Of a stretch of 50,816 nt of DNA, positions 1-50,816 are shown piece after piece. The notes beneath the pieces were generated by a model, which searched no databases, was not told where the DNA came from, and worked only from the letters and a program-made list of their open reading frames with translations. Position 1 is the stretch's first letter. The number at the start of each line of letters is the position of its first letter. The stretch comes from Phycisphaerae bacterium (lineage in GTDB: Bacteria > Planctomycetota > Phycisphaerae > Phycisphaerales > SM1A02), in NCBI GenBank assembly GCA_002709295.1, contig PAQL01000013.1, positions 42,812 to 93,627 of the forward strand, in the 5' to 3' direction. A program made the position numbers and the translations under genes.

Positions 1-3000
1 GGCACCCAAAGCGTGACCCCGCGCTTTAGTGACAACACCTGGCCGTCCAATTTCGCAAACAGCTCCAACTTCAACTTTGTTGGTGTAGGTGAAGGCAATC
101 CTCTCTTTGGCCCCGGCTTTGGTGACACAAGGTGGCTTCGCGACTTAGAGCCCATCGCGGTTGATGCCTTTACAGCTGGATCCGATGGTCGACTGGAACG
201 GGGACGCGATGGTATTTCCGATTCCTTTCGGCAGTGGCGACATCTCTCCAATGTTTCAAGTGCTGAAAACACCTGGCGGGTCGTGCTTGACATCTCTGAT
301 GTCACCGGGGTCCGTCGGATCGAAGGCGGCTACAACGCCGAAGACCCCGCAGCAGCCCTCTGGCCTTCATTGCCGATGGTCTCCGACCTCTCGATTCCTA
401 TTGAGCAGTGGCTCCCCAATCTGCCCTACGGCGAAATTTACGATTTCAACCCAGCGGTTGCCCCACTGCAGCGTGTCGGAGCAACCGGTACCCCACGTCT
501 CTTCCCCTCCGACTTTGTGCGGACTGGCGGCGATCTTCTTTCACCATCACCACTCGAGCGATCATGGGCCGAATGGGGAAATCGGATCCTCCATCCTCGC
601 CGCCTGACCTTGCTTGATGAAATCGCTCCTCCCCTGAACTTCTTCAACCTCTATGACCTCAACGCCAATGGGCGTCGAGCGGAGCCCGGTGAACGCCTCT
701 CGGATCGGTACGTTGGGGTTCGGAAGTCAATCGAGCCCGGGTCGTGGGCCGCTGTTCCAGACAACCCTGATTTCCCCAATGGCACCCCAGCGTGGAACAT
801 CTCCCGCTTCCTTGATGATGCGGACGGTGATGGCTTTACCGATTCCTTCTGGTATCTGCCCAATTCATCACCCAAGAATGGTGTGCTCCAAGTCGTTTCC
901 GTGAGCGTCACCGACAACGCAGGCCGTTTGGACCTTTCTTCGGGCACTCGCTTTTCCCCTGGTCTCGAGGAGGTTCCCCAGGCTGGCCCTTTGAGTGGGG
1001 CGCAGATTCGTCAACAACTGCGTGACCGCGGGACCCGTGGGGCAACGCCAGGCGATTTGGCTTTGGTCAGTCAGATTGATGACTTCATCTCGGGCCCCGA
1101 TCACCCGACAAACCCTTCGGGCAATCGGCAGCCGGTAGCCGAGGCGAAAGTTGGATTCTTCGACATCCCCGAACATGGGGAGGCTTGGCGACAAGTTCCC
1201 GGCTTGCTGAACGAAACGTCCTTTACCCAGCTGCCGTGGCCCGTCGCCACGGCCAACAACCAGCCGTATGAGCCCTTCGCCACCAACTATTCCGGCAGCC
1301 TTGAGTCGTCTTCCCTCGTTCAGCAGGATTACAACGGCTATCACAATCCCGGCAGCAATTTTGCGGGCTCCTGGGGGAATTTCCTGGATGCCACAGGATG
1401 GCGACGCTGGTACTTCCGCGAGTTTGGACAATTCCCCAATCTTGATGAAGAACGTGATGCGTTCTTGACCCACGAGGAACGGCTTTCCTTTTGGCGTGAC
1501 GGGCTCGGGGTCGACAATGCTCGTCGTCTGAGCTTGTCAGGTGAGCTGGAACTTCGGCTCGTAGAAGGCCACAACTCCTCCGACATCTTTTCAGACGCGG
1601 AGTACATGCTCGGATCCTGGAGGCACAAGCCGTACGCGGGCGAGTTTGGCGGCGCCCACCCGCTTCGCTCGGTATCCGTTGCGACCGAAGAGGCCCAAGC
1701 CTTCGGCGGCCTTATGAATGGTGAATTGAAAGGCGATCTGCGTCACCGAGTCACCACCTACAGCATGACCCGCAACGATCTGCTCCCTGATTGGCTTCGT
1801 TGGAAATGGGACCTCTTCTTTGATCTCGATGGCGACGGCATCCTAGATGCACCTCGTGTGCCTTCGCCAGAGTTTGAGTTTTCGGGTCCAGGTGTCGACT
1901 TCACTTACAGCGCTCAGTTTTCTCTCCTGATCGATGCCAATGGTTCACCGTACCCACTGTTCACGGTCAATCCCTCCTCGGTGCCCAATGTCTGGAATAC
2001 GCCGCAGTCCAACTCGGCTTTTGATGGTTGGTCTACGGCATACAAGACGCTCCTTTCTCAGTTTGACCGGAAAATTGACCTACGAGAAGCCAACCCTTCG
2101 CAACTTGTTGGCAGTCATTTCGACGCCAACGGCGCTCCAACGGGACAAGCACTGCTTTCACGCCGACTGTCGTATCTCTTAATGAACGCCCTTGCAGACG
2201 GTGATGAGAACGGAGCATGGTTTGGACCTTGGGGACGTGCTGGTGGAACCTATTTTGGCATGACCAGAGACATCCTTCGCCCCACAAATATTGATGCGGG
2301 AGCTGATACGTTTGGATTCGATGGAAATTTCGCGCGACTTGAGGAAGGGTTCGCTGGCGGCCCCTTGGGATCAGATAATGTCGATCCCCGTGGGCACAGT
2401 CGACTGAACGAATATTGGCTTCGCATGATCTCAACTGGACTGGCTGCCAACATCCTTTCTTACCGAGACAACGACTGGTTCAACCCCAATCCATCCGACC
2501 CGCTCAGCGCCTTCTTCCCCAGGTTCAATGACGTTGCCCCAATTTTTCCTGAAGAAGCTCCGCAAAACCCTCAGCTCTCTCAGCAGGCGGGTCTGACGTT
2601 GTTTCCAGAATGGGATCGTGCCACCACTCGGGACCCTTCCGATAAAGTGGTTTCTGCCTTTACTGGGGTGCCGCTGGGGCAAAACCCCTCCACGCCTGGC
2701 GTGACTCCACTTGAAGGCGTTCTGGGGCTTGAAGCTCAACCTTTCCTTGCGGAGGCTGCGGTTGTCTTCCTTCATAAAGCCGAGGCCCCTGTCGATTTTA
2801 ATAATGCTGGTGATGCTGACCCGTGCGCTACTCCCGGCGGTGTCGGACGTATGAACAGTCAAGTTAACCTGCCTTACGTCACAGCAGAATCTGAACATCG
2901 TGTGGCTGTCGCAGTCCAGCTGGCCAACCCTTTCGACAAGCCAATACCAGTTCAAGAACTTGCCAAATACCGCATCTCGGTTAACGGCATGCACGCGCCA

Positions 3001-6000
3001 TTGGCCTCGTGCTGGTTCGACAGTGAGAATAGTGGTCCTTCAGGGCCCAACGCAGTCTCCACAACTTTGCTTCCACTCGAGCCAGTCTCCATTGACCGGA
3101 ACCCAAGCGCTATCTTTTGGCTTGATCCAAGTGCGGTGAACTATGGGCCATCAGCCACTCCTTGGACGCCCGGATCTACTAACGCTGTTGTTTTTAAACA
3201 AAATTTGATCAATTGGATGGGCATTGACACCTGGCAGGACGGCTCCACTGGATTTGCAGGAGAAAGCCCTGATCCTGACGTTTGGGGTATGACTGGAACC
3301 AATAGATATTGCGTGCCTCTTGCACCCAGCACTTCACTCACAGGATTTGAATCAGGATGGGCTCCCAACCGGCAAGCCTATGAGAGTCAATTTGACGATG
3401 GTCGTTACGTCAACACCCAGTTGAATTTGGTCTCTGGCGAGCGTTCAGTTGAACTTTCTAGAATCGATAACGCCGCCACTCTCCGACTCGCCCCCAACTT
3501 GGACGAAGTGATTAATTCAACGGGTGACCCAGGGCAAGACGGCCTCGTTGATATTGCTAATTTCCAAAGTAACTTTTGTGTCTGGGTGGTGGTTGATCGG
3601 TTCGACTTGGGGCAAGGGCTTGACTCAACCGCGAATCGATTCCTGTCCGGATCTGACGAAATCACGAATGGGCAGTTTGGTAACCAACGCGTGTCCCCAA
3701 GCAATGAGTTCGCTCGAATGCTGGATCCAACCCTCTTCGATCCGTCAGCAATTGAGAATCAAAATGCGGGCGGCAATGTTGTCGATCCTGTTTTGTACTC
3801 AATCCCACTTCTTGCCCGCGGGGGCACAGGAGGACCTCCCGGCGGTGGTGGCGGCCCTCCCGGCGGTGGTGGCGGCCCTCCCGGCGGAGGGGGCGGCCCG
3901 GGAGTGCCTCCAGGTTCTGGCGGACAAGATGAAAACGGTTCCGCCCTTCCTGCTGGTTGGGAGCGTGGAGGGCAGTTCTCTTTCCCATCTGTCGCTGCGA
4001 CTTCAGGGACACCCAAGGCTGTTCAGCAGAATTCCAATAGCGCAGGTACTCCCGTCTTTTATTACCAACCTGGCCTTTACCCGCCTGCTGTTGTGCCAGT
4101 TGGAAGACGTTCTGATTACGGCACCGGTCGTGATCCCAATCTCTTTGTGGAGTACGCCTCAAACCCCAATCCTTTTTCGAACGCAAATGCGTTCGTTCAG
4201 GCGTTCGGGGTTCGCCGCGGCTGGCTCGTTGATACAGATGCCGACACCATCGGTCAATCTCCAGCCACTTATGGCGTTCAGCCCTCTGAGTTTTCTCTCC
4301 AATTTCTCTCCGCAAATCAAACCACTACCCGCCTGAACTCTGAGTGCCGCGTCTATCCCGATGTGGACACGGTCATCGATCTTGTCAGTCTTGGTGTTGT
4401 GAAAGAGTGCAGCACCGGGGGATTCGACGTCATATATGAAGAGTCGCAAACAGCAGGGGACTTTAGAGCGCTTCGTTTCTCTTCAAATCCTTTTCCGCCG
4501 GCACTTCGAGTTTTTGGCTCTTTTATCAATGTTGATGACAGCCAAGCGGTTCGGGCTCCGCTTGAGGCTTCTCGTTCCACACTGGAACAGGCTGGCCAGA
4601 ACGATCTTTGGGACAGATGGGGGGGGCCGGTTCGATTCGGGTCCAACAACCCCACGTTTATTGAAACCGCCAACGAGCCATTGGTACTTGACTCAGGCTA
4701 CTTCCCCAACATGGCTTACGAGCTTCTCAACCAGCAGACACAGCAAGTTGAACTTGTTTCCCTGCAGGATTTTGTTCTGACCCCGTTTGCTTTTGATGGC
4801 GAGAGACAGGCACACTTCTTCGCACGTGATAACCAAAATGATCCCTATCCGTTCGTCTTTTCCAAGTCGATGCCTAGGTTGCACTCATTCCCGCAGAGCG
4901 TCAATCTTGAAAAGTATTCCCCGGGGCTTGTTCTGAACCACAAAGATTCCGATTTCGACCAAATTGGGGAAATCATGAATATTCCTGTGGTGGGCCATCA
5001 CCTGAGAATTGTCCCTCTTGGGAATAACACGCAGCCCCTTGCACCTGGAAGCGCTCCAACAACACCTCTTAATCAATCCGATACGGTCCGCCGGATCCCA
5101 ACCGTTCAGACCGTCAGGACCTTCTCTGAATTCCTTGCCGACTTCGACCTTCCCTATCGAAACAGCATCTTCAGTGACCCGCAACCGATCGACGCCGAGG
5201 CTGATTCCTTGTTGAAGGAATCTCCCACTGCTCAGCATCTCCTCTTGGATACGCCGGCGGCTGGTCGCCTCGGTCTTGGACGATTGCTCGGAGTGCCTGA
5301 CCCCTTGTCTCTCAATGCAGGTGCGCTCGGGCGGACCGCTCCAGACTTTGCTGATCCGCGTCACGCCCATCCTGACCTTCCAGCTTCCGCAAGGCTGCTT
5401 GACTTGTTCACATGCGACGGCCCCGGCTTTAACCACGATGGTGCCGACGGTTCATTTTTCCCTGAGACTTCCCCCAGCGGCGAACGGTTTGATCTGGCCC
5501 GTGGATTCAGCCAAAGGGGGACCCGTGGGTTATTGAACCTCAACACAGCTTCAGTTGAAGCACTGCGGGCCCTCCCAAATTGGTACAAGTCAGTTGGTAT
5601 TGATGGGTATGCCAGTGAGTACCAGCAAGGGGGCGCAGAGCGCTTCCCAAGAACCTGGATGGCTGAAGCCGCCGCAACCTATCGAGACGGCTACTCAGGG
5701 CTTTTGGGGACCCACGGACTTCCTGTGAACAGAACCTTCTTTGACTTGAGAGACACAGTCCACACCGTGAACCCGTATTTCAATGAGTTTGACACCCACG
5801 CATCTGACTTCCCCGTTCACCTCTTTGGCGGTAAAGCCAATCATGAGAAGTTGTTCAGTCCAAACCACTCGAGGCAACCTGATCCATCACTTCCTGAACT
5901 GCATCCCAAGGAGATCATCACTGATATCAATTCGGCCCCAAGTTCTTCCTACCAGCGTGCTCAGCCCGCCCGGATGAATTCGGGACGAGGGTTCCGTGCT

Positions 6001-6756
6001 TTGGGCGAACTTCGCCTTGTCGATCATCGCCAAGGGAGAGGTTTGCAGTCGCTCCGTCCCGACACTGATCCAGCGGGGGCACCATTGTTCGCTCCTGGAT
6101 GGTCTCGGATCTATGGCGACCCCGCTACCTATGAAGATGTCATTGGTACTTCCGCAGACCAACAGTTTGACAATGAATCCTTTTCCGCATACTCCATGGC
6201 CGGCACAAACTCAGGCTCGCCGCCTTTCTGGCCCTTCCGTCAGAAGGTTAGAAAATCGATGGAAAGGCAGCTTGGGAAGCAAAACAACGCTTGGGATCTC
6301 CTTGAGACCGACAATCTCACCTTGGAGCTCGGCCCAGCCTTCGGCCAATACCTCTCGCCCTATGAACGGGCTGATCATGTCTTGCAGGACAACATGCCGA
6401 TCCAACAATCGTTGACTGCATCCGTTGACGTGGGCGGCAATTGGAACGCCTCTGTGAAATCGGATCCAGTCACCGGCAACCCGGTGTTGGCACAGGATGC
6501 ATCCGGCGGAGATCTTGAAGATGCCAACCTTTTGATTGCTGGGGCCGCGAATCTTTTGACCACTCGATCTGACAGCTTTGTGGCCCATTTCCGCGTTCGT
6601 TCATTCCGTCAAAATCCCGAGACCGGTATTTGGGACGCGACGGATCCCTCCGCCATCGTTGATGAGAGGCGATTTGTCATGTTGATCGACCGCTCGAACG
6701 TCAACGAGCCCGGAGACCAACCTGACATCCTTTTCCTTGAAGAAGCCCCCAACTAG
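1..6756 (+). CDS. Giant envelope protein, GspK-like features, 5' end cut off
   Basis: The frame is open from the first base of the window, so the true start lies upstream and the GTG at 13 is only the first possible start codon visible. At least 2247 residues are present. The sequence is low in Lys and rich in Asn, Pro, Gly, Ser and aromatics, as in planctomycete surface proteins. Around residue 1840 there is an LNLNTASVEALRALP motif, which resembles the conserved NLNTA helix-hairpin-helix-like segment of GspK minor pseudopilins; a FRALGELRLV stretch near residue 1990 also recalls GspK. A Gly/Pro-rich linker with period PPGGGGG lies near residues 1270-1300. The end reads RFVMLIDRSNVNEPGDQP. 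No catalytic motif was seen. The link to type II secretion or pilus assembly is inference from short motifs; it could simply be a large exported protein. gpmA follows 9 bases after the stop. Confidence 0.6.
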   Translation, partial: GTQSVTPRFSDNTWPSNFANSSNFNFVGVGEGNPLFGPGFGDTRWLRDLEPIAVDAFTAGSDGRLERGRDGISDSFRQWRHLSNVSSAENTWRVVLDISDVTGVRRIEGGYNAEDPAAALWPSLPMVSDLSIPIEQWLPNLPYGEIYDFNPAVAPLQRVGATGTPRLFPSDFVRTGGDLLSPSPLERSWAEWGNRILHPRRLTLLDEIAPPLNFFNLYDLNANGRRAEPGERLSDRYVGVRKSIEPGSWAAVPDNPDFPNGTPAWNISRFLDDADGDGFTDSFWYLPNSSPKNGVLQVVSVSVTDNAGRLDLSSGTRFSPGLEEVPQAGPLSGAQIRQQLRDRGTRGATPGDLALVSQIDDFISGPDHPTNPSGNRQPVAEAKVGFFDIPEHGEAWRQVPGLLNETSFTQLPWPVATANNQPYEPFATNYSGSLESSSLVQQDYNGYHNPGSNFAGSWGNFLDATGWRRWYFREFGQFPNLDEERDAFLTHEERLSFWRDGLGVDNARRLSLSGELELRLVEGHNSSDIFSDAEYMLGSWRHKPYAGEFGGAHPLRSVSVATEEAQAFGGLMNGELKGDLRHRVTTYSMTRNDLLPDWLRWKWDLFFDLDGDGILDAPRVPSPEFEFSGPGVDFTYSAQFSLLIDANGSPYPLFTVNPSSVPNVWNTPQSNSAFDGWSTAYKTLLSQFDRKIDLREANPSQLVGSHFDANGAPTGQALLSRRLSYLLMNALADGDENGAWFGPWGRAGGTYFGMTRDILRPTNIDAGADTFGFDGNFARLEEGFAGGPLGSDNVDPRGHSRLNEYWLRMISTGLAANILSYRDNDWFNPNPSDPLSAFFPRFNDVAPIFPEEAPQNPQLSQQAGLTLFPEWDRATTRDPSDKVVSAFTGVPLGQNPSTPGVTPLEGVLGLEAQPFLAEAAVVFLHKAEAPVDFNNAGDADPCATPGGVGRMNSQVNLPYVTAESEHRVAVAVQLANPFDKPIPVQELAKYRISVNGMHAPLASCWFDSENSGPSGPNAVSTTLLPLEPVSIDRNPSAIFWLDPSAVNYGPSATPWTPGSTNAVVFKQNLINWMGIDTWQDGSTGFAGESPDPDVWGMTGTNRYCVPLAPSTSLTGFESGWAPNRQAYESQFDDGRYVNTQLNLVSGERSVELSRIDNAATLRLAPNLDEVINSTGDPGQDGLVDIANFQSNFCVWVVVDRFDLGQGLDSTANRFLSGSDEITNGQFGNQRVSPSNEFARMLDPTLFDPSAIENQNAGGNVVDPVLYSIPLLARGGTGGPPGGGGGPPGGGGGPPGGGGGPGVPPGSGGQDENGSALPAGWERGGQFSFPSVAATSGTPKAVQQNSNSAGTPVFYYQPGLYPPAVVPVGRRSDYGTGRDPNLFVEYASNPNPFSNANAFVQAFGVRRGWLVDTDADTIGQSPATYGVQPSEFSLQFLSANQTTTRLNSECRVYPDVDTVIDLVSLGVVKECSTGGFDVIYEESQTAGDFRALRFSSNPFPPALRVFGSFINVDDSQAVRAPLEASRSTLEQAGQNDLWDRWGGPVRFGSNNPTFIETANEPLVLDSGYFPNMAYELLNQQTQQVELVSLQDFVLTPFAFDGERQAHFFARDNQNDPYPFVFSKSMPRLHSFPQSVNLEKYSPGLVLNHKDSDFDQIGEIMNIPVVGHHLRIVPLGNNTQPLAPGSAPTTPLNQSDTVRRIPTVQTVRTFSEFLADFDLPYRNSIFSDPQPIDAEADSLLKESPTAQHLLLDTPAAGRLGLGRLLGVPDPLSLNAGALGRTAPDFADPRHAHPDLPASARLLDLFTCDGPGFNHDGADGSFFPETSPSGERFDLARGFSQRGTRGLLNLNTASVEALRALPNWYKSVGIDGYASEYQQGGAERFPRTWMAEAAATYRDGYSGLLGTHGLPVNRTFFDLRDTVHTVNPYFNEFDTHASDFPVHLFGGKANHEKLFSPNHSRQPDPSLPELHPKEIITDINSAPSSSYQRAQPARMNSGRGFRALGELRLVDHRQGRGLQSLRPDTDPAGAPLFAPGWSRIYGDPATYEDVIGTSADQQFDNESFSAYSMAGTNSGSPPFWPFRQKVRKSMERQLGKQNNAWDLLETDNLTLELGPAFGQYLSPYERADHVLQDNMPIQQSLTASVDVGGNWNASVKSDPVTGNPVLAQDASGGDLEDANLLIAGAANLLTTRSDSFVAHFRVRSFRQNPETGIWDATDPSAIVDERRFVMLIDRSNVNEPGDQPDILFLEEAPN
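3835..3897 (+). repeat. 21-bp tandem repeat coding a Pro-Gly linker
   Basis: Three near-identical 21-bp units beginning cctcccggcggtggt encode PPGGGGG, PPGGGGG, PPGGGGG inside the giant envelope protein. The last unit has diverged (ggaggg in place of ggtggt). The period is a multiple of three, so copy-number change would alter linker length without a frameshift. It probably separates two structural regions of the protein. Confidence 0.85.
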
Positions 6757-6765
6757 GACAAACCG

Positions 6766-7512
6766 ATGCATTCACTGATCCTCTTACGTCACGGCCAAAG
6801 CCAATGGAATTTGGAAAATCGGTTTACCGGTTGGGTTGATGTACCGCTGAGCTCACAGGGCATTTCGGAAGCGGCCATGGCCGGCAAACTGTTACGTGAG
6901 CAGAACTTTACCCCAGAGGTCTTGTACACCTCTATGTTGGATCGCGCGATCCATACCGGTGAAATTGTGATGCGAGAGTTGGGGAGGAGTTGGGTCCCTG
7001 TGCATCGGTCGTGGCGGTTGAACGAGCGACATTACGGCGGCTTGCAAGGGCTCGATAAATCCGAAACCGCCCAGAAGTATGGAGATGAACAGGTCCACAT
7101 CTGGCGAAGGTCATTTGATGTTCCGCCACCACCGATGGACCCCTCGAGCGAGGATCATCCTCAGAATGATCCCCGCTATGCCGACGTCTCCAAATCCTTG
7201 CTCCCATCCGGTGAGAGTCTGGCCTTGACTCGAGAACGTGTGCTCCCATTCCTTAAGGACGAGCTTCTCCCCGCTGCCGCCGCTGGATCTACGCCAGTCG
7301 TGGCCGCCCATGGCAACAGTCTGCGGGCAATTGTCATGGCTCTGGACGAAATGGAGCCAGATGAAGTTCTTCAGTTAAACATTCCCACCGGAGTGCCGAT
7401 TGTTTACTCGATTGATCAAGATGGAACAGCGCGAAATCGCCAGTTTTTGGGTGATCCGGAGCAAATTCAAGCCATGATGGATGCAGTGGCTCAGCAAGGG
7501 AAATCAACTTGA
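6766..7512 (+). CDS. gpmA: 2,3-bisphosphoglycerate-dependent phosphoglycerate mutase
   Basis: This cytoplasmic glycolytic enzyme interconverts 3- and 2-phosphoglycerate through a phosphohistidine. The 248-residue length is standard for the dPGM family. LLRHGQSQWN at residues 6-15 holds the RHG catalytic histidine, followed by RFTGWVDVPLS. RLNERHYGGLQGLDK near residue 85 holds the active-site Glu region, and VVAAHGNSLRAI near residue 182 the second catalytic His. The ATG at 6766 is preceded by AGGA overlapping the TAG stop of the giant upstream gene, which supports co-transcription. The 3' end overlaps the next gene by TTGA (7509-7512). A core metabolic gene placed between genes for very large secreted proteins is unusual but the call is firm. 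Confidence 0.95.
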   Translation: MHSLILLRHGQSQWNLENRFTGWVDVPLSSQGISEAAMAGKLLREQNFTPEVLYTSMLDRAIHTGEIVMRELGRSWVPVHRSWRLNERHYGGLQGLDKSETAQKYGDEQVHIWRRSFDVPPPPMDPSSEDHPQNDPRYADVSKSLLPSGESLALTRERVLPFLKDELLPAAAAGSTPVVAAHGNSLRAIVMALDEMEPDEVLQLNIPTGVPIVYSIDQDGTARNRQFLGDPEQIQAMMDAVAQQGKST

Positions 7513-10500
7513 TTCGATTCCTCGTCACATCGTGGTCCATGGCGATCTTGGCATCGCCATCTTTGGCGCAGTCCCAGGATGACCAGCTGCTTTTTGGGGC
7601 CAATGTCGATTTCCAGATTCGTTCCGATCAGTTGAACCAAGCCGACACGCCACTCGCCGAACCAGACAATGTTCTCTTTGGTTACGCCACCGCAGCCACA
7701 GACGAGATTCTCGTAGTCGGGGCACCATGGTGTGATGAGCGAGGGTTCGACCGGGACAACAGCCTCTATGCCGGTGCTGTGTATGTCTACCAGAAGACGG
7801 ACCAAGGTTGGGCTCCGTTTCCGGGCCTCGATGGATTGCCACTCCCCGGCGGTAGAGACTTCAAACTGTTCCCTTCCGGTCTCCAACCCGGTGACCTTTT
7901 TGGTCACTCGGTTGATATCTCTAAAAACGAAGATGATTCACACACCCTTGTTGTGGGAGCACCGGGGACGCGTCACGCCACCACCGGTCAAGCCGATACC
8001 GGGAGTGTTTACGTCTTCCAATTGGACGCGGGCTCGTATTGCTGGCAAGAAGTTCCCGAGAGCCCGCTGCGTCTTCCGGAATGCTTCAACCTTGCTTTGC
8101 CAATTCCGGAAGACTGGGAAGATGAAGATCTCGACACCATCGAGTGGTCTTTCCCCGGGGGCACGCAATATATGGCGGGGATCTTTTCCATCCCTGAAGA
8201 ACGATATGGCGAATCCGTTTCGATCTTCTCGGGAGAACTGCCAAGAATTGACGGGCAAGATGTTGATGGTGTCCTCGCCATCGGTGCCCCACGACGTTCG
8301 GTGTTCGCCTACGACAAGTGTGATGTTGATCAGGATGGTCAATTTTGGGAACTTTTGGCAGAGCCTAACTTCGGCTGCGAAGTCGATCCTGATTGCCCAG
8401 AGTCATGCGATTTCGTTTTAGGCACCGAGGAGGCCGGAGCGGTATTTGTGTGGTACCGGGTCAATGGTCGATGGGTCTTGCCAAACGCGCAGAGTGTTGA
8501 TTGCGAGGCCGGCCTGGCACCTCTCCCATCCGATCCACCAGACATCACCAAAGACGACGACTTCTTCAACGATTCTCGTCGAGGTCGTTTTTATTCAACT
8601 GACCTCGTTGACTTTGGCGGGTTCACTCCTGAGTTCTCTGAGTTTGGTCACAAAGTCCAAGTTGTGGTTGATACGGAAGAATCAGCCAGTGACCGAATAC
8701 CACTGTTGCTCGCCTCGTCTCTTTTCGGCCGTGGGGGATCAGGAGGCGTGAAGTTCATCGACCTCGTCCCGCCCGACGAGTACGAATTTTCCGACTACCC
8801 CTTTGCTTACGATCCACTCGCTTCAACGACGTTCCCCCAGGTGTATAACAGTGCGCCATTCTGGGCCCGGCGGATCGGTTTTGACTTCGACGCCTTACCG
8901 CTCGGCTGGGGGCCGCAGCCACCAGAATCTGGCGACTACCAACTCACCGTGATCGGAATGCCTGGTAATGGTGGGCAAGGTGAAGCTCTGGTACTCACCC
9001 GAAATGAGTTTGGTGGCATCTATTCGATTGATCGGCTTGATCGGCTTTCGACCGATCAGGGCTACTTCCCCGACCTGTACCAGCAAGGAGCAACCGGAGG
9101 CGATGAAGAAGACGAAGGCTTGACCGCGTGGGCACAGTGGTCAACCAATCCGCAATATTCTGGGTATGACCCCATGCTTTTCGGATCAACTGTCCGCTTT
9201 GGTGGCGTATCAGATGACCGAGCAGATTTCATTTTTGTGGGAGCGCCTGGATTGACCGGAATCAAGCCAGATGCCGACCCTGACGACTTCGATTTTGATG
9301 TTCTTCCAGATCCGGACGTGAATAAATACTCGGCCGGTGGCATTTTTGTCTTTGAATACGACGGCATCCCACAGGGGCCTTACCTGACGAAGTATGAACG
9401 AACCGGCTTGATCTTGGCTCCGGACCCATCAGGTGACTCCCGGATTTTTCAAAGACTCGGCGAGTCAATGTCGCGCTACAAGCTTTCCCTTGACGAAGAG
9501 GACAGCCTTGGCGACGACATCAACCTGTTCTTCACCGAGCTCACGGTCCAAAAGAATGTGCCAGTCCCGTTCTATTATCGTCCTCGTCCAGGGACGGTTC
9601 AATCTTTGGTGATCGACTTAGATGATGTTGATGACCTTGGCGATATCGAAGATGCCTTCGAGAGTCCCCTGTCCCAAGCAATCCAATCAACACCAGAGGA
9701 TATGGCCGACCGCAGAGGCTTTGGCTACGACATCGCCACTTCTGAGAATGGAAACTGGATTGCAGTGGGGTCTCCTTTTTCCACTGTGCCGGTTGAATCC
9801 GAGTCAGTCTTTGTTCAATCGAGCAACGGCACTTTTTTCATGGCCGATGGTGCAATTTTCGAGTCCGGAGAAGTGTATCTCTTCGAGAGGTCGACAGTCC
9901 AAGATCCCGTCTCAGGACTCCGAACAGAAGTTTGGGAACTGAGGCAAACGATCCGCTCGCCTGCCGTTGGTTTGGAGCCCAGCACATCCCCCCTCGGAGA
10001 TGCCGCTGGATTCATTGCGAGAAATGCCATTCAGGAACGCTTTGGATTCTCACTCGACATGTCTCCCGATGCTCAGACACTTCTGGTTGGGGCATGGGGA
10101 GGCGGCGGCAGATACGCCGCCGACGATCCGTTTCCACTTCGTTCTCGAGGAATTGCGTACGTCTATCACCGAAACAGCACGAATGATGACTTTGAATTCA
10201 CTCGAACTCTCGCGGGGAAATCTTTCCCGAATACGCTGCAGGGGTACTCGGTCGCAGTTTCGAATGATGAATCTGGATCACTGCTCGTATCCGGAGGTCA
10301 ATTTTATTCTGACACTCTGGGAAGGGTAAGAACAGGCCGGGTCTTCTTTGCCAATCACTCCAACGGTCAGTTCACAGCGCCCCGCTTTGTTGAATCTTTT
10401 GACAATGTAGGCAATAGTCAGATCACCAATGAAAAGCAATTTGGTGCTGACGTAGAAGCCGACATTGTTTCCGGTCAAAACAGGATCATTGCCTCTTCAA

Positions 10501-11669
10501 TTGGATTTGAAACGAGAACTTCTACCGACACCGAACTCACAAGAGGCGAGGTTGAGATCCTCACCGGACCTTCTCGAACCCTTCTTGAAGGAGTGAATAC
10601 TTCACTCGGCTTTGGCACTTCGATGTCGCTCAGCGGTGATTTGTTGGGCGTTGGATCAGAAGGAACGGCGCACTTATTTGATATTGGAAGTTTCAGCAAT
10701 ATCCGGGCTGGATACGTTTTCTCCGATGTCAACACGTTCTACAGCAATCCGCCCTACAACTATTCCGTGCCTTTTGATCAGGGAATCCTCGCTTCATCCC
10801 TCACCCCGGAAGTCTCTTTCAGCTTTAATCAGCTCAGCGAGTCCATTTCTGTTCTTGACGAGGAGGGCGGCTTTGTTGTCTTGGGTGATCAAGGCGGCGC
10901 CGGAGCCAATTTGACCAATCAACGAACTGGATCTGCGCTTTTGTTCTCGCTGAATGACGACGTTACGGCGCCATCGGATTGGTCTTTTTCCGACCAGCCT
11001 GTCGTGCTGGGTGAACGGAAGCTCTCTGGTTTTAGTCAGGGGCTGGCGATGAATCTCTACCGCCGTGGCCCTCAGAAATCTCAAACTTCCGTCCGCCTGT
11101 ACGTATCTGGGACGACAGGAGCTCCCGGGTCTTCAAGTCCGATAGAGCCCGACTGTGGCGATCTCGTCTTTGACATTCCTCGCCGGTTTGAGTCTCGGAA
11201 TCAGATTTTCATGTACGAGACCAATTTCGACGACTGCAATGAGAATGGCATTCCGGACTCCTCCGAAATCGCATCGGATTCCTCTCGCGACTGCAACAAC
11301 GACGGGATTCTTGACGACTGCCAAGGTGACATCTTCACCGACTGCAACGAAAATCTTATCCCCGACATCTGCGAGATCGCTGGCCAGGACTGCAACGGCA
11401 ACGGCATTCTCGACTTCTGCGACATCGAAGACCGAAATGTTGATGACGTCAACGCTGATGGTATTCCTGACGTCTGCCAATGCCTCGGTGATGTGAACCA
11501 AGACGGCACCGTGAACTCTGAAGACTTCAATCAAGTCCTCGCGTTTATCCAAGACTCCGGCCAATCTGATCCGCCTTGCCTTGGGTGTCCTGAGGACGTT
11601 AACAACGACGGTCTCGTCAACATTCTTGATCTGAATTACATCACCACGTTCTCCGGAAGCTGCCCATGA
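7509..11669 (+). CDS. Secreted FG-GAP/beta-propeller-like protein with dockerin-like C-terminus
   Basis: The 1386-residue product starts at TTG inside the gpmA stop (TTGA overlap), giving a signal peptide MIRFLVTSWSMAILASPSLAQ. Most of the chain repeats blocks of the kind FGxSVxxxxD...LVVGAP followed by VYVFQ, which is the FG-GAP pattern of integrin-like beta propellers. Residues about 1241-1325 hold DCNENGIPD-type Cys/Asp/Asn repeats. The last 60 residues (from CLGDVNQDGTVNSEDF) have two DxNxDGxVN calcium-loop motifs as in type I dockerins and end GSCP. It is probably exported and surface-located; the ligand is unknown. Its stop overlaps the next start by ATGA (11666-11669), so translation is likely coupled. 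It resembles the product encoded at 43867-47445 in architecture. Confidence 0.8.
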   Translation: MIRFLVTSWSMAILASPSLAQSQDDQLLFGANVDFQIRSDQLNQADTPLAEPDNVLFGYATAATDEILVVGAPWCDERGFDRDNSLYAGAVYVYQKTDQGWAPFPGLDGLPLPGGRDFKLFPSGLQPGDLFGHSVDISKNEDDSHTLVVGAPGTRHATTGQADTGSVYVFQLDAGSYCWQEVPESPLRLPECFNLALPIPEDWEDEDLDTIEWSFPGGTQYMAGIFSIPEERYGESVSIFSGELPRIDGQDVDGVLAIGAPRRSVFAYDKCDVDQDGQFWELLAEPNFGCEVDPDCPESCDFVLGTEEAGAVFVWYRVNGRWVLPNAQSVDCEAGLAPLPSDPPDITKDDDFFNDSRRGRFYSTDLVDFGGFTPEFSEFGHKVQVVVDTEESASDRIPLLLASSLFGRGGSGGVKFIDLVPPDEYEFSDYPFAYDPLASTTFPQVYNSAPFWARRIGFDFDALPLGWGPQPPESGDYQLTVIGMPGNGGQGEALVLTRNEFGGIYSIDRLDRLSTDQGYFPDLYQQGATGGDEEDEGLTAWAQWSTNPQYSGYDPMLFGSTVRFGGVSDDRADFIFVGAPGLTGIKPDADPDDFDFDVLPDPDVNKYSAGGIFVFEYDGIPQGPYLTKYERTGLILAPDPSGDSRIFQRLGESMSRYKLSLDEEDSLGDDINLFFTELTVQKNVPVPFYYRPRPGTVQSLVIDLDDVDDLGDIEDAFESPLSQAIQSTPEDMADRRGFGYDIATSENGNWIAVGSPFSTVPVESESVFVQSSNGTFFMADGAIFESGEVYLFERSTVQDPVSGLRTEVWELRQTIRSPAVGLEPSTSPLGDAAGFIARNAIQERFGFSLDMSPDAQTLLVGAWGGGGRYAADDPFPLRSRGIAYVYHRNSTNDDFEFTRTLAGKSFPNTLQGYSVAVSNDESGSLLVSGGQFYSDTLGRVRTGRVFFANHSNGQFTAPRFVESFDNVGNSQITNEKQFGADVEADIVSGQNRIIASSIGFETRTSTDTELTRGEVEILTGPSRTLLEGVNTSLGFGTSMSLSGDLLGVGSEGTAHLFDIGSFSNIRAGYVFSDVNTFYSNPPYNYSVPFDQGILASSLTPEVSFSFNQLSESISVLDEEGGFVVLGDQGGAGANLTNQRTGSALLFSLNDDVTAPSDWSFSDQPVVLGERKLSGFSQGLAMNLYRRGPQKSQTSVRLYVSGTTGAPGSSSPIEPDCGDLVFDIPRRFESRNQIFMYETNFDDCNENGIPDSSEIASDSSRDCNNDGILDDCQGDIFTDCNENLIPDICEIAGQDCNGNGILDFCDIEDRNVDDVNADGIPDVCQCLGDVNQDGTVNSEDFNQVLAFIQDSGQSDPPCLGCPEDVNNDGLVNILDLNYITTFSGSCP
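11233..11480 (+). repeat. Cys/Asp/Asn repeat block (DCNxNGIxD type), coding
   Basis: About six short repeats encode segments such as DCNENGIPD, DCNNDGILDDC, DCNENLIPDIC and DCNGNGILDFC. Acidic and Asn residues spaced as in calcium loops and paired Cys resemble thrombospondin type 3 repeats. The block joins the propeller-like region to the dockerin-like end. Confidence 0.8.
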
Positions 11670-13312
11670 TCCTTTCCGCATTGCTTGTCGCTGTTCTTTC
11701 AGATGGTTTCAACACCTTTGCTTCACGGCCTACGGCGGGAGAAGTAGCTTTTTACGTTCCCAAAATTCTTGAAGCGGGATCCACCGTCCACTTTCAAAGC
11801 GAGTACTTCAAGCTCGAAGGTACGGTCAAGCGCGCGGTTGCTTCTCAGGGCACCCTGATTGTCACCGGAACGACACCCACTGGCGGGGATTTCGGTCTCC
11901 AGAGAACTCCAATCGGGTTTGAAGGGTTTTTCCGCACCCCTCGGCACACTGTCTTTGTGCTTCAGGGCAAGGACGGCTTGACCCTTCGTGCGAAGAAGAT
12001 CTTGGACAAGGGCTGTGGGGGCTCCTTCGAATCCGGTATCTCAAATGGTGGAGGTCTCCAGCTTGGCGGGCCTTGTGACATCTTCAATACCATCGATGTC
12101 TTCGCGCCTTACACCCAGGAGGCCCTTCAGGCCCTCGTAGAATCAGGAACGGTCCCTCCAATCGCCTGGTACGACGCTGAAGCCCTGCTGCGATCTCTGA
12201 TTCGCGTGGACGTGCTCCAAGCCAATATTGCCTACATCAACTCTGAAATTCCCCTCCAGCTCAACGTGAGAGGTCTTCATTTGATTTCAGAGCCAGAACC
12301 CTCTGAAGACTTCCTCCTGCCCACCATGCAGGAAGGTCTTGCGGGCAGCGGTCCTTTTGCCGAGCTCCAAGACATTCGCGAAGACCTCCGGGCCGACATT
12401 GTCACATTGATTTCCGGCAACGAGTTCCCCTTCTGTGGCGTGGCCTACCTCAACAGCGATGTTTCACAGACCCTCGTGGGCTGCCTTGGCGGGTTTGTTT
12501 TGGCCCATGAGGTGGGTCACAACCTCAATTGCTGCCATGCTCTTGGCGACGGGGGAGGGTGCCAGGGGTACACAGACTCTGGTCGCGGCCATCGCTTCTT
12601 TGGCGAAGATGACGAGCAGTACCGAACCATCATGGCCTACTCGCCTGGAACCCGCATTGATCACTTTTCGAATCCGGATGTCTTGTACGAAGGCGCTCCC
12701 ACTGGCATCCCGGGCGAAGCCGACTGTGCCGCCATGATCTGGCAGACCCGCGAGTTCCTTTCCAACATTCGCTGCCGAGACGGCGAAGAAGAGCTCAGCC
12801 TCTTGAGTTTCGGATCAACCCTGGACGAATGCGATGTGTTCACGGTTGAAATGGCGTGGCAAGGTGCTTTTGATCTGCATGCCCTGCAGTTCAACATCAA
12901 CGATGTCAACGCGGTTCGTTCGGCGGGAGGTGAATTTGCTGACCTGAGCTGGGATGTGTATTTGCTCGGTACCCAACTCATCGCCTTTGTGAACGACGAG
13001 CCAATCCCCTCGAGCGACCTTGCAACAACGCTAACTGCCCTTGAGCTTCGCACTCGCCAGGGTGAAAAGTTCCTCTCTGATGTGTATGCCATTGGCGCAA
13101 ACAACGATCTTATGCGGGTCGATCATGTGTCTTCCATCCTGACTGACTCATATTGTCCAGGCGACTTGACCGACGACAACGTGATTAATAACGCAGATTT
13201 GATCGCATACCTGTCCACCATCCCACAGCCAGACTTGAACTGTGACGGCTTGAACAGCTTTGCTGATCTCAGCTTTTTGCTTTCACGATTCGGCCAGACG
13301 GATTGCCCATGA
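11666..13312 (+). CDS. Secreted metzincin-type zinc metalloprotease with dockerin-like C-terminus
   Basis: The 548-residue product starts with a weak signal-like segment MILSALLVAVLSDGFNTFA. The zinc site is HEVGHNLNCCH (H281, E282, H285, H291), the HExxHxxxxxH form of metzincins, followed by TIMAYSPG, which looks like the Met-turn, and DHFSNPDV, as in M12B-like bacterial proteases. The position normally occupied by Gly in HExxHxxGxxH is Asn288 here. Residues about 497-548 (CPGDLTDDNVINNADL onward) form a dockerin-like module ending RFGQTDCP. Cys residues are abundant, fitting export. It probably cleaves extracellular proteins; substrates are unknown. The start overlaps the previous stop by ATGA, and the 3' end overlaps the convergent gene at 13269-13586 by 44 bases. 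Confidence 0.85.
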   Translation: MILSALLVAVLSDGFNTFASRPTAGEVAFYVPKILEAGSTVHFQSEYFKLEGTVKRAVASQGTLIVTGTTPTGGDFGLQRTPIGFEGFFRTPRHTVFVLQGKDGLTLRAKKILDKGCGGSFESGISNGGGLQLGGPCDIFNTIDVFAPYTQEALQALVESGTVPPIAWYDAEALLRSLIRVDVLQANIAYINSEIPLQLNVRGLHLISEPEPSEDFLLPTMQEGLAGSGPFAELQDIREDLRADIVTLISGNEFPFCGVAYLNSDVSQTLVGCLGGFVLAHEVGHNLNCCHALGDGGGCQGYTDSGRGHRFFGEDDEQYRTIMAYSPGTRIDHFSNPDVLYEGAPTGIPGEADCAAMIWQTREFLSNIRCRDGEEELSLLSFGSTLDECDVFTVEMAWQGAFDLHALQFNINDVNAVRSAGGEFADLSWDVYLLGTQLIAFVNDEPIPSSDLATTLTALELRTRQGEKFLSDVYAIGANNDLMRVDHVSSILTDSYCPGDLTDDNVINNADLIAYLSTIPQPDLNCDGLNSFADLSFLLSRFGQTDCP

Positions 13313-13586
13313 GTCGAAGGGCCAGCCAGGCCCCCACTGCAACATTTCCAAGCACGAGGAATAGGGCCGCATAGGCCAATCTTTTTCGGCCATCTTCAAC
13401 GACCCACATAATGGCGATGGCCATGGCGAGGCCTGCGTAGACGTCAACCACGGTCACAGCAAACCATTTGTTCTGTTGGATCCAGGTGCTTGATGGTGCC
13501 GCAGGCCCCTGAAGTAGGGCCCAGATGATGGCCAGCAGGACCATCAATCCGGCCGTCGTACCCACTGTTTGGAAATTTTTCGTCAC
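13269..13586 (-). CDS. Small membrane protein, DUF1475-like
   Basis: GTG at 13586 overlaps the upstream gene's TGA (GTGA, 13583-13586), giving 105 residues beginning VTKNFQTVG; an in-frame GTG/ATG-type start further upstream at 13616 would add ten residues but would overlap its neighbour by 34 bases. About three membrane segments are visible (GLMVLLAIIWALL, WFAVTVVDVYAGLAMAIAIMWV, AYAALFLVLGNVAVGAWLALRLM). The pattern VDVYAG...E(D)...LGN...AWLALRL matches my memory of bacterial DUF1475 proteins, which are often encoded beside Cfa-type methyltransferase and DUF1365 genes. It is the last gene of the seven-gene lipid operon, so a role in lipid modification is inferred. Its end lies inside the convergent metalloprotease gene. 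Confidence 0.65.
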   Translation of the reverse strand: MTKNFQTVGTTAGLMVLLAIIWALLQGPAAPSSTWIQQNKWFAVTVVDVYAGLAMAIAIMWVVEDGRKRLAYAALFLVLGNVAVGAWLALRLMGNPSGRIVKAKS

Positions 13587-14680
13587 TTCTGCATTCTCAC
13601 GTGGACAACGCCCCATTCTTTACCTTCGTCGAAGGCAAAAGTCTCCGCGCAGGCAAGGAAGAACACCCTCCAGCGGCGAAACATGACCTCCGGAGGGACA
13701 CTTGGAGTTCCTTTGAGCGCCTTCACGGCGAGCGACTTGTTCTGATCCAAATTGGCCAGCCAATGCTCACTGGTTCGACCATAGTGGCGGCCATCCCACC
13801 ACCAATCCTTCTCCACGCGAAGGATGTCTTTAAATTGATGGAAAAGATTACGTGAAGGCATGATTCCACCAGAAAAGAAGTGCTCGCCCATCCAGTTCCC
13901 GTAGCCCCGGCGCCCATACTCTTCACGGTTGCCTTCTGGCTCGTCTTCATCAAATTGGTAGGGGTGGGTGCGATGGGCAAACACGTGGGCAAAGAACCGC
14001 CCCTCGTCGTGCAGCCACGATCGGACACCGCTGAGCAACTTCTCCCAGTTTCGCATGTGCTCAAACATTTCAATTGACACAATGCGGTCGAAGCCATGGA
14101 GGGGCATGCGTTCCGGCACAATCTGCTTTGGGTCAAAATGATTCATGTCGCAGGTCACAATTTCAAGATTTGCCAATTTCTGCTCAGCGGCCTGGGCCAT
14201 GATGAACTCACGCTGCGAGTGAGAATTTGAGACTCCGGTAAACCTGGAATTGGGAAAGTGTTTAGCCATCCACAACGACCAAGATCCCCAGCCGCAGCCA
14301 AGTTCCAGAACGTGTTGTCCGTCTTCGAGCTTCGCGTGTTCCGCACTCTTCACAAAGGCAATCTCTTCGGCTTCATTAAGTGACTCCGTGAGATCCGGGT
14401 AGTAGCAAGAAGAGTATTTTTTCTGCTTTCCAAGGCATGAGTCATAGAAGGCAGCTGGTACTTCATAATGTTGGGCATTTGCCTTTTCCGGCACGGGCGC
14501 AATCGCGTCAAATTTCCGCATGGCGTTTAGAAAGTCCCTCATGGCCTCGGCTGCAGTTTGATTCTGTACAGAATGCTCAAGACGGGACCGGAGAAGCTTC
14601 CGGATGCCTTTCCTGATGTAGCGATCGGGAAGAAGCCCCCGATCGATCAGCCACGTGGCGAGTTCGTAAAGGAATTTCAT
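13583..14680 (-). CDS. SAM-dependent methyltransferase, Cfa/coclaurine-N-methyltransferase-like
   Basis: The ATG at 14680 overlaps the DUF2878 stop (ATGA, 14677-14680), giving 365 residues starting MKFLYELATWLIDRG; the longer frame to 14731 adds a non-family leader. VLELGCGWGSWSLWMAKHFP is the SAM-binding glycine motif I, and FDRIVSIEMFEHMRNWEKLL is the typical Cfa-family VSIEMFEH motif. The HYEVPAAFYDSCLG stretch corresponds to the substrate-entry HYD motif of cyclopropane fatty acid synthases. This subfamily frequently neighbours Cfa, DUF1365 and FAD-oxidoreductase genes. It likely methylates a lipid double bond or another lipid group using SAM at the inner membrane; the exact product is unknown. 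It is the second methyltransferase of the operon. Confidence 0.85.
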   Translation of the reverse strand: MKFLYELATWLIDRGLLPDRYIRKGIRKLLRSRLEHSVQNQTAAEAMRDFLNAMRKFDAIAPVPEKANAQHYEVPAAFYDSCLGKQKKYSSCYYPDLTESLNEAEEIAFVKSAEHAKLEDGQHVLELGCGWGSWSLWMAKHFPNSRFTGVSNSHSQREFIMAQAAEQKLANLEIVTCDMNHFDPKQIVPERMPLHGFDRIVSIEMFEHMRNWEKLLSGVRSWLHDEGRFFAHVFAHRTHPYQFDEDEPEGNREEYGRRGYGNWMGEHFFSGGIMPSRNLFHQFKDILRVEKDWWWDGRHYGRTSEHWLANLDQNKSLAVKALKGTPSVPPEVMFRRWRVFFLACAETFAFDEGKEWGVVHVRMQK

Positions 14681-15174
14681 GATTGTTGCTTCTTTGCCAG
14701 GTGCACCAAGAGAGGAAATGCGGTAGCCCACAGCAGGCCGACCGAAACCACCATGGTTAGGCGTCCGGCTTGGCCAAGCTCCACCGCACCAAAAGAGCCA
14801 GCGCTTGTGTAAGCGCCTACTCCGCCCAAGATTCCCAAAACCGGGGTCAGCCAGAACCGTTTCGAGAGGAAAGGCTCAAAAGCGGGGAGTGATGTGCCAA
14901 AGGCCAACCAAAGACCAGCCATCCACATGGGAACGGGTAAGACCGGAGATGCGGACGAAAAATCAAGTCCCCCCAATGCGACGACGCCGACGTCCCCGGC
15001 CAAGCCAATGAGTGTTGCGACAATTCCTAAGCGGATTGAGGCCTTGGGGTGCATGCGGAGGCACAGGCCGCTTGTGATCAAGGAAAAAAGAGCCGCCAGC
15101 AGGGGAAATCCTTGAGACGCAGCGTAAACCACAGCAACCCAATTTACATGCAGGAGAATGCCGAGTCTTAACAC
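14677..15174 (-). CDS. DUF2878-family integral membrane protein
   Basis: The 165-residue product has about five or six hydrophobic segments (for example ILLHVNWVAVVYAASQGFP, LGIVATLIGLAGDVGVVALGG, MWMAGLWLAFGTSL, LTPVLGILGGVGAYTSAG and the C-terminal MVVSVGLLWATAFPLLVHL). The N-terminal NW and the MWMAGLWLAFGTSL stretch match DUF2878, a family of unknown function commonly encoded with Cfa-type methyltransferases and DUF1365. The 5' end overlaps the cfa stop by 7 bases and the 3' end overlaps the next start by ATGA. A membrane role supporting lipid modification is inferred from context only. Confidence 0.75.
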   Translation of the reverse strand: MLRLGILLHVNWVAVVYAASQGFPLLAALFSLITSGLCLRMHPKASIRLGIVATLIGLAGDVGVVALGGLDFSSASPVLPVPMWMAGLWLAFGTSLPAFEPFLSKRFWLTPVLGILGGVGAYTSAGSFGAVELGQAGRLTMVVSVGLLWATAFPLLVHLAKKQQS

Positions 15175-16397
15175 GATCTATTTCCTGGTGCTGCAAAGGC
15201 AAGTTGTGAGAGGCCGATGGATCTTTCTCTAAAACCAGCCTCGCAGTACGAAAGGTAGTACTTCCAGAATCGTAGGAATCGATCATCAAATCCAAGCGTT
15301 CGAATTTGGGCCTCTTTCGCGCAGAAATTGTCCAGCCATTTTGAAAGGGTGATGGCATAGTCCTCCGCAAAGTCATCTTGGGCAACAAGACGAAGCTTTG
15401 AGTTCTCGGCAACAGCGCTCAGGATGGCGGCCAAAGATGGGCAACATGACCCGGGGAACACGTATCGACGAATGAAATCAGTATCCGCCAAGTATGCTTT
15501 GTACTTGTACAAAGGCATGGTGATCGCCTGAATTGATGCTTGCCCATCGGTCCTGAGCAGTCGATCAATGGCCTGGAAGTATGAAGGCAAGTGCTCGTGG
15601 CCCACGGCTTCGATCATTTCGACCGAGACCAAGCGGTCGTACGTTCCGGAGATTTCGCGGTAATCCTGCTGCAGAAGATGGATTCGACTTTCGAGGCCTC
15701 GGGAACGGATCAAGGCTTTTGCGTGGTTGAATTGCGCATCACTAATCGTGGTGGTGGTAACTTCAACATCGTGATTCTCCGCCAGATACACCGCGAATCC
15801 ACCCCAGCCAGTTCCAATTTCTACAACTTGGTGGCCGTCACGGATATCTGCGATTTTTGCCATCCTCTGGTATTTCGCGTGCTGCGCCGCACTGAGCGAG
15901 ACATCTGGGCTCGAAAACAGCCCCGAAGAATAGGTCAAGGATGGGTCAAGCCAAAGGCTGTAAAACTCGTTCGACAAGTCGTAGTGGGCGAGGATATTCT
16001 GCTTTGCTCGGTCAACGGTTCCTGATCGCGCTGCCTGCCAGAATTTGCTTTTCCATTTGCTCACCCAAGCGCGATCAGACAGAGAGGTTTGGACTTCGGC
16101 TTCTCGAGCAAAGATTCGAAGCACATCCGTAAGGTGGTCTGTGGTCCACCAGCCTTCGACCCAAGCTTCGGCGGCACCATTCGGACCGTGCTTTATGATT
16201 GAGGACCAGAACCTTTCGTCGAGCACTCGAAAACTGGCCAGATGATTGCCATGACCATATCGGGAGATCTGCCCATTTTCGGTGATTTCTAAGACTCCAG
16301 AGGAGATCTTTTCCAGACGCGAAAGAACAAGCCGTTTGGAAAGCGAGGAGTTACGCACACGGATTTGTTCGGGGACAATGGCGGGGGACTGGGTCAT
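15168..16397 (-). CDS. cfa: Cyclopropane-fatty-acyl-phospholipid synthase-type methyltransferase
   Basis: The 409-residue length is close to that of the family. Cfa enzymes transfer a methylene from SAM to a cis double bond in membrane phospholipid acyl chains. The sequence shows HYDLSNEFYSLWLD (substrate motif), VVEIGTGWGGFAVYLAE (SAM motif I), DRLVSVEMIEAVGHEHLPSYF, and the C-terminal RFWKYYLSYCEAGF, all characteristic. The ATG at 16397 overlaps the DUF1365 stop by ATGA. Together with the desaturase and FAD oxidoreductase upstream it could make cyclopropane, methylated or furan-type acyl chains. Relatives that make methylene- or methyl-branched acids share these motifs, so the product is not fixed by sequence alone. 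Confidence 0.9.
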   Translation of the reverse strand: MTQSPAIVPEQIRVRNSSLSKRLVLSRLEKISSGVLEITENGQISRYGHGNHLASFRVLDERFWSSIIKHGPNGAAEAWVEGWWTTDHLTDVLRIFAREAEVQTSLSDRAWVSKWKSKFWQAARSGTVDRAKQNILAHYDLSNEFYSLWLDPSLTYSSGLFSSPDVSLSAAQHAKYQRMAKIADIRDGHQVVEIGTGWGGFAVYLAENHDVEVTTTTISDAQFNHAKALIRSRGLESRIHLLQQDYREISGTYDRLVSVEMIEAVGHEHLPSYFQAIDRLLRTDGQASIQAITMPLYKYKAYLADTDFIRRYVFPGSCCPSLAAILSAVAENSKLRLVAQDDFAEDYAITLSKWLDNFCAKEAQIRTLGFDDRFLRFWKYYLSYCEAGFRERSIGLSQLAFAAPGNRSC

Positions 16398-17149
16398 GCA
16401 ACAGACTCCTGCATTTGATGCGTGCCAGGGTGTTTGATGTATGGGTTACCTTTGAGCCAGACTTGCATGGCGTGCCAGTAGATTCCTGCGACCACACGTA
16501 CGGTGGCCAATGGAGTGCCCCAAAGACAGCGACGTAAACCTCGAGCGGTTAAAGGAACTTTGGAGGTGGCAAAGGTGGCGTCGAATTTAAGCTCGCCACG
16601 CGAGCGGTTTTCCATGTGAACTGCAAAGTGTCGATCGGTGCAGTGAAAACGCCAGTGGTGCTGGTGATCCATCTCTAGAAATGGTGAGATGTGAAATTGC
16701 TTCGCAAAGTCGAAAGAACGTTGACCGTTCGTGCAATCATGAACATATGCGTGTCGCTCACCCCAAGGGATGTTGGTGATTTCGGTCACAATTGCTTGGA
16801 GATCACCTTTTTCATTGTGCGCGAAGTAAAAGGACACCGGGTTGAACTGGTGTCCGAAGTAACGGGGATGTGCAAGCAAGTACACATTTGAGATGTCAGA
16901 ATGGCCGAGTACGCGGTGGATTCGCTCACGGATCTCGTCACCAATCGCTCGATGCTCATCAAACCCGAAATCACGTTGTTGCCAACTCGCCAAATTTTCT
17001 TGGTTCGAAGACCAAAAGTTCGAAAGGCGGCAGACTTCTTGAATACGGTCCACATTGACACAAGGCATTCGAAGACCCATGCGAAAGTTGTGAGGCTTGA
17101 CCCCATATCTGCGGTGGCGAACCGTACCTTCGTGAATCCAGCCCAACAT
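16394..17149 (-). CDS. DUF1365-family protein
   Basis: The 251-residue product starts MLGWIHEGTVRHRRYGVKPHNF, matching the family opening (x-G-x-V-R-H-R-R-x-x-P-x-x-H-x-F), so the ATG at 17149 is well supported. HPRYFGHQFNPVSFYFAHN near residue 95 and NIPWGERHAYV are the other family signatures. DUF1365 proteins are nearly always encoded beside an FAD-dependent amine-oxidase-like protein and a Cfa-like methyltransferase, exactly as here. The biochemical function is not established. The gene lies 63 bases after the FAD oxidoreductase and overlaps cfa by ATGA. Confidence 0.9.
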   Translation of the reverse strand: MLGWIHEGTVRHRRYGVKPHNFRMGLRMPCVNVDRIQEVCRLSNFWSSNQENLASWQQRDFGFDEHRAIGDEIRERIHRVLGHSDISNVYLLAHPRYFGHQFNPVSFYFAHNEKGDLQAIVTEITNIPWGERHAYVHDCTNGQRSFDFAKQFHISPFLEMDHQHHWRFHCTDRHFAVHMENRSRGELKFDATFATSKVPLTARGLRRCLWGTPLATVRVVAGIYWHAMQVWLKGNPYIKHPGTHQMQESVA

Positions 17150-17212
17150 GACCGAAGATTAGGCCAAAAGGCGTCCTAGCGGCCAATAAATGGGGCAATC
17201 TGCACGTTTTGC

Positions 17213-18481
17213 CTAATTTTGTGCGCGGAGGAGAGGAGATTCACAGGCACCAAATGCCGCGGCTACGGCCTGGCCGCTGGCGCACCCATCCTCATGGAAG
17301 CCCCAGCCCCACCACGCTCCACAAAAGGACGTGCGTCGTCGGCGGCAAAATTCCAGTTGGCGGCGGCGAGCTGCCATTGAACCCGGCATGAATTCGGGAT
17401 GATCGTATTCAACCGTCCGGGCCACGGTCTCAGGTGCAACATCTCGGACATCATTGAGGGTGACGGACCAATCATGGGCGGCGGGCAAATTCTGGAGAAT
17501 ATTCATGCCGTAGGTGATCGAAGGGGGGGTGCCGGACGGATCACCTGATCTGAAGTTCCACGCGGCGTGGCATCTTCTATTCGAAGGCAGGGCTCTGGAA
17601 TCCGAGTGCAAACGCGCGGTATTTTTGCGGAACGGGACAGAAGACAGAACATTCACTTCATCTTCATCGGCGTCTGCCAACATGGCCAAGCTCTGATCAG
17701 CATGGCAAGCGAGGATGACTTCGTCAAATCGATGCGACTCACCGCAGACCGTGAGTGTGACTCCATCGATATCCCGGTGAACAGAATCGACCGCAGCGTT
17801 GAAGTGTACCTGGGGAAGATGCTGCAACAAGGCGCGAACGTACGTTCGAGATCCTCCCTCGACGGTCCTCCACTTTGGTCGCCCTCGGATGGCAAGCATT
17901 CGGTGGTGCTTCATGAAATCTAAGACAAACTTAATCGGGAAATCAAGGAATGCTTGCCCTGAACAACTCCATACGGCCGCGCCAAACGGCACCAGGTAGT
18001 CATCGCGAAAAGATTTACCAAGACGGTGTCGATCAAGATATTCCGCAACTGAACACTGGTCGTCAATATCAGGTTGTTCTTGTAGACCCACTCGGTGAAA
18101 TTTGAGCATGTCTTTGAGCATCATCCACACGCGAGGTGAAACGAGGTTGCGACGATTGGCAAACAATCCGCCCAGCCCGGTAGACTCCCACTCCAAGCCT
18201 GTCTGGGGGCGACGCACCGAAAAAGACATGGACGAGGGCTGGGTCTTCACACCCAGCTCTGCAAGCAGCGCCATGAACGTTGGATAATTTTCGGTGTTGC
18301 ATACGATGAATCCGGTATCAATGGCGAGAGGGCCATTCGGATCTTCAACATCAAATGTGTCTGCGTGTCCGCCGGGTCGAGAATCGGCTTCAAAAAGGGT
18401 GAGATCAGCATGATTTCGCAAGCGATAGCCTGCGGTCATTCCGGCGATGCCGGTGCCAACTATGGCGATTCTGGGTTTCAC
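17213..18481 (-). CDS. FAD-dependent oxidoreductase, amine-oxidase/desaturase-like
   Basis: The 422-residue product starts with a dinucleotide-binding fold, IAIVGTGIAGMTAGYRLRN, and the FEADSRPGGHADTF segment that follows is typical of the NAD(P)-binding flavoprotein group related to amine oxidases and phytoene desaturases. IDTGFIVCNTENYPTF and AVWSCSGQAFLDFP are signatures of the subgroup found with DUF1365 and Cfa. The C-terminal GAWWGWGFHEDGCASG contains the conserved region for the FAD flank. It probably oxidises or reduces a lipid acyl chain at the membrane. The ATG at 18481 overlaps the desaturase stop by ATGA. Confidence 0.9.
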   Translation of the reverse strand: MKPRIAIVGTGIAGMTAGYRLRNHADLTLFEADSRPGGHADTFDVEDPNGPLAIDTGFIVCNTENYPTFMALLAELGVKTQPSSMSFSVRRPQTGLEWESTGLGGLFANRRNLVSPRVWMMLKDMLKFHRVGLQEQPDIDDQCSVAEYLDRHRLGKSFRDDYLVPFGAAVWSCSGQAFLDFPIKFVLDFMKHHRMLAIRGRPKWRTVEGGSRTYVRALLQHLPQVHFNAAVDSVHRDIDGVTLTVCGESHRFDEVILACHADQSLAMLADADEDEVNVLSSVPFRKNTARLHSDSRALPSNRRCHAAWNFRSGDPSGTPPSITYGMNILQNLPAAHDWSVTLNDVRDVAPETVARTVEYDHPEFMPGSMAARRRQLEFCRRRRTSFCGAWWGWGFHEDGCASGQAVAAAFGACESPLLRAQN

Positions 18482-19383
18482 GCGGGGGACTGGATGCGTT
18501 GTTTTTGAATATGTTCAGGCACGCCCTTGAAGTTCTTTACCAGTCCGACTGCTTTCATCGCGCAAAGAATCCACCAGGTTGGGTCCAATTCCCACCAGCG
18601 GAACCCTTGACGCACTGTGGCGGGATAGTGGTGATGATTGTTGTGCCAACCTTCGCCCAGGGTGATGATCGCCAAGAAGAAGTTGTTCCGAGAATCATCT
18701 TTTGTTTGAAAGTCTCGCCGTCCCCAAACATGGGCGAGAGAGTTGATGGTGTAGGTGCCGTGGTAGCACAGAACGGTCGAGACAAAGAATCCCCAAACCA
18801 AAGCTTGGCCAACAGTTAATCCAATGCTCGGAAAGAATGACGAAGCGACGTAACCGGCACCCAACATCAGAAAGGCGGTTCCTATGGCGGGTACGTGATG
18901 GTTGCGGTCCAGCCAAACCAACTCAGGAAATTTCATCCAGTCTTTAACCAAACGGACGCGAACCGGAGCAGCCTCCTTGCAAAGGAACCACCCGCAGTGG
19001 GATTTCCAAAAGCCGTGCTGCTTGGGGGAGTGGGGGTCCAGGTGAGTGTCGGAATGAGAATGGTGGTCACGATGGTGTGCGGCCCACCAAATGGGGCCAC
19101 GCTGGACCGCCGAGGTGCCCAGAAGCCCCATGAGAAATTGAACGGGGCGGCTCGCGCTAAATGTCTTATGACTGAAGTAGCGGTGGTAAAAACCGGTGAT
19201 TGCGAACATGCGGATGATGTACATCCCCAAGCACAAGGCCAACGCTGCCCATGAAAATCCCACCCAGAAGACTGCCACGCACGCCACATGAAGAAGGATG
19301 TACGGAATCGTTTCAACCCAGCGAATTCGCCATTTGGTGACGTCAGGTTCATGGTCCGCTTCGTCAATGAAATGATCAGCCAT
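18478..19383 (-). CDS. Membrane acyl-CoA/acyl-lipid desaturase
   Basis: The 301-residue membrane protein carries the three His boxes of stearoyl-type (delta-9) di-iron desaturases: HRYFSH near residue 67, HHRDHH near residue 103 and HNNHHHY near residue 245. Hydrophobic stretches around them give about four membrane spans. It introduces cis double bonds into fatty acyl chains at the inner membrane using oxygen. It is the first gene of the seven-gene lipid operon and could supply the unsaturated substrate for the two Cfa-like methyltransferases downstream. The operon promoter should lie in the 49-base divergent gap at 19384-19432. Confidence 0.92.
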   Translation of the reverse strand: MADHFIDEADHEPDVTKWRIRWVETIPYILLHVACVAVFWVGFSWAALALCLGMYIIRMFAITGFYHRYFSHKTFSASRPVQFLMGLLGTSAVQRGPIWWAAHHRDHHSHSDTHLDPHSPKQHGFWKSHCGWFLCKEAAPVRVRLVKDWMKFPELVWLDRNHHVPAIGTAFLMLGAGYVASSFFPSIGLTVGQALVWGFFVSTVLCYHGTYTINSLAHVWGRRDFQTKDDSRNNFFLAIITLGEGWHNNHHHYPATVRQGFRWWELDPTWWILCAMKAVGLVKNFKGVPEHIQKQRIQSPA

Positions 19384-19394
19384 AGGACGGCATG

Positions 19395-19424
19395 CTAGGC
19401 CACAAGGGGCATGAGAGTGCCTAG
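19395..19424. promoter_or_regulatory. Candidate operator: inverted repeat in divergent promoter gap
   Basis: CTAGGC at 19395-19400 and GCCTAG at 19419-19424 form a 6-bp inverted repeat with an 18-base spacer inside the 49-base gap between the divergent desaturase operon and the membrane-protein gene. Half-site length and spacing would suit a dimeric regulator, but a six-base palindrome can arise by chance. Confidence 0.25.
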
Positions 19425-19432
19425 AGTCAGGT

Positions 19433-19849
19433 GTGTCGGTGAACGTTCTTGATGTGGTGTTGGCGGCGGCCCTTTCGGGGCTCTCATGGACCTGCTCGGT
19501 GGTCCATTACCCGCTTCTTTCCGATCTCCACCAAGATGGGGCAGGCGTGATCTACTTCCAGCGGCACATCAAACGCATCTTCCCACTGGTGGGAATCCTT
19601 ATGGCAGCTGAACTTATAATTGCAGCCTGGTTGTGCTGGACCGACGGATCGACCAGAAGCGTTGTCTCCCTGGGGCTGGTTTTGCTGATCTGGGGCATCA
19701 CGGGGCTTTTTGCAGCACCGGTTCACCAACTTCTTGTGGAAGAGCGGGCAACTCGCAAGGATCTTTCAAGGCTTCTCCGAGCCCACCATTTTAGAACTGC
19801 CGGTTGGACCCTTCGCTGTGGCATTGTGGCATTTGGGAGTGCGGGATGA
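19433..19849 (+). CDS. Four-helix integral membrane protein of unknown function
   Basis: A 138-residue product from GTG at 19433; GTG at 19439 is an equally plausible start. Hydrophobic segments near residues 7-24, 46-65 and 77-96 and a weaker one near the end suggest about four membrane helices. The pattern VVHYPLL...H...I...VGILMAAELIIAAWL...APVHQLL...H..RTAGWTLR recalls a widespread uncharacterised bacterial membrane family. It is divergent from the lipid operon and overlaps the DCC-family gene by ATGA, so the two are likely co-translated. Function not recognised. Confidence 0.7.
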   Translation: MSVNVLDVVLAAALSGLSWTCSVVHYPLLSDLHQDGAGVIYFQRHIKRIFPLVGILMAAELIIAAWLCWTDGSTRSVVSLGLVLLIWGITGLFAAPVHQLLVEERATRKDLSRLLRAHHFRTAGWTLRCGIVAFGSAG

Positions 19850-20286
19850 CCGGCGAACCCAAAGACGCCATGAATTCGAGACAGAGCCGCTTCACACTGC
19901 TGTATGACGGAGAATGTCCTCTGTGCCGGAGAGAAATCGAATGGTTCTGCCGCCGAGATCCTGAGGCTATGGATGTGGTCGACATTTCTGACAAAGACTT
20001 CGACAGCGCTGCCTTTGGGTTTGAGCACGATGACGTTCACCGCGAGCTCCACGGGATCAAGCCAGATGGAACGGTCACGGTTGGGATGGATTCCGTGAGG
20101 GAGGCGTACCGAGTGGTCGGCCTGGGATTCATGGTTTCATTCACCGCTTACTGGCCATTCCGTCCGGTTACGGATTGGATGTACCGGCGGTTTGCCGCAA
20201 ACCGGCTCAAGATCGGCTCGTGGATGGGGCGGGAGAACTGCGACGAGAACAGATGCCAACCACCCTCAAACTCCCCCAAAGCCTGA
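19846..20286 (+). CDS. DUF393 / DCC-family thiol-disulfide oxidoreductase-like protein
   Basis: The ATG at 19846 overlaps the previous stop by ATGA and gives 146 residues. YDGECPLCRREIEWF near residue 20 is the DxxCPxC signature of the DCC family (Cys24 and Cys27), which has a thioredoxin-like fold and predicted redox activity. ISDKDFDS and DGTVTVGMDSVREAYRVVGLG also match the family layout. A hydrophobic patch near residue 95-110 may associate with the membrane. Its location beside the lipid operon is noted but its role is unknown. Confidence 0.85.
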   Translation: MTGEPKDAMNSRQSRFTLLYDGECPLCRREIEWFCRRDPEAMDVVDISDKDFDSAAFGFEHDDVHRELHGIKPDGTVTVGMDSVREAYRVVGLGFMVSFTAYWPFRPVTDWMYRRFAANRLKIGSWMGRENCDENRCQPPSNSPKA

Positions 20287-20328
20287 ATTCGACATAACAC
20301 GCATTATGGGACGAGGCAGGGGGGGTGG

Positions 20329-21372
20329 CTAATCAAGAACGCTGGACAGCAGGCTGTCAATCCGCCTTGTGGCATTTGGAGCCTCCGCCGCGCCCAAGTG
20401 CCACTTGATCTGTTCAGACACCGCAGATGGGTCATCAGGCGGAGATCCGGGCGAGAGTCCACGAGCCGCCGCAGGCAGAAGCTCGCGATAAGACAGTCCG
20501 GCCGGAACCCACGGCATGCATCCAGCGAACATGGACTCAACCACCGACAGCCCGAAGAATTCATGTCGTGCGGTTGAGCACACCCAATCGGCGGACGCAA
20601 TGATCGATTCATAGGTGCTTCGTTTGGGGTAATCGTCAAAGACTATTGAATCGGAAAACTCCTTACGAAACTGTTGGATGCCCTCGGGGACACGATCAAA
20701 CCGCTCGCCCAGCAAGGCCCATCGGATCGAAAGTTCTCGGTGAGACCTGGCTAGATCAAGCAGAAGGTCAGGCCCCTTGTCGTGTTCGTGGCGATGAGGC
20801 CACACCACCAGCGGTGTATCTGCATTTTCAATGGGGCAAGGAAGCTCTGGATTGGGGACTTCAACCGGGCACCAGGCCACATTGCTCCGAGATCGAATGG
20901 ACTCCTCTACATCATCAAAGGGAATACCGCGGCATGGTTCGAGAAGGCCGGGAAGCCCGGACAAAAACGATTCCAAATTCCAGCGGCTGTTCCATAAGAC
21001 CAAATCGGCTGAAAAAATGGAATTGAGATTCGTCAAAGCAAAGTGAATATCTCGCTGGTCCTCCTGACGGTTGGAGTCTGCGGGGTATTCCACCTGATTT
21101 TCATGCATGTACAGCACCGTTGGAACTCGCTTGCCAATTTTTGACTCAACCTGAATGCGGGCCGATGCCACATCAAGAAGACTGGTGCAAAAAAAGACGT
21201 CAGGCTGAGGGAGGCTGGAGAAAGGGACAAGTCCCCCGACCCTCATGGCCCACTTCCAGGGTGTGGCATTGTTGGTGATCCAGTGCCAATGGTGTTTGCT
21301 GTGTCGCGACAAAATCTCGCGAAAATGACGGTGGGACCCTCGGTCGAACGATTCCATGGCCAAGATTTCCAT
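20329..21372 (-). CDS. tRNA-queuosine alpha-mannosyltransferase-like glycosyltransferase (DUF3524)
   Basis: The ATG at 21372 gives MEILAMESFDRGSHRHF, which fits the family opening (MxIxxxExFxGGSH); ATG at 21381 or GTG at 21399 are alternatives. The product is then 347 residues. VLYMHENQVEYP near residue 95 and the DIHFALTNLNSIFSADLVLWNSRWNLESFL stretch (DxHFAxTNxxS, NSxxN) are hallmarks of the DUF3524/GTDC1 group. The C-terminal half, with WPHRHEHDKGPDLLLDL and HEFFGLSVVESMFAGCMP, is a GT-B glycosyltransferase domain. Animal GTDC1/QTMAN attaches mannose to queuosine in tRNA-Asp; bacterial members are less characterised. A QueD-like gene lies at 29773, which supports a queuosine context. Substrate identity in this organism is inference. 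Confidence 0.85.
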   Translation of the reverse strand: MEILAMESFDRGSHRHFREILSRHSKHHWHWITNNATPWKWAMRVGGLVPFSSLPQPDVFFCTSLLDVASARIQVESKIGKRVPTVLYMHENQVEYPADSNRQEDQRDIHFALTNLNSIFSADLVLWNSRWNLESFLSGLPGLLEPCRGIPFDDVEESIRSRSNVAWCPVEVPNPELPCPIENADTPLVVWPHRHEHDKGPDLLLDLARSHRELSIRWALLGERFDRVPEGIQQFRKEFSDSIVFDDYPKRSTYESIIASADWVCSTARHEFFGLSVVESMFAGCMPWVPAGLSYRELLPAAARGLSPGSPPDDPSAVSEQIKWHLGAAEAPNATRRIDSLLSSVLD

Positions 21373-21412
21373 ACATTCCATGGTAGATTGAGAAGCCACC
21401 CGAGGAATTGAT

Positions 21413-21856
21413 ATGACGCAACCCCCAGGACCATTGTGTGCTCTTTTTCGTCGTCACCTTCGTGATGTTGGCTTGAAGTACACACCTGAGCGTGCAAAAA
21501 CACTTGATGCGGCGTTTCACATCGGACGAGCCTTCGAAGTTGATGAGCTCATGCACGAACTTTCCGCACGAGGTGGAGGCGCATCCAAAGCAACTGTGTA
21601 CCGGACCGTTCGTTTGATGGTTGATGCGGGTGTGCTTGAGCAAATCTTGATTGACCGCGATCGGGCGCACTACCGAATCTCTACCGGGGACGGGAGCAGC
21701 ACGACGCTGATCGATCCCGAATCAGGCAAGATGCTTCCTGTGGACGACCCCCAGTTGAACAGTGTGTGTCGAGATATTGCGACAAAGAATGGCTGGTCGT
21801 ACCGGGGATATCGAATTCACATCATGGCAAATTCACCTGACAAGCACGGCTCATAG
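21413..21856 (+). CDS. Fur-fold transcriptional regulator lacking canonical metal ligands
   Basis: The 147-residue product has the Fur winged-helix: LKYTPERAKTLDAAF, FEVDELMHEL and SKATVYRTVRLMVDAGVLEQI (recognition helix near residue 58-70). An AGGA Shine-Dalgarno precedes the ATG. In the dimerisation domain, where Fur usually reads HHDHLIC and CGK, this protein has SSTTLIDPESGKML, and where Fur has the second CxxC there is MANSPDK. The only Cys are at 9 and 119. So the zinc-structural CxxC pairs and the His-rich iron site appear lost while the fold is kept. It may sense something else or be constitutive. The 3' end overlaps tsaE by 6 bases. Confidence 0.88.
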   Translation: MTQPPGPLCALFRRHLRDVGLKYTPERAKTLDAAFHIGRAFEVDELMHELSARGGGASKATVYRTVRLMVDAGVLEQILIDRDRAHYRISTGDGSSTTLIDPESGKMLPVDDPQLNSVCRDIATKNGWSYRGYRIHIMANSPDKHGS

Positions 21857-22261
21857 GACTCCGTCAGACAACAAAGCGACACGCCCGTCATCCGCGTGCT
21901 TCAAGGTGAGCCAGAGCACTGGCTTCGGCCACACTTCTGGGTTTGCCTTGTCGGGCCACTCGACAACCAGCCTCTGACAATCGGTAGACGACCCACTGGA
22001 TTCTCCAGCGTCACCCCGCCAAGCGTCACGATGCAAGAGAACCCCCCCATTGACCTCGTAATAATGCTCGAGCACGTACGAAGGTGAATGCACTTGATCA
22101 GGATCTCCACCTAAGGCTCGCACTACCCCGCGTACGAGTGTGGTTTTACCGGCACCAAGTTCTCCACGGAGAGCAAGGGTCTTCCAATCAACCAAGGAGT
22201 CCAGCACCAGCCGCGCGCCGAGAGTTTCCGTCTCTTCAGGATTTCCGAGAGAAATATTCAT
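21851..22261 (-). CDS. tsaE: tRNA threonylcarbamoyladenosine biosynthesis ATPase TsaE
   Basis: TsaE is the P-loop ATPase that works with TsaB and TsaD to attach threonylcarbamoyl to A37 of ANN-decoding tRNAs. The ATG at 22261 overlaps the thiL stop (ATGA, 22258-22261) and yields 136 residues; the longer frame to 22387 adds an unrelated leader and is rejected. GELGAGKTTLVRG at residues 33-45 is the Walker A region, followed by SPSYVLEHYY (switch-like SPTF region) and LVVEWPDK, matching the family VEWPE motif. No TsaB or TsaD gene is seen in this window. Confidence 0.92.
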   Translation of the reverse strand: MNISLGNPEETETLGARLVLDSLVDWKTLALRGELGAGKTTLVRGVVRALGGDPDQVHSPSYVLEHYYEVNGGVLLHRDAWRGDAGESSGSSTDCQRLVVEWPDKANPEVWPKPVLWLTLKHADDGRVALLSDGVL

Positions 22262-23187
22262 GAGCCGTGGTTCCAGCCATATGTGCTGGCATCGATGGGA
22301 CTGCCTTCTGGGTCGACAATTATGACGCCTGGCAAACCTTCGATGACCCTCCCGATTTCGGTGACTTGGAAGGGGAGTGACGAGCAATCAGCATCTTGGG
22401 CAACGGTAAACATCAATTCATGGTCTTCACCATCCTGTATCGCATTTTTCCAACTGGATCCGGAATGACATGGAATCGAGCTGGCGTTCAGCAACAACCG
22501 AACGTTGCTCGCTGATGCAACGGCCATTGCGTCTTTGCCAAGGCCATCCGAGATGTCGATCATCGAATGCAAATCATCACCAAGGTGTGATCGCAGATGA
22601 AGTGCCTCAGCGATTCTTACCGGCGGGAGTAGGTGCCGACCCGATTCAAACGATCCTCCCAAGGAGCCAGTGACACAGACTCGGTCATCTCTTCTCGCCC
22701 CCGATCGAAGGACAGGGTGGGCTGACGATCCGATCACGGTGACGGTTAAGTGGATCCCCGAAGCAGAGTCACGCCGCTGAATGCACGTGTCACCACCAAC
22801 AAGGGGGCAGTCAATGCGTCTGGCTTCCTGTTTGATTGCTTCGTAGAGCAGCAATGCTTCGCAGTGGGTCATAGACGCGGGAAGAAGGGCCGTTGCCACA
22901 AGTGCTATTGGCGAGGCCGCCATCGCAGCAAGATCCCCCGCTGCACGCCGAACGGCTTTGACCCCGACATCACCTAGCGGTGTGTCGGGAAGAAAATGAA
23001 GGCCTTCAATGCACTGATCGACACTGACCACAAGCGGTACCGGCACCGGATGAAGAACAGCCGCATCATCTCCGGGACCCACGAGGGCGTTCGCTAAATC
23101 AGTTGAGGCGGATGTAATTGACCGCAAAATCTGGTCCTCACGGACGGTTTCATGCGAAAAGTGGTCAAATCCGTCATTTGTGGCCAT
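22258..23187 (-). CDS. thiL: Thiamine-monophosphate kinase
   Basis: ThiL phosphorylates thiamine monophosphate to thiamine diphosphate with ATP. From ATG at 23187 the product is 309 residues (MATNDGFDHF), normal for the family. VGPGDDAAVL at residues 36-45 is the conserved metal-binding region, followed by SVDQCIEGLHF, VGVKAVRRAAGDLAAMAASP, LVGGDTC and IDISDGLGKD, all ThiL/PurM-superfamily signatures. The 5' end overlaps waaA by 14 bases and the 3' end overlaps tsaE by 4, so the three are likely one transcript. No TPP riboswitch is possible immediately upstream because that DNA is coding. Confidence 0.93.
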   Translation of the reverse strand: MATNDGFDHFSHETVREDQILRSITSASTDLANALVGPGDDAAVLHPVPVPLVVSVDQCIEGLHFLPDTPLGDVGVKAVRRAAGDLAAMAASPIALVATALLPASMTHCEALLLYEAIKQEARRIDCPLVGGDTCIQRRDSASGIHLTVTVIGSSAHPVLRSGARRDDRVCVTGSLGGSFESGRHLLPPVRIAEALHLRSHLGDDLHSMIDISDGLGKDAMAVASASNVRLLLNASSIPCHSGSSWKNAIQDGEDHELMFTVAQDADCSSLPFQVTEIGRVIEGLPGVIIVDPEGSPIDASTYGWNHGS

Positions 23188-24466
23188 GAACACCCCCTGA
23201 AGCCGATGTTTTCTTAGCACCACGGTGCACAGACTCTTCTTTCTCCTCTGCGCCGCCCCGGTCTCTCCGGGGCGGCTGCGTATTCCCGGCGATTTCTATC
23301 GCCACTATCCCGGCAACACCCTGAGAGGCAGCAGCAACCTGTTCACCCGCAGCGCCCATGCGTCTGAGCGTCTCTCGGCAGCTGGCGAGTTCAGACAATC
23401 GCCGGGTTAGTTCTTCGGCACGGACCACTTCAAGAGCGCCTGCCGCCTGAAGGGCTTCTACCGCTGGTGAAAAGTCGCCGTAATTGGGGCCGACCAGGGT
23501 GGGCTTTCCGGCGGCCGCGGGGCCCATGGGGTCAGAACCATGGCGAGCCCCAAAAGATCGCCCCATTACTACGACATCCGCCAAAGCGAATACGGCCTCA
23601 AGCTCCCCTAAGGTATTCAAGACCACGGTGTCACCGCAGGCATCGGGATCTGTACGGAGGCGGGCGTTCGGAAATGTTTGCATTGCCTCATCAAACCACT
23701 CCGGTCGGCGTGGAGCGATCACGGCCTGCCACGACGCCGGTATAGCTTTGGCGAAAATTCGATGCTCCTCAGGTGCAGACGAAGCAAACAACACCACTGG
23801 CCGTGTGTCGTCGAGTCTTAGTGCAAGCCGAATGGCTTCTACATCTTTAGAACAACAGGCCTCACGGTCCCACTTCAGATTGGGATGGACAGAAACCAGT
23901 TCTTCGGCGACCCCCATTTGGCAGAATCTATTGGCATCATTTTCAGACTGGGCAAATACACGAGATAAGTTCGCATAGCCATCGCGGAGTACCAGTTCCC
24001 ATCGCTTGGATCTTCGAAAAGAGCGCTCACTCAAACGTCCGTTCACCACCATCACGGGGATGCCGCGATGCTTGGCCATCGCAACCAAGGTGGGCCAGAC
24101 TTCAAGTTCCACCAGCACCAACACGTCAGGGTTCACATGATCAAGCCAGCGTCTGCAGCAGAATGAGATGTCGAGCGGCCAATCCGTGTGATTCAGGCTC
24201 GGGTGCAGCTCACGAGAACGCTGGTGTCCGGACAACGTGGTCGAGGAACACACCACGTCCAAGCCCAATTCTGTGAGTTCATGCACAAGCTTGGCTGAGG
24301 CATTGACCTCCCCGAGACTGACAGCGTGCACCACAGCTCTTGATCCTGAACCAAGAAGAGGAGGAAGAGGGCGCCAAAGGCGCCGAAGGTGCCTGCGAGA
24401 CCGTGACCGCCAGGGAGCAACCAGGAGGAGGCCAGACAAGAGGATCAAATCTCGCAGGAGTCTCAC
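23174..24466 (-). CDS. waaA: 3-deoxy-D-manno-octulosonic acid transferase
   Basis: WaaA (KdtA) transfers Kdo from CMP-Kdo to the lipid A precursor at the inner face of the inner membrane. The 430-residue product starts at GTG 24466 with a membrane anchor LLRDLILLSGLLLVAPW. HAVSLGEVNA near residue 47 holds the catalytic Glu53 and LVELEVWPTLV is the second signature. The C-terminal half carries the GT-B donor site (APRRPEWFDEAM, GSDPMGPAAAGKPTLVGPNY). A charged C-terminal tail of about 40 residues is extra. kdsB, which makes the CMP-Kdo donor, begins at 50556. The presence of both supports a Kdo-containing lipopolysaccharide in this organism. Confidence 0.93.
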   Translation of the reverse strand: MRLLRDLILLSGLLLVAPWRSRSRRHLRRLWRPLPPLLGSGSRAVVHAVSLGEVNASAKLVHELTELGLDVVCSSTTLSGHQRSRELHPSLNHTDWPLDISFCCRRWLDHVNPDVLVLVELEVWPTLVAMAKHRGIPVMVVNGRLSERSFRRSKRWELVLRDGYANLSRVFAQSENDANRFCQMGVAEELVSVHPNLKWDREACCSKDVEAIRLALRLDDTRPVVLFASSAPEEHRIFAKAIPASWQAVIAPRRPEWFDEAMQTFPNARLRTDPDACGDTVVLNTLGELEAVFALADVVVMGRSFGARHGSDPMGPAAAGKPTLVGPNYGDFSPAVEALQAAGALEVVRAEELTRRLSELASCRETLRRMGAAGEQVAAASQGVAGIVAIEIAGNTQPPRRDRGGAEEKEESVHRGAKKTSASGGVHGHK

Positions 24467-24517
24467 ACCAAAATGCTACATTTAACACGCTGCACATGGC
24501 ACGGAGCAGTCGTCCAA

Positions 24518-25255
24518 ATGCCCATTCAATCACCCTACAAACTAATCGTGGCGGCTAAAGATGGCACCGTCGTCAGGACCGTTGATTTGGCAAATCGTCG
24601 GACCCTGACCATCGGGCGGAGCCCCCGTTGCGATCTGACTATGGATATCGAGTCCATTTCACGCCGTCACGCCACCATGATCTGCCTGAACAACACATGG
24701 ACTCTGATCGATGCTGACTCAAAGTCCAGATTCAAAGTGAACAACGAAAAGGTTGATTATGCCGCCCTCTCGGAAGAACGTCCTATTCAAATTGGCGGAG
24801 CATTTTTCTGGCTCCAAACGGCTCCAGGCGCTCCAGTCCGACCATCGACGGAGGCCGCAGCACCTACCGAAAAGTTGTGGAGTCCTTCCTCAACAGAGAG
24901 CGCGAACGCCACACTGACCATCATGGATTTGGAGGCCCGGCCAATTCACATTTGTGCTCTGGATGGCGAACTCACGACTGTCGGAACATCCCCTGAAGCC
25001 GATTGTTCTCTTGACATCGAAGGGTGGTCGCCCATCCAGTTAGCGCTGATCCAAGAGCAATCCGGCGCAGCCCTTTTGGATGTCTCCTCAGAACAACAAC
25101 TGCGTCTTCGGGGAAAATCATGCCGCCGGTGGGCAAGTCACGAGCCAACTCTTCTCCGATGCGGTGACCACCTCCTGCAGTGGGAGGCTGAAATCCCATC
25201 CTCTGAGACTGGATCTGGCATCTGGGATGCGATTCAAAACGATTCTCTTGGTTGA
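24518..25255 (+). CDS. FHA-domain protein with a second degenerate FHA-like half
   Basis: The ATG at 24518 gives 245 residues (MPIQSPYKLIV); a start at 24473 would leave almost no room for a promoter beside divergent waaA. Residues about 20-95 form a forkhead-associated domain: LTIGRSPRCDLTM and SISRRHATMICLNNTWTLIDADSKS, which bind phosphothreonine in known FHA domains. The second half, with ALDGELTTVGTSPEADCSLDIEGWSPIQLALI, has the FHA layout but lacks the GRS and SRxH residues. It is therefore probably a degenerate second FHA domain. It is followed by another FHA gene 26 bases on. A partner kinase was not found in this window. Confidence 0.82.
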   Translation: MPIQSPYKLIVAAKDGTVVRTVDLANRRTLTIGRSPRCDLTMDIESISRRHATMICLNNTWTLIDADSKSRFKVNNEKVDYAALSEERPIQIGGAFFWLQTAPGAPVRPSTEAAAPTEKLWSPSSTESANATLTIMDLEARPIHICALDGELTTVGTSPEADCSLDIEGWSPIQLALIQEQSGAALLDVSSEQQLRLRGKSCRRWASHEPTLLRCGDHLLQWEAEIPSSETGSGIWDAIQNDSLG

Positions 25256-25281
25256 CCTCTTTGATCAAGTAGCATGAGAGC

Positions 25282-25581
25282 ATGCTTGAACTTCATGTCT
25301 GCAATGCCGACGGTGCGATGCTGAAGGCATACGCGCTGGGCGAAAAAGAGGAAGTCCTCATCGGCCGGGACGACGGGTGCGACATTCAGATCTCAAGCCG
25401 CGCGATCTCCCGTGAGCACTGTGTGATCGAAAGAAACGGTGCTGATTTGGTCCTCAAAGATCTTGACTCCTCATCTGGGACCTTTGTCGATGGGGACAAG
25501 ATTGACGCTATTGCCCTGTCAAGCGGCATGGAAGTTCGAGTTGGGCCAGCCATCCTACGGTTTTACGAAGCCAGTCTGTGA
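25282..25581 (+). CDS. Single-domain FHA protein
   Basis: A 99-residue protein consisting of one FHA domain only. LIGRDDGCDIQISSRAISREHCVIER holds the conserved GR, SR and H residues, and LKDLDSSSGTFVDGDKI the SSNGTFVNG-like loop (SGTFVDG). Such proteins dock onto phosphothreonine peptides. Its stop overlaps the rhomboid start (GTGA, 25578-25581), which suggests the two are made together and perhaps interact. Confidence 0.93.
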   Translation: MLELHVCNADGAMLKAYALGEKEEVLIGRDDGCDIQISSRAISREHCVIERNGADLVLKDLDSSSGTFVDGDKIDAIALSSGMEVRVGPAILRFYEASL

Positions 25582-26546
25582 AATCATCTCCCACCCACAC
25601 CATCCTGTTGATTAGTGGTCTTGCCACCCTGTGGCAATTCGCAGATCCGAAGGGGGCAATAAGCCTCCTGGCCATACACGGCATCCCACGCGACATTCTT
25701 TGGGCCCAACCTTGGAGGTTGTTCACCACGGCTCTTCTGCACGGTGGCATCCTTCACTTTGTGTTTAATGCATTGTGGGCCATGCGCCTTGGTTTGCCTT
25801 TTGAAAATCGGTACGGGAACCGCGCCTCGCTGCTTTTCCTGTTGGTGGTGACGCCCCTGTCCGTGGTCTGCACCGTCACGTTTGGTAACGCCACAATTGG
25901 GCTTTCCGGCTGGGGATTCGGGCTTGGTGGATGGATGCTCGTAGCACGTCGGTTTGATGAACGCCTCCAGCAATCGGTAAGCGATGAGAGCATGGGCACA
26001 CTTGTGGTTTGGTTTGCCTTGGGCTTTATTTTGTCTTGGCTTCGGGTCCTCCCCATTGACAACGTAGCGCATACCGCCGGCGGAACTCTTGGGGCTTTGG
26101 GCGCTCTCTGGACGTATCGGTCAGAGTGGAAACGTGCAAAGAGCATGAGCAAAAGGCGAAAGGCGTGGAAGCGCGTCATGAATGCCGAACAAAAAACAGG
26201 GCCTGACCCTCTGAGCGTAGCGTTGCGCGAACGGGACCTGTCATCTATCCAGCCCGCTTTTGACAATCCAGACTTGGTCAAACACACCCCCGTTGACTCA
26301 TGGGACCGGTGGACTGAGCAACTTATGGCGGACGGCGATGAAAGGAATGCGCAGCGAACCCTGCTGGTCGCATTGGCCCTTGGCTCACTTTCCGACCGCC
26401 CCCTGCGGATGATGCGGCTAGCAAACCTTCAGTACCGTTCAGGGGACATCAGTACCGCCCGTCAAACACTCAATCAAGTTGACGCTACTTTGCTTCGTCC
26501 TGAAGAACGTGAACTGTTTGAAGTTTTACGCAAGAGGTCATCATGA
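25578..26546 (+). CDS. Rhomboid-family intramembrane serine protease with cytoplasmic tail
   Basis: The 322-residue protein has a six-helix rhomboid core in its first 180 residues. HGGILHFVFNALW (H55, H60, N64) corresponds to the family HxxxxHxxxN, GLSGWGFG holds the nucleophile Ser110 (GxSG), and HTAGGTLGALGALW holds the catalytic His165. The remaining 140 residues are charged and helical, with a possible TPR-like end (RMMRLANLQYRSGDISTARQTL). It should cleave membrane proteins within the bilayer. The GTG start overlaps the FHA gene by GTGA and the 3' end overlaps trpF by ATGA. Confidence 0.9.
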   Translation: MKSSPTHTILLISGLATLWQFADPKGAISLLAIHGIPRDILWAQPWRLFTTALLHGGILHFVFNALWAMRLGLPFENRYGNRASLLFLLVVTPLSVVCTVTFGNATIGLSGWGFGLGGWMLVARRFDERLQQSVSDESMGTLVVWFALGFILSWLRVLPIDNVAHTAGGTLGALGALWTYRSEWKRAKSMSKRRKAWKRVMNAEQKTGPDPLSVALRERDLSSIQPAFDNPDLVKHTPVDSWDRWTEQLMADGDERNAQRTLLVALALGSLSDRPLRMMRLANLQYRSGDISTARQTLNQVDATLLRPEERELFEVLRKRSS

Positions 26547-27154
26547 CCAAAATCAAGATTTGCGGATGCCGCACTCCAGCAGATATCGAATACGCCACCG
26601 AAGCTGGGGCAGATTTTGTAGGGATGGTGGTTGCGCAAAACACAACACGATTTGTTCCCGCTGAAGATCGCCCCTCTATGGTTCACGCAGCGCGTCACTT
26701 GGGGGTCCCCTTGGTTTGTGTCTTAAGAAACAACCCGAAGCCGAGCAGCGCGGTTGAAGCCATGGAGTGGTACCCAGGAGACATCGTGCAGTGGCACGGC
26801 CAAGAGGACTCCGATTGGGCAAAAGTCGACCCACGACCATCTATCCGCGCAGTGGCTGGAGCAAAGGGGCTTCGCCAACATGCCCAATTTCCGTGTCGTC
26901 ATTTTCTTCTTGACCATGATCAACCAGGCTCGGGAAAGCCATTTGACTGGTGCTCGCTGCAGCACATGGAGCTGCCCAGACAATGGTTCCTTGCCGGCGG
27001 TCTCCACGCCGGGAATATCGATCGTGCTATTCGCACGCTTCGGCCATGGGCCGTTGATGTATCGAGTGGGGTTGAGTCAGCTCCGGGCGTGAAGTGTCGA
27101 AAGAGAATTCAAGACTTCGTGGCTGCCGTTAGGCAGGCGGAACACCAGGCCTGA
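26543..27154 (+). CDS. trpF: Phosphoribosylanthranilate isomerase
   Basis: TrpF catalyses the Amadori rearrangement of phosphoribosylanthranilate in tryptophan synthesis. The 203-residue product opens IKICGCRTPADIEYATEAGADFVGMV, with the catalytic Cys7 in the KICG motif. FLLDHDQPGSGKPFDW carries the family LLD...G.G..FDW segment with the general acid Asp, and FLAGGLHAGNIDRAI and VDVSSGVESAPGVKC are the phosphate-binding motifs. It is translationally coupled to the rhomboid gene (ATGA), an unusual partner. The 3' end overlaps convergent trpE by 26 bases. Confidence 0.93.
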   Translation: MTKIKICGCRTPADIEYATEAGADFVGMVVAQNTTRFVPAEDRPSMVHAARHLGVPLVCVLRNNPKPSSAVEAMEWYPGDIVQWHGQEDSDWAKVDPRPSIRAVAGAKGLRQHAQFPCRHFLLDHDQPGSGKPFDWCSLQHMELPRQWFLAGGLHAGNIDRAIRTLRPWAVDVSSGVESAPGVKCRKRIQDFVAAVRQAEHQA

Positions 27155-28568
27155 ACATTTCTTCTGCCACCTCTACGGCTCGAGCGGAGGCCGCTGATTT
27201 TGAACGGGTTTCTTCAAATTCTGCCGAAGGAACACTGTCAGAGACCACGCCCGCACCCGCTTGCAGTTTGATTTTCCAAGGCGGACCATCGCCGGAAATC
27301 ACCATGGTCCGAAGCGCAATCGCCATGTCTGTGTCCCCATCGAGGCCAACAACTCCAAAACCGCCCGCAAATGGGCCCCTTGGCTGAGGCTCCAACTCAT
27401 CAATGATCTGCATCGCGCGAATCTTCGGAGCGCCGCTCACTGTGCCTACGGGAAGCGTGGCCGCCAGCAGGTCCCAAGCATCAAGGTCATCACGAAGCGT
27501 TCCTTCTACCGTCGAGGACAGGTGCATGACGTGGCTGAAGCGCTCGACTTCGGCTTGCTTGGTGACTTGCACCGATCCAGGTTGACACACGCGTCCCAAA
27601 TCATTCCGTCCTAGATCAACGAGCATGGCGTGCTCCGCGTTCTCCTTGATGTCACCCCGGAGGTCTTGCTCATTGCTGAAGTCTTGTTCAGGCGTGCGTC
27701 CCCGGCGACGAGTGCCTGCCAAGGGCCGATTGACGACGTGTCGGCCCCGTGCTTGGCAGAGAATCTCGGGGCTTGCCGCCACCAGCATGACCCCCCCACC
27801 TTGGAGATAGCCCATGTAGGGGCTTGGATTGGTGATACGGAGCGCACGGTAGATTTCAAAGGGGTCGACATTCGTTTGTAATTCAACGGCACGGGACAAC
27901 ACGATTTGAAAAGCATCACCGGCGGAAATGTAGTCCTGGGCGGTTCTAACGCCAGCTTCAAAGTCTTTGCGGGGAAAAGCGCCGTCTTCGCAGATCTCGG
28001 GGCGCCGTCCAAGATCGTCGGGTACCCGACCCCCAGGGATCGAAGCAACTTGCCGCCGAATGTGAGCTTCGATGGCATCAAGGGCAGCATGGGCGTCATC
28101 GTTGCTTTCGTCGTTGTGGGCAACGTGTTGCAGATGGACCACCTTTCGGACGTGATCAAAAGCAACGGTGTCGAGGTACAACCCAAACGCCAATCCAAGC
28201 TGGTCTGGTCTCGGTCGAATCGCGGTACTTTCCGACCATGCGGCTGCCTCGTAAGCTGTCCAGCCAACCCATCCTCCACGAAACGGCGGATCATCTGGGC
28301 TGCTGGATCTCGTCAAAGGGAGGCTCGCCTCACGGAGGCGGCTCCAAGGCGGAGGCTGGCCTAAGTAAGCTTCAACAACGTGCTGTGGATTCGCTCCGAG
28401 ATAGCTCCAGCGGCCCATGACGCCGCCGACCTCTACGGATTCCAAAAGAAAAGAGGGAGCGTCCCGTTCGTCGGCGGAGACGAGGCGGCGATACGCCAAA
28501 ATAGGTGTCAAGTCGTCAGATGGAATCGTTCGGGAAACCAATCGGGCTTTCATTGCCTGGCGAGTCAT
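27129..28568 (-). CDS. trpE: Anthranilate synthase component I
   Basis: TrpE converts chorismate to anthranilate with ammonia from the TrpG partner, not seen in this window. The 479-residue length is normal. The N-terminal domain has LLESVEVGGVMGRWSYLG, which lies in the usual tryptophan feedback region. The C-terminal chorismate domain shows PSPYMGYLQ, PLAGTRRRGRTPEQD, MLVDLGRNDLGRVC, LPVGTVSGAPKIRAMQIIDELEP and the final AGAGVVSDSVPSAEFEET. No Trp leader peptide or attenuator is visible: the upstream side of its ATG at 28568 is the start of divergent ruvC, 29 bases away. Confidence 0.95.
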   Translation of the reverse strand: MTRQAMKARLVSRTIPSDDLTPILAYRRLVSADERDAPSFLLESVEVGGVMGRWSYLGANPQHVVEAYLGQPPPWSRLREASLPLTRSSSPDDPPFRGGWVGWTAYEAAAWSESTAIRPRPDQLGLAFGLYLDTVAFDHVRKVVHLQHVAHNDESNDDAHAALDAIEAHIRRQVASIPGGRVPDDLGRRPEICEDGAFPRKDFEAGVRTAQDYISAGDAFQIVLSRAVELQTNVDPFEIYRALRITNPSPYMGYLQGGGVMLVAASPEILCQARGRHVVNRPLAGTRRRGRTPEQDFSNEQDLRGDIKENAEHAMLVDLGRNDLGRVCQPGSVQVTKQAEVERFSHVMHLSSTVEGTLRDDLDAWDLLAATLPVGTVSGAPKIRAMQIIDELEPQPRGPFAGGFGVVGLDGDTDMAIALRTMVISGDGPPWKIKLQAGAGVVSDSVPSAEFEETRSKSAASARAVEVAEEMFRPGVPPA

Positions 28569-28597
28569 GGTGTCAAGAATCTATAGGATTGACCCCG

Positions 28598-29113
28598 ATG
28601 AAGAATGGTACTGAGACACCAATTGTGCTCGGAATTGATCCAGGCTCGCGAAGGTCTGGGTACGCCATTCTCACGTCGGAGGCCGATCGACCCAAAATTA
28701 AAGAAGTTGGCGTGATTGATTTAAGTGCCTCACTCGCCCTAGAAGATCGACTCCTCGAATTGTCCACTGAAATTACTGAGATCATTCAGCAGCACAGCCC
28801 AACCGTGGCCGCCCTCGAAGGGGTTTTTAGTCACGGGAAATTTCCCCGTTCGGCTCTTGTTCTCGGGCACGCACGGGGAGTGTGCCTTCTCGAATGCCGA
28901 CGAAAGGGACTGCCCATATCAACCGTAGCGCCAGCAGAGATGAAAAGAGTCATTGCTGGTTCAGGACGAGCCACCAAAGCCCAAGTCCAACGGTCCGTGG
29001 CAGCCTGGTGCGGATTGCAGAAGCCCCCAGAGCCCAATGACGCCGCAGACGCCCTTGGGATGGCCCTCTTTGAATTGAGAAAGCTCACCCCTCATCTTCG
29101 GGGCACACTGTAA
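28598..29113 (+). CDS. ruvC: Holliday junction resolvase RuvC
   Basis: RuvC nicks symmetric strands of Holliday junctions with RuvAB. From ATG at 28598 the product is 171 residues, the family length; the frame extends upstream to 28505 but would run into divergent trpE. VLGIDPGSRRSGY places catalytic Asp14, AALEGVF places Glu74, and PNDAADALGMAL places Asp148 and Asp151. VIAGSGRATKAQVQ is the DNA-contact region. The 3' end overlaps the convergent lipoprotein gene by 29 bases. ruvA and ruvB are not nearby. Confidence 0.94.
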   Translation: MKNGTETPIVLGIDPGSRRSGYAILTSEADRPKIKEVGVIDLSASLALEDRLLELSTEITEIIQQHSPTVAALEGVFSHGKFPRSALVLGHARGVCLLECRRKGLPISTVAPAEMKRVIAGSGRATKAQVQRSVAAWCGLQKPPEPNDAADALGMALFELRKLTPHLRGTL

Positions 29114-29747
29114 AGATCAGCACAACTTCGGTTCCGGGCGGTGGCAAAAGCAAGCCGTTGGGGCGGAAAATTGCTCGAGCATGCTCAATCGAAGCGCTTC
29201 GCGGCTCAGAGTACCCAACGAGTTCGTCACCGAACGTCACCAAACCGACTGCTGATCCCTCGTCATCAGCCAGGTACCTAATCGCACCATTCCATTCGAC
29301 CATCTTGCTTCCGGCAAACACAAAGTTGCCCTGAAGGCTGTCGCCGCTGCGATCGTCAACAATCAGGTCCTGAAGTCGGTGGACAGAGCCGTCAAGATCC
29401 ATGGTGATATGAAGCAGCGAGCCCTCAGGAGGCCGAGCAGGACTGTCTAGAGATGCTGGAGCTCCCGGGGCCCCAGGCACCCCCCCCACCACCAAAAGAG
29501 CGGCATGCAGCTCGGAGGGTGCTGCGAGAATTGCAAAAACACTCTCGTGCGTTCTGGTCTCGGGCGTGCACACCGCTTGCTCAAGCCATCCAGACCGGAG
29601 AAGGGCGATTGCCGGCACCCGCACCTGAGACTGGCTTCTCAAAATCTCAATGCCATTCGCCCACGGTATGGGGTCGGATCTGGTTCCAGCCGATTGGCAC
29701 CCCATGAGAAAAAGAAGCAACACATTCAGGAACATCGGGGACTTCAC
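29085..29747 (-). CDS. YdjY-like lipoprotein
   Basis: A 220-residue product whose start MKSPMFLNVLLLFLMGCQS is a lipoprotein signal with lipobox LMGC (Cys17). GTG at 29747 is favoured because it adds the basic residue of the signal; ATG at 29735 is the alternative. THESVFAILAAPSELHAALLVVGGVPGAPG is the HESL...HAALLxxGxxPG pattern of YdjY-domain proteins, which are common in planctomycetes and of unknown function. The second half has a FVFAGSKMVEWNG and a small beta-rich domain. It should be anchored to a membrane in the cell envelope. The 3' end lies within ruvC. Confidence 0.75.
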   Translation of the reverse strand: MKSPMFLNVLLLFLMGCQSAGTRSDPIPWANGIEILRSQSQVRVPAIALLRSGWLEQAVCTPETRTHESVFAILAAPSELHAALLVVGGVPGAPGAPASLDSPARPPEGSLLHITMDLDGSVHRLQDLIVDDRSGDSLQGNFVFAGSKMVEWNGAIRYLADDEGSAVGLVTFGDELVGYSEPRSASIEHARAIFRPNGLLLPPPGTEVVLIFTVCPEDEG

Positions 29748-29772
29748 GACGCTCTGACCCTATCGTATTTCC

Positions 29773-30534
29773 GTGGTTGAACTGACACGAATCGTCCGCT
29801 TTCACCTTGAGGGCAGCCCCTCCCCTCTGGGGTGCAATGGCTACGCAGGTCGCCCCGCACTTTCAAGTATCGCGCCCATGGTCGAAATCCATATCACTCT
29901 TCGTGGTGATCCGGACCCCAAAACCCACTACGTTCTCGACATCAAGAGATTTGACCAATGGGCGAACCAGCACATCTTCTCGGCGATAAGCGCGCTCCCA
30001 CAAAGTTCGAATCTCGACCAAATTCTCCGCAAAGCATTTCAAGCCTCAAGTGACTTCCCTCACGAACTGATCTCGGTCAAGCTTCAGTTGTCTCCGTATG
30101 CCTCTCTTACTTTGGAACAAGCCATGCCCAACGAGCACCCCATTTTGACCTTTTCTCAGACGTATGATTTTGCGGCAGCACATTACCTGTGGGCCCACGA
30201 GGCGAACGACGAGGAGAATCGAAATTTGTACGGGAAGTGCTCAGGTATCCATGGCCATAATTATCAAGTTGAGATTGTCGTTGAGCCCCAATCCAACGAC
30301 CCAATTCCGGCTGACAAACTCGACTTCTTGGTGACGGAGCATCTCCTGGACAAATGGGACCACCGGGTTCTCAACGATCTGGAAGATTTTCAAGATGTTC
30401 CGCCAAGTGTCGAAAGGATCGCCGAAAAGGCCGCAGATCGCCTTCAGGCCCCTCTTGCGGCCTCGAATCTCACACTTCGAGAAGTATCAGTAAGTGAGAC
30501 TGATCGCACTCGAGCTCGGGTTCGTCTTGGGTAA
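29773..30534 (+). CDS. Tandem PTPS/QueD-like protein with degenerate first copy
   Basis: The 253-residue product begins at GTG 29773. Residues about 125-250 form a 6-pyruvoyl-tetrahydropterin synthase/QueD domain: zinc ligands His137 (AAHYL) and His160/His162 (IHGHNY), catalytic Cys156 in YGKCSGIHGH, and KWDHRVLND. Residues about 10-110 look like a second copy: PLGCNGYAGRPALSSIAPMVEIHITLRGDPDP aligns with KCSGIHGHNYQVEIVVEPQSND, keeping a Cys (Cys21) but losing the HxH zinc ligands. QueD makes 6-carboxy-tetrahydropterin from dihydroneopterin triphosphate for queuosine; PTPS makes the biopterin precursor. The Cys-x3-HGH spacing favours QueD. Which activity it has cannot be decided here. Confidence 0.82.
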   Translation: MVELTRIVRFHLEGSPSPLGCNGYAGRPALSSIAPMVEIHITLRGDPDPKTHYVLDIKRFDQWANQHIFSAISALPQSSNLDQILRKAFQASSDFPHELISVKLQLSPYASLTLEQAMPNEHPILTFSQTYDFAAAHYLWAHEANDEENRNLYGKCSGIHGHNYQVEIVVEPQSNDPIPADKLDFLVTEHLLDKWDHRVLNDLEDFQDVPPSVERIAEKAADRLQAPLAASNLTLREVSVSETDRTRARVRLG

Positions 30535-30566
30535 TATGACCAATCGGCCATTTGGGAGATCCAGAC

Positions 30567-31856
30567 ATGCTTTGTTTTCAAACTCTACTCATTGCTCTTT
30601 CTGCCACCGTCCAAGCCAAAGGAGCGGAATCGGAATCCGATCTCATGGATGCCTTCGGACAGTGCCGGGGAAGCCTGTCTAATCTGCGGTCCATCAATGA
30701 GTCTGATCAAACTGCCATTAGCAATCTTCGGGCTCGATTTGATGCTTTCAGCGGACTGAGCGTAAAAGGGGCAGCGGCCACTCTCCAGCTGTCTCTTTGG
30801 ATCGAGGACTCAAGCTCGACGGACGGACGAGAACGAATTCAGCAAGATTGGCAATCATTGCTCGCGGCAGCTCCGGAAAATGGAGCACTAGCTAGTGGAT
30901 ACATCACCTGGCAAGCGAGCGTTGGAATGCTCAAGGGTCCGTCGCTTCTCGAAGCACGTCGTTCACTCTTGGATCGATTCCCAGAGTCAACAGAAACGGC
31001 TCTTGAAGTGGCCGCAGGTCTCCGCCGCGAAATCGACTGTCAAGCCGCCATTGATGTGCTCCTAAAGCTTGGCAATGATGCCCCAATAAAAGCAAAAGTG
31101 CTGCTTGCTCAAGCATATTTCGATGAAAATATGTTTGGCGAAGCATCCAAAGTCCTAGCCGCTATGAATTTGGAGGCCATTGAAGATGTTGCGGTGCGAG
31201 CCCAGGCCAACAACATCGTCCGACAGTGCGAAGAAATCAAACCCCTTTGGGATGCTGAACTCGCAGTACGAGCGAAAGAAGAGGCTGCCGACAACTTGCC
31301 ACGCGTGGAAGTCCGCACCCCAAAGGGTTCAATATTGATCGAACTTTTCGAGGACGATGCCCCAAATACCGTCGCCAACTTCATCTCTCTTATTCAAAAT
31401 GATTATTACGACGGCATTGCTTTCCATCGCTTTGAGCCAAACTTCATGATCCAAGGTGGATGTCCGAACACAAAGACTGGAGAAGGCGCCCACGGCACCG
31501 GAGGTCCTGGCTACACCATTGCAGATGAGTGCAAAGGTGACAACGCTCGTCTGCACTTCGCAGATTCGGTGGCCATGGCCAAGACCAGCGCTCCGGACAC
31601 CGGGGGAAGCCAGTTCTACTTCAACCATCGACCAACAACCTGGCTCAACAACCGGCACACGGTCTTCGGCCGGGTGCTTGAAGGGCGTGAAGTTGCCTGC
31701 CAACTCCGCAAGGACGATCTGATTCAAGACATCACGGTAGTCCGGCTTCGCGACGGTTCCACGTATGTTCCCCAAACGATTTCGGAAGCCAACGCTTCTC
31801 CCGTCGAAGATGGGGGCGAGTTAATGGAAGCGGACGAAGCCAAAGAGGGCTCCTGA
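30567..31856 (+). CDS. Secreted cyclophilin-type peptidyl-prolyl isomerase
   Basis: The ATG at 30567, with a GGGAG ribosome site just upstream, gives 429 residues starting with a signal peptide MLCFQTLLIALSATVQAKG. Residues about 40-240 are helical repeats resembling a TPR-like chaperone arm. Residues about 247-405 form a cyclophilin: VRTPKGSILIELFEDDAPNTVANF, YYDGIAFHRFEPNFMIQGG, DSVAMAKTSAPDTGGSQFYFN and NNRHTVFGRVLEG. It probably folds exported proteins in the periplasm. An acidic tail of about 25 residues follows. The stop is 2 bases from the convergent ACT gene's stop. Confidence 0.9.
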   Translation: MLCFQTLLIALSATVQAKGAESESDLMDAFGQCRGSLSNLRSINESDQTAISNLRARFDAFSGLSVKGAAATLQLSLWIEDSSSTDGRERIQQDWQSLLAAAPENGALASGYITWQASVGMLKGPSLLEARRSLLDRFPESTETALEVAAGLRREIDCQAAIDVLLKLGNDAPIKAKVLLAQAYFDENMFGEASKVLAAMNLEAIEDVAVRAQANNIVRQCEEIKPLWDAELAVRAKEEAADNLPRVEVRTPKGSILIELFEDDAPNTVANFISLIQNDYYDGIAFHRFEPNFMIQGGCPNTKTGEGAHGTGGPGYTIADECKGDNARLHFADSVAMAKTSAPDTGGSQFYFNHRPTTWLNNRHTVFGRVLEGREVACQLRKDDLIQDITVVRLRDGSTYVPQTISEANASPVEDGGELMEADEAKEGS

Positions 31857-31858
31857 AG

Positions 31859-32341
31859 TCATTCCCCCGGCGGGGAGACCAAGTCGGCCTCGCCGAGAAG
31901 GTCGAACCCCCGGCGTCTCAACACTTGTCCAGCAAAGACGTGGTCGTCCACACTGATGGCCATGGTGGCTTCGTTGAGTCGACCGGCCATGAGTGGGTAG
32001 GCAAATCGAAGGTTGAGCTCAACGGACAACAACGCAAGGCAAAGTCCTTCAATAGTCTGTCCTGGCTGAAGTCGCACCACCAAAAGATCGGTCGCAGTAA
32101 ATGCCCAGCCGTCCTCTTTGAGGAGGTCAGACGCTAGTTTGATGTTGGTTGAAATGAGACGAACCACTGAGTGCTCACTCGCTTCCAAAACAGAGATCGC
32201 GCAGAGCTCAAGACCTGGTTCACGCTGAAAAACCTCCAGCATGTCATGAAGCCTTCCTACCTTGTTCTCGAGAAAAACCGACAGCTGACGAACCACGGGC
32301 GGGGTGTAACCCAAACCAGTTTCGGGAGGGAGTGCGCTCAT
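31859..32341 (-). CDS. Double ACT-domain protein
   Basis: A 160-residue cytoplasmic protein with two ACT-like ligand-binding modules: residues about 17-80 (VRQLSVFLENKVGRLHDMLEVFQREPGLELCAISVLEA) and about 85-150 (LLVVRLQPGQTIEGLCLALLSVELNLRFAYPLM). The LSVFLENKxGRL opening is typical of ACT regulatory domains that bind amino acids. No catalytic domain is attached, so it probably senses a small ligand or regulates a partner. It lies downstream of the acyl-CoA ligase gene on the same strand, 65 bases away. Function not known. Confidence 0.78.
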   Translation of the reverse strand: MSALPPETGLGYTPPVVRQLSVFLENKVGRLHDMLEVFQREPGLELCAISVLEASEHSVVRLISTNIKLASDLLKEDGWAFTATDLLVVRLQPGQTIEGLCLALLSVELNLRFAYPLMAGRLNEATMAISVDDHVFAGQVLRRRGFDLLGEADLVSPPGE

Positions 32342-32406
32342 TCGTTATTCAAGATACAAAACGGCCCGACCCGTGTGCAGTGGCAAAATCAAGAAGCTGG
32401 CAGAAT

Positions 32407-33867
32407 CTATGGGAGAAGGGCGTGGAGTTCACGTCGTTGGACTTTGCCGGTTGGGTTCCGAGGAAGGGTATCGACCACGAAGACCTCCCGTGGACACTGA
32501 TAGGGGGCAAGTCGTTCTCCAGCCCATGAACGCAGGTCAGCCGGGCGAAGAGATGAGCCATCCCGGAGCTCTACAAAGGCCACAGGAACCTCACCACGCT
32601 TCTCATCAGAGCGGCCAATAACTCCGCACGCTTCGACATCGGGATGGACTTCCAAAACGGATTCGATTTCTCGGGGGAAGACATTTTCTCCGCCGACAAT
32701 CAACATTTCTTTGATTCGGCCGGTGATCGAAAGATAGCCATCCGAATCAAGTTGACCCATGTCTCCAGTTCGGAACCATCCGTCTTGATCGAGAACCTTG
32801 GCGGTAGCTTCCGGCATGCCGTGGTAGCCACGCATGACATTGGGCCCGCGCAGTTGTACCTCGCCGTCATGTCCCGCCGGAAGGACTGCTCCGGTAGGAC
32901 CTACGATCCGTGTTTCAACTTCCGGAAGCGCCTGGCCAACGGTGCCAATCCTTGAGGCCCAGGGCAGCGAAATGTGGGCCGCCGGACTGGTTTCGGTCAG
33001 ACCGTAGCCTTCATGAATCTCGACTCCGAAGCGATCAAGGAACTGTTCGCGAACGATTGGCGGGAGGGCCTCTCCCCCGCTCACGGCAATCCGAACCGAA
33101 GAGAACATGTCTTTTGAAGCTTTTTTGTCCCGGGCCAACGCCGCGTACATGGAAGGGATCATTACCAAAAATGAGGGCCGATGTTTCTGAAGTAAAGAGA
33201 GTACTTTTGCCGGGACAAATTTCGCTGAGTACACCACTCGACAACCGATGGTCATTGGAAGCAGAGTCAAAACAGTGAAACCAAACGAGTGGAATTGAGG
33301 CAAAACCCCGAAAATGCAATCATTCGGAGTAAATTTGGCCGCTCTCATGGCTTGACTCACATTAGCGCTGAGATTGCCATGGGTCAGCTCCACCCCCTTG
33401 GGTTTGCCTGAAGTGCCGGAGGTGTACAACAAAGTGGCAACTTCGTCAGGGGTTGAGCGGGTACGCAGGATCCCGTTCCAAAGCCGGCGCGGCATATCTT
33501 CAAGGTAGATCGTGCGAACGCCTGGCGGAGGCGAGCCAAACATTTCCACCATGGGTCGCACAGTGACGCAGGCGTCAGCGCCACTGTCAGAAAAGATGTG
33601 GGCCCGGTCATCTTCAGAAACGAGGAAGTTCAGTGGTACAACGCGGCGACCGGTTCTCCAAATGCCAAGCATTGCCAATGGCGCAAGGCCAGAGGTGGGC
33701 AACATGAAAGCAGTTGCCGAAGAACACTTCAGAGAATCGAGGTGCCTTGCCAGCGAAGCACTTCCGGCAAGTAACTCAACATTTTTCCAGCAACGTTGAT
33801 CGTCGGTCAGGGACGAGCGGATCGGCCTCTGGCGAAGCTTACGGAGGATTTGAGAAGCAATCTGCAA
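32407..33867 (-). CDS. AMP-dependent acyl-CoA synthetase/ligase
   Basis: A 486-residue adenylate-forming enzyme that would activate a carboxylic acid with ATP and CoA. LLYTSGTSGKPKGVELTHGN (residues 147-166) is the P-loop-like AMP motif, EGYGLTETSP the A5 motif, GWFRTGDMGQLDSDGYLSITGRIKEMLIVGGENVFP the A7-A8 region and LPRNPTGKVQRREL the C-terminal catalytic Lys motif. The family usually exceeds 500 residues; the N-terminus is short. The start is TTG at 33867 with GGAG eight bases upstream, and it begins only 16 bases after tRNA-Ser. Acid substrate cannot be read from sequence, though fatty acid is likely. Confidence 0.9.
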   Translation of the reverse strand: MQIASQILRKLRQRPIRSSLTDDQRCWKNVELLAGSASLARHLDSLKCSSATAFMLPTSGLAPLAMLGIWRTGRRVVPLNFLVSEDDRAHIFSDSGADACVTVRPMVEMFGSPPPGVRTIYLEDMPRRLWNGILRTRSTPDEVATLLYTSGTSGKPKGVELTHGNLSANVSQAMRAAKFTPNDCIFGVLPQFHSFGFTVLTLLPMTIGCRVVYSAKFVPAKVLSLLQKHRPSFLVMIPSMYAALARDKKASKDMFSSVRIAVSGGEALPPIVREQFLDRFGVEIHEGYGLTETSPAAHISLPWASRIGTVGQALPEVETRIVGPTGAVLPAGHDGEVQLRGPNVMRGYHGMPEATAKVLDQDGWFRTGDMGQLDSDGYLSITGRIKEMLIVGGENVFPREIESVLEVHPDVEACGVIGRSDEKRGEVPVAFVELRDGSSLRPADLRSWAGERLAPYQCPREVFVVDTLPRNPTGKVQRRELHALLP

Positions 33868-33883
33868 GTCGAAGGCTCCGTGA

Positions 33884-33976
33884 GCGGACAGGGCGGGATT
33901 CGAACCCGCGGTAGGGGCTAATTCCCCTACGTCGGTTTAGCAAACCGGTGCATTCAGCCTCTCTGCCACCTGTCCG
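33884..33976 (-). tRNA. tRNA-Ser(GCT)
   Basis: The acceptor stem CGGACAG (33970-33976) pairs with CTGTCCG (33885-33891). The T arm is GCGGG-TTCGAAT-CCCGC, and the extended variable arm GTAGGGG...CCCCTAC marks it as class II. The anticodon loop TTGCTAA gives anticodon GCT (AGC/AGU codons). One anticodon-stem pair is mismatched (C-A). The 3' CCA is not encoded (TCA follows the discriminator C). Confidence 0.92.
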
Positions 33977-34046
33977 TGGTGAAAACATCTTACCTGAAGA
34001 ATGGCAGGAAGATAGGGGGCACAAGAAGTTCAGCCCTCCATACGAG

Positions 34047-34072
34047 GACCGGCCGCAATACAGCGGCCGGTC
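34047..34072. terminator. Perfect 10-bp hairpin downstream of the HU gene
   Basis: GACCGGCCGC (34047-34056) and GCGGCCGGTC (34063-34072) form a perfect 10-bp stem with the 6-base loop AATACA, about 38 bases beyond the HU-like gene's stop. There is no T-tract on either strand, so it may terminate or protect the transcript end by strength alone rather than as a classical intrinsic terminator. Confidence 0.5.
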
Positions 34073-34110
34073 GGGAGTATTTACGATGTCAAAGGGGAGA
34101 CCCCCCGACT

Positions 34111-34524
34111 TCAAATCTTGTCGTTCAGGGTCTTCAAAGCGCGAACTTTGACCGCCTTTGATGCGGGCTTTGCCTTGAACATCATTTCTTCCTTGGTGAA
34201 GGGGTTGATGCCTTTGCGAGCCTTGGTGGCGGGCTTTTTCTTCACGGTGAGCTTCATGCCCATGAATTTGACATCGGTCCCCTTTTTGAGGTCAGCAACC
34301 GTGAGGGCTTCCAGAGCCTCGAAGACCGTATTGACTTCTTTGCGGGTCATGCCAGTGGCATCAACAATGCTGTTGGTGATCTGACTCTTGGTACGGACGC
34401 TCGCTGAACCAGGGATACGCTTCACATTCGAAGCAGCGGCCTTCTTTGGAGCGGCCTTCTTGGTGGATTTGCGAGCAGTTGATTTCTTGGCAGCTTTCTT
34501 AGCTGTCTTCTTGCGGGTAGCCAT
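34111..34524 (-). CDS. HU-family DNA-binding protein with Lys/Ala-rich N-terminal tail
   Basis: A 137-residue nucleoid protein. The first 35 residues are almost only Lys, Ala, Thr and Ser (TRKKTAKKAAKKSTARKSTK), resembling a histone H1-like tail. Residues about 45-132 are an HU/IHF fold: TKSQITNSIVDATGMTRKEVNTVFEALEALTVADLKKG and the DNA arm AKKINPFT-like segment ATKARKGINPFTKEEMMF. AAAGGA precedes the ATG by about ten bases. It would bend and compact DNA. Tails of this kind are seen in actinobacterial HupB, where they aid compaction; here the tail is at the N-terminus. Confidence 0.88.
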   Translation of the reverse strand: MATRKKTAKKAAKKSTARKSTKKAAPKKAAASNVKRIPGSASVRTKSQITNSIVDATGMTRKEVNTVFEALEALTVADLKKGTDVKFMGMKLTVKKKPATKARKGINPFTKEEMMFKAKPASKAVKVRALKTLNDKI

Positions 34525-34644
34525 CGTGGCGAATCCTTTCTACGTCGGAGACGGGAGGGCGATGGGTGATCGATCCGTCGATCTGCTCTCCGTTGGAGGC
34601 AAAAAATACCGGCGAAATTGGCCTCTCGGCAAGTCGTTTTCGGG

Positions 34645-34670
34645 AAAAACCCTAGAAAAAACGGGTTTTT
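34645..34670. terminator. Inverted repeat at the end of the S9 peptidase gene
   Basis: AAAAACCC (34645-34652) and GGGTTTTT (34663-34670) are exact inverted repeats with a 10-base loop and overlap the TAA stop of the S9 peptidase gene. Read on the minus strand the stem is AT-rich at its base and ends in a run of T, so it fits a modest intrinsic terminator for that gene, placed just before the HU gene's promoter region. Confidence 0.5.
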
Positions 34671-36702
34671 ATGGGAAACAGTGCCTCAGAAGAAAGTTCC
34701 ACATCCGGCGCGAGCCGTCCCGAGGCAGCCCGTGCCCAGCATTGGGGTAAATCATCAGTTCAAATGGGTGTTGCTTCTCGTGGAGCCGATCCATCAATGC
34801 GAACGTATTCGCAACATGAACATTGTCATCAACCGCTCCGTGAATGAGGAGCATCTCACCAATAGCATCTGCAGATACATGGGTGAGGCAAGAGCCAGCG
34901 TCGTAACCAGCCTCATTCTCAGATAAAAGCCCCATGTACCTTTCGGTATAGATCGTGTCGTAGTACCGCCAATCGACCACTGGGGCGCCTGACACCCCAA
35001 AGCGGAAAACTTCAGGGTGTCGAATTAATCCCAGCGCTGACATGTAACCGCCGTAGGAAAATCCATAAATCCCTACTCGTTTTTCATCAATGTCTCCACG
35101 CAGAGCTATCGCTGCCGCAAGGGCTGCTTGATCATCAAGGTCCACTTGTCCAAGCTTGCCGTAGACGTCATCCTGAAACGCTTTCGATTGACCAGTGGTG
35201 CCGCGACTGGCGATCTTTAGGGTGGCGATCCCTAAAACGTTTTCGGCCCGTGTCGGTTCGAACCTCGGGTCAAACCCTCGACTATGCGGCCCACCATACA
35301 CATCAACCAACAAAGGAAATGGGCCATCGCCTTGACCAGCCGGAAGATGCAAGACGCCAAAAATCTCAGTGTCTCCGGCCATGGTGGAGACCAGCTCGGA
35401 TTGAGCCGGCCGAGAGCCTTTGTCAAAGGATTCTCGAGGGCTCAAAACGTAAGCCTCATCTTTAGAGGAATGAAGGCGAATTTCTGGAGGCATTTCAACA
35501 GATTGATGTATCGCGATGAAAGCGCTGCCCGCGGGAGCGTGGAAGATTTCGTGGTGACCGGGGTCTGGAGTCAGGCAAGTTAGTTTTGAACCATCCAGGC
35601 GAACTTCAAACAGCTGTTGATGGAGCGGGAATTTGGGCTGGTTGGCAGCAGTGAAGCGAAGAGTTCGCGATGTCTCATCGAGATGGACTATGGGACCTAC
35701 AACCATGCCTGGAGGCGTGAGGGGAATCGGATCTACATTGGGGTCCAAGGAGCACAACTTCCATCCAAGCCAGCCTGATTGCTGTGATTGGTGGAGAAAC
35801 GTTGTGCCATCCGACAAAAACTGCCGTTGGGGATTGTTCTCGTGCCAGCACGACTGGGTTTCGGACAAGACAACCCTTGAGGCTCCGGAGGTAAGGTCAA
35901 CCCAAACAAGTTCCCATGTTTGCTGCCTCCGATCGGTGCGGTGAAACAGGAGTTCGTGTTCGCGGTGAGGGTTGACGCCAAAGATGTACCAAGGATCGCC
36001 GTTAGGTTGTTCCGGCTGAGTAGGAAGCAGCCATCGCTCGCCTGTTTCGAGATCAAAATACTCAAGGTCGGCGATCGGGTTGGGATCACCGGGCTTCGGA
36101 TAGGCTTCTGTAGAAAGCGTGGGGCGGGTTGATGTCATGTCCAACGTCAGGGGGTACGTTGGAACACCAGATTCGTCAAAGCGGTAGTACACCAATCCTT
36201 GGCTGTCACCACGCCACCACATGGCTTCTTTGACATCAAGCTCTTCACCGTACACCCATGAGGCCGTCCCGTACTTCAGAACGCCATCGCCTTCAACTGT
36301 GACCACTTGCCGACGTTCCTCATCAACGCCTTCAAGGAGGATGTTCCCGTTGCGAGAAACGGCCTTCCATAGGTTGTCCGGGCTGATCGATGAGTCGAGC
36401 TGACGCCCACGGCGTGGGGACCGCCTTGACGAACTTGAAGGACTGTCCGGCGGTTCCAGTTCGACCGCGGCACCATCGAGTCCAAACGACTGGTCAACCG
36501 TCCCGCCGATCCAGCAGGCCGAACCGTCGGGGTGCCAACGAACGGAGGGCCGTATGGCGCGTCGCGCCGACCAAGCGGCACTCTGGGCTTGAGAAAAACT
36601 GGAAGCGTCTGGTTTTCCTCGAGTAATCGCTGGATCACGCTCGGGGATACTTTGGCAGGCGCCAACGAGCAGGGTGAAGCTTGCTGCGAGAGAAGGCCTC
36701 AT
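34669..36702 (-). CDS. S9-family prolyl oligopeptidase/DPP-IV-like lipoprotein
   Basis: The ATG at 36702 overlaps the kinase stop by ATGA and gives 677 residues. MRPSLAASFTLLVGACQS is a lipoprotein signal (lipobox VGAC, Cys16). The first two thirds have the repetitive beta-propeller layout of DPP-IV relatives (YFDLETGERWLLPT, VWVDLTSGASRVV-type blades). The C-terminal alpha/beta hydrolase has GIYGFSYGGYMSALG with nucleophile Ser549, HGAVDDNVHVANTF with Asp near 625 and NAGHGL with His657. It should remove peptides from Pro-containing substrates in the envelope. It is coupled to a sugar-kinase gene and acnA upstream, an arrangement with no obvious common theme. Confidence 0.93.
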   Translation of the reverse strand: MRPSLAASFTLLVGACQSIPERDPAITRGKPDASSFSQAQSAAWSARRAIRPSVRWHPDGSACWIGGTVDQSFGLDGAAVELEPPDSPSSSSRRSPRRGRQLDSSISPDNLWKAVSRNGNILLEGVDEERRQVVTVEGDGVLKYGTASWVYGEELDVKEAMWWRGDSQGLVYYRFDESGVPTYPLTLDMTSTRPTLSTEAYPKPGDPNPIADLEYFDLETGERWLLPTQPEQPNGDPWYIFGVNPHREHELLFHRTDRRQQTWELVWVDLTSGASRVVLSETQSCWHENNPQRQFLSDGTTFLHQSQQSGWLGWKLCSLDPNVDPIPLTPPGMVVGPIVHLDETSRTLRFTAANQPKFPLHQQLFEVRLDGSKLTCLTPDPGHHEIFHAPAGSAFIAIHQSVEMPPEIRLHSSKDEAYVLSPRESFDKGSRPAQSELVSTMAGDTEIFGVLHLPAGQGDGPFPLLVDVYGGPHSRGFDPRFEPTRAENVLGIATLKIASRGTTGQSKAFQDDVYGKLGQVDLDDQAALAAAIALRGDIDEKRVGIYGFSYGGYMSALGLIRHPEVFRFGVSGAPVVDWRYYDTIYTERYMGLLSENEAGYDAGSCLTHVSADAIGEMLLIHGAVDDNVHVANTFALMDRLHEKQHPFELMIYPNAGHGLPRDGSRRMWNFLLRHCFP

Positions 36703-37616
36703 GAGAAGCTGCACATCTCACGGAATACTTTCAAGCGTTGATGGATGCCATCTTTTCCCGCTTCGTGCAGAGCACTGGTGGCGAAGTCAGCGATGGTGAA
36801 GCTGGCGGCGACTGTTCCCAACGCGGCGGCGTTCCGAAGGTCGTTCAGCGAAGGGCAGGCCGAACCTGGCAGGCAGGCCATCATCGCGCCGACGAAGGTG
36901 TCGCCAGCGCCGGTCGGGTCACGAACTTCAGCGGCCAATGAAGGCCACGCTGGAAGCACCGACAAGCCCTCTGGCGAAGCAATGATGCAGCCGTGCTGTC
37001 CTTTTTTAACCACCGCAAAGTTCGGACCGAGCTCAAGGAGTTTCTGGGCGGCATCGACAAGTGAAGGCGCACCAGTAAATGAGGCAGCTTCTTCTTCGTT
37101 CATCACCACACCATGCACTCGAGACAATAAAGATTCCAGTTCGGGGCGGGCGACGTCAATCCACAATCCCATGGTGTCGGCCACGCACAGATCAACCGAT
37201 GACATCGAGTCGAGGAGGGCAGATTGGTGTGCAGGGTGGGAGTTTCCAAGCAAGAGTTTCGGGCTGCACGCCACACTCTCGGGAACTGGAGCCGGAGCCC
37301 CTTCAAGGACACCCAAGATTGTGAAATCGGTTGTCCTCTGGTCAGGGTTGTCGCCGTAGCAGCCCCCCCATTGGAAGGTCTCTTCGCCTGACCGGACATC
37401 AAGGCCTTCAAGTCCAACCCCGATCGACTTCAAAGTGTCGGTATGAATCGTAGGGAAGTCCTCGCCAACCGCCCCGATCAATTCCACCCCTTCAGAAAGG
37501 AGAGCGGCTGCGGTTGCTGCATACGAGGCGGAGCCACCAAGGACGCGGTCAGCGGATCCCCAAGGTGCTCGAATCGTATCGATACCGATCGTTCCACCAA
37601 CGACAAGCCGACTCAC
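36699..37616 (-). CDS. PfkB-family carbohydrate kinase
   Basis: The GTG at 37616 overlaps the acnA stop (GTGA, 37613-37616) and gives 305 residues; the longer frame to 37721 adds unmatched sequence. SRLVVGGTIGIDTI opens the ribokinase fold, GGSASYAATAAALL is the first PfkB signature (GGxxxN-like), and DPTGAGDTFVGAMMACL near residue 232-248 is the second, with the catalytic Asp of GAGD. NEEEAASFTG is the NxxE motif. The family phosphorylates sugars, nucleosides or related alcohols; the substrate is not clear. The next gene overlaps by ATGA. Confidence 0.9.
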   Translation of the reverse strand: MSRLVVGGTIGIDTIRAPWGSADRVLGGSASYAATAAALLSEGVELIGAVGEDFPTIHTDTLKSIGVGLEGLDVRSGEETFQWGGCYGDNPDQRTTDFTILGVLEGAPAPVPESVACSPKLLLGNSHPAHQSALLDSMSSVDLCVADTMGLWIDVARPELESLLSRVHGVVMNEEEAASFTGAPSLVDAAQKLLELGPNFAVVKKGQHGCIIASPEGLSVLPAWPSLAAEVRDPTGAGDTFVGAMMACLPGSACPSLNDLRNAAALGTVAASFTIADFATSALHEAGKDGIHQRLKVFREMCSFS

Positions 37617-40303
37617 GAGGTCTGCTCCGCTAGATGAGTCGACGCGATCCTTCGCAAGACCGTGTGCAGGATGCCGCCTTGGCTCCAGTAGCCGACTTCG
37701 ACCGGTGTATCCAATCGACATACGGCATTGAACTCGACGACCGTCGCGTCGTCTTTGGTGGCGCGAACCGGGATAGCACAGCCCGGACTTAAATCGTCAG
37801 GTATAGCAATATCAAAGACTTCGTGACCAGTTAGTCCCAAAGATGAGGAGGATTCGCCTTCGGTGAAGCAAAGTGGCAGGACGCCCATGCCGACCAAGTT
37901 GGAACGGTGAATCCGTTCAAAGCTCTCTGCGATCACGGACTTCACTCCAAGGAGGAATGTCCCCTTAGCTGCCCAGTCTCGGCTGGATCCCATGCCATAG
38001 TCTTTTCCGGCCAACACAATCAGCGGTGTGCCAACTTCTTTCGCGGCCGATGCAGCTTCGTAAATCGAGGTGACCTTCCCGGTGGTGAAGTCCGTGGTGA
38101 ACCCGCCTTCAGTCCCAGGAGCCAACTCATTTCGAACTCGGACGTTGGCAAAAGTACCGCGGGTCATGATGCGGTCGTTTCCCCTCCGCGAACCGTAGGA
38201 GTTGAACATCGAGACGGGAACGCCTCGTCCAACGAGCCACTGGCCGGCGGGAGAATCAGCCTTAATGACGCCCGCCGGAGAAATGTGGTCAGTGGTCACG
38301 GAGTCAGCGAGTTTGGCCAAAACCCGAGCCCCCTCAATATTTGGGCGCTCGGTGACATCGTCGCCGAGGTCAGCAAAGAATGGCGGATTCTGGATGTATG
38401 TTGAAGCTTCATCCCATTGATAGCGTGCCCCCCCTTCGACATTAATCGCCCGCCAAGCCTCGGAGCCCTCGAACACTGTTGCGTATTCAGTTTCAAACTG
38501 ATCTCTCTGCACGTGGGCCCGGACCGCTGCATCAACTTCTTCTGGCGTGGGCCACACTTCCGAGAGCATAAGGGGCTTCCCATCGGAGTCGACTCCAATA
38601 GGCTCGGACTCGAGATCAATATCTACCGTACCGGCCACAGCGTAAGCCACGACCAAGGGTGGCGAGGCGAGCCAGTTTGCCCGAATGTCCGCCCCGATGC
38701 GGCCTTCGAAATTGCGATTCCCAGAAAGCACCGAGCATGCCACGAGGTCGTTGGCATGAATGGCATCGCGAATTGGGTCCGGGAGTGGACCAGAATTACC
38801 AATGCAGGTGGTACAGCCGTACCCAACAGTGTGGAAGCCGAGGGATTCGAGCCCATCCATCAAACCAGCAGACTCCAAATAGCTGGTCACCACCCGGGAT
38901 CCCGGCGCAAGTGATGTCTTGACCCAAGGCTTTCGGCGCAAACCTCGGGCCACCAACTTCTGGGCCAGGAGTCCTGCGGCCATCATCACCGAAGGGTTTG
39001 ACGTGTTTGTGCAACTGGTGATGGCTGCGATTACCACCGACCCATCACGCAGGGTCTCGGCTCCGTTTTCAAGCTGCGCTTCGGAGGTACGGCACTCGCC
39101 GGGTTCCCGGTTGAATTCTTTGACCAGAACATCCCGCCAATTGTTCTGCATCTCGCTGAGGTCAACACGATCCTGAGGCCTACGCGGACCCGCCAAAGCA
39201 GGCTTCACCGTCGCGAGATCCAGCTCAAGAACTTTTGTGTACTTGGCGACCTTTTGAGGATCGTGCCAAAGTCCTTGTGCTTTGCAGCATTCTTCGACCG
39301 TAACGCAAAGAGCTTCGGATCGGCCAGTGGCTCTCATGTAATCTACTGTGCGCTCGTCGACTGGGAAAAAACCGATCGTGGCGCCGTACTCGGGCGCCAT
39401 ATTGGCGATGGTTGCGCGGTTGGCCAACGGCATGGCCGTCAATCCGGGGCCAAAGAATTCAACGAACTTCGAGACGACGCCTTCTGATCTCAGCAGTTCA
39501 GTGATCCGAAGCACCATGTCAGTTGCGGTGGCTTCTTTGGGGAGCTCACCTGTGAGACGCATGCCAATGACTTCAGGCAAAACCATCGAAACTGCCTGAC
39601 CAAGCATCACGGCTTCGGCCTCAATGCCGCCAACGCCCCATCCGACGACACCAAGCCCGTTGATCATGGTGGTGTGTGAGTCAGTTCCGACGAGCGAGTC
39701 TGGGTAAATCCAATTGCCGTCATCCATGACTACGGTGGCCAGGTGCTCAAGGTTCACCTGGTGCACAATGCCCATGGCTGGCGGGACCACCCGAAAATTG
39801 TTGAACGCCTGCTGCCCCCATTTCAGGAAGCGGTAGCGTTCTCCATTTCGCTCAAATTCAAGATTGCCATTAATCGTGAGGGCTTCTCCGGAGGCGAATG
39901 CGTCGACCTGCACCGAGTGGTCGATAACCAAATCACAAGGGACAAGTGGGTTGACCAAGGAGGCTGCATCAGGATCGCCGGTCATCCGGACGATGGCGTC
40001 ACGCATGGCGGCAAGGTCAACCACCGCGGGCACCCCGGTAAAATCCTGAAGAATGACCCGGCCTGGGGCGAATGGAATTTCGACCTTCCCAGCCTTTCCG
40101 CGAGCCCAATTGAGAATGTTCTCAATGTCATCAGAAGTGATTGAAGAACCATCACACTTGCGAGCAGCAGCCTCCAGCAAAACGCGAATTGAGTACGGCA
40201 GTTCGTCAAGGCGGTCACCGGCCAAGGCGGGAAGATCGATGTAGGAGCGATCTCCAGACTCGGTGGCCATCGTGCCCCGGTAAGACTGAGGGTCATTCGT
40301 CAT
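37613..40303 (-). CDS. acnA: Aconitate hydratase A
   Basis: AcnA isomerises citrate to isocitrate in the TCA cycle with a [4Fe-4S] cluster. The 896-residue length is that of AcnA/IRP-type enzymes. ITSCTNTSNPSVMMAA and VGYGCTTCIGNSGPL hold the three cluster cysteines. SLVGTDSHTTMINGLGVVGWGVGG is the active-site region, FNSYGSRRGND and AGKDYGMGSSRDWAAKG are the C-terminal swivel-domain signatures. A weak ribosome site precedes the ATG at 40303, which follows the dockerin-like gene's stop by 47 bases. Its stop overlaps the kinase start by GTGA. Confidence 0.96.
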   Translation of the reverse strand: MTNDPQSYRGTMATESGDRSYIDLPALAGDRLDELPYSIRVLLEAAARKCDGSSITSDDIENILNWARGKAGKVEIPFAPGRVILQDFTGVPAVVDLAAMRDAIVRMTGDPDAASLVNPLVPCDLVIDHSVQVDAFASGEALTINGNLEFERNGERYRFLKWGQQAFNNFRVVPPAMGIVHQVNLEHLATVVMDDGNWIYPDSLVGTDSHTTMINGLGVVGWGVGGIEAEAVMLGQAVSMVLPEVIGMRLTGELPKEATATDMVLRITELLRSEGVVSKFVEFFGPGLTAMPLANRATIANMAPEYGATIGFFPVDERTVDYMRATGRSEALCVTVEECCKAQGLWHDPQKVAKYTKVLELDLATVKPALAGPRRPQDRVDLSEMQNNWRDVLVKEFNREPGECRTSEAQLENGAETLRDGSVVIAAITSCTNTSNPSVMMAAGLLAQKLVARGLRRKPWVKTSLAPGSRVVTSYLESAGLMDGLESLGFHTVGYGCTTCIGNSGPLPDPIRDAIHANDLVACSVLSGNRNFEGRIGADIRANWLASPPLVVAYAVAGTVDIDLESEPIGVDSDGKPLMLSEVWPTPEEVDAAVRAHVQRDQFETEYATVFEGSEAWRAINVEGGARYQWDEASTYIQNPPFFADLGDDVTERPNIEGARVLAKLADSVTTDHISPAGVIKADSPAGQWLVGRGVPVSMFNSYGSRRGNDRIMTRGTFANVRVRNELAPGTEGGFTTDFTTGKVTSIYEAASAAKEVGTPLIVLAGKDYGMGSSRDWAAKGTFLLGVKSVIAESFERIHRSNLVGMGVLPLCFTEGESSSSLGLTGHEVFDIAIPDDLSPGCAIPVRATKDDATVVEFNAVCRLDTPVEVGYWSQGGILHTVLRRIASTHLAEQTS

Positions 40304-40350
40304 AGATACATTCTTTCAATGAAGGGGCTTATGAATTGACTGACCATTTG

Positions 40351-41751
40351 TCAGGGGCGAAGCAGTTTGGCAAAGGGCCGAAGTTCTTCAGGCCAGCTGG
40401 ACAATGGGAGGATCATGACGCTCCAAGGATCCAAGAGGCCATCGCGATCAAGGTCCCAATCGACCTCAGCTTCTGAAGGGTTTGATGCTGACTCAGGCAC
40501 AGAAAGAAGTTCAAGGAAGTTTTCGAGCGCATCATCCTTGTCTGACGTTTCGGACGCCAACGAGACTTCGGGCGGGACCTGACCGGTTCGGAGAGCTCCT
40601 GAGGGCTTCGCCGGAGTGGAACGCTCATTGGTGGATCCAAACATTGGGAGGGCGAGAACCTCAAGAGGCAACGCCACGTCGAGGGCCACCGGGGTCGCTG
40701 AAGTATTTTCCAGAGCAGACGACTCTCTGGTTTCTTGCACCGGGGCTGACGCTGGAGATAGAAGTGGAACAACTTCGGCCTCACACCCTGTGCCCAAGGC
40801 GGCGGCCATCACCGCATCAAGGTCAGCCTGGTCGATCTTATTTTCGGATCCGGGCGAGGTGGCGTCGACATTGACGGCCAGCCCTGCGACTGGCTCCTCA
40901 CCCCAGGAAAAAAGCAACGTGACAATGTCTTCGAGATCAACCCTATCATCACCGTTGATATCGGCAATGCATTCGCAGTTGTCTGCGAGGCCATTGTCAT
41001 TCAAGTCGTTTGCTTCACAGAGGTCCAGCACATTGTTGTTGTTGCAGTCAGAAGCTGTTCCGGAGTTCAGTATCACAAGGTATTTCTCAATAGTGTCACA
41101 TTCCATAGCATCTTCAGGAAGTTCGGCACTGTTAATGGAAAAGAATGCAAAAAGGCTCTCGCCCGTCCCTGCCTCGGTGTAATTGACTGCCCCTGTAAAA
41201 GTGAAATCGTCTGCCTCTGGGAGAGTAAATTGCGCCAACAGAACCGCCTGGCCTGTCTCCTCATTGCCCCCAGGGTTAAAACTGATAATTCCCCCGGCAG
41301 AATCTCCCGTTGACCAAGAGGAGCCATCAACAGAAACAGGTGGGTCGGCATTACAGAGGACATCTGGGGAAAAGGCCACGTCTATATTCGCAGCTGGTCC
41401 AATTTCTTCACCAATAAGTGGAAAAGGGGTGAGTGAGTCGACAGAGCGGATGGTGAGAAACGAATCAGCCGGCCCGCTGATGCCGTCTCGCAGCAAACTG
41501 TCAAGGACGCAACCCAACGGAGCAGGCTGGTCTTGAACCAAAAATCCACCGGTACTGGTGAACTCTAAGGGGAGATTGGGAAGGCCAGATAGCGCAGTGA
41601 CACGGTCACTCGGGCTATCAAACGTAGCGAAAATGCGATAGGTGGTTGTGCCGGGGAAGGTTGGGACCTGTCCTCGCTCCACAAACATCGACCCAAATTC
41701 GGCTGACGCTGGGGCCAGAAGAGACAGCGAAGCGAGGAATGCAAGACGCAT
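40351..41751 (-). CDS. Secreted protein with internal dockerin-like module
   Basis: A 466-residue product with signal peptide MRLAFLASLSLLAPASA and an AGGAGG ribosome site nine bases upstream of the ATG. The first 230 residues look like a beta-sandwich domain of the cohesin/planctomycete type (SPSDRVTALSGLPNLPLEF, VLLAQFTLPEADDFTFTGAVNY), also seen next to dockerin-like modules in this phylum. A DCNNNNVLDLCEANDLNDNG repeat leads to a dockerin-like module near residues 258-325 (CECIADINGDDRVDLEDIVTLLFSWG). A 140-residue Ser/Glu/Pro-rich tail follows instead of the protein ending there, and it contains WDLDRDGLLDPW, another calcium-loop-like motif. Function not recognised. Confidence 0.78.
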   Translation of the reverse strand: MRLAFLASLSLLAPASAEFGSMFVERGQVPTFPGTTTYRIFATFDSPSDRVTALSGLPNLPLEFTSTGGFLVQDQPAPLGCVLDSLLRDGISGPADSFLTIRSVDSLTPFPLIGEEIGPAANIDVAFSPDVLCNADPPVSVDGSSWSTGDSAGGIISFNPGGNEETGQAVLLAQFTLPEADDFTFTGAVNYTEAGTGESLFAFFSINSAELPEDAMECDTIEKYLVILNSGTASDCNNNNVLDLCEANDLNDNGLADNCECIADINGDDRVDLEDIVTLLFSWGEEPVAGLAVNVDATSPGSENKIDQADLDAVMAAALGTGCEAEVVPLLSPASAPVQETRESSALENTSATPVALDVALPLEVLALPMFGSTNERSTPAKPSGALRTGQVPPEVSLASETSDKDDALENFLELLSVPESASNPSEAEVDWDLDRDGLLDPWSVMILPLSSWPEELRPFAKLLRP

Positions 41752-41760
41752 AGATCAGAA

Positions 41761-41805
41761 CCTCCTGAGTGGGGAAAATCCCCAGTCAATCAGGTCCAAT
41801 TATAG
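41761..41805 (-). promoter_or_regulatory. Candidate -10 element, 5' UTR hairpin and strong ribosome site
   Basis: Read on the minus strand, TATAAT (41799-41804) is an exact -10 box, though the -35 position is poor. Downstream, TGGGGATTTTCCCCA (41770-41784) can form a small hairpin, followed by AGGAGG (41761-41766) nine bases before the ATG at 41751. It would drive the dockerin-like protein gene. Confidence 0.4.
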
Positions 41806-41864
41806 CAGCGACCCCCTGCTCCCTTGCTAATCCCACGGGGAAGAAGCCTTCATGGTGACCAAAA

Positions 41865-41938
41865 TGGCGACGGGCGGACTTGAACCGCCGACCTGAGGGT
41901 TATGAATCCTCCGCTCTCACCAACTGAGCTACGTCGCC
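41865..41938 (-). tRNA. tRNA-Met(CAT), elongator type
   Basis: The acceptor stem GGCGACG pairs with CGTCGCC, D arm AGCTCAGTTGGTGAGAGC, anticodon loop TTCATAA (CAT), T arm GGCGG-TTCAAGT-CCGCC. The discriminator is A and CCA is not encoded. The G at position 1, pairing with the last C, argues against the initiator. A lysidine-modified tRNA-Ile with CAT anticodon cannot be excluded from sequence alone. Confidence 0.9.
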
Positions 41939-41949
41939 GAACGAATGAA

Positions 41950-43815
41950 TCAGTGTAACGGCTGCGTCGTTGAGCCGGGAACACCAGTTGTTGATTCGCA
42001 AGCGAGCCAGCGTGAACGAGCCCCCTGAAGGGCCAGCGTGGGATACGCATGACGTATGGCGGCCGAAAGAAGCCCCATAAACATAGGTTGTGGGGTGAGA
42101 GGCCTGCTGGTCAACTCGGGATGGCTTTGGGCCGCGAAGAAGAATGGGTGTTGATCCAGAGGAAGCTCCAGCATCTGCATGATGGGGCGGTCCGGATGAC
42201 GGCCGGAAAAGATGAGCCCCTGGGACTCGAATCGTTCGATATGGGCGGGCTCAACTTCGTAACGGTGACGGAACCGCTCACGGACGACATCTTGTCCAAA
42301 CAGCCAATGAGCCAGCGTGCCGGGTGTCACTTTCACATCCTGGCCACCGAGCCGCATGGTGCCGCCAAGACCCTCGATGGCCTTTTGCTCAGGAAGTTCA
42401 GAGATAACTGGGGTGCCGTGCTCAGAGAATTCCAAGCTGTGGGCATCTTTGAGACTGGCTCGGTGCCGGGCAAATTCAATCACGGCCATTTGGAAGCCGA
42501 GGCAAATTCCCAAAAATGGGACACGACTTTCACGTGCGAAGCGAACGGTCTCGATCTTGGCCTCGACACCACGATCGCCAAAGCCGCCCGGAACAATAAT
42601 CGCGTTCAAGTCAAGTTCGGAAAGAACTGACCCAATGCTGTCAGGTTCGTGCTCGGAAACATCCACCCATTCCAATTCGGGTCGAACTGCCAAGTGAGTC
42701 GAAGCATGTTCGATGCTTTTTTCAATGGATGCGTAGGCATCTCTTAAACTGGCATATTTGCCCAAGATGCCTACGCGAACAGACTCCTCCTTCGGAGCAA
42801 CAATGGCATCGGCGTAGCGCGACCAAGATTGACGTGCGGAATCTTCAACGGCAACATCAACTCGACCATGCAAATCAAGAATAGAGAGCACTTCACGGTC
42901 AAGTCCCTCGGCCCGTAATGCATCAGGGATGACGTAAATGGACTCGCGGTCGTGCATGCTAAACACACGGTGCATGGGCACATTGCTGAACATGGATATT
43001 TTTTCCATGGCACTTGTGGTAACTGGATTTTCGCATCGGCAAGCGATCAAGTGGGGCTGGATCCCGGCCTGCATGAGAAGTTTGATCCCAAGCTGAGCAG
43101 CTTTTGACTTCTGCTCACCCAGGATTTCTGGTTCGATGACATAGGTCAACCCAACAAAGCAGACGGATGACGGCCCTTCTTCGTAGGCCAGTTCTCGGAG
43201 CGCCTCAATGTAGAAGCCATTTTCATAGTCGCCGACAGTTCCGCCAACTTCTACAAACACAACGTCTGCTGGCCCTCCGCCTTCACCACCAGTCATGGCT
43301 AGGCGACGTAGACGATGCTTCACTTCGCCGGTGACGTGGGGAATCATCTGCACATCTCTCCCCAGATAGCCGCCACGTCGCTCCCGTTCCAAGATGGTGG
43401 AGAATATTTGTCCGCTGGTGGCGAAATTCTGTCGTGACAGATTTTGGTCAAGCATCCGTTCGTAGGTACCGAGATCCATATCGGTTTCGGTCCCATCGTC
43501 CAAGACGAATACTTCGCCGTGTCGATACGGGTTCAACGTGCCTGAGTCAATATTCAGGTACCCCTCGAGCTTGATTGGGGCGACTGAGAGACCTTTGTCT
43601 TTGAGGAGCTTGGCGAGAGAAGATGAGAATATGCCCTTGCCCAGTCCACTCATCACCGTGCCCAGTACGGCGACGTAGCGGGTGCGGCCCTTTTGATATC
43701 CCTCGGGAACCGCGCTCAGGAATTCTGAATGGTCCTGAGTAGATTTGCCATGCTGAGAGAGATCGATCGCATCCTGCGAGGCACGTAAATTTTGATCATC
43801 CGTGAATGGGGGCAT
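41950..43815 (-). CDS. pyrG: CTP synthase, divergent form with N-terminal extension
   Basis: PyrG makes CTP from UTP with glutamine-derived ammonia. From ATG at 43815 the product is 621 residues, against about 545 usually; some 45 extra residues precede TRYVAVLGTVMSGLGKGIFSSSLAKLL, where the usual GGVVSSLGKG reads GTVMSGLGKG. YLNIDSGTLNPYRHGEVFVLDDGTETDMDLGTYER and VEVGGTVGDYENGFYIEALREL mark the amidoligase domain. The glutaminase domain has PFLGICLGFQM (nucleophile Cys438) and SHPE (His565, Glu567). The UTP-site region reads GEQKSKAAQ in place of GEQKTKPTQ. It is upstream of tRNA-Met on the same strand. Confidence 0.92.
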   Translation of the reverse strand: MPPFTDDQNLRASQDAIDLSQHGKSTQDHSEFLSAVPEGYQKGRTRYVAVLGTVMSGLGKGIFSSSLAKLLKDKGLSVAPIKLEGYLNIDSGTLNPYRHGEVFVLDDGTETDMDLGTYERMLDQNLSRQNFATSGQIFSTILERERRGGYLGRDVQMIPHVTGEVKHRLRRLAMTGGEGGGPADVVFVEVGGTVGDYENGFYIEALRELAYEEGPSSVCFVGLTYVIEPEILGEQKSKAAQLGIKLLMQAGIQPHLIACRCENPVTTSAMEKISMFSNVPMHRVFSMHDRESIYVIPDALRAEGLDREVLSILDLHGRVDVAVEDSARQSWSRYADAIVAPKEESVRVGILGKYASLRDAYASIEKSIEHASTHLAVRPELEWVDVSEHEPDSIGSVLSELDLNAIIVPGGFGDRGVEAKIETVRFARESRVPFLGICLGFQMAVIEFARHRASLKDAHSLEFSEHGTPVISELPEQKAIEGLGGTMRLGGQDVKVTPGTLAHWLFGQDVVRERFRHRYEVEPAHIERFESQGLIFSGRHPDRPIMQMLELPLDQHPFFFAAQSHPELTSRPLTPQPMFMGLLSAAIRHAYPTLALQGARSRWLACESTTGVPGSTTQPLH

Positions 43816-43866
43816 AGACCATCTTAGCACGAAAGAACGTCAGGCAAATCTCGGGATCACGATTTC

Positions 43867-46800
43867 CTACAACTCACAGGGCCCATAAGCATCCAGCACC
43901 AGCAGAAGATCCTGAAGGTCCACCAGGCCGTCGCCGTTGATATCAGGAAGGCCATCTGGAGCGGTCAACCATTGCCCAAGAATGATGACGACATCAAGCA
44001 AATCAACGAAGCCGTCGATGTTGAGATCTGCGATGCACTCGCACTCATCAGGAATCAGGTTGCCGTTCTGATCCAAAGCGCCGCCTTTGACTTCGCAAGC
44101 ATCAAGAACGCTATTTTTGTTGCAGTCGAAACCAGAACCGTCGATCAACTGGCATTCGTCGGGCTCGCCATTGCTATCGCAATCATCAGAAAATCCGCTT
44201 GAGATGTCGCAGGAATCGGGGATGCCGTTCATATTGCAGTCTGCGTTGGGCTGAAGTACGTCGCAAACATCGAGGACCCCGTTCTTGTTGCAATCAAGAG
44301 AGGGATCGGCGTCGATTTCACACGAGTCGATCAACATATTGTTGTCGCAATCGAAATCAGAACCTTTGTACAAAGCATCGGAGACAAAGGAGTCCACAAT
44401 CCAGTAGTTCCCAGAGTCGGTAATGCGCACCGAGGTAATCCGCTCGGAAGCTTTTGCTACCACTCGGAGCAAGCCGGGCCCAGTCTCATTTCCGCCGGAG
44501 CGGAGGTTGCTCGGCTGGGAGTCTCGAGCTACCTCGAGGCCAAATTCGTCGTAAGCAATCAGAGTGAGTTCTGAAACCGAGGCGTACCGAAGCTCAAAGA
44601 AAGATGCGCCATACGGAATCAGGATCAGCCCATCGTTTCCTGTCTTGTCAAGTGCGGTTGTGACTGCAACTGAATCGCAAATCCAGTAGTTCTCGTCCCC
44701 CCAAGCGCTTCCTGTATCAGAGTCACTCGCACAGTCCCAGGAGGAAATGTTGTACTGGCCGGTAGTTGCATCGCGAACGGTCCAAGGAGCATTTTGATTG
44801 CTGCCGGTGAACTCAAGTCCTTCAATTTGGGAATCAAGCACCAACTGGTCACTGCCGATGAATTCTTCAAACGAGACGTTGATCAGTGCGTTCCCCCCCT
44901 GCAGGCCAAGATCGCAATCGTCGGGGATTCCGTTGTTGTTGCAATCATCGAATTTTCCACCCAAAAGATCACACACATCCAGCACGCCATTGCCATTGCA
45001 GTCTGGTACGCCGTTGGCGAGGTCACATTCGTCAGGCACGCCATTGGAGTCACAATCTTCGCTTAAACCCTGATCGAGGTCGCAGTCATCTGGCAAACCG
45101 TTCCTATTGCAATCTTCTTCACAAGCATCAGGGACCGAATCCTCATCGCAGTCGGGATCGCACTCGTCAGGGATTCCATTTGAATCGCAATCGTTATTCT
45201 TCAGTTCACATTCGTCCGGGATGCCGGACAGATTGCAGTCGTTTCGGTCCAATTCACATTGGTCAGGGACCTGATTGACGTTGCAGTCCTCAAAGATTTC
45301 ACAAACGTCTGGAATGCCGTTTTCATCACAGTCTTCGAGTTTTTGGCAGTCATCGGAAATGCCGTCGGCGTTGCAATCTTTTTCGCAAGAGTCTGGCGTC
45401 CCGTCGTTGTCGCAGTCTGGATCGCATTCATCGGGAATACCGTTGCTATCACAGTCGTTCCCCGCCAGTTCACACCGGTCGGGAACATTGTTCGCATTGC
45501 AATCGTCGCTAGGCTCGCAGATATCGGGGGTGCCATTCCTGTCGCAATCTGGAAGATCCTGACACTCATCAGGAGTTCCATCATTGTTGCAATCGGTTTC
45601 GCAAGCGTCCGGCAGTCCGTCCCCATTGCAATCGGGATCGCACTCGTCAGGGATCCCATTGAAATCGCAGTCGTTCCCCTCAGTTTCGCAGCGATCCGGA
45701 ATGCCATTCACATTGCAGTCTTTGAAAGACTCGCACACGTCAGGGGTGCCATTCTCGTCACAATCGGACAGGGCTTGGCAGTCATCAGGCGTTCCATCTG
45801 AATTGCAATCCACCTCGCATGCGTCCGGAAGTCCGTCTGCATCACAATCAGGCTGACAATCATCGGGAATGCCGTTGCTGTCGCAATCGTTCCCCTGAAT
45901 TTCACATTCGTCGGGAATACCGTTGCTGTTGCAGTCGTCGAAAATTTCACATTCGTCGGGAGCTCCGTTGCCGTTGCAGTCAGACAAATCTTCACACGCG
46001 TCCGGAACGCCATTGAGATTGCAGTCTTCAGCCCCATCCGCGATATCGCAGGCATCCAGCACACCATTGTCATTACAGTCAGGCCCCATTGGTCCGCATG
46101 AGTTGGCGTCACAATCATCTGGAATGTCATCGTTGTCATCATCGTCGTCACAGGCGTCGATGACCCCATCACCATCGCAATCCGGATCGCAATCGTCAGG
46201 AATGCCATTGCTGTCACAGTCTCCGAAGGTGACAACATCACATGGCGCATCAGGAATACCGTTGTTGTTGCAATCTGGCCCCTCTTCTTCGGGGTCACAA
46301 ATGCCGTTCAGGTTGCAGTCCAATCGAGGATTAAGGACCTTGACGTCTCCGGAAAATTCGTCCGGCAGGTAAAAGCGACCACTGCCATCGGCGTACACAT
46401 CTCGAATGCGGCCCACGAAGCTGTCCGTGATCATGCTGTCGGGAAGCCCATCAATAAAATCAGCCCGCCAAACAGCTGCCCGGCCGTTCAAAAAACCTGT
46501 GGCACACACGTGAAGTTCGTCTCCGGCTATCGAGAGTCCAAACCTGGAATTAGGCAAGGCATTCTGTGGTGCCTCATATGTCATGTTTGGGTCCGGGAGA
46601 CCCGCTTCAATCGCAAATCTGTATGCCTCACCCACGTTGGCCGGCCCGACTCGTGGTGCCCCAACAAAGAGTGTGCTTCCATGCAAGCAGACAGATGCCC
46701 CAAATTGATCGCCCTCGGCGATGCCTTCAAGGAAGCCCCGGTAAGAAAAAGAGTTGCCTGACCTGTCGTAGATATGAACGCGTCCAGGACCGATGGTTGG

Positions 46801-47445
46801 CGCGCCGACCACAAGGAAAGATCCATTGAGTGCCATCGAGGCGCCGAAAAAAGAACCCGATTCACTTCCGTCCGAAAGTCTTCCGGCGTATTCATAACCA
46901 TTCGGCCCGGCTAAGGTCCACACGTCCACTGCACCAGCAGCAGCGGGATACCCACCAACTAGCCCGGGGACACTCACCGCCAAGACATCATTGAAGGCGG
47001 CGATCTGGTAGCCGCCAAAGAATTGGTCGTCCCAATCAGGTCGAGACAAGAGCTGGGGTGTTGACCAAGTGTCAGTGGTCAACTGCCGCCACAAGAGGAC
47101 CCCCCCGACATTGCCATTAAATCCGTCGGTTCGACCTGTGCATGATGCAAACGCGTACCCATCCGCAACTGCGACATCGAAACCAACATGGAGACCCGAC
47201 TCGAGGGGCGGCATGGGCAACTCGACCAAGATTCCATCAGCGTTCGAAACCAAGACCTTGCCGTGTTCGAACAACCCGTCCAGCGATGCGTTGGGGACAC
47301 CTACTATGATCTTCCCGGCATCTCCAGCAATACCAGAACCGAACAGGTCCCCGGAGCCCTGCGGCCACGGAATCACTTCAGATTGGCAATCGGCGGACGC
47401 CCATGAAGCCACGCTTAAAAGAACAGCTGCTACAGAATTTCGCAT
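43867..47445 (-). CDS. Large secreted FG-GAP protein with long Cys/Asp/Asn repeat array
   Basis: The ATG at 47445 (after a GAGG site) gives 1192 residues with signal peptide MRNSVAAVLLSVASWASA; the longer frame to 47529 is less likely. Residues about 25-370 are FG-GAP-like (FFGASMALNGSFLVVGAPTIG, QFGASVCLHGSTLFVGAP). Residues about 373-847 are some 30 repeats of DCNxNGIPDxC type. Residues about 850-1025 form a lectin-like beta region (SFEEFIGSDQLVLDSQIEG), with a second short repeat block to about 1133, and the end (CECIADLNIDGFVDLLDV, GDGLVDLQDLLLVLDAYGPCEL) is dockerin-like. It is probably a calcium-stiffened surface stalk; ligand unknown. It shares the architecture of the gene at 7509 but with a much longer array. 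Confidence 0.82.
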   Translation of the reverse strand: MRNSVAAVLLSVASWASADCQSEVIPWPQGSGDLFGSGIAGDAGKIIVGVPNASLDGLFEHGKVLVSNADGILVELPMPPLESGLHVGFDVAVADGYAFASCTGRTDGFNGNVGGVLLWRQLTTDTWSTPQLLSRPDWDDQFFGGYQIAAFNDVLAVSVPGLVGGYPAAAGAVDVWTLAGPNGYEYAGRLSDGSESGSFFGASMALNGSFLVVGAPTIGPGRVHIYDRSGNSFSYRGFLEGIAEGDQFGASVCLHGSTLFVGAPRVGPANVGEAYRFAIEAGLPDPNMTYEAPQNALPNSRFGLSIAGDELHVCATGFLNGRAAVWRADFIDGLPDSMITDSFVGRIRDVYADGSGRFYLPDEFSGDVKVLNPRLDCNLNGICDPEEEGPDCNNNGIPDAPCDVVTFGDCDSNGIPDDCDPDCDGDGVIDACDDDDDNDDIPDDCDANSCGPMGPDCNDNGVLDACDIADGAEDCNLNGVPDACEDLSDCNGNGAPDECEIFDDCNSNGIPDECEIQGNDCDSNGIPDDCQPDCDADGLPDACEVDCNSDGTPDDCQALSDCDENGTPDVCESFKDCNVNGIPDRCETEGNDCDFNGIPDECDPDCNGDGLPDACETDCNNDGTPDECQDLPDCDRNGTPDICEPSDDCNANNVPDRCELAGNDCDSNGIPDECDPDCDNDGTPDSCEKDCNADGISDDCQKLEDCDENGIPDVCEIFEDCNVNQVPDQCELDRNDCNLSGIPDECELKNNDCDSNGIPDECDPDCDEDSVPDACEEDCNRNGLPDDCDLDQGLSEDCDSNGVPDECDLANGVPDCNGNGVLDVCDLLGGKFDDCNNNGIPDDCDLGLQGGNALINVSFEEFIGSDQLVLDSQIEGLEFTGSNQNAPWTVRDATTGQYNISSWDCASDSDTGSAWGDENYWICDSVAVTTALDKTGNDGLILIPYGASFFELRYASVSELTLIAYDEFGLEVARDSQPSNLRSGGNETGPGLLRVVAKASERITSVRITDSGNYWIVDSFVSDALYKGSDFDCDNNMLIDSCEIDADPSLDCNKNGVLDVCDVLQPNADCNMNGIPDSCDISSGFSDDCDSNGEPDECQLIDGSGFDCNKNSVLDACEVKGGALDQNGNLIPDECECIADLNIDGFVDLLDVVIILGQWLTAPDGLPDINGDGLVDLQDLLLVLDAYGPCEL
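44040..44362 (-). repeat. Second Cys/Asp/Asn repeat block, coding
   Basis: Six or so repeats (DCDNNMLIDSC, DCNKNGVLDVC, DCNMNGIPDSC, DCDSNGEPDEC, DCNKNSVLDAC) follow the lectin-like region and lead into the dockerin-like end of the 1192-residue protein. They have the same character as the main array. Confidence 0.8.
44909..46325 (-). repeat. Main Cys/Asp/Asn repeat array, about 1.4 kb, coding
   Basis: About 30 units, mostly 33 to 54 bases each, encode consensus D-C-N/D-x-N-G-I-P-D-x-C-E/D. Two Cys and five to six acidic or Asn residues per unit suggest both calcium ligation and disulfides, as in thrombospondin type 3 repeats. The repetition creates long open frames in the opposite strand and other frames, which are shadows. 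Confidence 0.9.
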
Positions 47446-47563
47446 ATCCACCCTCGAAAAGTCCCTGGAATCTGGATGTGTCCCAAAGAGCAAAATGTAA
47501 GCCATCAAACCTCCGCGAGTTCGCACCACGAAGCCGACGCAAATTCCTCAATGGGTGGACAAA

Positions 47564-48481
47564 TCAAACGTGGTTGATTTGCTGCGGCCACTTGCATGCC
47601 AAGCCTCGGGCGAAGTCGGTGAATGACATCGACTTACGACTTTCAGGCTGAACCTCGGTGACTTGAATCCAGCCATCATGGCATCGAAACTGTCCGAATT
47701 CATCCACGAGTCCTGCACATTCGGGCCCCTCTTGAGCCATCTTGCCCCGCCTGAGATGAACCTGGATACCGCCAATGGTGGCCAAACAGCGCGGCCATGG
47801 CTCGAGGCCATGAATCTGAGCCAGTGCCAACTGTGAAGAAAGCTGTGGATCGAACACGCCCTCCGACTTCGACAGCTTCTTGGCATGAGTCGCTGATTCA
47901 GGATCTTGGGGAATTGGCGTCAATTGGCCGGTCGCGAAGGCGTTCAGGGTCCCAATGATCAGTTCAGGCCCCCAATCCGCCATTCGATCGTGCCATTCCC
48001 CAGTGGTCAGCAAGGGGTCTCGCGGGACACTCTTTCTGGCATACACCGCACCCGTGTCCATTGAGGACGCGAGCTCGATAACAGAAGCGCCAATTTCACG
48101 ATCGCCGGCTAGAACTGCACGGTGGATCGGAGCGGCACCACGCCATCGAGGGAGCAGTGACGCGTGAAGATTGCACGCAAATCGACCGGACAAGACACGC
48201 CGTGTTAAGAGTCGCTCGTAGGCAATCACCACCAATGCATCTGGCGACTTTTCATCCAGCCACTCTTGGCCCGATTCGTCATTGATGGAATTTGGGGTTA
48301 TGACGTCAAGATCGCACTCGTTCGCAGCATCGAATACTGGGGTCTGGCGTGTTCTTTGACCTCGCCCGGCCGGTTTTCCAGGTTTAGTCAGTACTCCCAC
48401 CAGCTCGTGCGGCGAACTCTTAGCGAGCGCACGCAAGGTTGGAACGCCAAATGCACCCGACCCAACGAACACGATTTTCAT
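47564..48481 (-). CDS. fmt: Methionyl-tRNA formyltransferase
   Basis: Fmt formylates initiator Met-tRNA using 10-formyl-tetrahydrofolate. The ATG at 48481 overlaps the def stop (ATGA, 48478-48481) and gives 305 residues. NLHASLLPRWRGAAPIHRAV contains catalytic Asn104 and His106 and the SLLPxxRG loop, and SSMDTGAVY holds Asp142. TKPGKPAGRGQRTRQTPV is the family's folate-side loop. The C-terminal tRNA-binding domain is present (LALAQIHGLEPWPRCLATIGG). It is the usual partner of def. Confidence 0.95.
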   Translation of the reverse strand: MKIVFVGSGAFGVPTLRALAKSSPHELVGVLTKPGKPAGRGQRTRQTPVFDAANECDLDVITPNSINDESGQEWLDEKSPDALVVIAYERLLTRRVLSGRFACNLHASLLPRWRGAAPIHRAVLAGDREIGASVIELASSMDTGAVYARKSVPRDPLLTTGEWHDRMADWGPELIIGTLNAFATGQLTPIPQDPESATHAKKLSKSEGVFDPQLSSQLALAQIHGLEPWPRCLATIGGIQVHLRRGKMAQEGPECAGLVDEFGQFRCHDGWIQVTEVQPESRKSMSFTDFARGLACKWPQQINHV

Positions 48482-48993
48482 TGGGCGTCGTACACCTTCC
48501 TCCATCGCTTCACCATGGCGGCTTCAACCGGTTGGGCCAGATCAAAGATGAGCCTTGCTTCCAGATGGTCATGCTCGTGCTGCCATACCCGGGCCAGCAG
48601 GCCATCATCGGCCATTTCAAATGGGTGCCCGTCGGCGTTTGTTGCCGAGATAGTCGCCGCCTTGGGGCGAAGAATTTCCAAACGAAGATCCGGCAGCGAA
48701 AGGCAGCCCTCCTCATATGGCTGAGGAGGGAGGCCGCAAAGGTCCAGATGGACCACTGGGTTCACAAAAATACGGTCAACGGGGTCTGCGTCTGGCACGT
48801 ACGTCACAAACAGCCGCCAGGGAAGGCCAACCTGAGGGGCAGCAAGGCCAATGCCTGAGACCTCATGCATCAGTTCGAGCATCCTTGGTGCGACGAGGGT
48901 CACCTCCTCCGTCGTGGGGACATGAGTCGCCCTGGTACGAAGCCTAGGGTCAGGCCAAGACACGATTTGCAGTTCTGAGGGATCGATTCGCAA
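48478..48993 (-). CDS. def: Peptide deformylase
   Basis: Def removes the formyl group from nascent proteins with a bound Fe(II) or Zn(II). The 171-residue product has all three motifs: GIGLAAPQVG (47-56), EEGCLSLP with metal-binding Cys97, and QHEHDHLEARLI with His139, Glu140 and His143. The start is the TTG at 48993, chosen because it gives a normal N-terminus and no better in-frame ATG was seen; no clear ribosome site precedes it. It is translationally coupled to fmt. Confidence 0.93.
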   Translation of the reverse strand: MRIDPSELQIVSWPDPRLRTRATHVPTTEEVTLVAPRMLELMHEVSGIGLAAPQVGLPWRLFVTYVPDADPVDRIFVNPVVHLDLCGLPPQPYEEGCLSLPDLRLEILRPKAATISATNADGHPFEMADDGLLARVWQHEHDHLEARLIFDLAQPVEAAMVKRWRKVYDAQ

Positions 48994-49042
48994 AGTGTAC
49001 GACGCGACCAGCCAAACTGGGCGGATCTCACCTCACATCTCG

Positions 49043-49048
49043 TATAGT
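49043..49048 (+). promoter_or_regulatory. Possible -10 element for the TPR protein gene
   Basis: TATAGT lies 30 bases before the ATG at 49078, in the gap between divergent def and this gene, and a GAGG ribosome site follows it. The -35 position is poor, so the element is only suggestive. Confidence 0.3.
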
Positions 49049-49077
49049 GGTCTTCTTCAAGATTGAGGTGCCTTGCC

Positions 49078-50559
49078 ATGTTCTTTGGAAAGAAAAAGCC
49101 AAAAGATTCAACGGAATCCACCAGCGGTGAAGACTCAGCCTCAATTCAACCCAATCCCGCCAAAGCTGAGCCCTGGTTTCGCCACGCCGACAACGCGAAG
49201 GATTCGCTCCAGCACGCCTACGCCTTGAAATTATTCGCCAGCGGCCTTTCGTTTGACAACACACGTCTCGACTTGGTCGAGCAGATTTTGTCATGCGCCA
49301 TCTCACATCGGGACCAAGGAGGAAAAGGTGCGCCCTCTTCGGAGAAAAAAGAAATTGAGGGCATGGGGCCATACGGCAAATTTGCTAGTGCCTATTACGC
49401 CTGGCTAAGAGACCTGAGCAACATCAAAGTGGCCCTTGATTTCATGCGCCAAGCTTTGGCGTTTGACTCGAGGCCATGGGCCAACCATCACGCAAGCACT
49501 ATCTTCAAGATGCATCTCAGTGGAAAAACTTCGAAGAAGGGTTGGGTAGAAGTAATGCGTCTTTGCGGGGAGGCCAACAATTGGGACTTGGCCCAGCAAG
49601 CCGGGGCAAAAGCGCGTGAACTCGATCCCTCAGACGGTGACCTCGACACAGAGCTGAAGGACTTGGCGGCGGCCCGCGCCATGACTGAAGGTGGGTACAC
49701 AGAAGCCGCGGGGACCGAAGGCGGCTTCCGAAAGATGATCAAAGACGCAGACAAACAAAAGGAGCTGCAGGAAGAGGAAACACTTGCTGGCGGTGCCGAA
49801 ACCGCTGCTGCCCCGCTTGAGCGAGCTCGCCAGGCTTATGAGGCAAATCCGTCCGACACAAACGCGGTAGCCAAGTTGCTTCAGTTGCTCCGTCGCGTTG
49901 GCGACGCTGACGCACTCAACGAAGCAAAACGAGTGGCTCTGTCTGCATTCGAAACCACAGCGGAATACCGATTCAGAATGTTTGCTGGCGATCTCGAGAT
50001 CAAAGCCGCCGAACAAAGGGTCGAGGAGCGGCGAGAGTCAGCCCAAGAAGATTCCGACAACGAGGAGCTCGCGATCCAGCTCGAAGAAGCTGAGCGGAGC
50101 CTCCAAGAACTGAAGTTGTCCGAATACTCCGACCGGGTCGAAAAATACCCCACCGATCGCAAACGGAAGTACGACCTTGGCACCATTCTTTTCCGACTTG
50201 GAAGAACCGAAGAAGCGATGGCCCAATTCCAAGCTGCCAAGGATGAGCCCCGGCTCCATGCTGACGCCGCACACAATCTTGGCCTCTGCTTCCACGCTGA
50301 AGGCTGGTTTGTCGAGGCGGTTGCAGAGTTCGATGAAGCTTTATCAAGAGTTGAGTCTTCAGAACGTGAAAAGACTCTCGATATGAAGTACGACCTGATG
50401 CTGGGGCTTATCGAGGGGGCAAAAGCGGAAAAAGACCTTGAGATGGCCCAACGCGCCAAGAGCATTTGCTCCGAGATTGCCCGTACCAATATCGCTTACC
50501 GCGACATTCGAGACCGTCGTCGGGAAGTTGACGAAGTTATTGGCACCATCAACGGATGA
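49078..50559 (+). CDS. TPR/coiled-coil protein of unknown function
   Basis: The ATG at 49078 (GAGG site upstream) gives 493 residues with no signal peptide. Residues about 85-190 hold helical repeats (YGKFASAYYAWLRDLSNIKVALDFMRQALAFDSR). Residues about 290-350 are a charged, likely coiled-coil stretch (ERREDS... QLEEAERSLQELKLSEY). The C-terminal part has clear TPRs (KYDLGTILFRLGRTEEAMAQFQAA, AHNLGLCFHAEGWFVEAVAEFDEAL). It is likely a cytoplasmic scaffold. Its stop overlaps kdsB by ATGA, which links it to Kdo synthesis in one transcript. Function not known. Confidence 0.78.
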   Translation: MFFGKKKPKDSTESTSGEDSASIQPNPAKAEPWFRHADNAKDSLQHAYALKLFASGLSFDNTRLDLVEQILSCAISHRDQGGKGAPSSEKKEIEGMGPYGKFASAYYAWLRDLSNIKVALDFMRQALAFDSRPWANHHASTIFKMHLSGKTSKKGWVEVMRLCGEANNWDLAQQAGAKARELDPSDGDLDTELKDLAAARAMTEGGYTEAAGTEGGFRKMIKDADKQKELQEEETLAGGAETAAAPLERARQAYEANPSDTNAVAKLLQLLRRVGDADALNEAKRVALSAFETTAEYRFRMFAGDLEIKAAEQRVEERRESAQEDSDNEELAIQLEEAERSLQELKLSEYSDRVEKYPTDRKRKYDLGTILFRLGRTEEAMAQFQAAKDEPRLHADAAHNLGLCFHAEGWFVEAVAEFDEALSRVESSEREKTLDMKYDLMLGLIEGAKAEKDLEMAQRAKSICSEIARTNIAYRDIRDRRREVDEVIGTING

Positions 50560-50816
50560 TTGTCGGGCAACGGGTCCTAATTGTGTTGCCAGTGCGGCTG
50601 GGATCAACACGCCTTCCCAAGAAGGCCATACTTGACAAAACAGGCAGACCTTTGGTGATTCACGCCGCAGATAGGGCGGGCAAATCAAAGTACGCCGATC
50701 AAGTTGTTGTCGCGGGCGATCACGACGACATCAAACAAGCGGTTGAGCCCTATGGCGCTCAGTACATCAATACCGGCAGCCAGCACACCTCAGGCTCCAG
50801 CCGATGCGCGGAAGTA
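50556..50816 (+). CDS. kdsB: CMP-Kdo synthetase, 3' end cut off by the window
   Basis: Only the first 87 residues are present. The ATG at 50556 overlaps the TPR gene's stop (ATGA, 50556-50559). RVLIVLPVRLGSTRLPKKAI matches the KdsB nucleotide-binding opening (IPARxxSxRLPGKPL), and the following QVVVAGDHDDIKQAVEPYGAQYINTGSQHTSGSSRCAE matches the VATDDxxI...G....MT...HxSGTxRxxE region. KdsB activates Kdo with CTP for lipopolysaccharide core assembly, the donor for WaaA. Later motifs lie beyond the edge. Confidence 0.88.
   Translation, partial: MIVGQRVLIVLPVRLGSTRLPKKAILDKTGRPLVIHAADRAGKSKYADQVVVAGDHDDIKQAVEPYGAQYINTGSQHTSGSSRCAEV

Follow-up and report, generated by a model that had tools for sequence, protein, structure and literature searches.

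Seven tightly packed genes on the minus strand of a planctomycete contig very probably form a one-operon pathway for furan fatty acids (FuFAs), acting on phospholipid acyl chains. FuFAs serve as antioxidants in membranes and have been recorded in plants, fish and a small number of bacteria; little is known about which other microbes supply them. The operon lies at positions 13269-19383 of the window, by which we mean the whole 50,816-nt stretch of Phycisphaerae bacterium contig PAQL01000013.1 that was analysed and to which all operon coordinates refer, and it unites counterparts of the complete published enzyme set (UfaM-UfaD-UfaO-FufM) in one transcription unit. An earlier note on this DNA had proposed an acyl-chain tailoring operon and had named the UfaM/UfaD/UfaO route as an example. 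Enzyme identities, active-site residues and a phylogenetic tree support the proposal, and the analogy was right but understated, as that route is very probably the actual pathway.

A seven-gene operon on the minus strand

All seven genes of the earlier note are present in the list of open reading frames (Table 1), and its labels for six of them (desaturase, FAD oxidoreductase, DUF1365, Cfa, DUF2878 and second Cfa-like methyltransferase) correspond to the Pfam families FA_desaturase, Amino_oxidase/NAD_binding_8, DUF1365, CMAS, DUF2878 and CMAS. The tight packing was likewise confirmed, with a 4-base overlap between the desaturase and FAD genes, a 63-base gap from the FAD gene to DUF1365, and overlaps of 4 bases between DUF1365 and the UfaM-like gene (the "Cfa") and of 7 bases between the latter and DUF2878. 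The 4-base overlaps on either side of the second methyltransferase depend on the chosen starts: that with DUF2878 measures 4 bases with an ATG start at 14680 and 55 with the GTG at 14731 of the mechanical ORF, and that with the last gene 4 bases with a GTG at 13586 and 34 with an ATG at 13616. We are least sure of the last gene, because its 3' end overlaps a convergent metalloprotease ORF (11666-13312) by 44 bases. The arrangement as a whole is far beyond chance, since the same genes are clustered in most of 80 planctomycete loci (see below). Composition gave no signal of horizontal transfer, the G+C content of the operon (53%) being near that of the window (55%) and of the left (54%) and right (56%) flanks. 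Among the eight flanking genes scanned with Pfam profiles, sigma-E/ChrR was not found, and one gene encodes a Fur-family regulator.

Table 1. Operon genes and a neighbouring gene, with window coordinates.
Predicted product	Coordinates	Strand	Basis
SCD1-like acyl desaturase	18478..19383	-	PF00487, 71.1 bits
UfaD-like FAD-linked desaturase of methylated acyl chain	17213..18481	-	Amino_oxidase/NAD_binding_8
UfaO-like DUF1365 protein, predicted O2-dependent furan-ring enzyme	16394..17149	-	PF07103, 229.6 bits
UfaM-like acyl methylase ("Cfa")	15168..16397	-	CMAS, 251.4 bits
DUF2878 small membrane protein	14677..15174	-	PF11086, 76.3 bits
FufM-like furan fatty acid methylase	13583..14680	-	CMAS (Pfam), identity to R. 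palustris FufM, tree
Small protein with three hydrophobic stretches	13269..13616	-	DUF1475-like via intermediate only
Divergent DCC1-like thiol-disulfide oxidoreductase, possible accessory	19804..20286	+	PF04134, 76.4 bits

The first methyltransferase carries the residues of UfaM

The first methyltransferase is 41% identical over 415 residues to UfaM of Rhodopseudomonas palustris XCP. Although it belongs to the same methyltransferase family as Escherichia coli Cfa and shares Glu239 and Tyr317 with it, our alignment places Ala at the position of Cfa His240 and Gln at that of His266. The same Ala/Gln pair occurs in UfaM of R. palustris, Rhizobium tropici and Acinetobacter WY4 and in all 72 aligned planctomycete UfaM sequences, whereas both histidines are found in E. 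coli Cfa and in a Cfa paralogue of R. palustris, the only two canonical cyclopropane synthases included in our alignments and tree. According to PMC11387697, Glu239, His266 and Tyr317 hold a bicarbonate in E. coli CFAS. With Gln in place of His266, the ligand set of a cyclopropane synthase is incomplete in the window protein, which makes cyclopropane an unlikely product. The tree points the same way: among its 60 rows, 30 UfaM rows including that of the window group at 100/96, apart from the two Cfa sequences. A 90% coverage filter had left 72 UfaM and 66 FufM planctomycete rows in the alignment, and every third of these (24 UfaM, 22 FufM) entered the tree together with 14 named rows.

If the first methyltransferase were a genuine Cfa, with a methylene intermediate reduced by the FAD enzyme, the operon would produce cyclopropane or 10-methyl fatty acids. 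This agrees with the CMAS match in Pfam (251.4 bits) and with cyclopropane synthase 6bqc as the best solved-structure match (E 4.2e-50), but it is opposed by the two replaced histidines and the tree, as well as by the FAD enzyme, an amine-oxidase-type protein that can be aligned with R. palustris UfaD along residues 4-412 of 422; nor do we know of any part played by a DUF1365 gene in cyclopropane synthesis. We consider such an operon very improbable and reject cyclopropane synthesis on active-site residues and a tree that compare two canonical Cfa sequences; the label Cfa, in the sense of a cyclopropane-type enzyme, thus gives way to UfaM. The His266-to-Gln replacement could serve as a simple marker separating furan-pathway genes from annotated cyclopropane synthases, in other bacteria as well, and it offers a testable idea of how the reaction might halt before ring closure.

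Putative UfaD and UfaO (DUF1365) orthologues

The UfaM gene is accompanied by adjacent orthologues of UfaD and UfaO. The FAD enzyme has a GTGIAG motif and is 40% identical over 421 residues to UfaD of R. palustris XCP, and the DUF1365 protein shares a low 28% over 240 residues with UfaO of that strain. Eleven columns are invariant in a UfaO alignment of 70 sequences, three of them from Rhodopseudomonas and Bradyrhizobium. As our reference sequences come from strain XCP and the biochemically tested strain is CGA009, function is transferred twice. The earlier note had counted three components with no assigned function; this holds for DUF2878 and the last gene, but not for DUF1365, since PMC7380195 already describes UfaO as a DUF1365 protein and an O2-using, furan-making enzyme. 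For UfaO, sequence searches up to E = 10 returned no solved structure. Its predicted model is confident (pLDDT 92.6); the best Foldseek match to it, at E 1.3e-2, missed the threshold of 0.001. A second fold search returned calycin-like barrels, led by the spirocyclase OlmO (Z 6.5) and followed by Arabidopsis protein 2a13 and a nitrobindin mutant (both Z 6.3); these lie below the level that the tool trusts, and hence we assign no cofactor.

The second methyltransferase groups with FufM

By identity and tree position, the second methyltransferase is a FufM orthologue, predicted to make dimethyl-FuFAs, rather than another cyclopropane synthase, as its earlier label "Cfa-like" might suggest. It is 44.6% identical over 354 residues to the one strong FufM match of R. 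palustris XCP. Strong FufM matches from Rhodopseudomonas and Bradyrhizobium share 44-51% identity with the window protein, which falls among the 28 FufM rows that group at 100/100 in the 60-row tree. Whole-genome searches, for which 10 of 34 loci were used, gave three matches to the window protein in R. palustris XCP: a neighbour of DUF1365, a Cfa paralogue and a single strong match (48%). Three such enzymes (RPA2569, RPA3082 and RPA0924) are named for R. palustris CGA009 in PMC7380195.

FufM is related to plant amine N-methyltransferases. The solved structures closest to the window protein are coclaurine, pavine and tetrahydroprotoberberine N-methyltransferases, the nearest being coclaurine N-methyltransferase 6gkv (E 1.6e-49), at 172 bits versus 326 bits for the R. 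palustris FufM match, two scores that come from different programs. One might thus suppose that the operon stops at monomethyl furans and that the second methyltransferase N-methylates, for example, an amino lipid or a small amine like its plant relatives, a carbon target not being proven by sequence alone. Its identity to FufM, its place in the tree and the presence of FufM near UfaO in 70 of the 80 planctomycete loci (within the stretch fetched) argue against this, and we regard a monomethyl product as improbable.

The desaturase is a recurrent operon partner

The operon desaturase matches acyl-CoA desaturase 1 (4ymk, E 1.1e-32), and in the alignment with that enzyme its motifs HRYFSH 67, HRDHH 104, NSLAH 214 and HNNHH 247 supply all of the boxes HX4H, HX2HH, HX2HH and NXXXH, which we take to define the stearoyl-CoA desaturase type. 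It is 55% identical to the desaturase of the matching operon of Acinetobacter WY4. The built-in desaturase, which the earlier note had mentioned as part of a planctomycete version undescribed to its knowledge, is a recurrent partner, particular neither to the window nor to planctomycetes, as it accompanies DUF1365 in 50 of 80 planctomycete loci and on seven Acinetobacter plasmids.

Whether it feeds UfaM is a separate matter. A second FA_desaturase is encoded elsewhere in the genome, so the double bonds that matter may come from another enzyme than that of the operon; the latter could be a co-transcribed housekeeping or acclimation enzyme, with UfaM using monoenes from elsewhere. Consistent with this, no desaturase was seen within the stretch fetched at 30 of the 80 planctomycete UfaO loci, none was listed in four of the five proteobacterial plasmid loci viewed, and the stretches fetched from Rhodopseudomonas and Bradyrhizobium contained no match. 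On the other side, the gene lies on the UfaO strand in 50 of 50 loci, its trimmed match lying at a median distance of 30 bases from that of UfaD (48 loci measured), and the best seven plasmid matches, all from Acinetobacter, start about 2.2 kb from the DUF1365 match. We hold a housekeeping role to be possible, if rather doubtful. In 99 Planctomycetota, moreover, no protein reached the FabA profile cut-off (238), which makes an O2-dependent desaturase a reasonable supplier of double bonds; 94 of the 99 had weaker matches (E ≤ 0.001, up to 108 bits), which are presumably related dehydratases.

Putative accessory genes

The model of the DUF2878 protein has six helices (pLDDT 96.0) and gave neither a PDB match with E ≤ 0.001 nor a useful fold match. 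The label "DUF1475-like" for the last gene survives in part. Its protein has no Pfam match up to E = 1 save one at E 0.5, and a direct DUF1475 assignment was not reached; the label depends entirely on a homologue from a different planctomycete (L114:4476-4925; E 8.6e-9 among 5565 ORFs), which itself matches DUF1475 weakly (25.2 bits, cut-off 22.3). Of the 80 planctomycete loci, six contain a relative of the DCC1-like gene, each time on the same strand as UfaO, and 32 contain DUF1295. The DUF1295 and CarH-like families were defined as single-linkage BLAST clusters, and for each family a single planctomycete member was scanned with Pfam.

Spread across Planctomycetota

DUF1365 was found in 82 of 294 sampled Planctomycetota genomes, over a quarter. 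Its spread is patchy, reaching two of the 15 listed genomes of the window's order, that of the window included, so that horizontal transfer may have occurred, the uninformative composition notwithstanding. The gene-neighbourhood comparison across the phylum that the earlier note had suggested took in 80 of the 82 sites beyond the window at which DUF1365 was found (G212, which is partial, and G162 were left out). The operon genes cluster in most of these loci: by our own HMM cut-offs, and within the stretch fetched around UfaO, UfaD is present in 78, UfaM in 77, FufM in 70, DUF2878 in 37 and all four core genes in 66, numbers that are lower bounds because genes split or at contig ends count as absent.

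In PMC7716864, 11-methyl 18:1(w7c) is given in traces (0.08-0.29%) for 3 of 13 Gimesia strains, with none listed for the other 10, and the examined portions of its fatty-acid table contain no furan acid. 11-methyl 18:1 is the product expected of UfaM. Our searches of the openly licensed literature found no paper linking Planctomycetota with FuFAs, in agreement, within that literature, with the earlier statement that a planctomycete version is undescribed.

Proposed pathway

The steps from UfaM through UfaD and UfaO to FufM were shown with enzymes of two photosynthetic bacteria, Rhodobacter sphaeroides and R. palustris (PMC7380195), and we infer that the window orthologues perform steps 2-5 below in the same way. 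In step 1, the SCD1-like desaturase would use O2 to place a cis double bond in a saturated chain, creating the substrate for UfaM. UfaM would add a methyl group from SAM at this bond to give, in place of a cyclopropane, a trans-monoene with a methyl branch (step 2), which UfaD would oxidize to a conjugated methyl-diene (step 3); UfaO would then insert one oxygen from O2 and close the monomethyl furan (step 4), and FufM would add the second methyl group to yield a dimethyl-FuFA (step 5). DUF2878 and the last gene are assumed to act as accessory membrane proteins. The operon desaturase leads to a definite prediction on chain positions: if it is a Delta9 enzyme, 16:1(9) or 18:1(9) would become 7D5- or 7D7-FuFA, just as 18:1(11) gives 9D5; if the chain is elongated, 9D5 itself would result. 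By analogy with Rhodobacter, the products probably shield the membrane against singlet oxygen and other oxidants.

More tentatively, the operon may be a portable, self-sufficient cassette leading from a saturated chain to a dimethyl furan, in which the dedicated desaturase feeds UfaM and delivers new FuFAs of the 7D5/7D7 type on demand in hosts without a FabA route. In some Planctomycetota, light would control it through CarH-like regulators that bind B12, and the cassette, which is present on Acinetobacter plasmids too, would have moved between phyla. We see this as a conjecture that is less likely than the pathway itself. If the pathway reading holds, more than a quarter of the sampled Planctomycetota (82/294) would carry the UfaO marker, and 66 of 80 loci the full dimethyl set.

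Comparison with known systems

In Arabidopsis, AtUFAMD1 (AT3G23510), AtUFAO1 (AT1G30130) and AtFUFM1/LIME1 (AT4G33110) are homologues for the same four activities, proposed to synthesize FuFAs on lipid droplets (PMC10940516); unlike the separate genes of the window, a single plant protein has matches to UfaM as well as to UfaD, and the plant function is itself a proposal.

The pathways of R. sphaeroides (Rhodobacter/Cereibacter; UfaM RSP2144, UfaD RSP1091, UfaO RSP1090) and R. palustris (UfaM RPA2569, UfaD RPA2571, UfaO RPA2570) have all three Ufa enzymes in common with the window, whose UfaM signature is shared with the R. palustris orthologue, and in R. palustris XCP ufaD-ufaO-ufaM also stand side by side on one strand. 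The window operon, from a distant phylum, adds FufM, the desaturase, DUF2878 and the small membrane protein. R. palustris FufM (RPA0924) falls in the same tree group as the window protein, but the R. palustris fufM candidate lies elsewhere in its genome, where it overlaps a DUF1295 gene (L191), whereas the window fufM is inside the operon and the 95%-complete window genome contains no match to DUF1295.

A matching layout is seen in the plasmid operon of Acinetobacter sp. WY4 (NZ_CP053948), in which desaturase, FAD oxidoreductase, DUF1365, Cfa-type, DUF1295 and methyltransferase genes follow one another on one strand as in the window; it is plasmid-borne, adjoins a sensor kinase and carries DUF1295 in the place taken by DUF2878 in the window. 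The window would present a known kind of pathway in a new setting, predicted in a planctomycete together with its own desaturase.

Organization of the operon and its match to the furan fatty acid pathway

Judged from its genes, the operon is a predicted furan fatty acid (FuFA) operon. All seven minus-strand open reading frames claimed in the earlier note are present at 13269-19383, and their tight packing (neighbours overlap by 4 to 7 bases, apart from a single 63-base gap) holds given starts at ATG 14680 (second methyltransferase) and GTG 13586 (last gene). Pfam matches were to FA_desaturase, an amine-oxidase-like FAD enzyme, DUF1365, CMAS, DUF2878 and again CMAS, while the Pfam scan returned no significant family for the last protein, the 3' end of whose gene shares 44 bases with the convergent metalloprotease ORF.

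The published pathway of UfaM, UfaD, UfaO and FufM maps gene by gene onto the operon. According to PMC7380195, UfaM is a SAM-dependent acyl methylase, UfaD has predicted NAD/FAD binding, and FufM, also a SAM methylase, converts the monomethyl furan to the dimethyl form. DUF1365, which the earlier note had listed as lacking an assigned function, is the family of Rhodobacter UfaO, which takes the furan oxygen from O2 (PMC7380195). For Arabidopsis, three proteins covering those four activities are proposed for the same pathway (PMC10940516). The product of the operon is probably a dimethyl-FuFA. DUF2878 and the last protein are small membrane proteins outside the explained pathway steps.

Ten genomes, nine of Rhodopseudomonas and one of Bradyrhizobium, were reached with a cytochrome c2 bait; each has one DUF1365 match, and a strong FufM match occurred in 9 of the 10; R. 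rhenobacensis (G302, via locus L131) had a UfaM-type match alone, without a strong FufM match. Identities to R. palustris XCP were 40% (UfaD), 28% (UfaO), 41% (UfaM) and 45% (FufM). The window FufM found three matches there, one strong (48%), one adjoining DUF1365 and one Cfa paralogue; three such enzymes are named for R. palustris CGA009 in PMC7380195. Nothing in the fetched Rhodopseudomonas and Bradyrhizobium stretches matched the window's desaturase, its DUF2878 gene or the last gene of the operon.

The predicted UfaO model is confident (pLDDT 92.6), and comparison with solved folds gave no clear relative. Invariant columns across 70 UfaO sequences (G8, H12, R14, P104, N126, K150, S155, P156, F157, I223, A227) are candidate catalytic-site residues; once Rhizobium tropici and Acinetobacter were included (72 rows), only G8 and P104 lost their invariance.

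Features of the operon and its flanks (window coordinates)
Feature	Position	Strand	Remark
Large FG-GAP repeat protein	7509-11669	+	overlaps next gene by four bases
Reprolysin-like metalloprotease	11666-13312	+	
FufM-like methylase	13583-14680	-	
UfaM-like methylase	15168-16397	-	
Desaturase	18478-19383	-	
Small protein, sub-threshold anthrone-oxygenase match	19433-19849	+	divergent, begins 49 bases from operon
DCC1-like thiol-disulfide oxidoreductase	19804-20286	+	second of divergent pair
tRNA-queuosine mannosyltransferase-like bacterial protein	20329-21399	-	QTMAN_N, 123.6 bits

Identity of the two methyltransferases

In E. coli Cfa, Glu239, His266 and Tyr317 interact with a bicarbonate ion (PMC11387697). 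Compared with that enzyme, window UfaM retains the Glu and Tyr, whereas His266 is replaced by Gln and His240 by Ala. The Ala/Gln pattern recurs in 72/72 planctomycete rows of the alignment and in the UfaM of R. palustris, of Rhizobium tropici and of Acinetobacter WY4; the only two canonical Cfa sequences aligned, the E. coli enzyme and a paralogue from R. palustris, have both histidines. FufM rows (66/66 planctomycete, R. palustris, window) have His at both places, with Phe replacing Ile268. A 60-row maximum-likelihood tree, midpoint-rooted for drawing, separated 30 UfaM rows (100/96) from 28 FufM rows (100/100), with both canonical Cfa sequences outside the UfaM group. The two "Cfa-like" methyltransferases of the earlier note resolve into a probable UfaM and a probable FufM, one window sequence in each group, and a cyclopropane synthase reading of the first was rejected on its Gln and Ala residues and its placement apart from the two canonical Cfa sequences included. 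The window's genome held no other strong CMAS gene; two further matches (34.6 and 29.8 bits) lie just above the 27-bit cut-off.

As a separate observation, the nearest solved relatives of the window FufM are plant alkaloid N-methyltransferases (coclaurine, pavine, tetrahydroprotoberberine), hinting that these share an origin with a lipid methylase family.

Gene neighbourhoods and regulation

DUF1365 occurred in 82/294 Planctomycetota genomes and in 2/15 listed genomes of the window's order, the window's own counted in both. The neighbourhood comparison proposed in the earlier note, made on 80 planctomycete UfaO loci outside the window with our own HMM cut-offs, showed the core genes to cluster: all four were found in 66 loci, together with the desaturase in 45 and with DUF2878 as well in 26. 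Singly, UfaD was present in 78, UfaM in 77, FufM in 70, the desaturase in 50, DUF2878 in 37, DUF1295 in 32, a CarH-like regulator in 24 and a DCC1-like protein in 6; the most frequent order was FufM-desaturase-UfaD-UfaO-UfaM-DUF2878 (12 loci). The steroid-reductase-like DUF1295 gene also overlaps or adjoins fufM in R. palustris (L191:7730-8638), on several proteobacterial plasmids and in many planctomycetes; a search of the window's genome did not find it.

The loci with CarH-like regulators include L036, L051, L052, L058, L065, L066 and L073-L076. In the single member scanned, a helix-turn-helix domain accompanies a B12-binding one, and 14/25 CarH-like proteins carry Wx9EH, the B12-photoreceptor motif; a single match (36%) in the window's genome lies on a different contig. 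CarH-like regulators beside predicted FuFA genes in many planctomycetes suggest light control. In Vibrio cholerae, PMC5241685 describes a blue-light response mediated by MerR and ChrR, and an increase of VC1122, annotated as Cfa, with blue light; VC1123, a DUF2878 protein, is annotated in a MerR-family regulon in PMC12971978. By analogy, the V. cholerae and CarH-like data would fit a photo-oxidative role.

Outside the phylum, the same core lies on plasmid loci of Cupriavidus, Burkholderia and Rhizobium tropici, for which the gene tables are incomplete; the latter two cores adjoin genes for a sigma factor and its anti-sigma partner (ChrR in R. tropici). The likewise incomplete table for R. leguminosarum lists FufM, an FAD enzyme and sigma/ChrR, with no DUF1365 in the stretch shown.

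The desaturase and the predicted product

The window desaturase resembles acyl-CoA desaturase 1 (E 1.1e-32) and has the expected histidine boxes. Because FabA, of the anaerobic route to monoenes, was above cut-off in 0/99 Planctomycetota (2/14 control genomes), an O2-dependent desaturase within the operon is a plausible origin of the pathway's double bond. A second desaturase gene exists in the window's genome, and 30/80 planctomycete loci show none in the cluster. With Delta9 regiospecificity, the products would be the dimethyl-FuFA species 7D5 and 7D7.

The UfaM product is reported under the name 11-methyl 18:1(w7c). The FAME table of PMC7716864 gives this at 0.29, 0.08 and 0.23% in 3/13 Gimesia strains and at 0 in 10. 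A search of open-licence literature yielded no paper that names planctomycetes together with a furan fatty acid.

The best seven plasmid matches to the window desaturase were all from Acinetobacter, with a DUF1365 match about 2.2 kb from each start (H41-H47 and H63-H69 for the two sets of matches), and five more Acinetobacter records (H50-H54) matched in two pieces over 72% of its length; the plasmid of Acinetobacter sp. WY4, the one viewed whole, carries the core together with a desaturase. The desaturase is a recurrent partner of the predicted FuFA genes, and the operon that includes it would be a variation on the published pathway.
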